From contig NC_087077.1 in assembly GCF_026151205.1 (NCBI RefSeq), positions 5,790,483-5,854,482 of the forward strand: a DNA stretch of 64,000 bases, given 5' to 3'. This stretch comes from Bolinopsis microptera. Its lineage: Eukaryota; Ctenophora; Tentaculata; Lobata; Bolinopsidae. Both the position numbers and the translations under genes were made by a program. The notes below the pieces were generated by a model. The model did no database searches and was not told the DNA's origin. It saw only the letters and a program-made list of their open reading frames with translations. This document shows, piece by piece, positions 1-64,000 of this stretch (positions are counted from its first letter, which is position 1; each line of letters opens with the position of its first letter).

Positions 1-545
1 GCATCCTTTGTAATCAGTAACCTGCTAACACTGCCAAACAAGCTCTTGTTGAAGAATTCTTTATTTTGATGCTTGATTTTATTTGAGGAGGGCCAAGATA
101 ATTAAATAGCTCATAGCCATTAATATTCTTTAAAGAGCATGGTCTCTGGGTCTCATCTTGCAAGATGCGAAAGCAATAGTTTTGGAGTGAAAATTCTAGA
201 TCATTGCAACAGAGTGCGTCATCATCAACAATTGCCCAAACAATAGAACAATATTAGCTCAATGCTATTTCATTAATCAAGCAGCATTCAATAACGATAG
301 TTAGTTTGGTATCACGGGTTGGTCTTCGCCGATGGCGTGCGAAATCGATGACCACTGACCAGGCAATTTCGTTTTTGATTTCGTTTGACGTATTTTCCAT
401 CTGAATTTTTGATCGATTCAGAACAAGCAACACATCTTATTACATCAGGTGTAATATTTCATCACTTTAAATAAAAATTGACATTTATATTTTCACCAGG
501 AAGGGATCGGTTTTAGTTCCACTCAAAGATTTCAATTTCTGCTAG
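1..545. other. Intergenic upstream of the GPCR; nothing recognised
   Basis: No open frame or splice-bounded exon that I recognise. Probably holds the 5' UTR and promoter of the receptor gene that starts at 546. If the 5' exons of the DC-STAMP-like gene lie left of the window, this stretch would also be intron sequence of that gene. Confidence 0.4.
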
Positions 546-1832
546 ATGCAAAAGTTAAAACAAACCCACCTGATGCTGATCATGTTGCTGTTCATGGTAC
601 GCTCCTCCATTTCCAGCACTACCGGGGATAGAAAAACGATAACTCCTTTAATGACACTTCCAGTAACTTCTAACATTGAAAATACTACTCCAGTGCTGGA
701 CCTCCCTGATCCTATAACCCTGGCTGACTTACACTGCTCCGGTTTGTTTTTACTTCCGGTGTCTGTTATCTTCGTTCTTGTCAATGGGTTTCTTGTGGGA
801 ATAGTGGTAAAGAACTGGGAACGGATCAGTGACTCAGTCTACTACAATTCCACTCTTCTCTGCATGCTGCTGACAAGTTCTGACTTTGCTCTTTCTCTGC
901 TCCTGGGACTACCAATCGGTATCCGACTAACTTTTGAGAAGCAACTCCGGGAAAACAAGTTCTTGGTGTATTACACCGAAGATATTGCGTATCTACTTTT
1001 TGAGTATCTGTACATTCTTAGAGTGATAGTAGTTGCTGTGATATCTGCAGAAAGATGCTTGCACATCCTTCGTCCTTTGAAGTACATGATGATAGCCACC
1101 AAGGGCAGAGTTAAAATCGTCTGTTGGATCATAGTCATCCTACCTCTACTAAGAATCGCCCCTGTGATATATGTTCTACGAACATCAACGGAAAACATCG
1201 TGCATTGTAGTTACTACAATGACGTTGTTATAGATTCAGATTCAGCTGATGAACAGTACTATACCCCTCTGACCTGCATGGTAGACTTCATGCCAAGTGC
1301 CAAGCTCCCTGGATTTAATACAGCTTACATTTCCATCATGGGTGCCCTCATTGGGGTCTCCTGGGTTATCATACTGGTTTCTAACATATTCATCTTAGTG
1401 ATAGTCTTTGACAAGTCCTTCGTAGGGTACTTCACACGCCAGCACAGACTTGAGGTGAATCTAAAGCTTTTAAAGAACAGCATCGTTGTCTTACTCATCG
1501 CATCAACCTTCGCCTTAACCAACTTCCCCTTTGCTTACGCCTGGACTAATCATCTCTTTGGCAAGGATAAGAACTACAGACAACATCTCTACCTCATTCT
1601 CCTCACCTTCATGTCCCTCTTTTTTCACCCGTGGCTTTATTGTTTGAGGATGAGGAATATCCAAGACCTAGTTACTGGATTTGGGAATCGGGTTCGGAGC
1701 CTGATATCGACATCTAAAAGCTCAAGGAAAAGTCCCATATTAGACCAAAAGACCCTGACCATGAGCCCTGTTCTCACAAAATCACCACTGCATTACAGAT
1801 ACATGGACACCAAGAAGGCTAGAAGAAACTAA
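546..1832 (+). CDS. Class A (rhodopsin-like) G-protein-coupled receptor, single exon
   Basis: A 428-residue intronless ORF with an N-terminal signal-peptide-like stretch (residues 1-24), an N-glycosylation site (NTT, 46-48) and seven hydrophobic helices at about 66-88, 101-125, 146-167, 190-210, 261-288, 310-332 and 347-368. Family marks are seen: a Glu-Arg-Cys triplet (169-171) at the DRY position followed by a short basic loop, a Trp in helix 4, Phe-Pro in helix 6, and HPWLY in helix 7 in place of NPxxY. The tail is Ser/Lys-rich. Oddities: no Cys is visible at the usual start of helix 3, so the canonical disulphide may be absent, and helix 5 lacks its usual Pro. This would be a plasma-membrane receptor; ligand and subfamily cannot be told. 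The first ATG follows a long upstream region without a competing start. Confidence 0.88.
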   Translation: MQKLKQTHLMLIMLLFMVRSSISSTTGDRKTITPLMTLPVTSNIENTTPVLDLPDPITLADLHCSGLFLLPVSVIFVLVNGFLVGIVVKNWERISDSVYYNSTLLCMLLTSSDFALSLLLGLPIGIRLTFEKQLRENKFLVYYTEDIAYLLFEYLYILRVIVVAVISAERCLHILRPLKYMMIATKGRVKIVCWIIVILPLLRIAPVIYVLRTSTENIVHCSYYNDVVIDSDSADEQYYTPLTCMVDFMPSAKLPGFNTAYISIMGALIGVSWVIILVSNIFILVIVFDKSFVGYFTRQHRLEVNLKLLKNSIVVLLIASTFALTNFPFAYAWTNHLFGKDKNYRQHLYLILLTFMSLFFHPWLYCLRMRNIQDLVTGFGNRVRSLISTSKSSRKSPILDQKTLTMSPVLTKSPLHYRYMDTKKARRN

Positions 1833-2685
1833 CCTGTTGTTTGTCGCCTGGTTGGAATTTATCTCTCTTAAGAAGTGGAAGAGACAATATATAAAAATGG
1901 GCTTTTTCTTGATATATTTATGAAACAATCCTCTGCTTTGTTTTGACTCCTATTTCTGTAGTTCAATTTAGGGTATTTGATACTATAAAAAGAGATCGGA
2001 ATTCGAAATCTTAGAATAAACAAACGTATAGTACAGATTACGTAGTAGTACTATAATATGTACTAGATATACGTATAAAACGATAGTAGGTATAATCTCC
2101 GATCTTATTAATGCTATAGTATGTAATATTTTTAGATCTGGTTTATTACCTCAATAGCTTTATGACACTATATATTTTGTTTGTCGATAATAACTAAAAG
2201 CAAAGGGTTCATTTTTGTCATAAATACAGAATTAATTTTACTAGGCAAAAATAACTGATTGAATTAATTAACAATGAATAAATTAACAATGAATAAATTA
2301 ACAATGAATAAATTAACAATGAATAAATTAACAATGAATAAATTAACAATGAATAAATTAACAATGAATTAATTAACAATAAGTTAATTAATAATAAATT
2401 AATTAATAATAAATTAATTCGATTATAAGAAGGCCTCCTATTTTCCAGTGCTATAGAGGTGATCAACCATCGTTTGAATATGGGCTTCCGGCATCTGAAC
2501 AAACAAACTGAATAACTATTAAGATTTTTGATTAATTATACTTATATTCTCAACCTCGTGGCGAACAACCTGAGCAGAATGATAACGTGATAACACATAT
2601 ATAATATTAAAACCAAATTGCTTATTGCCTAACGAAAAGTTTATACAGTAATCAAACATATATTTCCTAGAATACTGTTCAATAA
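1833..2685. other. AT-rich intergenic or intronic stretch
   Basis: Very AT-rich sequence with a 15-bp tandem array in the middle. I see no coding exon. The expected N-terminal exons of the DC-STAMP-like gene are not found here. Confidence 0.5.
2266..2420. repeat. 15-bp tandem repeat, about 10 copies
   Basis: Unit aattaacaatgaata. The first six copies (2266-2355) are identical and the last four drift (aattaataataaatt). The 15-bp period keeps a minus-strand frame open, giving a spurious low-complexity ORF. Confidence 0.95.
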
Positions 2686-5600
2686 ATGATCTTTATGTTC
2701 ATCCCTCAGCTTCTTAACTTGCTTCCAACAGTGGATTTAAGAGATAATAAATTAACCTATGAAAACACTCTTCAGGGTATAAAAAACTCAGTGTCTAAGT
2801 TTGGAGAGCAATACAAGGACCCTAAAATCCAGCTTTCGTCAGAAAGTAATATCAAGGTGGACAACACTTTGATTACTACTGGGTAAGCATTGTTGATTTT
2901 TATAATCTACTAATTGATCGAACAATAATTGAGTATTTGTTTAATAAACAAAGTTAGTCTTATCAAAAGTTGTACTTCATTTCAATAGCTGATCACTTCG
3001 CGGATTTTTCGTCCTTTAACTAAAGAGCAGTGAGTTGTAGATGTTAGATTTTAAATTCTTACTAGACACTTTTATCAGTTGTGAGCAAACGACCTACTCG
3101 GATTATATCATATCACGTTTATTTCAGTTTCAAGAAGTTGATGAACGAACTGAATACTGTAGGCGGTTTCATCACCATGGCCATAAACTTGGTATCTCTT
3201 GTGCTGCTTACCATGGTTCTTGCGGGTGCGATAACACATCAGGTTCTTAGATATTCAATATCATGTTGTCATGCCAACCCGTGATTGTCAGATGATGTTA
3301 TGTCCTTTTATGTCCCAATATGTTCTTGTTTAGTGGCGTCTCTGAATAACCTGTTAGGTATCAGGAAATGACATGTGATATTATCGTACGTAATGTCCCG
3401 TGTCTAAGTACTGTAACACAATGTCACATACTGTCACATACTGTCACAGTAATGTCACATACTGTCACAGTAATGTCACATACTGTCACAGTAATGTCAC
3501 ATACTGTCACAGTAATGTCACATACTGTCACAGTAATGTCACATACTGTCACAGTAATGTCACATACTGTCACAGTAATGTCACATACTGTCACAGTAAT
3601 GTCACATACTGTCACAGTAATGTCACATACTGTCACAGTAATGTCACATACTGTCACAGTAATGTCACATACTGTCACAGTAATGTCACATACTGTCACA
3701 GTAATGTCACATACTGTCACAGTAATGTCACATACTGTCACAGTAATGTCACATACTGTCACAGTAATGTCACATACTGTCACAGTAATGTCACATACTG
3801 TCACAGTAATGTCACATACTGTCACAGTAATGTCACATACTGTCACAGTAATGTCACATACTGTCACAGTAATGTCACATACTGTCACAGTAATGTCACA
3901 TACTGTCACAGTAATGTCACATACTGTCACAGTAATGTCACATACTGTCACAGTAATGTCACATACTGTCACAGTAATGTCACATACTGTCACAGTAATG
4001 TCACATACTGTCACAGTAATGTCACATACTGTCACAGTAATGTCACATACTGTCACAGTAATGTCACATACTGTCACAGTAATGTCACATACTGTCACAG
4101 TAATGTCACATACTGTCACAGTAATGTCACATACTGTCAATGTTACAGGTGAAGTACCTGACGGGACTGTCTTACCTTAACAACGTGGTGACGACACAGC
4201 TTCTGAAACTGGACGCTTGTCTGCCCTCCCATCACCGCACCTTCCCTCTTCCTGTATACATGAAGGTACAGCGTTAATTCTTTAGTCTGCTTTATACTTC
4301 AACTAAATGTCTACAACAGTTAATTTTGCAGTTGCTGTCACTGAAAATCACAAATTAATTTTCTAAGTGTAGTTTATTCGGTACGACCCGAGATTTCCCT
4401 GTCTCGGCAGCCAACTTTAAATATTTCTGCTTTAAATATAATATCTGTAATTATAGATCACATCTCAGCCCTTTCCTCCAACAGACATTTGTACGAGATG
4501 GGAGTCAGAAGTGTTTATCTAGAGACGAACTGAAGCCAGCTGTGATAGCAAGTCTAAAACACCTCCTATTCTCGCTCCTCTTCCTCGCCATAGTGTTCCT
4601 TGACTCGCAGGTATACGGAACCATGGAGGATATATCGGATACTGGGTATATAGTGTATGAGGTGTACATTAAGACAGGGGTTCTGTTGCAGAGTGATGGG
4701 GGGAGTTGGACAAAGGGAATGGTGGACGGTATACCCCAAGTTAACACACTCAACCACCTTTCATTTACCCAGGTAACAGGACTTTAGTTTAATTTATCTC
4801 AAACATAAGTGTCCCTCCAGATAACTATATAATACTATGTATACAAACATGTAAAACTAAAATGTATTGGGCTGATGCCCCAATATATTACAGAAATAAT
4901 GGCTTATACTGTCCCTTTAATTAGTTTGGTAGCCACAATTTAACTTGAAATATCCATATTCAATAGTCAATACCCTAGTCGAAGATAAATAATCTAATTT
5001 ATCAAAGTTGGAATCTGTCCCATCTCCGTAAATTTCACTCCCCAAAAAATTATTCTTCATTCAGATTTCAGATGATTAATGTCTGAGGAAGGTGAATCTT
5101 CTAAATACATATTATTATGTGTATTAGATTAGACTTCTGTATGAAGCACGCCTTCTTCCGGCGCAATAATTAATAAAAGATAAGATGCAGCACCGAATCT
5201 AATCAGAATAAGACTGCCTCGTCTTATCACAGCTGGATGCTACTTTGTACCCTCTTCTTCTCACTCTCTCAACCTCTTTTACCTCCTTTACTTCCTTACG
5301 TTATGTTTTATAAAGTTTCCCGTTCGTATATTTATATAACCTGTGTAACACCATGGTCTTTGTTCTGCTGTGTGTGGTTAGCTACCATTAGTATAACAAC
5401 AGCCTCCTCTCAACTAGCCCCCCCTCCCTCTCAACAAGAGGGTGTTACTACAATATTGGACCGGTCCCAGGCTATTCAAGAGGAGGGTTTCAAGGCGCTT
5501 AACAAAGTTTTAGATATCTTGGATCGGGCCTTTTCCTTCGTTGAGAGTCAAAATAGTGCGTGCGATGATGATCCTGAGATGAAGGACAGTAAAACTCTGG

Positions 5601-8600
5601 ACAGTATTTTGGATCGTCTTGATCGGATAGAAGCAGCGATATCAGCGTTCTCAGAGGATAAAACTGACCAGGCTTCGGAAAAAGAGGAGATGGAAGAAAA
5701 GCTGAACAGTGTTGCTTCCGAGGTTATTGACCGAGTTAATGAAAAGCTGAACAGTGTTGCGTCAGAGGTTAGCGAAAAGGTGGACTATCTGCAGACTATG
5801 TTGATTAACGAAACTTCAAGCATTGAGAAGAAGTTGGACACTTCTCTGGAGCTGTCTGAGAAATCAATCAAGCTGGGAACAACAATACAAACTCGACAGA
5901 ATGTGTGGTTATCAGAAATTAGGCTCATATCCTTGTTTAAACTTACCGGCGAGAATAATCCTCATAGTTCTCGTGACTATAACCCCGGACTAGCAGTGGA
6001 TGGTCAGTTTGTCTTCAGTACCAATACTCCAGGTGATATGAGGACCTACACTCACACAAGTAGTGGTGCTGCAGATAATAAAATGTGGATAAAGTTAGGG
6101 GGTTTGTTCCGCGTGTACAGTGTAAGAGTGTGGAATACCCGTGAAGCTAGTAAACCGAGGTTCTCCGGCACCAACATCTATGTGGATGACACTTTGGTGG
6201 GGACAGCGTCGGGTGACTGGGGGTTCCACGACTTTACCCTTCCTGAAGAGAAAGTGGTGTATGGGTCCAAGGTGACCCTCCATCAGCCGAGAGCTGACTA
6301 CATAATAGTTCTGGAGGTTCAAGTGTGGGGCAACGGACCTTACAACAGCACTGATCTCTTCAACTAGCTCCTGACTCCAGTAGGAGAATAAAGAGCCATA
6401 ATGCTATAATCCCAAACTTTAACACTCTGAGCTGAATATATATTGGTGAACTGGACTTATAACATTGAACTACAAAGATTCATGTAAACATTTGTTTTTA
6501 AGATCATGATTATTGATGATGAAGTATAAGAGTATATTATACTAGATTTAAATGATTAAACTATAAAATTTATTATATTCGTGAACTGGACTTAAATAAA
6601 CTACAAAAATTGTATAATAGACTTAAGTTATTTTCGCTATTAAAGTGCAAATTTGAGTATATAAAATGTATTCTGATTTTTTATTTGCAGCACGACCTCT
6701 CCATATTTATTTTTTGTCGTGTAAAAATTTGTTTCTCAGATAATAGTTATTGATATTGAAGTATATTATGATAGATTAATTATTATCACGTCTGGATCAA
6801 TACATTTTACGGTGAAAATTGGGATAGATTTCTATGTAATTTTATTGTGATTTACAATTTTTACATATACATACATGTATAGTATTATCTTGGATCAGCA
6901 TGAAGAAAAACCGGAATTAGCTGGGTTAATCAATGATGTGTTCTTTCCACAATAACCTTTTTATTGATTCTATAAAACAAACGAGTTATTATTATCAGTA
7001 AAGTAGAGTTAATCAAGAGTGTCATTTGCGGAGGGAAGACAAATTTGCCAGGCGACAGTGTCACAATTTATTATCTAGTTGAAATTTAAAGCGAAAACTA
7101 GCAAACCTGTACATCGAATGAGGAGTTTAGCACGTTTTATGAATGTGAAATGTGAATGGTTTAAAACTTTAAACCCTTCTGATCCCCCACCCCCTTCAGG
7201 ACAACAACAACTGTCTGCCAGACGGTTCTCCACCTGATCAGCAAAGAGCTCTCTGTATCTGTGTCTTTATTCTTCTTATCGTCCTTCTCAACTTCTTCCA
7301 GGTTAGTTGAATTATATTTTACTTCTCAACTTCTTCCAGGTTAGTTGAATTATATTTTCCTTCGTAAATTCTCCTGATTATACCTAATTTCAGATATACT
7401 CCCAACGATCAGTTCGGAGAATCTGTGCCTGGTTTTATCCCGATCGCGAGAACTTGCGTGTTCAGTTCCTTTACAGATTCCTCAAACAACGCCGGATGGA
7501 CTGTTTTAAAATACTAGTGAGTACAAGGAGGAGGGGGAGGAGGAAAGGGGAGGGGGCACAAGACTTTAGTCTCTCGATATATACAATCTGAACTGCTTCA
7601 AAATACTCAATAATTATTATCCTCATGCTCAAGGATCGAGCAGAATCCTGGCTTAGTCCCAGTAAAAATTGATCTGATCATGGCACCTAACCAGTAGCGG
7701 TTGATTGATGATGTGACCCATAGATTTCAGTTTAATTTACTGATTCAAGGCAATTATGGATTTTGTTATGTTGTTGTTTAGTCTCCACAACAAAACTTGC
7801 TGGCACAGCTTTAAAATTTAATAGCTTTGTTGTCCCCCTTCGTTTGATAAGCTCAATTAATACTCTGTGGACCCTGTTGGACAGTTGCAGATCAGACGAG
7901 ATTTGAGGAATTTGAGGAGATTTGAGGAATTGAGAGACAGCACTACAGCAGTCTACACAAATATGTGTGCTCAAAACGTATAGTACTCCACTCAACTTAT
8001 GGACAAACAATGAGCTGAAAAATTCCTGAAATACCAACAGTTGTCAACTTTAAGAACAATAGACTTCCGTAGACCAAAGCATACTCTCTTGAAGATCAAC
8101 GGCAGTTAGCATTTCTTCAACATTGTTTTTATGTTGTAAATTTTATAGGATTCACGCCAAAAAACAGCAAGAGGTCGCGGTTGATTCTTGCTCATGTTTT
8201 TGAAAACTCTGTACATCATAGCTTTCAGCTTTGTCAGCTTGATTCGTGGATCACAAAATAAGGGACGGGAACCCTTGCTTGTGGGGATGGTTCTCGTGTC
8301 AAGGGACGTCAGACCCAAAGCCCTCTGTTCAAGAGTACGTGTGAACTATTAAAGAGCAGCAGGTCATCACTTTCACACAGACATGTTGAGTGTTGGTAAG
8401 ACACCCGCTAAGAAGAAAAGGACTTGCCACACTCAACCTCATCACATCTGCTCATTTTACTCCACATACTCTAGCAAGATGGAGTATTTCTTTGCAAAAG
8501 CTACTGTGTTTGCGTTTGAACATGATATTCAGTAATTAGATATGGAGTTTCCGCTAATTATCCTAGAAAATCATAATAGTGGATGGTGAAAATCCCCAAA

Positions 8601-9819
8601 ACACAGTCTGACTAAATGAATTGCCTAGATACATTTGATAGTTTGGTTCGCTGTTCATGTTGTTATCTAATTAAATATAGTTGAATTATTAACTTATTAA
8701 CTAGGTCGAGGATAAGAGAGGATGTTTACCTAAGCAGTCCATGTTAAGACGATACTTCCCCCGCTTGATAAAGCACAGCTGCGTTGTGTGTGGCGACTGT
8801 GGTATCCACTCTTCTTGTCTGTTCTGCTTTGGACACGGTAAAATATTGATTATTTTTACCGTATTCAATCCATTACGAATTTATCAATTCAATATAGCAA
8901 TTCATGTGAAGTCTATTATCATGTGAAGTCTATTATCATGTTAAGTCTATTTTCATGTTCATAGCATGAATTTGATGGTTTGATTATTCATTATCCTCTT
9001 TTAAACCAACTGTGAAATTAATCTCTGTCAAAATCTTAAGGTTACGAGATAAAGTACTGCTTGGAGTGTTGGTCGGACACAGATAAAAAGTGTCCCTACT
9101 GCAAAACCACCCAGAAACTGGCTGGATATTCTGGAGTCGCAGTGGAGGACTCCTCCTCGGACTCGGACTCAGATAATGATGATGGGCGCTACACCTCCCC
9201 AGTTTATCAGATACATTCCGAGGAGGAGGGAGATGAAGTGAAGCAGACATACGCATACTCATACTCGTCTTATAAGAAAATCATTGAATCCTTTGCTGAT
9301 AGTTCTAGCGATGATAATGATGATGACGATATCATGGACTTGTTGAACGGCATACAAAGAGGACCAACCTCACCGGATGAAACTAGTTTGAGTGTGGGAA
9401 ACGAGACGGGGACAAGTTCGTTCTCACGGTCTCAATCTATTGTAATAACGAGAGCTCCTCTTTCTCAATCAGATTCCGTTGGAACAACCAGGGATTTTCT
9501 CCCAAGATCTGACTTCAAAAAAGCAGGGAAGACTTCATCAAGGCGCTTTAAAGCGCATGGAGGAGAGATAAATTCTGCCTCGGTCTCTGAATCTATAAGA
9601 GAAGCGGCTTTTTCTCTTTCACAACCTGATTCTAGTGAGGCAGCTAGAAACTCTCTTTCGCAACCTGATTCTAATGAGGCAGCCAGAAACTCTCTTTCAC
9701 AACCTGATTCTAATGAGGCAGCTAGAAACTCTCTTTCACAACCTGATTCTAATGAGGCAGCTAGAAACTCTCTTTCACAATCTGATTCTATTGAAGCAGC
9801 TAGAAATTCTCTTTCATAA
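2686..9819 (+). CDS. DC-STAMP domain protein (DCST1/DCST2-like) with C-terminal RING-like Cys domain; 5' end missing
   Basis: Eight exons join with agreeing phases: 2686-2882, 3128-3242, 4149-4265, 4485-4772, 7200-7301, 7394-7516, 8705-8837 and 9041-9819 (about 617 residues). Exons 2, 4 and 5 each carry a membrane helix. Exon 6 has the family-like pattern with WFYPDRENLR and LYRFL. Exons 7-8 encode a Cys-rich RING-like domain (CVVC, CGDC, CLFC, then YCLEC and CPYC). DCST1/2 relatives are multi-pass membrane proteins; those of animals act in sperm-egg fusion, and DCST1 has E3-ligase activity. After the Cys domain comes an acidic Ser/Asp-rich tail and 39-bp coding repeats that end at a TAA inside the array. 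The first exon may really start at the acceptor-like ccctcag near 2705. Further N-terminal exons were not found and may lie left of the window, which would place the GPCR in an intron too. Confidence 0.8.
3431..4140. repeat. 21-bp minisatellite, about 34 near-perfect copies
   Basis: Unit tcacatactgtcacagtaatg, repeated without visible divergence in the intron between exons 2 and 3 of the DC-STAMP-like gene. It ends eight bases before the exon-3 acceptor. Because 21 is a multiple of three, long spurious ORFs appear on both strands. Confidence 0.97.
5237..6367 (+). CDS. Secreted coiled-coil protein with F5/8-type / fucolectin-like galactose-binding domain (nested gene)
   Basis: A 376-residue single-exon ORF. 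A hydrophobic segment (about 38-58, ending near ASS) is probably a signal peptide; the Met at residue 23 (5303) is an alternative start that would place it nearer the N-terminus. Residues 115-215 are heptad-rich coiled coil with a short internal repeat (EKLNSVASEV twice). Residues 228-366 look like a discoidin/F5/8C or fucolectin-type jelly roll: AVDG (253-256), THT (272-274), MWIKLGG (283-289), VRVWNT (296-301), NIYVD (313-317). Such domains bind sugars or phospholipids outside the cell, and the coiled coil suggests an oligomer. The gene lies on the same strand inside the 4773-7199 intron of the DC-STAMP-like gene. Sugar-binding residues cannot be verified by eye. Confidence 0.78.
   Translation: MLLCTLFFSLSQPLLPPLLPYVMFYKVSRSYIYITCVTPWSLFCCVWLATISITTASSQLAPPPSQQEGVTTILDRSQAIQEEGFKALNKVLDILDRAFSFVESQNSACDDDPEMKDSKTLDSILDRLDRIEAAISAFSEDKTDQASEKEEMEEKLNSVASEVIDRVNEKLNSVASEVSEKVDYLQTMLINETSSIEKKLDTSLELSEKSIKLGTTIQTRQNVWLSEIRLISLFKLTGENNPHSSRDYNPGLAVDGQFVFSTNTPGDMRTYTHTSSGAADNKMWIKLGGLFRVYSVRVWNTREASKPRFSGTNIYVDDTLVGTASGDWGFHDFTLPEEKVVYGSKVTLHQPRADYIIVLEVQVWGNGPYNSTDLFN
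7284..7359 (+). repeat. Perfect 38-bp tandem duplication covering an exon end and its splice donor
   Basis: Copies at 7284-7321 and 7322-7359. Each holds the 3' end of DC-STAMP-like exon 5 (ttcttccag) followed by gttagttga. Two identical donors therefore lie 38 bp apart. The second would add sequence with an immediate in-frame TGA, so the first should be the functional one. Confidence 0.92.
8240..8316 (+). repeat. Dispersed repeat fragment, second copy near 34.55 kb
   Basis: The stretch with gatcac, aagggacggga, ggttctcgtgtcaaggga and a gtcagac-type end recurs at about 34550-34615 with modest divergence. It lies in an intron of the DC-STAMP-like gene. Family not recognised. Confidence 0.6.
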
Positions 9820-9935
9820 CCTGATTCTAATGAGGCAGCTAGAAACTCTCTTTCACAACCTGATTCTAATGAGGTAGCTAGAAACTCTCTTTCACAACAT
9901 GATTCTAATGAGGCAGCTAGAAACTCTCTTTCAAA
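9616..9935 (+). repeat. 39-bp coding minisatellite (13-residue repeat), eight copies
   Basis: Units start at a 39-bp spacing (gattct at 9628, 9667, 9706, 9745, 9784, 9823, 9862, 9901) and encode variants of QPDSNEAARNSLS. One CAA has become TAA (9817-9819), so the last three units lie beyond the stop. The frame would otherwise close about 40 codons later (TGA near 9941). Confidence 0.93.
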
Positions 9936-10824
9936 ACGGTGAGACAGCGAGGGATCCCTTACCACAATCTCAATCCAATGAACTACTGACTTATTTTGAA
10001 GATAGCGAGGGCCGTGGAAATATTGACAGACCCGATTCAGAGGAATCTTTTAAGTCCATTCACCATTGACTGGGAATGAAAATGAGGTCATAAAAGATTA
10101 GCTTTTACCTTACACTCATAATAATAGAGTCTGTTAAACTTTAGTTCAGAAATTAAACGGTAACTAACTTGAATGAATATTTACTTGCTTACAATATATG
10201 TGTATTTATTTCGTTATTTCATTCATTAATTAAAGTGATCTATATTTACTTGTTATTTTGTTTTTACATATTTATAAATTTATATCATGATGTTTACTGC
10301 AATTCGTTACTGACTCGAATAATTCAAAATTTAAACAATAACTCTATTTTTAATTGGCTGAATCCTGATGCGGATTTTCTGCGGAAGATTGCTTACGAAA
10401 ACGTAAATAAAATTAACAATGTTTTTGATTGATCATCTTTCACAGCGAAAGTGTTTGACTTTTAAATGTGCCGAACTCACTTCAAAACAACTTTATCACT
10501 AAATGTTATATATACTTTTATAATCTCGATGTTAAATTGAATGAGACAAGATGTTTCGATGTAAAATTTAGTTTCCAACAATAGTCAGTCACGACTACAG
10601 TTTTTAAGATTTGGAGCGCCTCTAGTAGGCTGAATGGAGTTCTATGTCTTCCGTTAAAACTATCTCTTGAATCAAGTTTTGGGGAACAGGCGCACAATAT
10701 GCATTGTACAATTCAACTGAACACTTCGGCAACTCACATGAAACTGTTATTCGTTTTAACTAAAAGTTCTAAAAGTCTTAAACTCAGAGTTGTAGCACGA
10801 TGTAAAGAGCTAGAAGAGAACTTG
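9936..10824. other. Intergenic, AT-rich
   Basis: Between the DC-STAMP-like and RNF212-like genes. It contains one AT-rich frame (10169-10432) of Tyr/Ile/Phe/Asn-rich residues with no recognisable domain, which I do not call a gene. It probably holds the 3' UTR of the former and the promoter of the latter. Confidence 0.5.
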
Positions 10825-11681
10825 ATGGACTGGGTCCACTGTAATGGCTGTTACCTCTCACCTCCATCTAAGGAGTACAAATTCCTCCTCACCAGTTGCG
10901 GTCATATATTCTGTACTAAATGTTACAACGCCCCTAAACTACCCTGCTTGGTGAGTCACCTTTCTTCACATGTGCTTTGTTGAAACTTGAACTTTAGATA
11001 TGCTAGCCAGTGGTCCGTTATTTACTGTAAGGCTGTTACCGTTAACCATGGTTCATCGGACACTATAGCAACGCAGTTACTCGTGGATATCATTAACTTT
11101 TTATCGGTGGAATGTTTTAATCGCGTAGTTATCTGATAAAACTGATCACATGCAGAGCAACATGCTAACAATCCTGTTTTAAACACGTGACCTGACCTTT
11201 TACTCTGGAGTTGTAAAACTACAACTTGTTCAGGTTTGTAAGAACAAATGTATGATAACACCCCTTCGTCCTAACATGAGTCCAGATGTTCAGTTGTTCT
11301 TTATGGATCCGCTGGAGGTGGCTGCTAAGCTCCACAAGCAACTCCTCAAAGTTTTGGACTTTCAAAAAACACAGCGAAAACGCTTGACAGGTCCTCATTT
11401 TTGTACGAAAATAAATTATGAGAATAAGATATATTTATCATTATTAAGATAATATATTCTACGGCCAGTCTATTCTTCCTGATTTCTAAGTTATAATATT
11501 TCGTTGTAATTTACGTTGGTTTGAATTAAAAGAAATCTGTTAATATATTTAATGAGAGATTTCTATTCCAGCGTACAGAATAAACAACATAAAGAAAAGT
11601 CAATCAACAGTAACTGGTATGCAGCAGGAGCTCAAACGACTTACAAACGAGAATAAACAACTCAAATCTCTCCTGGCGTAA
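10825..11681 (+). CDS. RNF212/ZIP3-like meiotic RING-finger protein (predicted SUMO/ubiquitin E3 ligase)
   Basis: Three exons with agreeing phases (10825-10950, 11234-11390, 11572-11681) give a compact 130-residue protein. It opens with MDWVHCNGC, matching the family start Trp-Val-x-Cys-Asn-x-Cys, and continues with a RING: CNGC, TSCGHIFC, TKC and, after the first splice, PCLVCKNKC. Exon 2 carries the conserved Ser-Pro-Asp-Val-Gln-x-Phe-Phe-Met region and an LDFQKTQRKRL segment that in RNF212/ZHP-3 precedes the coiled coil. Exon 3 encodes a short coiled coil ending LKSLLA. Relatives sit on meiotic chromosome axes and stabilise crossover-designated recombination sites. The protein is shorter than vertebrate RNF212: the usual Ser-rich tail is absent, or lies in an exon not seen. 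The start at 10825 is chosen because the family motif begins there. Confidence 0.85.
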
Positions 11682-11781
11682 GAGCCTAGTCTGTTCGATT
11701 ATTTCTCGAGATTTTCTAAAATTGTACCAGTTGGCCGCTGACATTAAAATAAGATTTGCACCTAAAGGCTTACCGTCCATC

Positions 11782-12972
11782 CTACAAGTTGTTCAAGATT
11801 TTATGCTCGAAGTAAGCCTGAAAACATGCGAGGGCATACTCCAAATACCCAAACTGTAGCTCGGAAACTTCTGCCTGAACAATACCCCAGCACCCGTGCA
11901 GGAAATGAGCTGCCAATATGAACTTCTCCGAGTACTCCATTAACTTCTCCTCAGTCACATTCTGGTGAGCGACTGGCAGATCCAACCTGCGGACATATCG
12001 CACAATCATCTCCCTGCGGTCCTCCTCGCTCGGAATGAAGGAACGATCTCTGGTGAAGTACGGGAAGGTTGACGAGCTGAAGTCAAACTGCATTGTGGCG
12101 AAGAAGTGGCCGAAGTCGTATGAACGGTAGTTGTACGAGCTCATATCACAGCCCACCACCTGAACTCGTCTGTCGTCTTTGTGGCCCGTCAGGAGGAGGT
12201 TACCCTCCCCTAAACTGTTGTGACAGAACACCACTTCGTCGTTACAAGGAAAACAGATATCTTTCAGTGTGTCCAGTTCCTCGTCTATGTTATATCTAAC
12301 TATCTTCTTTAGAAGCTTGGCCTTGTCCTCGTCCTCGAAGTGAGTGGAGAGTGCCATGGAGTGGTAATGATCCAGGGTCTCCTCCAGCCTCCCGGCTACT
12401 TTCCCAAACGGCATGTCCATCTTGTGGTACTCTGCCAGGTAGTCAGCCAGAGTATTCGTTACCTCGGCTTTCCTAATCTCTGTAGCTCGCAGCTGCCTGC
12501 TTTTCTCGTACTGCTCGAACCTTCCGTCCGGGAAAAGGGCGAATATCTTAGGAATGTAGTGACGCTCAGCTAGGATCACGTTCAGGGTCATCATCTCCAC
12601 TTTGTTGAAGCCTTGGTAGTTCTCGATCTCTCCGTATACTTTTAGTGTGACTTTTGTGGGGTAATCTGCCTCTGATTTGAGGACTTTCAGGCCGTCGTTT
12701 TCACCATCCCACAGCAAGAGTTTACACACGTATAGGTAGTTGGTGAGGTCCCCCCTCATTCCTTTACAACGGAAATGTTTTAACTCGGCCCTGGCCCACG
12801 GACCACCCATGTACCTTTTAACCCACATAAACGCTTGTTCTCTGAAGTCGTTGACATTCTCGTTTTTTATGAGATGGGGCAGTTCACATTCTGCAGTTAT
12901 AGCTCGGCTATCTATGTCGATTGAGTCTGCAAGGCTGCAGGTTTCCAAGCTTTTATGCACTGAATTCGACAT
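11782..12972 (-). CDS. Choline/ethanolamine kinase-like protein, probable pseudokinase, intronless
   Basis: An uninterrupted ORF (up to 416 residues from 13032; the Met at 12972 gives 396 and suits a cytosolic protein better). It follows choline kinase along its length: phosphate-loop region RGDLTNYLYVC, ILAER, IFALFPDGRFEQY, MPFGK, FCHNSLGEGN, SSYNYRSYDFG and a C-terminal block around HFLHGCWGIVQAE and FGYLEYA. The Brenner motif reads His-Asn-Ser instead of His-Asn-Asp (residue 273 of the 416 form), and the Mg-binding Asp-Phe-Glu reads Gly-Cys-Asp (294-296). These correspond to Asp306 and Asp330 of human choline kinase alpha, needed for catalysis. The RGG of the ATP loop is RGD. The fold is kept while catalysis is probably lost; the lack of introns suggests a retrocopy. 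Its 3' end lies about 100 bp from that of the convergent RNF212-like gene. Confidence 0.82.
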   Translation of the reverse strand: MSNSVHKSLETCSLADSIDIDSRAITAECELPHLIKNENVNDFREQAFMWVKRYMGGPWARAELKHFRCKGMRGDLTNYLYVCKLLLWDGENDGLKVLKSEADYPTKVTLKVYGEIENYQGFNKVEMMTLNVILAERHYIPKIFALFPDGRFEQYEKSRQLRATEIRKAEVTNTLADYLAEYHKMDMPFGKVAGRLEETLDHYHSMALSTHFEDEDKAKLLKKIVRYNIDEELDTLKDICFPCNDEVVFCHNSLGEGNLLLTGHKDDRRVQVVGCDMSSYNYRSYDFGHFFATMQFDFSSSTFPYFTRDRSFIPSEEDRREMIVRYVRRLDLPVAHQNVTEEKLMEYSEKFILAAHFLHGCWGIVQAEVSELQFGYLEYALACFQAYFEHKILNNL

Positions 12973-13032
12973 CGTCTGACAAGATTTTAAAGTTAATTTT
13001 AGATTAATAATAATTACAAGAATCAAACACAA

Positions 13033-16000
13033 TTAGACACAGAAACCGAAAGATTGAAACATCAACTGACCATACATTGAAACGATACTTGACTAAAACC
13101 CACCGACGAAACATATCCGGTATGAACGTAAAGAAAAGAGAGGAAACATTGGAAGTATCACGAGCTTATTAAAAACGACCGCAAAAAGAACTACGAGAGC
13201 ACAGAATATCGATAACAAAGTTAGCTTCGGAGCTTGTTGAAACTAAGAAGACAATGATTGCACATCAAGCAAGCTTGCTCCGTTGTCAAGTGTTTAATAA
13301 ATAGTTCAGAGACGAATACTGCGCAGCTTTTAGTACAACTATAAGAGCACTTGTAAGATTTGCTTGTAGGTGGCATAAGGTGGGGAGTTATCGACAGTAA
13401 GCATGATTTAAAGTTGGTAATGATTATATAATCGTGATTTAAATCACGCCCTCCTTGTGAAGCGGTTACTTACATATTATTAAAACCTATCTTTGCAGGC
13501 AGAATAGTGTGATGTTCTTTTAACTGGCTATCTTTGATCAGATCCTATAGAAATTTATCAAATTTAAATCTTACCGATTATGACATCATATTCATTATAG
13601 GGAATTTTACGAATATTTCAACAAATATTAGTACATGATGTCATTGCTCATTATTATGGCCAGGTAGTTTCAATCAAAGATTACCTAGAAACTCTTTTGC
13701 TGGTTCCTTGGCTGAGTGATGCGATGCAACGCATTAATAAAAATTCCAGCTAGAAAGTTTCTGACAATACCAAACCCTACCATCTCTCCCAGGCAAGCTA
13801 AAGAGAACAGAATGCCAGGGACAGGGTCTCGGCGCCCCTCTCCATTTGGGAGCGGTGCCCCCACACCTGCATGCAGGGGTAAAGCCCCCTCGCCTGCTAA
13901 CAGTGCAGATAGAAGGATGAGAGAATCTCCGGCCGGCCGGACGACCACAGTACAGTAACAGTTTCGCCCAAGTGCTGGGTAGCAGGATTACACCCCCTCC
14001 CCCTATATTCCAGGCGAGTATTTTTACATTTTCTTCAACTTTTAGTAATAATATGACATTGAATTAAGGATACATAACAAGTTGCCGATGTCCGTGAGGT
14101 TCTCCTAACTAGCCATCAAATTGTTCAAATAAAAATGTACTCAAATGTGTACTTTAAATGTAAGAACATTTATTAAAGTTGATATCTGGACAAATGTTAA
14201 AGAAGGCAGCATAAGAAACTGAAGACAACAACATAATAACAATACGTTAACTTCAACACTAAATAGCTGGTAAACATTGGGAGGCAGCTCAAGTGCGTTT
14301 TATCACTATATTATAACATAACCGACCAACAGCTCAACAGCATCGACCAATCAAATTCCGGAATCATTGTCACGTGTGAAATAAACTTGCGATAAACATC
14401 TCCCCAAGATGACCATATATTTCAATAAATCCTGAGTTGCTTGCGAAGCTCATCACTATTTGGTCTTGCAAATTGACCACTCATACAAATAGCTAACAAA
14501 TTCATTTAGCACAATCAAGTCACCCTCAATTTAAATATTGATCACAATCACTGTTATGACTATGTTGCTATGGTGACACTACATTAAAATAAGAGGCAGT
14601 CTAGCTATCTCATCTGCTCAGGTGTCAAATAGAAATTTTAAAAAGAGTCCTTATTTCTCAAAACAAAACAATCGACAGATCGAACAGCTAAATTTGACAA
14701 TCTATTGTTTCACTTGTCAGTTGTTATCATAATTGCGGATTAAAAAGTATTAATTTGTTAAAGTTTTTGTTACTCTGTAAAGCGGCTTATTTTGGTCCAA
14801 TTAGGAAGGTCGTTCTGTCATTCTGTTAAAATTAAGTGTTGTCCTCTGTTCGCACAAATATTGGCCAAGTGTTAACATTTGGAAAATGAATCATGCTTAA
14901 ACTTCAAAGTTGTGAGATATATTAATATTATCTTCAAGTTTCTCTAGAAAAAATTGAAAAAACAATTTTTCTCATGCGATTCTACTTTTAAAATAAATCG
15001 ATCAAGTATAATTTATAAATTTAAAGTGATCCCACTTCAATTTTAAATATGATGGTTTAAACGGAGATGTGGCATATAATGCTACTATGCAGATATTGAG
15101 CTATTATGCAAGACAGTTATTTTTAAATTGCTCTTTCGGTCCACGATTGGACCACCAAATTGAAATTGGAAAGCGTCAAAAGTAATGAGATGGTTTGGAT
15201 CGTGGCAATTTGCCAAAGTTAAGTATGTACATTGTGATCTTCTTGGATTCAGTGAATCAAAAATGTAAAGTCCACACATAACGCTGTTTGCTGACTCTTC
15301 TGTAGTTAAATTAGCATCCAAAAAAGCGAATCAGTCACGCAAAAAATATCCAATCCAATAGACAAAGATTTAGAATAATCTGCATCATATATGCCTGAAA
15401 TTAAACAGTATTCTTCACTTTGATCTATTTCTAGATTTTATAAATCGTTAACAGACATCAAACTAAAATAATATTATCTAACAGATAATTTTGTATTCTA
15501 CTGAGTAAAACAATTCGCTAAGTTTACCTCTATACAGTTCACTCGGGAAAACAAAAAGCTAAAATTGGAGGGCAGTTATCGCAGAATATGGCCAAGTTAG
15601 GTCCACCTAGCGAATAAACATTCAAGCAGCCACTAAAAACGAGAACGATGACTGCATCCAGTACAAATATTCCAATAGCATCAAATCATATTAATGTTTA
15701 AAGTAAAATATTGTCATGTTATGTAATACGATGTTTTTATTTTCAGACGCCGAGAACGACCCCCTCGCCCCGTAGTTTAGAAGACTGCAAACGTTCAGTA
15801 GAGTACAACTCAAAACGGCAATATAAGAGCTACACAGGAAATACGTCCAGGTAGCTTGTTTGCATCAAAATGAAGATGGCAACAAATGCACGTTGGTGCT
15901 CGGAAATGAATACTGGTTTCGCACTGATACAAAATAAAAACAATAGTCGTAGCGCGCAAAGTTCGCGCTTCTGAAAACTAGCCAAACTACTAGCAGACAT

Positions 16001-16439
16001 TGTCATGAATTGTGTGCAAAGGAACTTATTTTACACTCACCGTGACAGTTTGATCGTGCCGCGCGCTTTAGATTGTTAAATCAAATCACATGTTGACGAA
16101 TTATTGAAGTATTCCATATTTTTATCAAAATTCACAACCATCATTCGATGACACCGTTGATACAAATAAGAGTTTTGAATTTAGATCTAATGTACATGAT
16201 CCACCAGTTGTAAGTTGTTCGCAAGAAACTAGAAATTAACTATCCTTTTTACAGCGGATTGCTCTGATGTTTAAAACTTAATAATCTACCAGAAATTCGA
16301 TGATTTATTGATCATTGACTGTCTGATGTTTGTATCATTGATGCTTTCAGTTATAGCAAACTCTTCAGAACCTATCACTTGAATCAAATCAAATTCCAAT
16401 AAGAACATAAATGATCATCGTTTCGGTAATCTTCATTCT
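13033..16439. other. 3.4 kb intergenic region without a recognised gene
   Basis: Mostly AT-rich. A GC-rich block at about 13790-13950 (CCCCTC, CCGGCCGG) stands out and keeps short frames open on both strands, but no domain is visible. A small frame at 15085-15321 is unassigned. The part near 13033 probably holds the promoter of the kinase-like gene; the part near 16430 the 3' UTR of the TRP gene. Confidence 0.45.
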
Positions 16440-19400
16440 TCAAGACTGAATTTCTGCTCTGTAAGTGTGCATCTCTTCGATCATGCGTGTCAAAGTTTCT
16501 ATTTTGGATTCTAAACTTTCAACTTTTTTCTGGATAACACTGCTTTTATCTCTGAAAATAAAAATTATTGTACATACAATATCAAATATGAAATAGGGCG
16601 AACTGGATATTACGGCCGAAGACAGTGAACAGTCCTACTTGACATTCTCAAAAGGGTGAAAAGTTCCTTGAAATATCACTAGCCGAACCAGACATCGCAC
16701 TATTGATAAATATAGTAATACTGATTATACAATTTAACTTGATTTGATTTTAGATTTAGCTTGTAATCGTCAATCTTTTTTATTAGCTTAATAATTATCT
16801 AGAGTTACTTCAATTACTTCATGATCATTAATTTAAATCAAACATTCGATATTATTGAAAGCTTTGAAACATTTTCAAAAGTTTAAAAATACGAATTTAT
16901 GCGAATATGCATAGATTGACGAATACTAGCTCAATTTAAAAGCAAATTAAATTATTGCACATTACACAAATCGTCAGTGGTACTGTGACCATGTGATCCG
17001 TCATGCTGTCCCCCCTTTTAGGAAAGGCGTTGTGTCTTAAACCCGAAATACAATAAACATTTTGATGAAACTGTTTGTTAATAAAAATTTATTAGTTATG
17101 CTGTTTTACATAATTCATGTTTGGTTGATTTATTATTGATTATGATTTTCAAAATTTGTTTGTAATACATTTATAAGTTTTGAATTAATTTCTATGTTTA
17201 TTGACTAATCGAAATTGTTTTGATTAATTAATTTATCGTATTAAAGTATTAACTTACTCCTCATCCTCAAAATCACTCATAGAAATTGTGATTCCCTTAT
17301 GATCCTGAGCCCCAGTCTTTAGTATACTGTTGTACTCTATCAGCCAGGATTTAGGTAGGAGCATGTCGATCTCTGCTATCAGTTGTGCACGTGACAGGGC
17401 CACTATTGCACGTGCACGGGATCCTAGCCCAGCGTATCTGGAAAACCGGGATCAGCATAGTTTATTAGTAACATCTTTGTGGATAAACCCAAAACCAAAC
17501 AAAGTGGTTACTGATAATGATCAGTTGTAGCAAATCAGTTCATGTCGCCATCGGCCAAGTTGAATTGGTAAAAAATATGAGATCAAAAGGTGAAATCATT
17601 ATGAGTATGAGTATGAGTATGAAATGTACTGTTGAGGATATCTTTATACATGTCACTCATAAGCGCAATGAACAGGTTGATGATAATGACTGAAGTCACC
17701 AGAATCCAAAAACATACGTAAATATTCCACCACCAATCAAGATCCTCTGGCTGACAGAAGATTGGGAATTTATAAAGTTATTTCGATTTAACCGTCCGAA
17801 TAACAGAGCATTGCATTGGAACTCGTATTTGTCTATGGTCAACAAATTAAGATTGAGTCGACTGTCGATATAATCAATTCATTATGAACTCATGAGAATT
17901 TTTTCACGTGGTACTGTTAGATTTTAGATTGACGAGGAATTCTCAATTTATGCAAAGATATAAGATTTCAGAGACTCACTTTGGTAATTTCCTTTCCACG
18001 ATCGTAGTCATAATCCACCACTGCCATTCGTAGCACATTGAAGATTATGTCGTGCCTTTTAGAATATTGGATAAGGGGTCGTTCACATATTACGTAATCA
18101 TATTTTTTTGAACATTTTATCCCCCCCCCCCCCTCCGTAATCAGTTTTAGTTATTGTGTCAAAATTACACTATCGTAATAATTCGGAACCCCCCCCCCCC
18201 CCCCCCCCCCCCCTCAGCTGATTACGTAATATGTGAACGACCCCTAATTAATAAGTACATGTCAGATTGTATTTTGTTTAGAATTCTTTATGGTGCTGTC
18301 AAATAAAAATGACCCCAAAGCTCTTTAAAGATACCACTGGGAGACTTTGGGACCGGAAACTGATCCGGCCCCCAAAGAGGGGTCAGATCACGTCACCAAT
18401 TAGTGACGTATAATTAGTGATGGATTACACAGGATTACACAGGATTTACACAGGATTAAAATTAAATTATAGATCCATTATCATGGACCGTCATAATTGT
18501 TTACAGAAGTTAATGAAAACAATCATCTTTGCTTGAAGTCAGGGCCAGGGTTATCCTTAAGTCTTAATTATGACTAATTCGCGAGGTTCTCACCAAATTG
18601 ATAGTAAAATTGTTTAAGTTTCGTGCATTTGAATTACGCTGACGCATATCTTCGGTAAAGCTATTTCGCTCTTCGGAGCAGCGAAGGAAATAAGTGCACA
18701 CACAGTTGACAGCATAGGAGCGCCTTTCTTGAAATTGAATATACTGTGGGGTGTTTGGTTGAATATCAAGTGAGCGGTGGCAGTGAATATGGAGGCTCTG
18801 GTGATTTTGAGGAATTACAGTTGAGTAAGGAGACAAAATTTCCATGAGATGATCTTTGAGATTTGTTTCAATTTCATTGATATTGCTTGAGTCGGTGATT
18901 TCATTGCTTATTTCAATGATTGGCATTTGAGAAAGATTTTTGACTAATTTCGACCTCTGTTTTGAATACAAGTCACATATGTAAAGAGCATGCGACTCGT
19001 CTTCGATGGTCTCAACGCCCATACTTGATTGGCACCAACCACATAGTCTTTGCTCACGGGGTGTGTTGGAGTATCTCCCTCTTTCAATATGGAGATCATG
19101 GGCGCTGATTCTAAGTTTTGTGGTGCTGTAACGACGAGAAAAGCCTTTGCATAAGTATAAGTAGGGCTCTCGGTTGAAGGTGTGTTTGATTGAGTGATAG
19201 AATGAGAGTTTAGAAGAAGTAGATTTTTGATATTGCCAACATTTTTTGAATTGATTGGTTAGAGCTTCGATGATTTTAGGAATTCTATACTTTTTGCTGC
19301 ATAGTGGTTTGATGGATTGACTAAAATTTGACTGATTTATGAGGGAGTCTTTAAATAATTTGTGATCACTTACAGGGTTGGGCGCGGCTTTGTTAGCTGC

Positions 19401-22400
19401 ATTTGTATTGAGAATTCGGTGCGCAGTTACGTGATCTAGTTTGTAAATTTCATCTAGTTCAAGGAGTGGTTTTATGTATCGATTTTTTTTTTTTTTTTTT
19501 TTTTTAGAGAGGCTGGGCCAAGATAGCCCACGAGAGGATAGCATTGAGATGCTCTGCCTACCTCTGGGGTGTGGCAACCTTGGGGAAGGTTGCCGGTGAA
19601 ATCAGAGTGATTGGTGGAGGATGGTGTAAGATGATATATGAGTCAAAATGATACGCTTAAATGCCAGCTGGGTTTGGAAAAGTAAAACGAGACGAGACAG
19701 CATATGAGCTAATACTTTAAGCCACCCCGGTCTGATCCAGCTCTTCCGGCACAATTAAGCGTTTGGTGCGGTTTGCGAAATTGACAATTGTGGTGATGTG
19801 TTGGTTGTCGAATATGTCATTGACAGAGAGGTAGTAGTCCTGGAAATATTGACCTCTAATTTGGGCAATAGCTGGACACTGTCCAAGGAAGTGTGAGACA
19901 GTTTCCTCTCCGTCGCCGCACATAGGACAAGCACTGGTGTTTGATTTGCAAATGGTGTGAAGGTGTTTGTTTAAGCCGCAGTGACCCGTGATGAGGTGAA
20001 CTGCAGTTCTGTAATCTTGTCTGTTTTTGCTGAGTGTAGTGTTGAGGTTTTTGATGATTTTGGCATGCTTGTGGCCGAGTGTCAGTTTGGTGTGTCTGGG
20101 ACCGTCAGTTAACCAAGTTTCCTGATTCAGTCTGTTGACTTTGTTGTCGATTTGACGCTTGATGTAGGATTGTGGAATTGGACACTTCAAAGTGGATTCA
20201 CTGGTTGTACCAAGCTTGGCCAGCTCATCTGCTTTTTCGTTCCCCCACAATCCGATGTGTGCTGCAATCCATCGTATCTCTAGCGTGTTGTTGGATCCGA
20301 GTGCATTAAGAGAGTCGTAACAGTCTCTTGTAGTTCTACTTCGCGTTGAAAGCGCAGAGATAGCTTGTATAGATGAGAGACTGTCAGACCATATGATGAT
20401 ATGTGTGTTGGTATAGGTAGAGAGATATTTGCAAGCTTCAATGATGGCGGTGAGCTCTGTTTGGTAAACAGTGCAATAATCAGGGAGCTTGAATGATCTT
20501 TCTTCAAGGGTGGTGTTATTGTTGTCAGTTGTGATGATATAGCCAGCCCCGCATCCTGAGTCTGTGAGTGACCCGTCAGTGTAGCAGGTGATCGTTTCAC
20601 TGGTAATGTTGTCGATGGTGTTTTGAAGTGAATTTCTATATTCAGTGGTATCGGCTCCAGGAGTTGTGACGGTGAAGTGCCGTCCCAGCATCATGGTTGG
20701 TGTTGTTAGGTCTCTCGTTGCTCTAGGTGGGATAATGAGGTCTGCCATGAATTGTTTGTTGATAGTGGTATGATTTTTGATAGTTCCCTTCCTGAAAGCG
20801 ATAGTTTCAAGAGTGAGGCTGCCATAAGCTTGTAGCCTGGCCGCACCCTTTGCTGCTTCGCCTTGCAGGAACAGTATGATGTCAGAAGTGTCGGTGAGGT
20901 GATTCAATGCGATAAAAGGTGTGCTTGGCATGGCACCAGACATCATTCTGAGTGCCAATGCCTGAACACGTTTGAGTTTCTTCGCGTTATAGTCCGTTTG
21001 AGTGGCCCTGATCCATATACTACAGCAGTAGGATAGGATTGGACGGATGACAGCCGTGTACATCCATTTGCATGTTTTGGGGCTCATACCCCATGTGGGG
21101 CCGACAGCTCTTCGACATTGCATGAGGGATGCCGTGGCTTTTTTGGTGGTGTTGATGATATGTTCATTGAAGTTGAGTTTGCTGTCCAAGGTCACTCCTA
21201 GAAATTTAGCAGACTTGGAAAGACCTATAATGTTGTTGCCAACTGTTATAGGTCTTAGAGTCCACTTACTATTCCAGGTAAACATGACTATCTGAGTTTT
21301 AAGGGCGCTAATAGATAGCTCTTTGGTTCTGCACCAATTTTCTATCGTTTTAATAGTTTTGCATGTTCGGTCCCAGATGATGTCTAAATCATCCCCTTCC
21401 GCTAGAGACAACAGATCATCCGCAAAGGCTTGCAGGTAACCCGGGATGTCTTTTGCGGTAAAGGAAAGGAGATCGTCGACTACCAGGTTCCAGAGAAAAG
21501 GAGAGAGAATGCCTCCTTGGGGGCAACCTCGCCTGATCCGTACCCTTCTCGACTTATCCTTATGATTTAGTGTGATGAATCGATTGGTTACCATGTTGAT
21601 GATCCACTGTGCTGTAGCCAAGTCCACTTTCGTAGCCTTGACTGCTTCAGATAGGTAGTGCGCCATCGACAGTGAGCCGCGCGTGCCGACTGTAGGATGG
21701 TTTTTTAGCGCTAATTTCGGCCAGCACAATTTTCTTCAAACAAATAGATATTGAGTATCCTTCCCGACCTCCAATTGCAACAAAAATTGGTAAGCTTACT
21801 TAAAGACTTACAAGGAAAGTGTCCGAAAAATGTAAAGCATATCCAACCATCAGACATTATGTTACAGCTAAAAGTAGCATATTTTGCCCCATTTTGATCA
21901 CTATATCAACTCCGATATCCACCAAATTTTTCGGACAGTTGTGAAAGCCCTATTGGAAGGTCGTCGCCAATTTCCAGAATGATCTCATTTAAGGAACTGA
22001 AGATAAATCCGAATAATACGACAAAAATGGTCAAATTTGGACGAATTTGGTCAAATTACGAGACTTTTACAGCTACTTTTGCTCCAAAAGCCGCGCACCA
22101 TCAAATATGGCACCTAGGCGAAACTCACTGATCTTTCCAAAAAGGTATGACAAATTTGGTATTGGGGAAATTCTCACAATCTTTAGAAAACAGTGGTACA
22201 AAAATTTTTAAAATCCGAGCAAGTTTATTTTTATCGTGCACCTCCTACTTCAGAGATAGCCTTGAACGAGACATTATCGAAGGCGCCCTCTATATCTAGA
22301 AAGACACCTAGGACATATCCTTTCTTGGCTATTCTGCGCTCAATGGTGTGAGTAACTTTATGAAGTGCCGCTTCTGTGGAGCAGCCCTTTTTAAAGCCGA

Positions 22401-25400
22401 ATTGTCGTTTGTTGATATCATTAGCTATGTTGAGGTCATGTTGCATATGCCATAAGATCAAGGTAAGTTTAGTGATTTTTGTTCTTTTACGGCTGCAGTG
22501 ACAAACGAATTCGACTTTGATTTTGTATTTAGCCTTTCACGATGGGACCACTGGAAGCGCATTGCACTAGAGATTTTTCGCGCGCTGAGTGTTGCCAGGC
22601 AAATATTTCATCATGATTCCCATTGGCTTCCAGCTCTATCTTTACTTGGCATATCATTAGTTCATGTTTCAGTTTTAAAGAGAATCCTTTGTTCTGCATC
22701 CCAGTATAAATTTGATCAGTTAACTTTTTGATGAAGTTGACTATCAAATGTGCGTAAAGTAATCAGTTTTCGACAGACCACTGCAAGAAAACTTCATTTT
22801 TATCCTACCCAGAAAACTGAGAATATATTGGAAATCATCTCAACTTTATGTGTGCAAATTTTCAGAATGGCTCGACAAGATGGTTTCGAGATAGAGATGA
22901 TCAAACACGATGTTTCTGTGTTATTTTAATACATTCGCGTGCAATTTTTAACGCCAATTGTAAGATGTAAGCATTGAACGCCGATTGTAAGCATTGAAAA
23001 TATTAGAGATTTGATAGAATAGTGCATTGTAACAGAATATAATAACACATAGTATTAGAAAGATTAGTTACCACAATAGCTCGATCATGAGATCGGTGGA
23101 CTGTTTGGATGTTTTCAATGTGAGTAGTGAGCTGGGTGTGGGTTCGAACCTCACCGGGGGTTGAAATCTTCGATTTCAAATCCCGGTGAGGTTCGAACCC
23201 ACACCCAGCTTAATGTTTTTGCTTTATCCATTAAGTTTATAAATATAAGATATCATTGAGATAAACAAATTAGGTTATTAGTTAGATTACAACACTACCA
23301 CAAATATAATACTCCATCATTCACTTTATTACTGAGTACTGACACGTAATAAAGTTGACTATAAAATGTGCGTAAAGTAATCAGTTTTCGACAGACCACT
23401 GCAAGAGAACCTCATTATTAGCCCTCCCAGAAAACTCAGAATATATTGGACATCATCTTAACTTTATGTGTGCAAATTTCCAGAATGGCACGACAGAATG
23501 GTTTAGAGATAGAGATGATCAAAGACGATGTTTCTGTGTTATTGTAATACATTCGCGTGCAATTTTGAACGCCAATCTTAACAATATAACAATTGAAAAT
23601 GTTATCAGTTTGATCGAATAGTGCATTGTAGCACAATATAATAACACATAGTATCAAAATGACCAGTTACCACAATGGCTCGGTCATGACAGCAAAAGAC
23701 TAATTCTACATATTGACACAAGCAATAAGTAAACTCAGTGTGGGTTCGAGTCTGACCAGGGGTTAAATTCTACGATTTCAAAGATTTCGACACCTGGCCA
23801 GACTCAAACCCACATCTGGTCGAATGCTTTTGCTTTATTTATATTATTTATAAATATAAGTTAAATACAATATCTTATTGAGATAAACAAATAAAGTCAG
23901 TAGTTAGATTAATACACGAACACAGATATAATCATTGACATTATTACTAACACGTAATTTGCCATAACTCCGGATTGGAAATATGTTCCCAAGGCCCAAT
24001 TATTCTCAAACCCCATCGATATTGAAAGTCTGAAAATAATTCAAAACTACCACTACTTACTCTCATTCTGTTGAACGATCAGTAAGAAGAGTTTTGATGA
24101 TTAAATGTGAATCCTATCTCAGAAAATGGATTCCATGATGCGTTTGATATTGGTTACGCGAACCAGGATTTGCTCCTTGATGAGCATTGTAGCGTTTCCC
24201 TTCAAAAAGCAATACTGGCCAGTGCGAAAAGCCTGCTGGCTTTGGATCAATTCATTATATTATATTCGACCGACCATATCATGCATATTCAAATTTTAAC
24301 TCTTAACTGACATTGATTGCTTTTTTTACAATTCATAGATTTTACATTCGCGCCTTCCGTAAAGTAGAGCAAGATTCTGAAATTTCAGCAGGCAAACTGG
24401 ACTTTATCAATGTTGTTGAAAGAGTTTCTAAAGATGATCAAGAAAGTTACTGAAACGATTCCGTCTATCCTACATAACAGTCTATCCTACATAACAGTAT
24501 TTTAGGCCTCGTTTGCAAAATTTTAGCGCACAGAATTAAACCAAGTTCTGCTGTGTTGCGAGCAGCGATAGAAGGAAGTTTTCTCCAACAGTTGAAGAGC
24601 GAGGGGTAGTGTGAACGAGTTCATCAGTTCATTCTTTTCTTTTGTGGCAGAATTAACTCCCTGTCAAAGATTAATAATGTGAAACGAATTTGAAACATAA
24701 CCTCAGCAAGTCGTGAGTTGTGTCAAAATTGTATGATAGATAATAATCTCAGAACTTTCTAAATCTTAATAACATTTTTTCATCAGCATTGGCAAATAAT
24801 TGGCAATAGTAATTTTGCTTCAACTTACATTTGTTCTCGGAGAAGGAATGTTACACTTTTACATGGTCCTGGCCTGATCGGCAATACTATTCGCTACTTT
24901 TCAGGATTTAATCCCTGAAATTTTGTACAATGCTAGCAGGAATTACGAAATCTATTCGAAGGTTATTTAGTTTGTTCCTCAAACCGCTCCACAAAATACT
25001 CCACAACTCCCTCTCTACTTCTCCGCTTCCCCATCAACATTTCACTACCACTCCTCCCCCGCCCCCGAAGAGGAAAGGTCACCATTTCTACTCACACTCA
25101 CAACACAGCACTCAGTCTTGGTCCAAGAAAGCAAAAGATGATCTACTCGCTACGGTACAGGAGAATATTTCTGCAATGGCCATCAATCTACGTTGGAAAG
25201 AGTTATTTGCTAACACTCAACCGACACTCTCAACAAACATTTGAAGTAGACTTACACCTGTGCTCCACGTCTAGTAGACCAGAGAAATCTGGGCCAAGAC
25301 TTCTGAAATAGAGGAGATACCACATCAAGAGGATTAATACAAGCTTCTTTTAGCTTATTTAATCTTTTTGCCATCTCCAAGAATAAGTGGCTGTTATGAT

Positions 25401-25512
25401 TTCTTTTCACTGTCGCTAAACGTGTAAACAATTTTATAGATATTCATGCCATACAATTGCAGTACCTACCTATTGAACCTATGAAAGTATTTTTACCTAG
25501 CAGCAGTAAAAT

Positions 25513-25548
<36 letters not shown>

Positions 25549-28500
25549 GGGCCGGGGGGGCCGGGGGTAAGGGATCATGTATTAACTGTTTTTAGGATAA
25601 TAATTAAGACACCCACCCCCTTTTACCGGCTTTTGTGGTACTAACTGTTGAGAAATCACTGTACTATGTCTTGGTTTATAAAATAAGATACCCACCCAGA
25701 AATTGCTTTAAACAGCTCATTAAATATGACTTTTTAGTTTTAAAAGGATCCGATATTGAATGTAAACAATGAAACTAACAGTTGAGATATCTATGCTTAA
25801 TTAAAAACATACACTAACACACGCCCACATGTTTACAGATTACAATTACACACATGGCATGTATGTAATGTGTACTATACATATCACACATCATTTAAGA
25901 ACCAGTAGTTGAAATACATTTTAAAATAAATTAAACACTGCACCTTCTCAAACGGAAAAGTCAACAAAGCCAAAGGCCACTTTTTAAAATTATACAAAAG
26001 ATCAATCGCACTCTGTTTAATAAATTATATCTTAATTTACTAACTGTTTTTGGGCAAATTAGACCTAAGACTCACTATTTAGTAGCATACAGTACAAACT
26101 GTTTTTTCTGGGAAATGAGCAGCAGATCCACCACTTAGTACAAAAGTACTAACTGTGTTTTGGAAGAATATATGACACACCACCCCAACGTCACGTACAG
26201 TTAACAGTACTCAGTACCTGATCCCGGGGTCCCCCTCCTCCCCCGGTAAAATATTACCAATATTTCTTTATCTAAGGACGTATTTAAAATAGTATTACAG
26301 TACTTACTAAACGGTGTGTGTCTGAGGGAGTTGTAAGGGCTATCAAACTAGGAATTTTAAGATGTTGCACAGATTTGTATTTCTGAGTTCTCCAGTCACC
26401 ACTATTTCAGTCAGCACAATCTCTCTCTCTCTCTCTCTATTCTACGATTTTGGTATCATTAGCACAACAAATAACAATGTAGCCGTTACAGCAGCTAGCG
26501 ACAAGTAAGTTTATCCTAAAAGTAACGAAGCACATGCTCATTTAAAAACCTTCATTTACTGAGAATATGATCAAGCTTATTAGTAAAGATACAATAAGTA
26601 TTATAAGCGTGGCTTGCCTCAAATTAAATAGATCAGAAGATAACTATAAACTGATCATGATTAGAACAAAAACAACACAGTGCTTGGTCGTTGTTTTAAA
26701 GTTTGAAAACAGTGCATGTGGCCTTCCATCAAGAACACGGAATTATGTGATCATACAAGAAAGACAGATCTTAATAATATTTAACATCATTTGCATCAGG
26801 CTTAGTTGTTTGAAATAAATTACCTCATACAGCTGAAGACCAACAATGATTGGAGAGGAGGAAAAAATATCAAACAGAATAATCATATGTATTGTGAGCC
26901 AACCAGGGGTAGATGAGGCATCCATCTCTCCAACGGTTTTGACATCATCGAAATCATCTTACCGTCATCTGAATAAAGGTCATGTTAATCATCTCAATTA
27001 TACATTAGCCAGTTGCAGTATTAAATTAGCCAGATGCTTAGCAATGCGCATAAATGTGCTCAGTGCATTCTTGGAATTTTCACAAGTTTTATTTCAGCCC
27101 GACAATGAAAATAATATCAGATCAGTGGTACTTAGATCGAATCCAAATAAAATCAACAAAGTGGCCGCTTTTTATGCACAATTTTTAAAAAAATGTATAT
27201 TTGGACTATTCATATGTGCACAGATAACTGCATCAAGGTAATGATAATAATAATCCTATACATTTGCATAATTGAAACAATTATGGCCCCTTATTGTGGG
27301 CAGAATATGTGTTTTTGTTGAAGTGTCCTGGTATAAAACTTATCTGAGTGACTGCATAGGGATAAATGCTAGGACCTACTAAACTCAAAACAAAATGCAG
27401 CCACCTAATTAAGATACTGAATTATTTACTTCACTTTAATTATGATGGCCAAACGTGACAAGCTTGTATCTAAACAAATAAAAACATGATCAATGATATG
27501 ACGTACATGTAGCGCGTGGTCAAGCGCAACTAGCAGAGCCAAACGGAATAGAAATAGCGCAGTGCTTTTCAACAGTCCCATTATGTCACAGTTAATTATC
27601 AATCAAAATAACTGACCACTGATCAGCCCTACATTACATGACAAACACCCAACACTCATACTTTAATCAGAAACACTCACTGAGTGAAAAATGTAATACC
27701 TTGGGAACAAGAAATTTGGGATACATAACATTTTGATGCATAAGTGCATCCCTTTCTGATCTTCTGGATCAATTTTACAAAATTCAGAGAACAATTCCAA
27801 CACTATACCGGTTTTACATTATACAACTAATAGAATTCTAAGGATAAACACAATAATCTATCTTTCTAATTGCTATGTTAATTGTTAAATAGCAACATTT
27901 CGGGGTTAATTCATACTCTGCACTGCAAGGTTACAGTTTCATTTTAATAGAAATTTGAGTAATAATGCCTGTAACAATGTTTTAATAAATCATAGTGTGT
28001 TAAAGGATACAAATGGAGTGATGTGCTTTATGGCTTCCATCATTGAGTGCATTGAGTTATGTAACCTAAAAGGTGTCCAGTTTTGGATTGGGAATTGAGT
28101 GGGGCAGTATCTGTGCAGCCCTAAAACCAAGAGTAGACTTTGTTGTGGGGCTGCACAGATACTTCCCATGTATTATAGAACTATGATCATAATAAACTAC
28201 TTTTAGGATAAGAGTGAGAAATAGTGAAACAAACTTTTTAGTGAAACAAATTTAAAATAATGCAAGGGTAGGGGTAACAGATAGTTATTATGACTTTAGG
28301 AACCTTAACCTTATTCCTAACCAAACTGTTGTGTACTCAATTTAAATGTCTAACTAGCCTTTAATAATGGTGGGTTGTCTTGGATACTGCATTTCCAACT
28401 TGGTGCACGCCAGGTTTAAAATAAAATTATTTCCCTCACTTGCTTGGATTAGATTGGCTCACTCCAATGTTAAGACTGCGTCGTCACCACTAACCAGTAG

Positions 28501-31500
28501 ATTTATCATACATGAACTGTAGGCACCTAAATTGAATTGATTAGAATAAGTAAGTCAAAGATTTCGTTTTCCCTAATAGAAGTTTCGATAGTAAATAAAA
28601 GGAAAAATGTGTCAAAATGTATTTAATATACATTCAATTAAATCAAGTGATGCGATTGGCAGAGCACAATCAAATTTTTAGTGTTGCAATTGGCAGAGCA
28701 CAATATTTTAAATCTTTAACAATCTAATATATAAAAGTTTCAAAACGCATGATCTGCTCCATTATTTAGACTCCATTAAAGGGGCAGGGATGAGATTGTA
28801 GGAGACTTCTGATAGATGGATCTCATGTTTGGTGTCCACCTTCTTTCCCCGGTACTTAATTAAAAGAATATCCATTTGAGCATATATATTTTTACAATTG
28901 GTCAAAATATGGGTAAAAAGAAACAATAAACATATAATAACATTTATTGGAATGCGAGAATTTGTATTGTGGCAGGTGGTTGATTTAAGTGCTCCAAGAA
29001 ATAATTTTACTTTACAATAGGCAATGATGAGTGGCAGGATTTTGTAGCCCACTAATAAACATTCATCTTCAAATCTTTCGAAAATGGCATTATCTCATAA
29101 AGCAATATATTCTTGGTTTAAAAAGACAAAAAAGAAATTTTCAAAAGAAGCCTATAGAAGAAATTCTGCTTGTGTGCTTGTAAGAAATATCAATCATCTA
29201 TACGATGGGAGTTGGGACATAAGATTAAAGGCTCATAATGTTAAGTTATAGAAGTCAAGCACATTGATGCATTTGGGACAAGCCATTAGAACTCACTGTA
29301 CGGCCTCAAGTAGGAAAAATTGTGTGCTTCGTCATGGAGATGGTATGTGAGAATTCATAGACCTGTGATCTACAACAATCAATATGTTACCAATGATTTG
29401 AATATCTTTGAAAGTGTCAGATCGAGGATTCAATGAAATCTTATTTGGAGATTTTCACTTTATATCAAAGAATAGGTGATATGATGTTCTATTCTTCATA
29501 TATGTATTTACAAAAGGTCGTGAGCATACAGTCTCAAGTCTACAAACATCATTTCCCGAAACTTGTGGACGATATCAAATTTAAAGCTGGAAAAATATCA
29601 GCCAACAATACAATTTGCTTAAATAGTAAAGAATACGAAAGTTAACATCAAACTAGGCGGTTTGTTTGTTCATAAGTAGTCATTTCTTCTGCATTAGAAT
29701 TAGCGCTCGATTCATCAGGCTATCTATCTATGCATAACAATAAAAATGTATACAAGCTATATTAAAATGACTCTAGATGCATCAATTACCAAATAATTAA
29801 TTGTTTCAAAATTTATATACTGTGGTCGTACGTCGATTTTTTAATTCAAAACATGGAAATGGGTAGCGCATGGTCGCGCGCGCAACAATAAGGTCGCATT
29901 TGTGATTTCAATATTTTACATGACGTACGCGTAACGCGCGGACGCAAGCGCGACTAGCAGCGCCAAACGGGATAGAAAATAGCGCGGCTCTATTCAACTT
30001 GGTCCCATCGTGCCTTTTGAAGTAATTTAACGTTAAGCGAATTGATTGATAAATCAGAGGAATTCTTCCTGTTTCTCCCCAAACACCGACATTTGATGCT
30101 TTACGATGGACTCCCAATGCCCATTTTAGGAATGAAATATGCACTCTTTCTTGCAGAGAGGCGCTGATTTTTTTAAGTAAGTTAGTAGCGGTTGCTTCTG
30201 TCGAGTTAATCGTTTTGCAAATTAGAGATTTATTGATCGTACTAGTGGGTGTCCATATCGGAGCACCATATAATAAAATGGGCTTGATGAGAGAGTCGAA
30301 CAGTGTAAGGAGTGCTTTAAAAGATAACTTTGAACGCATGACAACCCTTTTCAGGCCAAAAAATGCACGCATTGCTTTGGTTTTAAGGTTTTGTTGAGCA
30401 ATCTGTACTTGACCCGATTGATGAAGTTCAAATCCAAGGTAACAATAACTGTCAACAATTTCAAGATTAGATCCGTTGAGTGTAAATTTGATGTTTTGTA
30501 TGTCCTGTTTTAACGTTTTCTTACCAAAGATGACTGCTTGAGTTTTGAGTTCATTGATTTCAATGCCCCACTCCTCACAAAAATTACCGAGAATATTAAG
30601 TTGCTTTTGAGTGGTTTCCTGGTCGAGTGAAAGGAGTATAAGGTCATTCGCCCACAGTAGGTGGCTTACAGTCATATTTGAAAGTACGGGGCAATTTGGA
30701 AAATCTAGGAGGCAGGACATATCACTGAGAAAAACTTTAAAAAGATCAGGTGAGAGTGGGTGACCTTGTTCTGTACCTTTACGTATCTGAAAGCGTTTAC
30801 TGAGGTGACCAGATAATTTTATGTAAGCGTACGAGTTTGAGTACATATTTTTGAGGACATTGTAGAAGTTCCCAGTTATGCCATTTTTTGCGAGTTTGAG
30901 GAAAAGGGCTTGACGGCAGACTGAGTCGAATGCTTTTTTAAAATCAACAAATACTGCATATACAGGTTTCCCCAAAAGTTTATATTTTGAAGCTATAGTT
31001 TTCATGGTTAGTATGTGATCGTATGTTTGAGCTTTCTTTGTGAAGCCTAGTTGGTTAGGTGGATCAGGGCAGTTTTCAGAGCAGAAGTGAATGAGTCGTT
31101 CTAAGAGAATAGTTGAGAATAGTTTTCCTATGACACTGCTGACAGCAACTGCACGGTAGTTGTCAGGATCTGATTTATTTCCCTTTTTATGAAGTGGAGA
31201 TATAATGCTGACGTTCCAGGGATAAATTCCTTGTGAGAAGCAGGCGTTGAAGAGGTTCAACATAATCAATTTATGATTGGTGTCCAGAGATTTTATAATT
31301 TCGTTATTAATCATGTCGAGTGAGGAAGCTTTACCATTTTTAGGGATTTTATACTAGAGTCAAGTTCTGTTTTGGTGATTAAGGAGTTGAGTGACTCAGG
31401 ATGAGTTGCATCTTGATTTATCAAGTCAGCTTGATCAATCATAGAAACTTTTTTATTTTCATTTATTGTTTTGTGGTTATCGGAATATAGGCTACCAAAA

Positions 31501-34500
31501 AAAGTCTCGAATCTATTCATATCATGACTGTCAAAATTTAAAGTTTCCTTTTTCTGATTTTTTAGTTTTTTGAAAGATTGCCAGTTGAGAATTTTCCCCC
31601 CCTCTATGTCCTCATTCATACGTGCGAAGAATTCGTTTTTGGCAGAGTTCTTCAAACGCTTATAGCTACCCTTGACAAGATAATAGTTTTCACGTATAAG
31701 GTTGTTTGACGGGAATTTTGAGGTTGCATCTGTAGCTTTACGAAATTCTCTTTTACCTAATCTCGTTTTCCAGTTAAACCAAGGTTTGTTTGAGGTGTGA
31801 GATTTTTTGGGTGGTTTGGTTTGTTTGAAACACTTCGAGGCCATGTCGCGAAGATGTTCTGAAAGTCGTTTGTTAATGTCTTTGAGTTCAGTTTCATAAT
31901 TACGGTCATTGTCTGCTAAAATATTTTGATTGGTGAGTAAGTCGATGTTTGATTGAAGTTCTTGGATTAAGGTCAATGATAGATTTTCTGACTGAGCTTC
32001 GAAAAAGTCGTCTTTGTTCTCTTCGTTGATAATGTATCTGGTTGGCGCTGTCTGATAAGTGTCCTGTAATGGGGCGCATTTGTTGATCGCGAATCTATTG
32101 CATTTTAATTCAGTACTGAGGGGCTTATGATCAGAATGCTCGGTGAATGTCAAGATTTTGAAGTAGTTGATTCTGATCTTTGTGGAGTTGGTCACTGCAA
32201 TGTAATCAATAACGCTGCACCCATTTTTTTGGATACTTGTGAAGTTTCCTACAAGATCTCCTAGGGTACGGCCATTCAGAATAGTGAGTTGGTTATGTTT
32301 GACTAGGTTAAGAAAGTGTGTACCGTAAGTATTTGTGATAGAGTCTAGTGAGTTTCGGGGGAGAAAGTTGTCAGGCTCATAATCGTCTGGTAAGGGAACA
32401 ACGTTGGTTGAGTCTTCTCTTATCATACCCGTTTTTTGTCCTATACGAGAGTTAAAGTCCCCACACAATATGACTTCGCCCTCCTCCCGAAGTTCGTTCA
32501 CAACGTCTTCAATGTTTTTTAGAGCATCTTTGCCATTGTCAGTCGGGTTTGAGGCTGATGAATTAAATGGTCTAATGTAAACGTTAACTATGAATGTATC
32601 TTCTGATAGGTTAAAGAAATCCTTGTCTAGTCGACAAACTAGGTAGTCTGAACACTTTGTATTCTTGATAAACTCAATCCCTTCAATAAGCTCATTTTTA
32701 ATGAGGATACCGACACCTCCTGATTTACCGTCTTTCCTTATGTTGCAGATTGATCGATATCCTACCAAGTGAACCTCTCTCCTAATTTCCTGAAGACAGG
32801 CTATGTCATGATCTTTGATAACATTTTGAAATGATTCTATTTCAAATTTGCTCCCATCTACTGATGAAGGCGATTGGATATTCCAAGAAAGTATTTTTAT
32901 GCTATTTTTATTAATTGAAACCTGTGTATTTTTTTTGTGCGTTTCTAGTCATGGTATAATGTGTATAAATGAGAATCTATGTCAGTGTAATCACATTCGA
33001 CTAAGAGGAGAAGGTTCCAATCCTCCTGTAGAACGGACTTTCTTTGGCTTGTTGAGAAGCAGTCTTGTCATTTCATGGATGCTGTGACGGAAGTTTCCTA
33101 GGATGACCTCTTTGCCTCTTGTTGAAAGGTGGACTCCATCGTTCGTGTGATACTCTCCTATCAGATGATCATCATGCATGAAGTTTGCGTTGGGGTTGTA
33201 ATACAAAGACCGCTCTTTGAAGGGTTTGCGTTCGTTTTTATTAGTTACAGTCACAAATTCCCAAATTGCATCCCTTATCTCCCCAATCTTTGCGTTCGCT
33301 TCATTGTCAGATGTCATTAGCGGCATTGAGAAGAATAACTTTGTACCTATCAGGGATTCCTCTACGAATAGTGAAAATTGAAATATGTTGTCGAGACTTA
33401 CCCTTAGGTCGAAGTTTTGGTTGGCATCATTGACTCCTAGGTGAACATAGATGAAATCAGGTTGTGTTCTTAATAATTCTTCTTTGACATGTTGGTCTTT
33501 AAGTCCGCCTGTGTCCCGCTTGTTGATTAGGGTCAATTCATGGTTCTTTCCGAGAGCATTCTTGGTGTCCATACCCTGGACATGTCTCAGGATTGAGTCT
33601 GAGATGAGGGTCGTCTTGAACACTTTTGAGGGTGTGGTGGATCCTGAAGTTTGACGAGTGAAGTCGGAGTTCTGAGTTCTGGTGAAGGCGGAGTTCTGAG
33701 TCCTGGTGAAATTGAGGTTCTGAGTTCTGGTAAAGTTGGAGTTCTGAGTTTGAGTAGAGTTCTGAGCTCGAGAGGCCGAGGAAGTCATGCTGAATCCATT
33801 GTTTCTTCGGGACAGCAGGTTGTTTTCTCTACTGTGAGTTCTTTGATCTCGAAAGGGTGAGGGAGGTTGGTAGGGTGGAGTGTGTGATAAATCATCGTCA
33901 TTAGGGGAATAGTCAGGTGGGACATCGGTACTCGCGCCATTCCATCCTTCTGACTGAGTGACTATTTTGTGAATTTCTTTAATCAGCTGTCCGTCTTCCC
34001 GAAAGAATGCACTGTTGTAGTAGTTTTTGAGGTCAAACTTTAGTTTTTGAACACTTTTGTCTACTTCGTCCGTTTTCGTTTCCGCTATAGAAATCTCCGT
34101 GAAAACTTCGTCTACTCTGTTTTTGATCCGTGTGGTAGCTGACAAGTTTTTCTCCCAGAGGTCTTTGACCTTTTGCATTTCCTTCTTGCCAACCTCGAGT
34201 AGTTTTTCGATTTGCTGGATGCTAGTATCGGAGCACTTAAGACTGTTAACCTCAGATGTAAGTTTCTCCAACTCCTGCTTAACGTCAATAACTTGGTTCT
34301 CGATAATAGTCTGGACCCATGCGAGAGAGGGGAGTTTCGAATCTAAGTCCCTATTCAGAGAGCTCCTTGCTGGTTCTTCGGGTCTAGACATCACATTCAT
34401 CATTCTTGCTCTCCTTTCTGTAACAGATCCTTCTGTGGAGCACCATGTGATCCATGGATTGAATTTAATTGACATAGAAATGTTCACATGTCAATTCTGT

Positions 34501-37500
34501 AAATCATAGCTGTACATTAAGAAGTAAACATGATCTGACTGCTCGACTCGTAGATCACATAAGGGACGGGAGCTCTTACTAAAGGGGGGGTTCTCGTATC
34601 AAGGGATGTGAGACGTACGTCTCAAAGGCATGCAAGGGGAGTGAGCCGATCTAGTGTTCTAGGTATAAATATTGGGTGATAAAAGGTAGTAGTATCGCAT
34701 TCTATCAACAGTCATGCCTACCTTCTCCAAGTCCCTCAACGGTTTCAGAGGATGTCTGGATGTCAACAGGTGCTTGATTCTGACGGATATATCTACAGCA
34801 GCAAGAAATATGATGACACCGTCCTCTCCACGAGCCAGAACTTCTGCCTCCGGACCTGCCCAACATACCGAGTCGAAGACTTCTCTTGAATTCGTTCTTC
34901 CTCCCAGCTGCACATCTACGAGAAGAGACGAACAATTTATCCTCTTTGATGGGAAGACTGACCGAGATGTGAGAATCATAGCCTTCGCCACCAACAGGAA
35001 CCTTCACACCCTCGATATTTCCCCAAAGTTACACCATACATTCGGTGATAGAAAACAAATGTCTACCTTCCAAAAAGAAGAGGATTTCCAGCAGTATTCT
35101 GTACGACCTTTGTTCTTTCTACACGACATACCCAACAAAGATTGAGTACTTGTTCGCTGTTGCGAAATACTTTGGTAATAATATTGAGTAATTTGTTGTA
35201 TTCTAAAGTATTGTATTATTAATCTATTTAACATTTTATAACCAACCAATACATTGCCTCAATTTAAAACATGTTCACTTCCTAATTTGTAGCTCCTATG
35301 TACAGAGTTGTCATATGAACTCTACCCCAGATCTAGCCCATTTCTAGGTCAATTATATTCAATCCATGGATCACATCACTAATTATACGCCACAAGCTTC
35401 AGGCTTGCATGTTAATTACTTGATGACGTATATGGTGGATCATATCACTCCGGCCCCAAAGTCTGGCAGCCAAAGATACTACCTTTTCTGGGGCAGATTT
35501 CATTCATAAAACTCTAAATATTGGAAAACTGATTATATTATAAGTACGTATGTATATCATAGTTCATACCATGCTGCTGTATCGTCATATCTGTAGACAG
35601 TATAGTAGAAGATAGCTAGGTTCGGTATATACATGAAGATAAACACCCCTAGGATCAAGCTCGCATCAGTTTTAGTTTCTCTGATAAACACCACAAATCT
35701 CCCTAAACTTGAGTGAACCTCACACTGGAAAAAGAGCCAATCCCACAGCACCATTAGCACTATAGCGTTTGCCACCGACATAACTGAAACATTTACTATA
35801 ACATTTATAAGCGTTTTCTGAGCTTTGCGGATCTAATCCGTCATCTATTATTCAAGATTTGACGGAGCATTAGCACATTTTATGAATGTATTTTAATAAA
35901 TAATTCCATTCTAATAAATAATTCCATCTTTTATGATGATGATATTTATTCATTAAATGCAGACGTGAAAATTTGCCATCTCCTTGTATCTCACCAATGT
36001 AAGCAGCCTTGTTTTCAAGTTCCTTTCCCATCACCATCCGCTGACCTTTCACAATGCACTGTATCAGTAAGACAATATGCATGAAGATTAGAACTAAGTT
36101 CATAGGCCGCTGTGTCAGCTTCTTTTTGAACATTGTAGAAACTTTAGTGTTTAGTTTGGTAATCGCTTCATTGTATCTGGCTGTTAAGTGATTGGACGTC
36201 GATCTCTCAAAATTCATCCGTGCCATTGCCATGTTAACTAGATTTTTTCCTCTCGCTTTACCCCGTTTAAGTCTAAATATGATATTAGCAAAACTGGGTA
36301 TTAGTAATAGAATTCCAAACACCATCATGAAGTACCCGAAAGGTTCCCTCCCGCTCCAATCACTCATTTTAGCTGGTGGGATAGCGTAGAAAATAGTCCA
36401 GAAAAGGATGAAGAAGAGGTATGAAAAGAACCCCAAGTAGAATATCCTGCTCCCATACAAACTCCACTTCTCTTCAGTCAGACACTGAACAGTCACGTGG
36501 TTGGTAATATTTCCTGACATCATGACAAGACTCTCGTAGGGTGTGATGGCCCCAACTTTGCAGTTCCCGGTCTCCTCAGAGTGTTTGGTCTCAGTACTGA
36601 GCATGAAGGTCACATCCACACTCATTTTTCCCTCGTATTCGTCCCTTTTCACAAGCCTGGGTTAAATTGAACTCTAGCGATATCACCAAAATTTCGATGG
36701 AGTGATTAAAAAATCAGTGATTATCCAACTAACACTAGATTTCTCACTTTGCCAGAAAATCTAACTCACCTAGACAGCATGTTGGCAGCGAGACTAGGGT
36801 ACTTGGCATTGACCACCACAATTGCAGGAACGTCAGTGTTATCTCTTATATCTGACAAAGCTCCGTGGTCTATCAGGTAGCTAGCCACTTCCGGTTGAGC
36901 GTACAGTACGGAGGTTACTACTGGCGGCTGTCCGAACCTGTCCACTGAGTTAAAGTCTCCGCCTAAGTAAAGAGGTAGAATATCGGGTTTTGTTGTATTG
37001 TTTTTGGTGAAGGGGTTGAACCATTCATTAACTTGGGTAAGATGTCCAAAAAGAACCTTATTTTTTGGCTGGACAAAGTATGTTGAACATAGATGAATAA
37101 ATCATAGATTTTTGTTACAAAATTGGCAGCAGCCCCCCTCTAAATGTCATGATCAATGATATAATGAATCACCAATATTACTATACCTGATTCCACGATG
37201 TACCGGACAATATCGATATTTCCGGAAATTCCGGCGAAATGCAGGGCACATCTACCAGAGGAATCCTCCGGAAGAAACCAAGTATCCTCGGGGAGGCACT
37301 GAAAAGCTTCCAGAGACCCGAGTAGGGCACTACAGTGAACAGGTGTCATTCCTGAGTAGTCCGGTTGTTGGGGGTTCAACCCCGCCTCCAGTAACCTGTT
37401 GGAGTTGAATTTGTTAGAGAACCCGTACAGATAATAAGTTAGTATTAAATATGCGTATATAGATTTTTATTGTATAATAAGGTGAAAAGTAATAAAACGG

Positions 37501-37731
37501 TTTCATTTCAAGTGCTCTTCTGATCGGTGGACTATATTAGTATTACAAATAAGACATTACATTTGCAGGTTAACTTTGAAAATGAGCAGTAAGCTGTACC
37601 TTTGAACGGTAGCTGCATCGCACCACATCGCCGCTAAGTGAAGAGCTGTTTGTCCAAGGTCATCTGTAGCCAAAATGAAGGGGTCTGATTTCAAATATTT
37701 CTCTAATTGCTTACTGTCTATCACTGCTTTA
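16440..37731 (-). CDS. TRP cation channel with N-terminal ankyrin repeats (TRPA/TRPV-like), nine exons seen
   Basis: Minus-strand exons in order: 37600-37731, 37187-37395, 36770-37031 (ankyrin repeats, e.g. GQTALHLAA, GMTPVHCSA, GRCALHFAG), 35995-36656 (pre-S1 region with EEKWSLYG, then S1-S2), 35570-35783 (S3-S5), 17980-18055 (pore region, VVDYDYD), 17630-17750 (S6, INLFIALMSDMY), 17258-17437 and 16440-16551 (C-terminal coiled coil ending EIQS). Phases agree at every junction except exon 7 to exon 8, which is off by one base, so a micro-exon or an indel must be there. The exon 5 to 6 join (TG + G) crosses a 17.5-kb intron. Upstream, 37880-37960 holds a possible first exon starting MPRNGSDRKDD whose splice I could not settle. 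Such channels are Ca-permeable sensory channels in the plasma membrane. Subfamily is uncertain. Confidence 0.8.
18074..18245. mobile_element. Inverted-repeat element (MITE/foldback) with 27-bp perfect termini
   Basis: Left end 18074-18100 (aggggtcgttcacatattac...) is the exact reverse complement of the right end 18219-18245. The 172-bp element also holds two poly-C runs (18121-18134 and 18189-18213). It starts 18 bp upstream of the AG acceptor of the TRP pore exon, inside the presumed branch-point region. No clear target duplication is seen. Confidence 0.8.
18564..19482 (-). pseudogene. LINE reverse transcriptase C-terminal fragment (LINE-B)
   Basis: The reading frame contains the C-terminal pattern common in CR1/L2-type LINEs: LRISAHDLHIERGRY, RLCGWCQ, EDESHALYICDLY and LVKNL. 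It is cut at its 5' side by the poly(A) tail of the LINE-A insertion, so the open frame runs artificially through the T-run and reads a Lys tract. No RT core remains in this copy. The rest of the element is not visible on the other side of LINE-A. Confidence 0.7.
19717..21651 (-). pseudogene. RT palm to RNase H part of LINE-A
   Basis: Open for roughly 640 codons. RT palm motif FADD lies within LQAFADDLLSL. The RNase H acidic residues are all visible (Asp in CYTDGS, Glu in TELTA, Asp in WSDS, Asp in EKADE), with a His in AAHIG. Presence of RNase H places the element in the I/Jockey group. The N-terminal residues of the longer open frame (MCWPKL to about MAHYL) come from the inserted element, not from the LINE. 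Confidence 0.85.
21652..22247. mobile_element. 596-bp non-autonomous DNA transposon-like insertion in LINE-A
   Basis: Flanked by the 7-bp duplication cttcaga (21645-21651 and 22248-22254), which falls exactly where the RT reading frame is broken (AISE | SEAV). Termini are imperfect inverted repeats: taggtagtgcgccat at the left and its counterpart taggaggtgcacgat, read inward from the right. There is no coding sequence inside. A 7-8 bp duplication would fit a hAT-like or related family; class unproven. Confidence 0.75.
22736..23958. repeat. Tandem pair of 618-bp repeats with tRNA-like and hairpin parts
   Basis: Copy 1 spans 22736-23353, copy 2 23354-23958, clearly diverged. Each contains a pol III B-box-like sequence (ggttcgaacc at 23141; ggttcgag at 23744) preceded about 60 bases upstream by an A-box-like ccacaat(a/g)gctcg(a/g)tcatga. 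In copy 1 the B-box arm is mirrored, giving 29-bp perfect inverted arms at 23130-23158 and 23182-23210. Copy 2 has the same arms imperfectly. Looks like a tRNA-related SINE or a foldback relic. Confidence 0.7.
23959..25513. other. Unassigned intron sequence
   Basis: AT-rich with short open frames (24107-24310, 24930-25244) that show no domain. A direct duplication cctacataacagt near 24470-24500. No gene called. Confidence 0.4.
25514..25566. repeat. Poly-G tract
   Basis: A run of about 34 G (25514-25547) followed by a G-rich stretch with few interruptions. Potential G-quadruplex, and a place where assembly length is unreliable. Confidence 0.9.
25567..28099. other. Unassigned intron sequence
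   Basis: No convincing exon. Holds a short CT run (26421-26438), an unassigned 131-codon frame (26846-27241), and near 27510-27585 a CpG-rich stretch (agcgcgtggtcaagcgcaac) that also occurs at the 3' end of LINE-C near 29930-30010. Confidence 0.4.
28100..28168. other. Small hairpin, miRNA-precursor-like in size
   Basis: Arms agtatctgtgcagccc and gggctgcacagatact pair perfectly over 16 bp and extend with few mismatches to about 23 bp, with a loop of roughly 20-25 bases. Size and shape suit a pre-miRNA, but a small inverted-repeat relic is equally possible. No transcription evidence. Confidence 0.45.
28169..29907. other. Unassigned intron sequence with decayed coding-like stretch
   Basis: Includes a local duplication of attggcagagcacaat (28660, 28689), an unassigned minus frame (28762-29052), and at 29083-29640 a plus-strand frame beginning MALSHKAIYSWFKK that is broken by several stops. 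It could be a decayed gene or transposon; no family recognised. Confidence 0.4.
29908..31330 (-). pseudogene. LINE-C reverse transcriptase domain
   Basis: 468 codons with RT blocks: ISPLHKKGNKSDPDNYRAV, VFVDFKKAFDSV, GTEQGHPLSP and LLWANDLILLS. The first catalytic Asp of the ADD box is Asn, a G-to-A type change, expected to abolish polymerase activity. The frame is joined to the endonuclease part only across a frameshift. The C-terminus ends in Arg/Ala-rich residues encoded by a CpG-rich repeat rather than by the usual LINE C-terminal domain. Confidence 0.82.
31311..32952 (-). pseudogene. LINE-C apurinic-like endonuclease and linker
   Basis: APE-type endonuclease blocks in order: ILSWNIQSPSS, CLQEIRRE, GGVGILIKNE, ILCGDFNSRIG, VIDYIAV and SDHKPLS. 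A linker with a basic region (KPWFNWKT) leads to the RT. The natural Met near 32952 is linked to this frame only by assuming a one-base slip in an A8 homopolymer. At the 3' side the frame runs into a stop just where the RT frame begins. Confidence 0.8.
32991..34487 (-). CDS. LINE-C ORF1 with SGNH/GDSL esterase domain
   Basis: 498 codons, open. Residues about 55-180 are predicted coiled coil. A low-complexity middle contains four 9-11-residue repeats of the type TRTQNSNF. The C-terminal half is an SGNH hydrolase: LISDSILRHV (nucleophile Ser), VHLGVNDAN (Asn block) and NDGVHLSTRG (Asp-x-x-His). ORF1 esterases are typical of CR1/L2-group LINEs, where ORF1 binds RNA and may interact with membranes. 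ORF1 stays open while ORF2 is broken. Confidence 0.85.
   Translation of the reverse strand: MNISMSIKFNPWITWCSTEGSVTERRARMMNVMSRPEEPARSSLNRDLDSKLPSLAWVQTIIENQVIDVKQELEKLTSEVNSLKCSDTSIQQIEKLLEVGKKEMQKVKDLWEKNLSATTRIKNRVDEVFTEISIAETKTDEVDKSVQKLKFDLKNYYNSAFFREDGQLIKEIHKIVTQSEGWNGASTDVPPDYSPNDDDLSHTPPYQPPSPFRDQRTHSRENNLLSRRNNGFSMTSSASRAQNSTQTQNSNFTRTQNLNFTRTQNSAFTRTQNSDFTRQTSGSTTPSKVFKTTLISDSILRHVQGMDTKNALGKNHELTLINKRDTGGLKDQHVKEELLRTQPDFIYVHLGVNDANQNFDLRVSLDNIFQFSLFVEESLIGTKLFFSMPLMTSDNEANAKIGEIRDAIWEFVTVTNKNERKPFKERSLYYNPNANFMHDDHLIGEYHTNDGVHLSTRGKEVILGNFRHSIHEMTRLLLNKPKKVRSTGGLEPSPLSRM
34550..34620 (+). repeat. Dispersed repeat, second copy of the 8.24-kb element
   Basis: Shares gatcac, aagggacggga, ggttctcgtatcaaggga and gagac with 8246-8314. 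It precedes the MULE-like frame and may belong to that element's 5' region. Confidence 0.55.
34714..35145 (+). pseudogene. MULE/FLYWCH-type transposase fragment
   Basis: A 143-codon frame whose second half resembles the start of a MULE transposase domain: EQFILFDGKT, RIIAFATNRNLHTL, then what looks like a corrupted WFxDGTFK block (HHTFGDRKQMSTFQ) and QQYSV. No catalytic core downstream. Probably a decayed fragment of a MULE-derived element or of a zinc-finger-MULE host-like gene. Confidence 0.5.
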
Positions 37732-39539
37732 CTGAAAAGTTAAGCACTTGATCACGTATATAGGTCTGATGAGAATTTCAAAACTGGATCGTTATGCCTA
37801 TGGATATTCACGGTTAGTCTGAGATTTACCTTCTTGGAAAGAGTGAATCTGATGTGCAGATAAGTTTATCTGTTCAATTGTTGATGAACTTGTTGTGAAA
37901 TGTTGTCGTTGATAAACGACAAAATATCGTCTTTCCGATCACTTCCATTTCGAGGCATTCTAATAACCTTATTTCCATTCAAACGAGATAAAGCTTATAA
38001 CTTATTATAAAATCAATAGTGAGTCTGTTTAAAGCAATCATCGTTATTTTAATTTCGACGAACAAGCATTATATACATCAAGGTTCAAATTCGAAACAGG
38101 TATGAAAAGTAACTATTGAAATGTACTATAAAATGTATAAACATTCTGTGTAGGTACACGGAAACTACAACATGCAAACAGCAGCAAAACAGAATTAAAC
38201 AATACTAATAGCTTGGTTCGGGATGGCTGTCGGCAGTATTTTTGGCAGCATATTTTGCATTTTTGCGTATTTGCGTATTTGAGCTGCAGAATGCAGATAT
38301 GGTTTAGTCGTTCGACTCATATCGGTTCAGGTCGATTATCTAACTATCTAACACCGAGTTGTCCCCATCGAGCTATTCAAATGATTCTAATCTGAGCGAG
38401 AGTGTAGAAGAATGCAAAAACAAGTTATAAAACTGTTAGAATTAGATGTGTCAATGAATGGAATTTTAGCCGTGTAGCTCGTATTTCATTTTAGTGACCA
38501 TGAAATTACAATATAGTGATGAGATAAACAAATATTGAGGAGGTCTAGGTGATAATAAAATTGGGCCACCTGGTGAGGCCGTTTGTAAAACGCCAGCTTT
38601 TAAAAAGGTGCTATAAGTATAGTTGGTTCTGGAACAGATCGCTAGCTTTACTTAATTACAGGAATTACAATAAAAATATCAAAGATATTGCGTTTTTCAG
38701 TTTCAAGTTTGCTGATCACACTTCCAAATTTAGAAATTGTATTTCATGTGCTGTACTTATAGCTGACATCCGGAAAAGTTGTTTGTAAACCGTATTACAT
38801 CAACTGGCACTGCAACTGCTGAACTGGCATATTCTGTCGTAAATATTTACATGACAGACTTAGACTTTACTTTTAGTTGTCCGTTACCAATACCACAAAT
38901 AAAATTATTCGCCATAAGGATCACTGAGCCACTGAGGTATTTGCAATTTGACTTCACATAGCCATGTTGCATGTGCCTACGCGTATAGTAGTAGTACGGC
39001 GGTCGTGCGCTGCTGCAAGCTAGAGGGCTCTGGTTAGAGCAAATAAAATTACAATATGTATATAATTATTTCACATAGCCATGTGCCTCCGGCGGTCGCG
39101 CGCTACTGCAAGCGAGAGCGGAGAGGGCTCTGGTTAGAGCAATATAATTATAACAATACAACATATTCTATTGCTTTATTTACCTTGGTAAATAATGTTC
39201 CCTCTCTTGTCTCTTCACATATCCATGTATATGTGTCTACGCCGCGTGCGCATTGCGTGACGCGCTTGTTTCACAAGTAGAATATCCTGTGCCTACAAAT
39301 ACGTATACAAATACATTGAAAGCCGCGCCGCGCGTTCGATCTAATTCCTAGATCGAACCGAATAACGATTTACAAAACGCTTTTTTGCCACAAAAGGATG
39401 AAACCAAAGATATTCATTATGTCTCTTCTTATTGCTTAAATAACTGGGTTCTTAAATTTTCCTTAAAACTTCATTCGAAACATTCCAAAAATAAAAATCA
39501 TTTACACTGTTTTTATGAATAATTTCCCTCTTAAATCCT
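37732..39539. other. 5' flank of the TRP gene; no further gene recognised
   Basis: Near 37880-37960 (minus) lies a possible first TRP exon (MPRNGSDRKDDILSF), splice unproven. Three imperfect direct repeats of a CpG-rich unit occur at about 38957-39045, 39073-39150 and 39216-39275 (cacatagccatgt ... gcggtcgcgcgct ... gagggctctggttagagca). Small frames at 38213-38961 show no domain. Confidence 0.45.
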
Positions 39540-40060
39540 TCCAATCTAACTTTAAAACTTTAAACTGTCGAGCAGTTCTTGACATCTGGAGGGAGTTTGT
39601 TCCAATAAGGAATAACTCGCTCCGGAAGAAAAGAAGACTGAAGATTCTTCACTTTAGTTACACTTTTACTTCATTTATTGGTTGAAACAAGATTAAGACC
39701 AGATCTGCTCATTCTGAACAAACCCGATCCATATTCAGTCAAACCACTAGTTACTTTAAAAGCTTCAATAAGGTCCCCACGTATTCGCCGCTCTGCCAGC
39801 GTCTACGTAACGGCTGTATGGAAGAGTTCGGCTGTATGGAAGAGTACCCACCTCATCAATAAAACGGGTAAACCGCCTCTGGACGCTCTTCAGCTCCAAA
39901 ACAGTCCCTCAACTTCCATGAGCCGCAACTGGATTCCACAATTGGACACAATACTCAATATGAGGTCTTATAAAAGCTTTATAAATAGCTATAATTTGCA
40001 TTACAGCCTTTACTGGCCCCGCTCAGCCTGTCATTCCGCCGAATCTCTATTCGTATGTTT
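39540..40060 (-). pseudogene. CR1-like LINE 3' relic
   Basis: Read on the minus strand with interruptions, the sequence gives the CR1-type RT C-terminus: an RRIRGDLIEAFKV block, SGLFRMSRSGLNL, and a tail with LPPDVKNC. It contains an internal 18-bp duplication (cggctgtatggaagagtt, 39820-39855). Comparable motifs are intact in the LINE at 48.4 kb (VRGDLIEMFKI). Confidence 0.7.
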
Positions 40061-43000
40061 ATGAACATAATAGCCTGAGGTCCCCAGGTATTACAGCCTG
40101 TTCTCTAATAACTAAATTCCTTACAATCCCGCAGATCATACGATTTGCTTTAGAAATACATGCATACATTATGATATTATTATTCATTGTAATGGCAATA
40201 AAATTTAAATTTTGTTTTCCTGAATTTGCTGACAAAAGAGAATGTTTGCTTGAAGAGATTCTTGTAAACTTGTACCGAAATTGCTTAAAATTTGGCTGAG
40301 GAATGATCATAACATAACATAACATTATAAATAATGCCTCTCTGGGCATCTCAAAAAGAAATTCATAGAAAATGAACACTTTACGTTTGAAACCATATAA
40401 TTACAAACTTTTAAAAAATTTAACTAAATACCTTTGATATTAACTTGTAGCGCGATGCACTACTGGGTCGCGCGCGCATCAAATAATGCTTCTCGCAACC
40501 ACAGTAGTGTGCAAACCAACATTCGAACCACCAGCAGCTGGTGGTCAATTTCCTACGAACGCGACTTAATTTTGGTTCAGACTGGAGTCGAGCGCTACGT
40601 TATAGCTGTATATATAGCTCGTTTCACGACGAAATCTTCATTTATTGAGTTTGTCTGTCGATTATGTTGGAGTTTGTATTTTTAATTTTGTACTCGAATA
40701 CTGTTAATTTATTTTTATTAAATAGTTGTTTTTCGTAACAGCACACTAGTACGTGATTCCTTTTGTTATTCTTACATAATTAGGAAGATTTTAAACTTCA
40801 ATACTATAAATAATCAAATATTTACGAACACCGATCATCGGTATGTACCCATTATGCATTATTGGTATCGAAGTCTTATGTTGAGCTGGATATCGAAAAA
40901 TTTGAAAATGTAAGGCTGTAATTTTGTACTTGTTTAGGTGTAGAACTAGGATTAACAACTTGATTGCTAGGAGCTAGGAAGAGATTTTAGTAATGATGAC
41001 CCTTTAAACTTAAACTATATCTCTAGTGCACTTCGATCGGTTTTCTTTTCAATTTTGATAAAACCTAGTCGTGATCTTTGTTTCAGAACTTCACTAATTT
41101 ATTAAGTTTTGTAGTTTATATAGACGGAACATGAGCAGATACCATTTGATTAATTATAATATATCCGATTTGAAATATTATTCTGTCGGAGTTTGAGTTC
41201 AACATGGACACATTTATTAACATCCCGCATGAATTTGTGTCGTCTTTACAATTTTTTGCGCTGAATTTGTATGCTTATTAATACTGCCGCATGATATCAG
41301 TAGCTGCTATAAAACTAGAGTGTATAGCATGTGTATTATACGATGTTTCCCACGTAAAAATCGCAGGTTGTTTTGGTGCGGCTGGGCACTCTACTGGTGA
41401 TTGACACCAGAGACTGAGAAAAACTTTGACATAATTTTCAAGTTTGATATGACCTAATAACTACCACATTTACAGGAAGTATGGTAATACATTCTTGTCA
41501 GCTGTCTGGGCAAATCTTCTCTCGCAGAATTGGATTAAAATTTAATGTATTTTATTTCTCACTTCCAACGATGTCGCAATTATTAGGTAAAATTTGAAGT
41601 TATTTTGAGATTCAATTAATAAATTTTAGATTGCAGCTTGATATCACTTAGTATGTACATTGTACTCGGTTGCAAGGGTAGAACTTATGAGAATACTATC
41701 ATAGTATTATTGAACTATACTATTATGGGTTCATCAAAGTTCGTATCATGATTTGTCACAATTAAACCATCGAGTCACTTGAGGAAACCCGTTAAAGCTC
41801 GCAATTGGCGACGAGATAAAGTTTGTGGTACCTCTAGATGTTAAGTTAACTCTTAGGCTCCAATCTTCCTTACTATACCTACCACTCCTTCTTCCTTGAT
41901 AAGAAGTAGATCCATCTGGAACAGTGAGCTGCTTCTTCCCTTCTATCCCGTACTAGCCTACTCAGCTCTCTCCAAACCGTGAACAACTACTCCCGGTGCT
42001 AGAACTTTAACCGCATAATTATAACAGCACAATTCTTTCGCTTGAATCTCAGTCTGCTGTAAGACTGCTGTACCGGTAGAGTTTTTACTTGTATGATTCA
42101 GCAATCTGCTCTTTAGATGGTACCGTTACCTCCCGCCATAAGACTGTGCCGTCTTGGTGACCTTGAGAATATCATAAGGTCCGATATATAAAAGCACTAT
42201 CCAATATCGAGACCCACTCAGGATCCCAAACCACGACTCCTTTCGGTCGTCTGTACTTGCTTTTTTCCTCCCAGCATGGACTAAGTCAATGATACTGTCT
42301 TACATCGCTGGCCTTGTTCTTATAAGTGTTCACTCGGCGCTCACAAGATAACATGTTCAGAGATCTGTTGCAGAACCTTGTCGTGCCGTCATTTATATAC
42401 TCCTTGACTAAGAGCTACTTTACACCTACAGCAAAAATGTGCTAAATGATATCCATCCTCTCCTCACATTACTGTACTTGCACTTACCATCCTCATCTTC
42501 GCCATAGAGGTGGTTAAGAGGGTGACGTACACAGCATCTAGCACGAATCCAATAAGTGAGTCTACAGTGCGTGTCGAAATACATTGCATGTACCCTTATA
42601 TATTAATTGAGACAGAATTTTAATAAATCAACAAATTCTTAAAATTTAAAAAGGTAGAATTTAATTCTATGGCATTTATTGAAACCTGCTTTTTTAAAGT
42701 TGAGAATTGGTTTCAATTTCTAGAATATCACGATAATGTTGACTCAAAACTGTTTCAGGCAGCTATCAAGTCTCAAGATATGACATAATTTGATAGAATG
42801 TTAGTACCAACGCTATCAGTGCATTGAAGTCGAGTTCTCGATACAGGTATTATAATTAGGTTCTATCGACCGTTTTTGTAGTCTTAACTCATTTTTATTT
42901 GTTATTATACGACCAATTAAAACCTAGCAAACCAGACTTCTTTATGTGCTAAATGTTACTTTAACCTTAATAATAGCAGCATTGTGGCAGATATCCAGTT

Positions 43001-43297
43001 ACATTTTTTCCAGCCGTATATTATAAATATACAGGGTGGGCCAAAAGTCAGTGTGCAAACGTTGGCATTAATAGCTCAGTCACTGAGTGCCCAATTGAAA
43101 TAATTGGTTCTGGTATGACTTACTACCACCACTGGTTCGAGAAATTTGTCAAATCGAAACATATTTGTGTTCATTGTTTTCAAAAGCAAAAAGAAGGTTC
43201 ATTTTCGCATTTATTTGATAGTTTGGATAATCGGATCGAGCCAAATTTTATTGAATTGTGTTTAGCCATTTAAATTACGTTTGCTCTAAAAAATGAG
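40061..43297. other. Repeat-derived sequence without a recognised intact gene
   Basis: A CpG-rich patch (40446-40485, gcgcgatgcactactgggtc) recalls those near 39 kb and 30 kb. Around 41800-42540 the minus strand gives short pieces resembling the end of a Ty3/Gypsy-type integrase (for example GPYDILKVTKTAQS), badly decayed and uncertain. At 43029-43048 atacagggtgggccaaaagt resembles a mariner-type terminus, but no partner end was found. Confidence 0.35.
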
Positions 43298-43319
43298 AGT
43301 ATATATATATTACTCATGC

Positions 43320-43361
43320 AACTAAGATAAATTGAGTATAAATACTCAATTTATCTTAGTT
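43320..43361. repeat. Perfect palindrome, 19-bp arms and 4-base loop
   Basis: Arms aactaagataaattgagta and tactcaatttatcttagtt around taaa. Repeated at 44563-44604 in the duplicate. Confidence 0.9.
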
Positions 43362-43397
43362 TAAGTTCCAAGTTATATAACTCATTTTCTAAAGGTC

Positions 43398-43643
43398 TCG
43401 TAAACTTTAATCAATTACAGAGGGTGTGGCCTCTTTTTCACTGAAAAGACGCCATCAGATTTCATTGCATTCTGGGACCAATTTTGGTGTGATTTAAAGT
43501 ATCCTACAAATTGGTGTTTACTGTTTCGACTTTTGTAAAATCACTGTAACAATATAATCTGTATTCTTATAGTTTCAACCATAATAGTGAAATAGAGGGG
43601 CTGGCCAATAGCCACACCCTCTGTAATTGATTTAAGCCTACGA
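43398..43643. mobile_element. 246-bp MITE-like element with ~33-bp inverted termini
   Basis: The left end (tcgtaaactttaatcaattac..., then agagggtgtggc) matches the reverse complement of the right end (gccacaccctctgtaattga...tacga) with about three mismatches. Non-coding interior. The same element occurs at 44641-44886 because of the tandem duplication. Confidence 0.8.
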
Positions 43644-44066
43644 AACTTTCAGAAATTTGTGTGTAATTCGGAGATAAATTAAACAAGTTGTTATCGGCCA
43701 CCATGTGTAAACGGAATGTTCTAGCAGACTGTATAATACTATAACATACATTTTCTTACACACACATAACCTAATCTCTGGAATGTTGCTATGATATCAA
43801 TGGCAATGTTTTGATACTGTGTATTATCATGATTATGCCTTACAGGCCGATCTTCCGATGGAGTTTCGGTTGCCATGGCAACACATCAATATGATAAAGA
43901 ATTTGTAAACGCAGTCACAACTCTGTCGTGTACACTGTACGGTGCGAGCGGTTATTTTATGATAGGTAACATCTACTTTTTCAGCATTTGCGGGATGACC
44001 AGTTCACACGTATATTTTCGCAGACACAACTTCGCATAAAATTATATCCAATTATTCTATAACCAA

Positions 44067-44480
44067 TTATCTACACGGACTTCTGTCTAAATATGAATGA
44101 AATCGAGAAAACCAAATATTATATGTTTCATCCTGAAGTGCTGAGTTCTCAGGCAGTATAATCATGATCCTGATAGATATCGAAGTCTCCTTAAATGATT
44201 GTCTCTGCTGCTTAATATATCTGGATTGTCGTTGGGAGGCGATGCAGATTTGTTTACTTTTAAGGGGGAGGTTCTGCTCAGCAGGAGAAAGAGGTGATGC
44301 ACATTTTGTATTTGTCTGACATGTAGGACTTGAGCCACGTTTCCGTAAGTGCAATAAACGGTAACGAGTGGTTTTTGGATTTCTCCTGAATAAGAGCTGA
44401 GATTTTTGGCACTTCCCATATACTCGCACTTGATGCACAGGATTCATGGACTGGACATTTAAGACGAGGCATGAGGAATA
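44067..44480 (-). pseudogene. LINE endonuclease N-terminal fragment, copy 1
   Basis: Minus-strand frames, shifted relative to each other, give PKISALIQEKSKNHSLPFIA followed by LTETWLKS, the first APE-endonuclease block of a LINE ORF2, then a degraded continuation. Copy 2 at 45310-45720 carries the same piece. Confidence 0.65.
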
Positions 44481-45309
44481 ACGGGCACGTGCAGTGTATC
44501 CTCTGAGGCGGTAGGAACTGCTGGTAGTGGTATAGTGGGTAGTATATATATATTACTCATGCAACTAAGATAAATTGAGTATAAATACTCAATTTATCTT
44601 AGTTTAAGTTGCAAGTTATATAACTCATTTTCTAAAGGTCTCGTAAACTTTAATCAATTACAGAGAGTGTGGCCTCTTTTTCACTGAAAAGACGCCATCA
44701 GATTTCATTGCATTCTGGGACCAATTTTGGTGTGATTTAAAGTATCCTACAAATTGGTGTTTACTGTTTCGACTTTTGTAAAATCACTGTAACAATATAA
44801 TCTGTATTCTTATAGTTTCAACCATAATAGTGAAATAGAGGGGCTGGCCAATAGCCACACCCTCTGTAATTGATTTAAGCCTACGAAACTTTCAGAAATT
44901 TGTGTGTAATTCGGAGATAAATTAAACAAGTTGTTATCGGCCACCATGTGTAAACGGAATGTTCTAGCAGACTGTATAATACTATAACATACATTTTCTT
45001 ACACACACATAACCTAATCTCTGGAATGTTGCTATGATATCAATGGCAATGTTTTGATACTGTGTATTATCATGATTATGCCTTACAGGCCGATCTTCCG
45101 ATGGAGTTTCGGTTGCCATGGCAACACATCAATATGATAAAGAATTTGTAAACGCAGTCACAACTCTGTCGTGTACACTGTACGGTGCGAGCGGTTATTT
45201 TATGATAGGTAACATCTACTTTTTCAGCATTTGCGGGATGACCAGTTCACACGTATATTTTCGCAGACACAACTTCGCATAAAATTATATACAATTATTC
45301 TATAACCAA

Positions 45310-45917
45310 TTATCTACACGGACTTCTGTCTAAATATGAATGAAATCGAGAAAACCAAATATTATATGTTTCATCCTGAAGTGCTGAGTTCTCAGGCAGT
45401 ATAATCATGATCCTGATAGATATCGAAGTCTCCTTAAATGATTGTCTCTGCTGCTTAATATATCTGGATTGTCGTTGGGAGGCGATGCAGATTTGTTTAC
45501 TTTTAAGGGGGAGGTTCTGCTCAGCAGGAGAAAGAGGTGATGCACATTTTGTATTTGTCTGACAGTGACATGTAGGACTTGAGCCACGTTTCCGTAAGTG
45601 CAATAAACGGTAACGAGTGGTTTTTGGATTTCTCCTGAATAAGAGCTGAGATTTTTGGCACTTCCCATATACTCGCACTTGATGCACTAGGATTCATGGA
45701 CTGGACATTTAAGACGAGGCATGAGGAATAACGGGCACGTGCAGTGTATCCTCTGAGGCGGTAGGAACTGCTGGTAGTGGTATAGTGGGAGCGCTGTTCC
45801 TGGCTGAAGAGGTGGATGTGGTCTGGGGTAGTGGTAGGGCATTTGAGTTTGAGGGAGGCTGGACCGGTGGTCGACTATTTCTGATAGGAGTCCGATCCTG
45901 GTTTGCATCGTTTCCAA
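45310..45917 (-). pseudogene. LINE endonuclease fragment, copy 2, with extra upstream sequence
   Basis: Same block as copy 1 plus a Pro/His-rich upstream frame (45687-45917, starting METMQTRIGLL) that may be the end of ORF1 or the start of ORF2. Longer than copy 1 because the duplication breakpoint lies at about 45786. Confidence 0.6.
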
Positions 45918-48364
45918 CAGTCTCCGTAACTATAACAATCCTGTGATCTGGTATTGGTTACTTAAACTTATTTAATTGAACATGGTGTTTGACGTTGGAG
46001 CTTATCACTTTACAGTTTACATCACCTTACCTGAATAATTGAATAGGATGAATACTGAATAGCATTTATTAATGCTTTCTTTACCCGGAGAACTCTGTTT
46101 TACTTGTCCCTCGGTAACACAAGACCGTGAGCCGTGACACTTAGTCACAATAATTAAGTCATAAGTCAGAAAGAAGTCCATAATTCGTACACCCATGATT
46201 ATGTTAAATATAGATTGACTCCAGTCTCCATTGTTCAATGACTTCGTCAAAATGTTTTAGGAAAATGTTCACAGATTTGTTAATTTTGGACTCAAATTAA
46301 CGTTGAGAAAAACTGAATTTATTTTGGAAAAATCCCGGCTAAAACCAAAATCCCGGCCGGTACCGGTACAAAATCGCCAAATACCAGCCGGTATTCCGGC
46401 TGCGCCGGTTATATCCCGGTCGAGTTCTGTCTGAGACCTAATTTTCTCTATTTCTCGTGCAATTTTAGATCAGACACAGTCATCTAAATTATTTAATAAG
46501 AAGGTTTAAATTATAAGCAATTAAAAACAGTTGGGACTATCATTGTTTGTGAGTACATATTATACGAATATAAGGTGGTTAATATAATTATAACACATTT
46601 AATATAAAACATTTAAGACACATTTTTTTATTCCTGCATTGTACTCATTAATTTAACTAGTAATATTATATAAAAACCACATTTCTATTTGTACAGGGAG
46701 CTGCTGGTAAACTACCGTCGCTATACATCGACTATGACTACAATCTTACTTTTAAAAACAAACTACATACATATCTCACATTTGCGAGGACTACTTCATC
46801 ACAAGCAAAAAATCGACATTGGTAAATAAAGGTAGGTTCTTTTCACTGACTTCGTTAAATGAGTTACATATTTTCACACAAATTACGTGCATGATCATTA
46901 AAGGGTTGCTTGTGTGCAGTTACTTCTGGGCCAGCGCCACCCTGTTTGGAGTTTTCACATAAGTAAATTTGCCGATAATACAATTTTACTCATTCTGGAC
47001 ATGTTACCTATATTATCATTATACTAGTATTTCTTCAGGTCTGTCTTCTATAACCACGATGAAAAGAAAAGCTGGGCGAAAACATTTGAGACTGCAGATT
47101 GCAGAACTGGAACACTCTATTTGAAGACAGTGGCTGCTGAGTGCTGAGCTGCATCAAATCTATCAGCATCATGTAACTTCGATCAGGAACAGACTCCATT
47201 TCATTTCCGACAACTAGCACCTGTTTTCCCTAGACTTACCAAGTATTAAGTAACTGCATTAGTATTAGGTTAAATTAAAGGCCCTACATCGAACAAGTCT
47301 AACAATTAAAACTTAAATGCAAGAGTGCACAATTTATCACTAAATATCTTCCTCTTTTAATTCTAATCAACACACGGTTTCGTCTTTGTTTCACCCAATC
47401 GTGCTGATAATCAGTAATCATGCACTCTGCACTCTAACTTCGAGATGTTTCAAAAGGGCTCCCGACGAGTTGAATTAGATCAATATTTTCTTTTGATACA
47501 TAGATACTGATTGGGAGGTTCATCATACTATTCTTGTCACATGGTAACGATTAACGATTAGCTGATCAGCTTCCAGCATCGACAGGCCGAAATCCATAAA
47601 TATAATCAGTTGTAATTTAATATTTATCATCGTCCGGATCATCATAATATTTTAATTTAAAGTTACAATTGAACGGTGTTAAGAAAGATAATTTAAGAGA
47701 AATGTTTTGAAAGTGCCTGATTTCGAGTATAAGATCTGTACTGATACATTAATTTTCAGATTGTTATTATAGTTTATTTGTATTTTTTATATTATCTTAT
47801 CCGCACAAGTTCGGAAGCCATCTGAACGCTATTGCCAGACACAGGCATATATTTATTTTGGGGTATCATGCTCTCAGAAATTTCAACTCAGTCCGATATT
47901 ATAGTTATACTAACCTGCATTGCATAAGGTTAATTGTCTCGCAGTCTAGTGCATAAACCTTTTATTTTGTATAAACCCTTTATTTTGATTGGGAAAACTT
48001 TAGTGGTTACCGTCTCTAAAGTTGGCATGATAGTTAATAAACTCTTATCTATTATGTCACTGAAGATGACGCCTTGCAACATGTTTGACGATAGCCTGTA
48101 GATTGATAGTTTGATCTAAGTATTTACAACAATTCATCTAGTTTGATTGATTCAAAGGGAAACAAATTCCTCTCTTATCTATTATGACTATATTTAAATT
48201 CAATCCTGTAAAGTGATACTCCTTTTTTAGTAATTTAAACATGTGTTTTCTCCTTCTGATTTTTAAACTATTACCGGTCACGCTGAATAATAATGACCTC
48301 AGTGAATTTAAAGCTATCGTTAACATCACTCAGAAAATGCGCGTCTTTAGCGCGTGTCTTGTTG
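45918..48364. other. Unassigned AT-rich stretch
   Basis: No recognised gene. At 46330-46430 there is a cluster of about nine CCGG sites in 100 bp (ccggccggtaccggtac, ccggtattccggctgcgccgg) in otherwise AT-rich DNA. The last 200-300 bases probably are the 3' UTR of the LINE whose ORF2 ends at 48365. Confidence 0.4.
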
Positions 48365-51300
48365 TTATGCATCAATCCTTCGGTAGATCGGCGAGATGCA
48401 CCACTGTGCCTCACCGAGCTGCGAAGGATTGACATCGTGAATCAAGATATTAACCTTCTTCCTCTTAGCTACCAATGGATTCTCTTTCATATAACTTACA
48501 TAACTATTCCTATTAGACACAGACACATCTATCCTATCAAAGATGTCATATGAAAGTTCCCAGTGATGACCAAGCTTATTAGCTCGATATCCATGAAGCC
48601 GAAAGGCATCTAATCCTCTCTTGAAACCAGTAACTGACTCACTAGCTTTCACAAGTGGTGGTAGACTGTTCCAATAGCGCAAGACCCTTTGGGCAAAGAA
48701 ATCAGTCTCATTTGTGGTGAATCTATGAGTCTTTGATCTAGCAGCAACGGTCCTACCAGAACGACCAAATAAATCGGAACCATAACCCACAAAGCCTTCC
48801 TGGATCTTGAACATCTCAATGAGATCTCCACGAACCCTGCGTTCAAGCAGGGTTGTGAGGTTCAGCTTATCCAGTCTCTCTCTGTACGTCATGAGTCCCA
48901 ATCCATCAATCATACGGGTGAACGATCTTTGAACACCTTCCAATTCAAGAATCAGTGACCAGTTTCCATGCCTAGCCATTGGAGCCCATGCCTGTGAACA
49001 ATACTCTATATGAGGCTTTACTAAAGACTTATACAAGCCCAGCATAACGCTTTTCTCCCTCGATATAATATTTCTTGTAAGCCAGGCAATGGTACTATTA
49101 GCTTTAGCAATGCACTTTCTCACATGACCCTCAAAGTTGAAGCTGGTGTTAAAGACAACTCCAAGGTCCTTCTCGCTTTCAACACATCTCAAAGGCACAC
49201 CACCAAACAAGTACTGATTCTTAGGATTACAAGAACCAATTTGCATGACCATACACTTATCTACATTAAAATTTAAACACCAACGAGACTCCCAAAGTTC
49301 TAGCAACTTCAAATCAGCTGCTAGATTAATAAAAGGATTAACAATCATTTTAACATCATCAGCGAAAAGTTTGATGATAGCTTTGATTCCTTCTGGAAGA
49401 TCATTTACAAATAAAAGAAAGAGCAATGGTCCCAAAACACTGCCTTGGGGCACTCCTGAAAGTATATACTTAATCTCAGAAAATTCATCTCCTACTTTAA
49501 CTTTCATAGACCTCCCTACTAAAAAGTTTTCTAAAATACCAATTATCTCCTCAGGAACACCAACATTTCTTAATTTAACTAATAAACGGTGGTGTGGTAC
49601 GCTATCAAAGGCCTTAGAGAAATCAAAGTATAATATATCAGCACAGCCACCTTCAGCCAGCAAGTCATTGACAGCGTCAATAGACTCCAGTAGGTTAGAT
49701 AAGCATGACCGACCCTTCATGAAGCCGTGCTGCGTGCTACTAAGCACCTGTTCAACACCGTCGAGAATATACTCCCTAAGAAGCTTCTCATAGGCTTTGC
49801 ATAGTATACAAGTCAGTGACACAGGCCTGTAATTATTAGGACTATGTACTGACCCCTTTTTGTGCAAGGCCACAACAGTGGCAGTTTTCCATACCTCAGG
49901 AATATACTGCTCAGAAGCACAGGCACTAAACAGCAACACAACCGCGTCCACAAAGGAACTGTTCTCACTTAAATACCTCAGGAGTCTAGGATGAACACCA
50001 TCAGGACCCATAGCTTTACTAATATCTAGTGATCCCAAAATCTTGGCAACACTTTCAGGGTGCACCATAAATTTACTCCAGAAGTAATCATTATTACATT
50101 CTGTATAACAATTTTGAGGCAGAGGGCCAAAAGGTTCAGGTTTAAAAACTGACTGGAAAAAATCAGCTAACACTTCTGCCGTTTCAGAAGGAGACTTGGT
50201 CTCAGAACCATCATCTGTTTTAAGTCTTTCTACAGATTTTCTTAAAACACTTTTAGATTTAAGGTAATTAAAAAGAGGTTTACAATTTAACTTAAACAAT
50301 TTAGTCACTTTATTCTCATATTTGATCTTTGCCTTAATCTCAGCGTTCTGGTACATCCGCTGCTCGTACTCGGCTGCGTTAAACATCACCATCGTAGGGT
50401 CCTCGTCAAAATCCTTCCATGCCCGGTCCTTGCACTTTCTTTTCCTAACCAGACTAGAGCAATCCCAGGGTAACCTCTGTAAGATCTCCCCACCTTTAGT
50501 TGTTTTAAGGTGGGTGGTTGGAACACGATCTGAAATGACACTACGTTTTTGGTGTAATTCTTCCCACATCTCTTCGACCTGAAGATCTTCTCTAGAGTAC
50601 CCCCAGCTGATGTCTGATGACTGTGTGTTAACAAAGTCCTGATCCACCTTATACCAGCTTTTCTTCTTAGATGTAAGGAACTCGACATTGTTTTTGACTT
50701 TCAGCTCGACCAGTAGTGATACATGATCGCTTTTACCCAGAGGAGCAAGGATATCAACATTATTTACAAAACAATCATTATTGCAGAAGACCTGATCAAG
50801 CAAGGAGCATTGAGTTGTATCACCAACCTTCCTGACACGTGTCGAAGACCCAGTGACATACCACTTCAAACCTTTCCTGGTAAAGACATTCAAGAATTCT
50901 GATTCCATCAGCAACCTTCTGTCACATGAGTTTGGTGGGCGCTCGACTAGACTTTTGTCCCAGTTAACATGAGGTAGGTTCACATCGCCAACTATCACCA
51001 ACTCTTCATCCGCATTAACTGGTAAACGTTCAAGAGCACCTAACAGGCCAGCATTGTCCTTCATATCAACAAGTGAAGTAGACCGATACAGACAAACAAC
51101 ATTGAACCTAACAGAGTCGATTACAATATTTACCGCAAGTGATTCAAGACCAGTAAACCAATCCAATCGTTCTACCCTCAGTGCTTTGTGGACAAAGATA
51201 GCAGATCCCCCAAAACGTGTATCATTAGGTCTGTCTGCACGAAAGAGGTTGAAATTAGGAATAGACACTTCAGCGTCAACAATATCTGAATTTAGCCAGG

Positions 51301-51397
51301 ACTCTGTCACACAAATGATCTGAACGTCGTGAGTCTCTGACAAAACCATGAGTTCCGTCATCTTATTGTACAGGGAATTAGCATTAGTGTACAGCAT
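48365..51397 (-). CDS. LINE-D ORF2: APE endonuclease and reverse transcriptase
   Basis: 1010 codons without interruption. Endonuclease (about 1-235): NANSLYNKM, Glu32 in VTESWLN, FGGSAIFVHK, GDVN with Asp138, SDH at 223-225. A linker follows, then RT (about 450-740): HKKGSVHSPNNYRPVSL, FDFSKAFDSV (Asp592), GVPQGSVLGP, FADD at 678-681. The C-terminal CR1-type domain has WAPMARHG, RERLDKLNLTTLLERRVRG and NSLPPLV. The protein nicks target DNA and primes reverse transcription from the nick. The start overlaps the region just downstream of the ORF1 stop. It could be competent, but its ORF1 is frameshifted. Confidence 0.92.
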   Translation of the reverse strand: MLYTNANSLYNKMTELMVLSETHDVQIICVTESWLNSDIVDAEVSIPNFNLFRADRPNDTRFGGSAIFVHKALRVERLDWFTGLESLAVNIVIDSVRFNVVCLYRSTSLVDMKDNAGLLGALERLPVNADEELVIVGDVNLPHVNWDKSLVERPPNSCDRRLLMESEFLNVFTRKGLKWYVTGSSTRVRKVGDTTQCSLLDQVFCNNDCFVNNVDILAPLGKSDHVSLLVELKVKNNVEFLTSKKKSWYKVDQDFVNTQSSDISWGYSREDLQVEEMWEELHQKRSVISDRVPTTHLKTTKGGEILQRLPWDCSSLVRKRKCKDRAWKDFDEDPTMVMFNAAEYEQRMYQNAEIKAKIKYENKVTKLFKLNCKPLFNYLKSKSVLRKSVERLKTDDGSETKSPSETAEVLADFFQSVFKPEPFGPLPQNCYTECNNDYFWSKFMVHPESVAKILGSLDISKAMGPDGVHPRLLRYLSENSSFVDAVVLLFSACASEQYIPEVWKTATVVALHKKGSVHSPNNYRPVSLTCILCKAYEKLLREYILDGVEQVLSSTQHGFMKGRSCLSNLLESIDAVNDLLAEGGCADILYFDFSKAFDSVPHHRLLVKLRNVGVPEEIIGILENFLVGRSMKVKVGDEFSEIKYILSGVPQGSVLGPLLFLLFVNDLPEGIKAIIKLFADDVKMIVNPFINLAADLKLLELWESRWCLNFNVDKCMVMQIGSCNPKNQYLFGGVPLRCVESEKDLGVVFNTSFNFEGHVRKCIAKANSTIAWLTRNIISREKSVMLGLYKSLVKPHIEYCSQAWAPMARHGNWSLILELEGVQRSFTRMIDGLGLMTYRERLDKLNLTTLLERRVRGDLIEMFKIQEGFVGYGSDLFGRSGRTVAARSKTHRFTTNETDFFAQRVLRYWNSLPPLVKASESVTGFKRGLDAFRLHGYRANKLGHHWELSYDIFDRIDVSVSNRNSYVSYMKENPLVAKRKKVNILIHDVNPSQLGEAQWCISPIYRRIDA

Positions 51398-51429
51398 CCT
51401 GATACCCTGTGATTCCTTTACGCAACTCG

Positions 51430-52450
51430 CTACTCGTTTTTTGACTTCACAGCATTCTGGACAACATCTTCTTTATTATCCGCATGCTCTACATTTGTTA
51501 CAGGAGCCACATCAGTTGGCAGTTCCTCTTTGGGTGGTTTGTCAGCAGTTACTTTCGTCCTCTTATCAGTTTCCAGTTTAGCATTGCGTGTGTTCCACCG
51601 GATATCTCGATCCGCCTTGATCAAGTCAGGATTTATCCACACATCATCACTTTTCTTTTTTCCATGATAAGCAAACCCGCGTCCATGGTTGTGTGTGTAA
51701 GTAGCTAACTCTTCACTCTTTAGCTTCGCAATGACCATTCTTCCCCTGTACTTTGTACGGTTGACGTTGCCAAATACACCTATTCTCTTTGCTGATACTA
51801 TGTCACTCTGGTTAAGATCTGTTGCATGTCGACAGATGATAGCCTTTAGTTGTTCCTGACTCTCATTTTCCTTATCTTCATCAGGTAAGTTTGACAGAAC
51901 AATGTTATTCTCCCGCTTTTTCCTTTCCTGCATGTTAGCATCAATCTGTTGTGAGATGGTGGTTATTGCAGGGCCTGCTGCGTGCTGACACACTTCAGCT
52001 ATCAATTTCTTCTGCTGCCCACTGGCTATCTCAGCCCAACTCTATCTTCTTATTGGCTTCTGAAACAACATCATTTACAAGAACCTTCTGGATAGATTGT
52101 TCCACACTGGCGCTGACAGCAGTCTGTATAACACTTGTCAGTTCTTTAGCAACGTCATCAGTAAGTTTTTCAAATTTGAGTTTCTCAGGCAAAACGAAAC
52201 AAAAGTGGCAGTTCCACACTGTCAGCTTCTTGACATCTGTAACGGTTAGACCAGCCAAACCGGCACAACTACTATGCCACCAATTCTCACATGTTGAACA
52301 ACCTAGCCAAACAATCTTCTTTCTCGAAAGTGGTTCATCATACTTCTGACAATAGAAGCATATCTCCTTTCTCTCGTTAGTTTCTGTACTGGCTGGGTCA
52401 CTATCGATGTGCCCCGTTTGCCCGCCATTGTTAGCCATCCCTGAACTCAA
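51430..52450 (-). pseudogene. LINE-D ORF1: PHD finger, coiled coil and RRM-like domain, frameshifted
   Basis: First part (52450-52031): a C4HC3-type PHD-like finger (CFYC, CSTC, WWHSSC, WNCHFC) followed by a helical region. Second part (to 51430): KRENNIVLSNLPDED and an RRM-like RNA-binding domain as in LINE ORF1 proteins, then a Lys/Glu-rich tail. The two parts join through a single frame break between about 52005 and 52031 (the frame reading EIASGQQKKL continues the protein). A PHD finger in ORF1 is known for some CR1-clade LINEs and could target the particle to chromatin. Confidence 0.82.
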
Positions 52451-53480
52451 ATTATTTGTTATATAGTAGTGTTGAAAGTATTAAAAATCTGCGGGGTTTT
52501 GATCTCATCATCGAATCAGTAATCTTATCAGTGTGCCTCATTACGCTGTACCAAGCGAGTTTGAGATTAATCTTATCATTCACATGAATTCCGAATTCAA
52601 CATTGGATACTTAAAATCAAACATTCATACAACAATAATTGTTAAAAATAAAATGATAGAAATGAAAAACTTGCAGAACACATAGAACCTCGTTAAACTC
52701 CGACTAGCTTTTGAACTCTGGGTTCATCTTGTGGATAATTTCCATCAAATGATGCTTTAGCTGTATCCCAGTGGCTGAAAGTGAGAAATCTTGGAATGAG
52801 GTTCCTAACCAATTTCTGTGATTGAAGTTTAAAAGTTCAGTTCAGTTCAGTTCAGTTTAGTCCCGGACGGCTTTAATCCGTAACCGGGTTTCTCCTCCGG
52901 AGTAGGACCTCAAATTTTACTGGTAGAGGTCCGCCGTTCGGCCTCCCTTCTAAGGGAATCCACGGAGATAGGTGCGAATAATGGGCTATCTGGATAAGCC
53001 TTCAAGCCCTCGCAGATCCTTAAGTATCGTCCTTTCTGTACTGGCTGTGCACATGAGGACTTCCCAGCGACCTGTGGGACAATATGTCCACTGAAACCAA
53101 TGCAACAGAGCAGAATTATTAAGACATAATCGTCCCGAGAATTAATGGCCAGATGTACAGGCAGCCAACTGACCATTTTCCTCACGTGAGAGTCATTCCA
53201 TACTAATCATGTGTTGGGACAGTGAAAGACCCTCAGAAATTCTGTCCCACCTCCTAAAGTTTCTGCGAGGAATTGATTGGGTTCAGTTTTGTGGTTATTG
53301 TTTGATCAAGTTATAATTGGACGTGCTTGTGAGAGGTTCACAGGATTTCAGTGTCGTGGGGAGGCTGGAAGATCTCTCTTTTTGGATAGGGTTTCAGATT
53401 TTGTGAAGAATTTGATTATATTTTTAGTACTTATAGTTAGATAGATACTTATTATATTTTTAGTACTTATAGTTAGATAT
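52451..53480. other. Spacer between two LINEs with small repeats
   Basis: Contains a cagtt pentamer array (52833-52857), a GC-richer patch with an unassigned minus frame (52910-53185) and an imperfect duplication of tatatttttagtacttatagttagata (53428-53480). The 24 bases ccaatttctgtgattgaagttt at 52809 recur at 60940, indicating a shared LINE relic. Confidence 0.5.
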
Positions 53481-53482
53481 AG

Positions 53483-54640
53483 AAACCCACTATATTTGAG
53501 AATAGGACAGTTGCATATTATGGGGACTTTCCATACGCTTACAATGGAGGCTTTCATAACACAAGGCCAGTAGCAGACAATCCCTACCTAAAGTCTATTT
53601 TAGAACGCTTACGCTCACAGTTCCCAAAGTTGAAATTCAATAGTGCTATGATTACCAAGTATAGAAATGGTCAGCAAGGAATTCCCTTTCACTCGGATGA
53701 CGAGAGGTCAATTTCACCAGGCTCCATGATGTCCACCATCTCTTTAGGGGCTACTAGAGTCCTAAGCTTCAGATCCAAACTGAGAGCTCATATTGCTGAC
53801 CTTACCCTCTCCCATGGTGACATAATGAATATGACCAGACAATCCCAGACCAGCTTTGAACACAGCCTCATCCAGGACAAGTCTAAAACCATGAGAATAA
53901 GCATTACTCTGCGCCTAATTGATGGCAGCGCAACCTTATCCACTCTGTCTGATGTTTCCAGTCAAGTTAAGAACACTGAACCCTCGGCCCCTAAGACTAG
54001 ATCAATAGAACATTCTGGTAAATCTTTGTGTGTCTACATTAGCTCTAGTATGTTCTCCAAATTAGAGGGAGAAAAGCTATCGTCCAAACATCATGAGGCA
54101 CCTGTATTCAGCTACCCTGGTGCCACAGCCAATGCAATCAATGAACGGTTTCAATCAGATGTAAGAAAAGACACTCTTAATACCAATAATGTGAAAAGCA
54201 TTGTACTTATGTGTGGTACAAATGACGTGGACTCTATCCTGAACAGCCCTCGCAACATGAGGACTAAACTTCTGTGCCCTGATAGTTTTTCTGGTGATGC
54301 TAGAGCTCTTGACTTTACAAACAATTGTATTGAAAAACTTGTACTTTTCCTTCACAAGTGGGCACCTGGAGCTGATATTAAAATTGTTAACTTATTACCT
54401 CGGGAGAGTTTCTCCAGAAACAAGGTTATAACAGATATCAATGAATGTATATCAAATCTGCAAAGAAAATACACCTATGTAAAACTGCTCTCAACCGAGA
54501 CAAATCGTTTCTTGTTTAGTGATAAGAAAGGCTTTAGAAAATCGTCATTTTTTAGTAGTTATGGAGAGGATAATGTCCATCTCAATGATTATGGCATAGT
54601 TAAATTAGCAAGGCACTTGAAGTATCATGCACACCATTAG
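53483..54640 (+). CDS. LINE-E ORF1: AlkB-like 2OG-Fe(II) dioxygenase fused to SGNH hydrolase (5'-truncated)
   Basis: Open from just after a TAG at 53480-53482 to 54640; the first in-frame ATG is at 53648, inside the domain, so the true start is lost or upstream. Residue numbers here count from 53630. The AlkB core shows an N-terminal substrate lid (YYGDFPYAYNGGFH upstream), MITKYRNG, the iron ligands His21-x-Asp23 in FHSDDE, SPGS, ISLGATRVLSFR, HGDIMNM, distal His78 in FEHSL, and the 2-oxoglutarate Arg pair Arg89-x5-Arg95. The second domain (about 131-332) is an SGNH hydrolase: YISSSMFSKL (Ser140; GDS is replaced by SSS), CGTND (195-199) and Asp314-x-x-His317 in EDNVHLND. AlkB enzymes remove alkyl groups from nucleic acids, SGNH domains are usual in CR1/L2-type ORF1. 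Function in the element is inference: repair or demethylation of element RNA/cDNA. Confidence 0.85.
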   Translation, partial: KPTIFENRTVAYYGDFPYAYNGGFHNTRPVADNPYLKSILERLRSQFPKLKFNSAMITKYRNGQQGIPFHSDDERSISPGSMMSTISLGATRVLSFRSKLRAHIADLTLSHGDIMNMTRQSQTSFEHSLIQDKSKTMRISITLRLIDGSATLSTLSDVSSQVKNTEPSAPKTRSIEHSGKSLCVYISSSMFSKLEGEKLSSKHHEAPVFSYPGATANAINERFQSDVRKDTLNTNNVKSIVLMCGTNDVDSILNSPRNMRTKLLCPDSFSGDARALDFTNNCIEKLVLFLHKWAPGADIKIVNLLPRESFSRNKVITDINECISNLQRKYTYVKLLSTETNRFLFSDKKGFRKSSFFSSYGEDNVHLNDYGIVKLARHLKYHAHH

Positions 54641-54795
54641 AATACTGCTGAATACTGACATAACACTCCTACCATCAGTTTTATTTTTACAGTACGACAT
54701 CCAGACAAATACAACCTGCTTTTATTCTGTTTTTCAGTTTAAACACAACTTTACAACTTTTATTCATTCCATTGTGAATTAATAAGATTTACAAG

Positions 54796-57771
54796 ATGAC
54801 AAATTTTAATAATGCAGCTGATAGGTTTCACAACCTCTGCATTGGTCATTGTAACATTCAAGGAGGGCTTCTTAATTTAGGTAAAAGTAATGAACTTTCC
54901 CAACTTATTAGAGATCATAAATTAGACATACTTTCCCTAAATGAGATGAATCTTAATGAAACTATTGACACAGACACCATAAATATTCCTTCCTCCTTCA
55001 ACCTTATGCGATGCGACAGGCCAAACAGTTCTAGGGGTGGTTGTGGCTTAATGATAAACAAAAAACTAGCTTACACAGAATTAATTATGGATAGTAAGCT
55101 TGATAACATTGAAGCATTATGGGTGAAGCTTAAGAATAGCAAGATCAATGTTTGCTGCTTCTATCGCTCTGGAAATTATTGCAGTGTTGATAACTTTATT
55201 GAATACATTAATTTTTGCATGAAAAAATTGAATGGGAAAAAGGTTATCTGGATTGGGGATATAAACATTGACCAGAATAATATCTCATCCACCCAGTACA
55301 AAAAATTAGATATGACCTTGAGATGTTACAATCTAGTTCAAACCATTCAAGGGATAACTAGAGTTGCTAAACGTGGAGACAATTTTACCCAGACTACTAT
55401 TGATGTAATATTCACTAACTGTTATGCAGATTTTGTTCAATCTTCTGTTCTTGATGAACGTATTGGGGATCATCAAGCTATTATGTGTGAGATAGATTGT
55501 AAAGTACCTATAGCTCCTAAATTTGAAAAGGTTGAAATTAGAAATCATTGTAAACGTAATGTTAAACAATTCTTAGACTATCTAGATACCTGTTCTGATT
55601 ACAGTCCACTATTGGAAAGTGCAGATGTTGAAGCTATCACTGCTGGCCTTTGTCATCATATTGAACAGGCATATGCAACCTTCTTCCCTTGCAAGACCAT
55701 AGAAAGGCATGAAAAGTTCATACATAAACCTTCTACTGAACTTTTAAATGCCATTAATCATACACATTTTCTTCTAAAGAAATTCCGTAAAAAGAAGGAT
55801 AAGAGAGACAATGGAAATTGCAATAAATGTGGTACATGTAGCAAATGTATAAAGTGTAATGAGGCCTGGGATTGCTACAAGATTCAGAGAAATATTAGAA
55901 ATAAATTAGCTAAAACCTGCAAAAAGGCTAATGTAATCGATGATCTACAAGTTAAAAGTGCCAAGAATGATCTTAAAGGGATATGGAAAACTATCAAACT
56001 GGCATCAAATATGACCCCTGGTACAACTAATTGTCAAACTATCAATGAGAATGATCCTGAGCTATTTAACTTTCATTTTGCAAATGTTGGATCAATATTA
56101 CAAAATCAGGCCCCCAATATTGAAAGAGTTAGTTTTACTGATTTTTTACCTCCTAGAACTTCTAACATCTCATTTGATAGATTCCAAGAAATAAATGAAA
56201 CTGATATCCTAATGTATGTCGAAACTCTCAAGAATGACAAGGCCTCATATGACGATGTGCCTCTATTTTTACTTAAGCAAGCTGTACCACACATAGTTGA
56301 GCCACTGACCCATATTGTCAATTTGAGCCTTAATACAGGTGTTGTACCAACCCTTTGTAAAAAAGCTAGAGTAACTCCCATCCATAAGGCAGGAATGAAA
56401 GATGATCCTAATAATTACAGGCCAATATCCATCCTTCCACTTGTAGGAAAACTTATAGAAAACTTTGTCGGCAAGCAACTCACTGATTACATGGAAGAGA
56501 ACAAACTTTTCATCCGGCATCAATATGGCTTTCGGAAAAATCACTCCACAACTTATTTGATGTACGATCTGATGGACGAAATATATATGAGTAAATCTAA
56601 GTCTTATAAACCAGGAATCATCTTTCTTGATCTTAAGAAGGCCTTTGACACAGTGAATCATGAAATATTGCTTCAAAAATTGGCATATTATGGAATTGGT
56701 GGCATTGCTTTAACCTGGTTTAAGAACTTCTTATCTTGTAGATATCAATGCACAAGGATCAATGGCAAACTAAGCTCATTTTTAGAAGTTCTGAGTGGTG
56801 TACCACAAGGAAGCATCATTGGGCCTATATTATTTAGTATCTTCATAAATGACATCATTTATGCCTGTAACCTATCTAAGCCCTTTCTATTTGCAGATGA
56901 TGGTGCACTATTCTTTGATCAAACCTGCAGAAGCACATTTATAAACATGAAAATAGAACTTATGACAATCTTTAAATGGCTCAGTGTTAATAAGTTATCA
57001 CTCAATGAAAAGAAGACTGAATTCCTATTATTTGATTCTGTTGATAAACATGATGAATTAACCATTGAATGTGATGAGGTAACTTTCACAATCAAGGAGT
57101 GCAAAGAGACAAAATATCTTGGCCTCATTCTAGATAGTAAATTAAACTTCAAAAGCCATGTAGATTATATTATTAGGAAGGTCATGAAGAGAATTGGTGC
57201 CATGTATAGAAGTAAAGCACTGCTACCCATTAAATATAGGAAAATGTTTGCCAATGCACTCATGTTGCCACAATTCGATTATTTAGACACGATCTATTGT
57301 AGAGCTGGCAAGACAAAACTTGCTGAACTTGACACTCTGTACAAAAAGGTAGCCAAAATAGCTCTCAACGTTCCACAAACAGAGAGCAGCCTTAATGTTT
57401 ATAGAGACATGAAATGGTTACCACTCCATCTTAGACGACAACTCCATCTGTCAAATTATATGTTTAGAATCATCCATGACAATTGTCCTACAAACTTTAT
57501 GAACAAATTTAGTTACATATCAGGAGGTAGTAGGAGCGGCGAAAGCTGCAACCTATATGTTAATAGATCAACATCACATAAAAACTTTCAATACTTGGGG
57601 GCAAAATGTTGGAATAATGTTCCAACAGATCTACGAAATCTGCCCGATGTTAAAAGCTTTAGTGATTCGTATAAGAAACAGCTACTCTCATCTATAACAA
57701 CAGACCCTTATTATACCGTCGACAATTCATATGACAAATTTTACACTGCAATCATAGTCGACGATAACTAA
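54796..57771 (+). CDS. LINE-E ORF2: APE endonuclease and reverse transcriptase with Cys-rich linker
   Basis: 991 codons, uninterrupted. Endonuclease (1-235): HCNIQGG, Glu50 in SLNEMN, GGCGLMIN, Asp155 in WIGDIN, Asp225-His226 in GDHQ. Between endonuclease and RT, residues 342-360 hold six Cys at regular spacing (C-x2-C-x2-C-x2-C-x2-C-x5-C) at a place where related LINEs have only a basic helix. RT (about 470-760): HKAGMKDDPNNYRPISIL, Asp612 in LDLKKAFD, GVPQGSIIGP, FADD at 699-702. The C-terminal domain has MKWLPLHLRRQLH and CWNNVP. Start ATG at 54796, 155 bp after ORF1. All catalytic residues are present, so this copy looks recent. Confidence 0.93.
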   Translation: MTNFNNAADRFHNLCIGHCNIQGGLLNLGKSNELSQLIRDHKLDILSLNEMNLNETIDTDTINIPSSFNLMRCDRPNSSRGGCGLMINKKLAYTELIMDSKLDNIEALWVKLKNSKINVCCFYRSGNYCSVDNFIEYINFCMKKLNGKKVIWIGDINIDQNNISSTQYKKLDMTLRCYNLVQTIQGITRVAKRGDNFTQTTIDVIFTNCYADFVQSSVLDERIGDHQAIMCEIDCKVPIAPKFEKVEIRNHCKRNVKQFLDYLDTCSDYSPLLESADVEAITAGLCHHIEQAYATFFPCKTIERHEKFIHKPSTELLNAINHTHFLLKKFRKKKDKRDNGNCNKCGTCSKCIKCNEAWDCYKIQRNIRNKLAKTCKKANVIDDLQVKSAKNDLKGIWKTIKLASNMTPGTTNCQTINENDPELFNFHFANVGSILQNQAPNIERVSFTDFLPPRTSNISFDRFQEINETDILMYVETLKNDKASYDDVPLFLLKQAVPHIVEPLTHIVNLSLNTGVVPTLCKKARVTPIHKAGMKDDPNNYRPISILPLVGKLIENFVGKQLTDYMEENKLFIRHQYGFRKNHSTTYLMYDLMDEIYMSKSKSYKPGIIFLDLKKAFDTVNHEILLQKLAYYGIGGIALTWFKNFLSCRYQCTRINGKLSSFLEVLSGVPQGSIIGPILFSIFINDIIYACNLSKPFLFADDGALFFDQTCRSTFINMKIELMTIFKWLSVNKLSLNEKKTEFLLFDSVDKHDELTIECDEVTFTIKECKETKYLGLILDSKLNFKSHVDYIIRKVMKRIGAMYRSKALLPIKYRKMFANALMLPQFDYLDTIYCRAGKTKLAELDTLYKKVAKIALNVPQTESSLNVYRDMKWLPLHLRRQLHLSNYMFRIIHDNCPTNFMNKFSYISGGSRSGESCNLYVNRSTSHKNFQYLGAKCWNNVPTDLRNLPDVKSFSDSYKKQLLSSITTDPYYTVDNSYDKFYTAIIVDDN

Positions 57772-58690
57772 GTATCTTCTATTTCTTTTAAATCTGAGGA
57801 ATATATAATTGAAGTGTCGAAAGGATATTCCCTTGTTTACCACCTTACCATTCTGATTGATTCTGCACATGACTGACATGTTTTAACTGGAGAAGGGGTT
57901 CGCACAGTGGTAGTTTTATAAACCACTTTTAATTTATTGACCTATTATACCTAGTGGTAGTTTTACAGACCACATTTAATTTATTAACTTATTATACTTA
58001 GTATTTATTTTTGGTGACTGTATCACCCAGTACAGTTTTAACATTTGATAATTGTACAGTTTATTGACGACACATTGACCGAATGTTATTTTAATATATT
58101 CTAATTTATATACTAGATATTTTATTTATTTTCCAACAGACGACAACTTGCTGTTTTTTTTCCTTCTATATTAGTTACTCATATCTCTTGTACAGACTGT
58201 TCTACAAGGACATTGACAGATGATACTCATATTAGGCATTCATTATTGCATCTAAATTATTTCACTTGCATTAGGTTTAGAAATTTATTCTCTGGTTAAC
58301 AGATTTCAAATGTTTAATTAATTTGTAGTATGACAGTATATAAGAAGTTATTTAATTTTGCTTGGGCTGTTGTGTTGACTGTTGGGGTTTAGTGGTGGTA
58401 TGGAATTTGAATTTTATATAAATTTACACTATGAGGTTGGGGCATTTTGCATAGTAAATATGGTTACTACTCAGCTCCTATATATCATATTATTTGATCG
58501 GTATTCGATTTCTGATTATTTCCCTAGGAATATGATTATTATATCTCAATTTGGCTTTAGGTAGGGTGCCCCGCTAAAAGAACTGGATTCTTCCAGGAAG
58601 CATCCCGTGCACAGAGCTTGGTCTACATATATATTAAATTATTAACCATTCATTCTGTATGTGCACGAAAATTTATTTCAATCAATCAAA
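57772..58690 (+). other. LINE-E 3' region
   Basis: No coding content. Contains a doubled segment (gtggtagttttataaaccac / gtggtagttttacagaccac, 57908 and 57953) and ends with tcaatcaatcaa. Likely the 3' UTR recognised by the element's RT. Confidence 0.6.
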
Positions 58691-58768
58691 GTACTGTGTT
58701 TTTTGGTGTCTTTATTTCATAGTAGTTCTTCTACGTAATGTGAGAATGGGTTTTCCAAAGGTGTATTG
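58691..58768 (-). pseudogene. LINE relic, 3' portion, left of the foldback insertion
   Basis: Minus-strand continuation (QYTFGKPIL...) of the LINE fragment at 60791-60960. The two are separated by the foldback element and share its 7-bp target duplication. Confidence 0.55.
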
Positions 58769-60790
58769 GGGGGGTGTCACGTCCGTCTATGTCCGCTTGT
58801 CTCATAGAATCCAAAAAGGACAGGACATAGGCGGACATAGGTGGACATAGGCGGACATAGACGGACATAGGCGGACATAGACAGACATAGGCGGACATAG
58901 GCGGACATTAATAGACACCTAAATTGCTAAATAAAATGTTCAAATTTTGCTGTTATAGGGGGATCATGTTTTTTGTCCGTTCGGTACCCTATATTTTCAA
59001 AACGGACAAAAAATAGAGTGGACAAAAACGGTCAAAAATGGACAAAAACGGACAAAAATGGAAATAACATTTAGATGCTTCCTCCTCCTACTCTTCCTCC
59101 TCCTCCCCCTGGGTCTTCCTGATCTTCCTCAGTCCTCTTCCTCCTCCCCTCCTCAGTCCTCCTCCTACTCCTCCTCCTCGTCCTCAGTCCTCCTCAACAG
59201 TCCTCAACAGTACTTCTCCTCCCCAGTCCTCCTCCTCCTCCTGGGTCCTCCTCCTGGGTCTTCCTCCTCCTCCTCTTCATCCTCCTCCTCTTCCTCCTCA
59301 GTCCTCAGTCCTCCTCAGTCCTCCTCCTCATCCTTCTCCTCAGTCCTCCATCCTCCTCCTCAGTCCTCCCCCAGTCCCCCTCCTCCTCCTCCTATTCAGT
59401 CCTCCTCCTCCTCCTCCTCCTTCTCAGTCCTCCTGAGTCCTCCTCCTCCTCCTGAGTCCTCCTCCTCCTCCTCCTCCTCTTCCCTCTCAGTCATCCTCCT
59501 CCTCCTCTTCATCCTCCTCCTCAGTCCTCCTCCTCCTGGGTCCTCCTCCTCCTCTTCATCCTCCTCCTCTTCCTCCTCGGTCCTCAGTCCTCCTCCTCCT
59601 GGGTCCTCCTCCTCATCCTTCTCATCAGTCCTCCTCCTCCACAGTCCTCTCCCAGTCCCCCTCCTTCTCCTCCTCCTATTCAGTCCTCCTCCTCCTCCTC
59701 AGTTCTCCTCAGTCCTCCTTCTCATTTCTCCTAAGTCCTCCTCCTGAGTCCTCCTCTTCCTTCTGAGTCCTCCTCCTGAGTCCTCCTCCTCCTCCCTCTC
59801 AGTCATCCTCCTCAGTCATCCTCCTCATCCATCCTCCCCAGCCATTCCTCAGCCATCCTCCTCAGTCCTCCTCAGTCCTCCTCCTTCTCAGTCATCGTCA
59901 GTCCTCCTCCTCAGTCCTCCTCCTCCTCCTGGGTCCTCCTCCTCCTCCTCCTCCTGGGTCCTCCTGGGTCTTCCTGATCCTCCCCAGTCCTCTTCCTCCT
60001 CCCCTCCTCAGTCCTCCTCCTACTCCTCCTCCTCGTCCTCAGTCCTCCTCACCAGTCCTCAACAGTTCTCCTCCTCCCCAGTCCTCCTCCTCCTCCTGGG
60101 GCCTTTTCCTGGGTCCTCCTCCTGGGTCCTCCTCCTCCTGGGTCCTCCTCCTCCTGGGTCCTCCTTCTCCTCCTCAGTCCTTCTCCTCCTCCTCCTCAGT
60201 CCTCTTCCTCCTCCTCCTCCCTCTCAGCCATCCTCCTCAGTCCTCCTCCTTCTCAGTCCTCCTCAGTCCTCCTCCTGAGTCCTCCTCCTGAGTCCTCCTC
60301 CTGAGTCATCCTCCTCAGTTCTCCTCCTCCTCCTCCTAGGTCCTCCTTCTGGGTCCTCCTCCTCCTGGGTCTTCCTGATCCTTCTCCTCCCTCTCAGTCA
60401 TCCTCCTCAGTCATCCTCCTCAGCCATCCTCCTCAGCCATCCTTCTCAGCCATCCTTCTCAGCCATCCTTCTCAGCCATCCTCCTCAGTACTCTTCAGTA
60501 CTCTTCAGTACTCTTCAGTACTCTTCAGTCCTCAAAATGTTTGTCCGCTAATGTCCACCAATGTCCGCTAATGTCCACCAATGTCCATCCAAGTCCGCCA
60601 ATGTCCGTCCGGGTCCGCCAATGTCCGTCCGAGTCCGCCAATGTCCGTCCGAGTCCGCCAATGTCCGTCCGAGTCCGCCAATGTCCGTCCGTGTCCGCCA
60701 ATGTCCCAAAAAACACGTCCGTTGTCTCATAGAATCCAAAAAGGACAGGACATAGGCGGACATAGACGGACATGACACCCCCCCCCCCCC
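58769..60790. mobile_element. 2.0-kb foldback-like element with 7-bp target duplication
   Basis: Flanked by tgtattg (58762-58768 and 60791-60797). Ends are inverted: a G-run, then gtgtca(c/t)gtccgtctatg and tccgc. Subterminal arms are built of decamers ggacataggc/ggacatagac on the left (58826-58910) and ccaatgtccgtccgagtccg-type units on the right (60541-60705). The segment ctcatagaatccaaaaagga is present in direct orientation near both ends (58800, 60727). An 11-bp ggacaaaaacg array lies at 59004-59060. The core is a polypyrimidine tract. No protein is encoded. Confidence 0.8.
59066..60535. repeat. 1.45-kb polypyrimidine (CTCCTC) minisatellite core
   Basis: Almost pure C/T on the plus strand, built of tcc and longer units such as cagtcctcctcctcc and tgggtcctcctcctcc, ending with agtactcttc and agccatccttctc arrays. 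Open frames through it (Ser/Pro/Leu-rich) are repeat artefacts. Could adopt triplex structures. Confidence 0.95.
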
Positions 60791-60965
60791 TGTATTGTCT
60801 TTTTTTTGTGAAGGCTGCACAGTCTAGTAGGATGTGCATGGCAGTTTCATTTTCCTCAGCGTCTTTACAGTAGTCACATTTTGGGCTGCGCTGTCTGCAA
60901 GTTTTGCTCGGAAGGCATGGTTGTTGAGGTTGTTGTGTCCAATTTCTGTGATTGAAGTTTTAAAA
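60791..60965 (-). pseudogene. LINE C-terminal Cys/His knuckle relic, right of the foldback insertion
   Basis: Minus-strand frames give PKCDYCKDAEENETAMHILL followed by DCAAFTKKRQY, the C-x2-C...H...C knuckle found after RNase H in I/Jockey-like LINEs (compare CPMCGDGEE in LINE-A). Its reading is cut at QY by the foldback element. Confidence 0.7.
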
Positions 60966-61656
60966 GTAGCGTTGTAAACTCTGGAACTAACTAATTATTG
61001 CATAGGCACACAATTGAGACTAGAGTATGATCACGTTCGCATTCCTTACCCCCCCCCCCCCCCCCCCCCAGTGGCGTAATGTTACCTGTTGTCAGTTAAG
61101 TTTTTCAAAATCGTCCCACATTCAAACGACGATTTCGCGACCCGCGCCCCTTAGATGGCCCTCCCCGCACAGCAGGGCCCTTCAGCTTCGTTACCCCACT
61201 GCCTTCCCCTCTCAAATTCAGTAATTCTTCGCTACCTGTGGTTACCAGATTCCTAGTGTGTGTTTTAAATATTTCCAACTTGGTACAGCCTGATGATAAA
61301 AAAATTTTTATAACTCAGTCTAATTTCAAACTAATTACAATTTTGAGGGAGTGGCAGCTGACTCCATTTGTAACCCACAAAGTTTTTCAAAACTTTCAGA
61401 GAAGCTAAGTTTGACCCATATGAATAGTATTTTAACCCTTGATATTTTTGAGCAATTCTGACTAAGTTTTGTGAGATATTTAAGAGTTGTATGTGTGCAA
61501 TGAATTCTGGACCCTTTCTTGTATCCTTTATAATTGATGATTGGCATAATATATGTTATGTATCTTGTACTTTGTATTAGAGGTCACACAAATTAATTGT
61601 CATTAAGTAATGTCAATTTAAACTCTGCGTAAAGTTGATAGCCATTGTTTAGGTTC
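60966..61656. other. Intergenic, with poly-C run at 61050-61069
   Basis: About 20 C in a row, then a GC-richer patch (gacccgcgccccttagatgg). No gene recognised. The end probably holds the 5' UTR or an intron of the zinc-finger gene (acceptor-like ttgtttag just before the first ATG). Confidence 0.5.
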
Positions 61657-64000
61657 ATGTTGGAGATGGTTGATGAGGAAGAAGAAGATGAGGTCAATGG
61701 AAAAAGCAAGCCAGGTAGCCGCCTTTCAATTGTATGTAACATCTGTAGCCAGAGATTTGTAAATAAGGATGATATGTCCTTGCATGTGAGATCAGCACAT
61801 TTTGGTATGAAAGTGGAGAAAGAAAATAATAATGAGTCTTTGGATGCTGTTCCCCTGATTCAAATAGATGATAATGTACAAGGTGAGGAGTCCTCCAGTG
61901 AAGATGATGGGATGATTGTTGATTCAGATACATTGTGTCAGGTGTGTTGTTGTATTTTCAGGGATAAGGATGATCTAGCAGCTCATACCAGATTGGCTCA
62001 CCCAACAACTTTCAGTTCCCAGTCGAGTAACTCTGAAAGTGGAAGTGATCACAACAATTCTACTTTTGATTCTGATCAACCTGTAAATAATTCGACTGAT
62101 CTCTTAAAGTTTACAGACAAAGACAGCCCTGTCAAAGAACAGACAGTAAAATGTCTAACGCCTATTGAAATAATACTAACACTAATCCATCTGACTCTGA
62201 GAATGATCAAGTAGATGATCTTTGTGATACGGATGCAACAAATTCAAAACGACCAGAGAATGCTGTTGATGAAAAAGATCCTCAAGTAGAAAAGAGTGAT
62301 TGTGTTATCCTTAACAATGATGTTTCAAAAGGCATTATATGTGTTTCAAGTGTAGCAAGAAATTATGAAAGAGTTGTTTGTAATATTTGTGTTCAGGAGT
62401 TTGAAACTAAGGAACTGTTGACTGTCCATATCAAGAGTGATCACTTTGGCATATCTAGCTACAAATGTGCAATGTGTGCAAAATCATTTGAAAGTAGAGA
62501 CCAAGTAATAAAGCATTACAATAACTGTGAGGGGGACACTCAGGTAGAAATGAATGTGGCAGATCAGATGATTGAGGCTAAAGCTCTTAAGAGCAGAGCG
62601 GTTTTAAATCATAGAAATAAAAGACGATCCTGGAAAGATCTTACCACAAATTCAGTAAAGCAGAAGAATATTTCGAAAAATTCAAGACGAGTTAGTGCCA
62701 GAACCGCGGAAAAGGACAGGATATTGTCTCAGCCAACCAAAGATGACTGTGATACAAAGAAAATGTCCTCAGCCATGAAAGATCAGATATCAAGGCTTAG
62801 GAATAGGACTGCCACTCAAAGAAATGTCAGAAAGAAGGGCAGGGCTGCCTTCCAAAAAAGCATCAGAAAAAAAGTACCTCCTGAAAACGAGATAGAGAAA
62901 AGGGTTAAAAGGAGGAAGACAAAAAAATCGGATGTTATTGAAAATGAAGATATGTCAAAATACAACACTGATACATGTACAGGCTTTTATGAAACTTTGC
63001 GACCATGTTTTATTTGTGGGCAGAAGTTCTTAAGTTCCAATAACGAGTTAGACCACATGAATCAGAAGCACAGTGAGTATGAAAAACCGACAAGTTCTGA
63101 GTTAAGTTCGTTAACACATGAAAAGTTTAAATGTTTGCGATGTGGAAAAGTTGGTGTACTTAGTGTTATACAGTGTCATCTCCAGGGCAAGTGTTTAAGA
63201 GCACCATTCAATGGTGTGGCACGACTTGAGAACTTCTATTGTACAGTTTGTGGTGAACATTTTGATAATGCTAAATTGCATGACACACACGTTGCCTTGG
63301 TGCATTACTCTCATCTATATCAGAAAGATGGACATTTTGCATCCATTCCTTATCCTCACATACTTCTATACCACATTTCTCCAAAGGTGTGTCAACATTG
63401 TGGCAAGAATTGCCAGTTTACAATCAAGAGTAGGACTGCTGCTGAGCGTGCTATCTTGCAGCAAGTCAGCTGCATTGAGGGGCCTTATGTGTGTCCATAT
63501 GCTCACACGACACGACAATCGAGGTGCACTCTTGATCTTTTGTTGCATCATTTGAAGTTCTGTGCTTGTAGAGCTGGTGTCCTTGCCCTTCAGTGCAATA
63601 ACTGTTTCAAGATGCTGCTCTGTAACAACACCCCTGACCAAGTTGATCAGCTGAGAGATGTTATTAAATTTGATAATCTGGAATGTTGTCCAAAGACTGA
63701 TAAATCCTTTAAATGCTACTGTTGCACTTATGATTACTCCTGGTCGGTGGTGACTATCCAGTTGAAAGCTTCGATCAAACGACTAGATAAGATAAGAGAG
63801 TCAGAGTATTGTGATGATGTAAAGAAGGTAAAGAGAGTACTTAGTCTTAATCCATCTGTACATACCAAGGGCCCAGAGCTAATTGCCAAAAAGGTAAATA
63901 GTATAAATACTTTAGTGCCCTATCACGATAAGAATATTGATTCTAAAAATATATCAGCTCCAAAGGATCTCACGATAAACTCCAAACCTAAGAGAAGGAA
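61657..64000 (+). CDS. C2H2 zinc-finger protein, runs off the window; one frame break
   Basis: Part one (61657 to about 62162) has an acidic start (MLEMVDEEEEDE) and fingers CNICSQRF...H...H and CQVCCCIF...H...H. Part two is read in the next frame from about 62169 and stays open through the last base (over 610 codons): CNICVQEF...H, CAMCAKSF, CFICGQKF...H, CLRCGKVG, CTVCGEHF...H, CQHCGKNC and further CxxC pairs, separated by Lys/Arg-rich linkers. The two parts fit a single protein if one base is missing near 62163-62169, where the first frame degenerates (PIEIILTLIHLTL) and the second becomes Ser/Asn/Asp-rich. Likely a nuclear DNA-binding protein. It is not recognisable as a known ortholog. 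The upstream limit is uncertain because an acceptor-like site sits next to the first ATG. Confidence 0.78.

Follow-up and report, generated by a model that had tools for sequence, protein, structure and literature searches.

Does the LINE examined here carry, in its first open reading frame, a nucleic-acid demethylase of its own, and if so, on what would the enzyme act? The question is raised by the frame at positions 53483–54640 (+ strand) of the window, the 64-kb stretch of DNA that was analysed. This frame (ORF1; 385 residues, stop to stop) is predicted to encode an AlkB-type 2OG-Fe(II) dioxygenase joined to an SGNH/GDSL domain. The AlkB domain spans positions 53495–53929 (+; approximately residues 5–149 of the frame) and is assigned from its Pfam match, from the appearance of ALKBH2 and ALKBH3 in a search of the PDB, and from residue conservation. 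The profile 2OG-FeII_Oxy_2 (PF13532) matches residues 27–144 (E-value of 2.4e-17 and 64.3 bits, with a curated cut-off of 31.2), and the best solved structures found with phmmer are human ALKBH2 (1.8e-12) and ALKBH3 (2.7e-11). An AlkB fold is predicted, and the frame carries the family signature H70-x-D72, H127 and R138-x5-R144, which we take to comprise the iron and 2OG residues. For the first His, this role agrees with the part of a published account that treats it (PMC10816986). The first-pass annotation of this DNA had recognized the signature in the frame upstream of ORF2, as the profile match above cut-off bears out; its residue numbers, His21, Asp23 and His78, do not fit the frame.

The remainder of ORF1 (53930–54637, +) comprises a linker and the SGNH/GDSL domain. 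The profile Lipase_GDSL_2 (PF13472) matches residues 206–371 below its cut-off (E-value of 1.6e-4 and 22.7 bits, with a cut-off of 32.9). The SGNH set is composed of S189, G213, N247, D363 and H366, the presumed catalytic residues, and all five are kept in 113 of the 116 alignment rows that contain at least 160 residues of SGNH, in agreement with the earlier placement of an SGNH domain after AlkB. No transposon esterase is among the matches of this part in the PDB.

The element is classed from its sequence as a LINE, with ORF1 preceding an ORF2 predicted to comprise an APE-type endonuclease (EN) and a reverse transcriptase (RT). The copy, traceable by protein matches (tblastn and reading frames) over 53473–57771 (+), consists of a 5'-truncated ORF1, a 155-base spacer and an open ORF2. 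ORF2 extends from its first ATG at 54796 to its last base at 57771 (+) and matches PF00078 (5.2e-36) and PF03372 (1.7e-6), consistent with the intact EN-RT frame described previously; no RNase H was seen in it with Pfam. In the PDB, the RT matches only LINE-1 and R2-type reverse transcriptases. A search with ORF2 returned 155 relatives at E ≤ 1e-20, and among the best 120 of these 155 the FADD motif is kept in all 120 rows with letters there, while endonuclease residues such as E56, D161, N163, D231 and H232, which we presume to be functional, are invariant where present. Between the endonuclease and the RT lies a Cys cluster (C348, C351, C354, C357 and C360 of the ORF2 frame; 55819–55875), partly conserved among the relatives (57 to 95 rows). 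For three ORF1/ORF2 cluster pairs, the two clusters share the size of the longest contig (834619, 203281 and 1427895), consistent with both ORFs of each pair lying on one contig; these three pairs are the source for the pairing outside the window. A fourth pair, P0097/P0151 (3850), was rejected, as proteins of 657 and 997 residues exceed 3850 bases.

The window copy is best described, from its matches to relatives, as a 5'-truncated insertion with a short deletion near the front of ORF1 and with approximately 159 N-terminal residues absent. The match of the ORF1 frame to its nearest relatives starts at 53495 (tblastn). Just upstream, seven residues identical to residues 160–166 of the relative P0004 are encoded at 53473–53493 (+) in a frame that differs from the rest; this remnant has an E-value of 3.6 alone and was accepted for its position, and it would imply that a few codons are missing between it and the main frame. 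Residues 1–159 of P0004 have no match in the window better than E 1.2, and the first Met of the frame falls within the AlkB part, so that a whole ORF1 in the window was rejected. The front piece of another relative, P0003, matches the window inside another LINE (E 0.026, 23% identity), which was taken for chance. The frame differs from the relative P0001 at 4 of 381 residues, which suggests a young copy; one of the four differences is Met83, where 112 of 113 rows have Ile. Between the two flanks of the traceable copy only short, chance-like repeats were found and no clear target-site duplication. A 29-nt direct repeat, with two copies 36 bases apart, is located at the 5' junction (53415–53479).

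Relatives of ORF1 define a family in which the AlkB domain is a standing component with its catalytic residues kept. The search returned 121 proteins at E ≤ 1e-3; the best 120 of the 121 span 31–99% identity and, with the window frame, make up the 121 rows considered here. The database consists of predicted open frames, and decayed copies are therefore under-sampled. Both domains are present near full length in one frame in 106 of the 121 rows. At least 120 residues of AlkB are found in 111 rows (110 relatives and the window), and the residues H, D, H, R and R are unchanged in all of these. Shorter pieces occur in eight more: P0061 and P0091 break off within AlkB with all five residues kept, and P0085, P0093, P0108, P0114, P0115 and P0119 begin further into the domain, with H, R and R retained where reached. 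P0120 contributes 20 doubtful aligned residues, with a mismatch at both Arg columns. Copies of the LINE without AlkB, which the first-pass annotation had named as the mark of a one-off acquisition, are represented by P0102 alone, an NCBI protein model from Mnemiopsis in which the N-terminus is joined directly to SGNH and which may reflect a splicing artefact.

In the 106 two-domain rows, mean pairwise identity is 45% in AlkB and 45% in SGNH, and strict invariance is seen in 16 of the 150 columns of AlkB, the five catalytic ones included (hypergeometric probability of 7e-6). Pairwise distances in the two domains are correlated with r = 0.87 (maximum of 999 permutations 0.16), from which it follows that both were inherited together through most of the divergence of the family. 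Twelve clusters (P0036–P0046 and P0048) are 87–99.8% identical in pairwise comparison (mean 97%) and have twelve different longest contigs of 0.15–2.4 million bases; this fits a multicopy element in what would be one genome. The AlkB-bearing LINE is a real, conserved and apparently multicopy variant.

The named animal relatives among the matches listed are three proteins of Mnemiopsis leidyi (P0047, P0102 and P0107). For P0047, the AlkB part is nearest those of P0008, P0006, P0007, P0005 and P0002; for P0107, it is nearest those of P0118, P0116 and P0109; one ctenophore thus holds near and distant members of the family. Two relatives bear labels of bacterial metagenome-assembled genomes (P0121, Cytophagales; P0192, Tenacibaculum) and were taken for animal contigs binned with bacteria. 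Scans of viral and genome contigs, each with one or two short peptide patterns, found no DNA locus of a relative.

In whole relatives the parts of ORF1 follow one order: an N-terminal part that has a CxxC pair and may form a coil, a linker, AlkB, a second linker and SGNH. CxxC is present within the first 70 residues of 79 of the 98 relatives of at least 500 residues, and heptad-like spacing was seen in the N-termini of ten inspected relatives by a crude score used without a control. This N-terminal CxxC/heptad part is absent from the window copy.

Among AlkB proteins of solved structure, those closest to the domain by sequence comparison are ALKBH2 and ALKBH3. A family profile built from 87 of the 120 listed relatives matches ALKBH3 (1.8e-26) and ALKBH2 (1.5e-24), followed by E. 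coli AlkB (3.5e-6) and ALKBH5 (4.4e-4). Identity to the two human proteins is 23–35%. At the sites that distinguish these two from each other, the domain is like one at eight, like the other at eight and like neither at twelve. Tyr143 of ALKBH3, by which the methylated base is held (PMC10816986), aligns with a column (position counted back from His191) where 104 of 106 rows have Tyr. The motif HSD[D/N]E is like that of ALKBH3: its Ser is found in 98 of 106 rows, and Asp or Asn at the bracketed position in 98 as well. The first-pass annotation had called the domain closely like ALKBH2. This holds for the single frame, which prefers ALKBH2, but not for the family, whose profile slightly prefers ALKBH3 and whose separating sites are divided evenly; from this ranking and this division the domain is termed ALKBH2/3-like, with neither protein chosen. 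Both ALKBH2 and ALKBH3 act on m1A and m3C (PMC10816986, PMC10377887), and ALKBH2 acts on double-stranded DNA too (PMC9921365).

A search for cellular relatives with the AlkB part only, using the domains of ten relatives as queries, gave seven matches, at least five of which are pieces of the family by appearance; one, P0126, may be cellular. In a tree with human ALKBH2, human ALKBH3 and P0126 as the three outside sequences, the 106 family rows group together with a weak support of 0.54, and a second AlkB tree yielded no usable support value for this grouping; three outside sequences make a poor test of it.

Judged from sequence, repair or demethylation of the element's own RNA or cDNA is plausible, given that the catalytic residues are conserved and the domain is of the ALKBH2/3 type. 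In the reading that we prefer, and to which we give a probability of about one half, a demethylase of this type borne by the ORF1 protein (ORF1p) would clear m1A/m3C-type blocks from the element RNA or cDNA for reverse transcription. ORF1p would coat the element RNA, in keeping with the packaging of LINE RNA presumed for ORF1 proteins (PMC3905857). The AlkB domain would oxidatively remove methyl groups on the Watson–Crick face, such as those of 1-methyladenine and 3-methylcytosine, from this RNA or from nascent single-stranded cDNA, and would thereby keep the ORF2 reverse transcriptase from stalling in the course of target-primed reverse transcription. For the SGNH domain, a role at lipids or membranes may be supposed, as put forward for other ORF1 proteins with an esterase. 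Both m1A and m3C interfere with common reverse transcriptases, and cDNA synthesis in OTTR, which uses a non-LTR reverse transcriptase of R2, is impeded by m1A and helped by AlkB treatment (PMC12140624).

The origin and activity of the domain could be read otherwise. Capture of a host ALKBH exon on a single occasion, or an assembly artefact, would accord with the single copy of the AlkB-bearing LINE in the window; it is ruled out for practical purposes by the 120 listed relatives, most with both domains in one frame, and by the correlated distances of these domains. Retention of the domain solely for binding nucleic acid or for the structure of the particle, with no catalysis, has a parallel in Oskar, a known non-catalytic SGNH relative, and would meet the need for a binding role in esterase-type ORF1 proteins, which contain no known RNA-binding domain (PMC3905857). 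With all five iron/2OG residues unchanged in 111 of 111 rows, we regard such a passive role as improbable.

Two further readings keep the catalysis and alter the substrate. The domain might be an eraser of m6A (RNA) or 6mA (DNA) that changes how the element is translated, how stable it is or whether it is silenced, as has been proposed for the ALKBH5-like protein of an orchid Ty3/Gypsy element, which demethylates in vitro (PMC9289625). Against the family profile, ALKBH5 scores far below ALKBH3, and an action against m6A methylation by the host is for this reason less favoured; moreover, ALKBH5, an m6A eraser, suppresses L1 in human cells (PMC7873242), so that removal of m6A need not benefit a LINE, and this reading is judged unlikely. 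Alternatively, the substrate might be DNA: the domain would repair bases alkylated in the cDNA or at the target site, or open host chromatin DNA to insertion. The window frame alone is indeed closest to ALKBH2, a DNA repair enzyme (PMC10377887), but the whole-family profile leans slightly to ALKBH3, and the domain resides in ORF1p, thought to package RNA (PMC3905857), rather than in ORF2p; action on DNA is therefore also thought unlikely, and a shade more so. Removal of m1A/m3C-type blocks from the element's own template by ORF1p remains the favoured reading. Its extension, that an old LINE lineage of ctenophores, and perhaps of other marine animals, depends on an ORF1 RNA/ssDNA demethylase that clears its own template, is put forward tentatively, at rather less than even odds. 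A LINE dependent on such a demethylase would be, to our knowledge, the first with a nucleic-acid repair enzyme of its own.

The known parts (a LINE, an esterase ORF1 and AlkB) are combined here in an arrangement for which no report was found. The architecture otherwise resembles that of CR1/L2 LINEs with an esterase-type (type IV) ORF1, such as zebrafish ZfL2-1, with which the family shares an SGNH domain at the C-terminus whose catalytic residues are conserved, an N-terminal possible coil and Cys pair, and an ORF2 with APE endonuclease and RT (PMC3905857, PMC4120745). Type IV ORF1 is described as an esterase, sometimes with a zinc finger or leucine zipper (PMC4120745), and an ORF1p with a coiled coil and an esterase has also been described (PMC3905857); the family of the window LINE differs from these accounts in having AlkB between the N-terminal part and SGNH. 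AlkB is not named in the parts considered of either survey (PMC4120745, with zero mentions of AlkB or dioxygenase, and PMC3905857). A literature search with a scope mostly outside subscription papers turned up no LINE with AlkB among the entries listed; papers dealing with tubeworm, krill, methylation in cnidarians and chromatin of ctenophores were set aside, the parts considered being concerned with host ALKBH2 genes or unrelated matters.

Human ALKBH3 and ALKBH2, the best profile matches, possess the same H-x-D, H and R-x5-R set; in the LINE, by contrast, the domain is fused to SGNH within a transposon protein and has diverged from them to the identity given above. The nearest precedent is the orchid Ty3/Gypsy element, likewise a retrotransposon coding for an AlkB-type demethylase. 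That element is a plant LTR retrotransposon with a separate, ALKBH5-like and m6A-active ORF (PMC9289625), whereas the present one is an animal LINE with an ALKBH2/3-like domain fused to SGNH in ORF1. AlkB domains are also present on another type of RNA-based element, the positive-strand RNA viruses of plants, mainly Flexiviridae, where they are thought to repair the viral RNA (PMC544882). There, hosts and proteins are different and, in the authors' view, several of the viruses acquired the domain recently (PMC544882), while the AlkB of the LINE has diverged together with its SGNH partner.

What LINE ORF1 proteins do is poorly understood (PMC3905857). A conserved ORF1 demethylase, if true, would mean that retrotransposition is truly hindered or controlled by the methylation or alkylation of bases in LINE RNA, and would open this to direct testing. 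It would be a natural counterpart of the laboratory AlkB treatment that helps reverse transcriptases past m1A and m3C (PMC12140624). Counts of AlkB-like genes in such animal genomes may also in part represent copies of LINE ORF1.

The surroundings of the copy contain further repeats and mobile elements. Rfam and tRNA scans of the 64-kb window found nothing. Another LINE, at 48365–52480 (− strand), has an EN-RT ORF2 at 48365–51472 and, upstream of it, frames with a weak PHD-finger match (52031–52480; 0.0014, below cut-off). A further LINE, at 29908–34490 (− strand), carries EN and RT in two overlapping frames and an ORF1-like frame at 32991–34490 with a weak GDSL match (0.0011, below cut-off); between this SGNH-type ORF1 and the SGNH part described above, no relation was detectable (hhalign probability of 0.4%). 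An element with RT and RNase H, truncated at its front, is located at 18564–21735 (− strand). Two tandem arrays are present, one of 35 copies of a 21-nt unit (3407–4139; 99%) and one of eight copies of a 39-nt unit within an open frame (9613–9937). Downstream of the AlkB-bearing LINE, the segment 58768–60790 looks like a non-autonomous DNA transposon: 29-nt inverted repeats (58768–58796 and 60756–60784; one mismatch) enclose a TCC-rich satellite, and TGTATT is found directly outside each inverted repeat (58762–58767 and 60791–60796).
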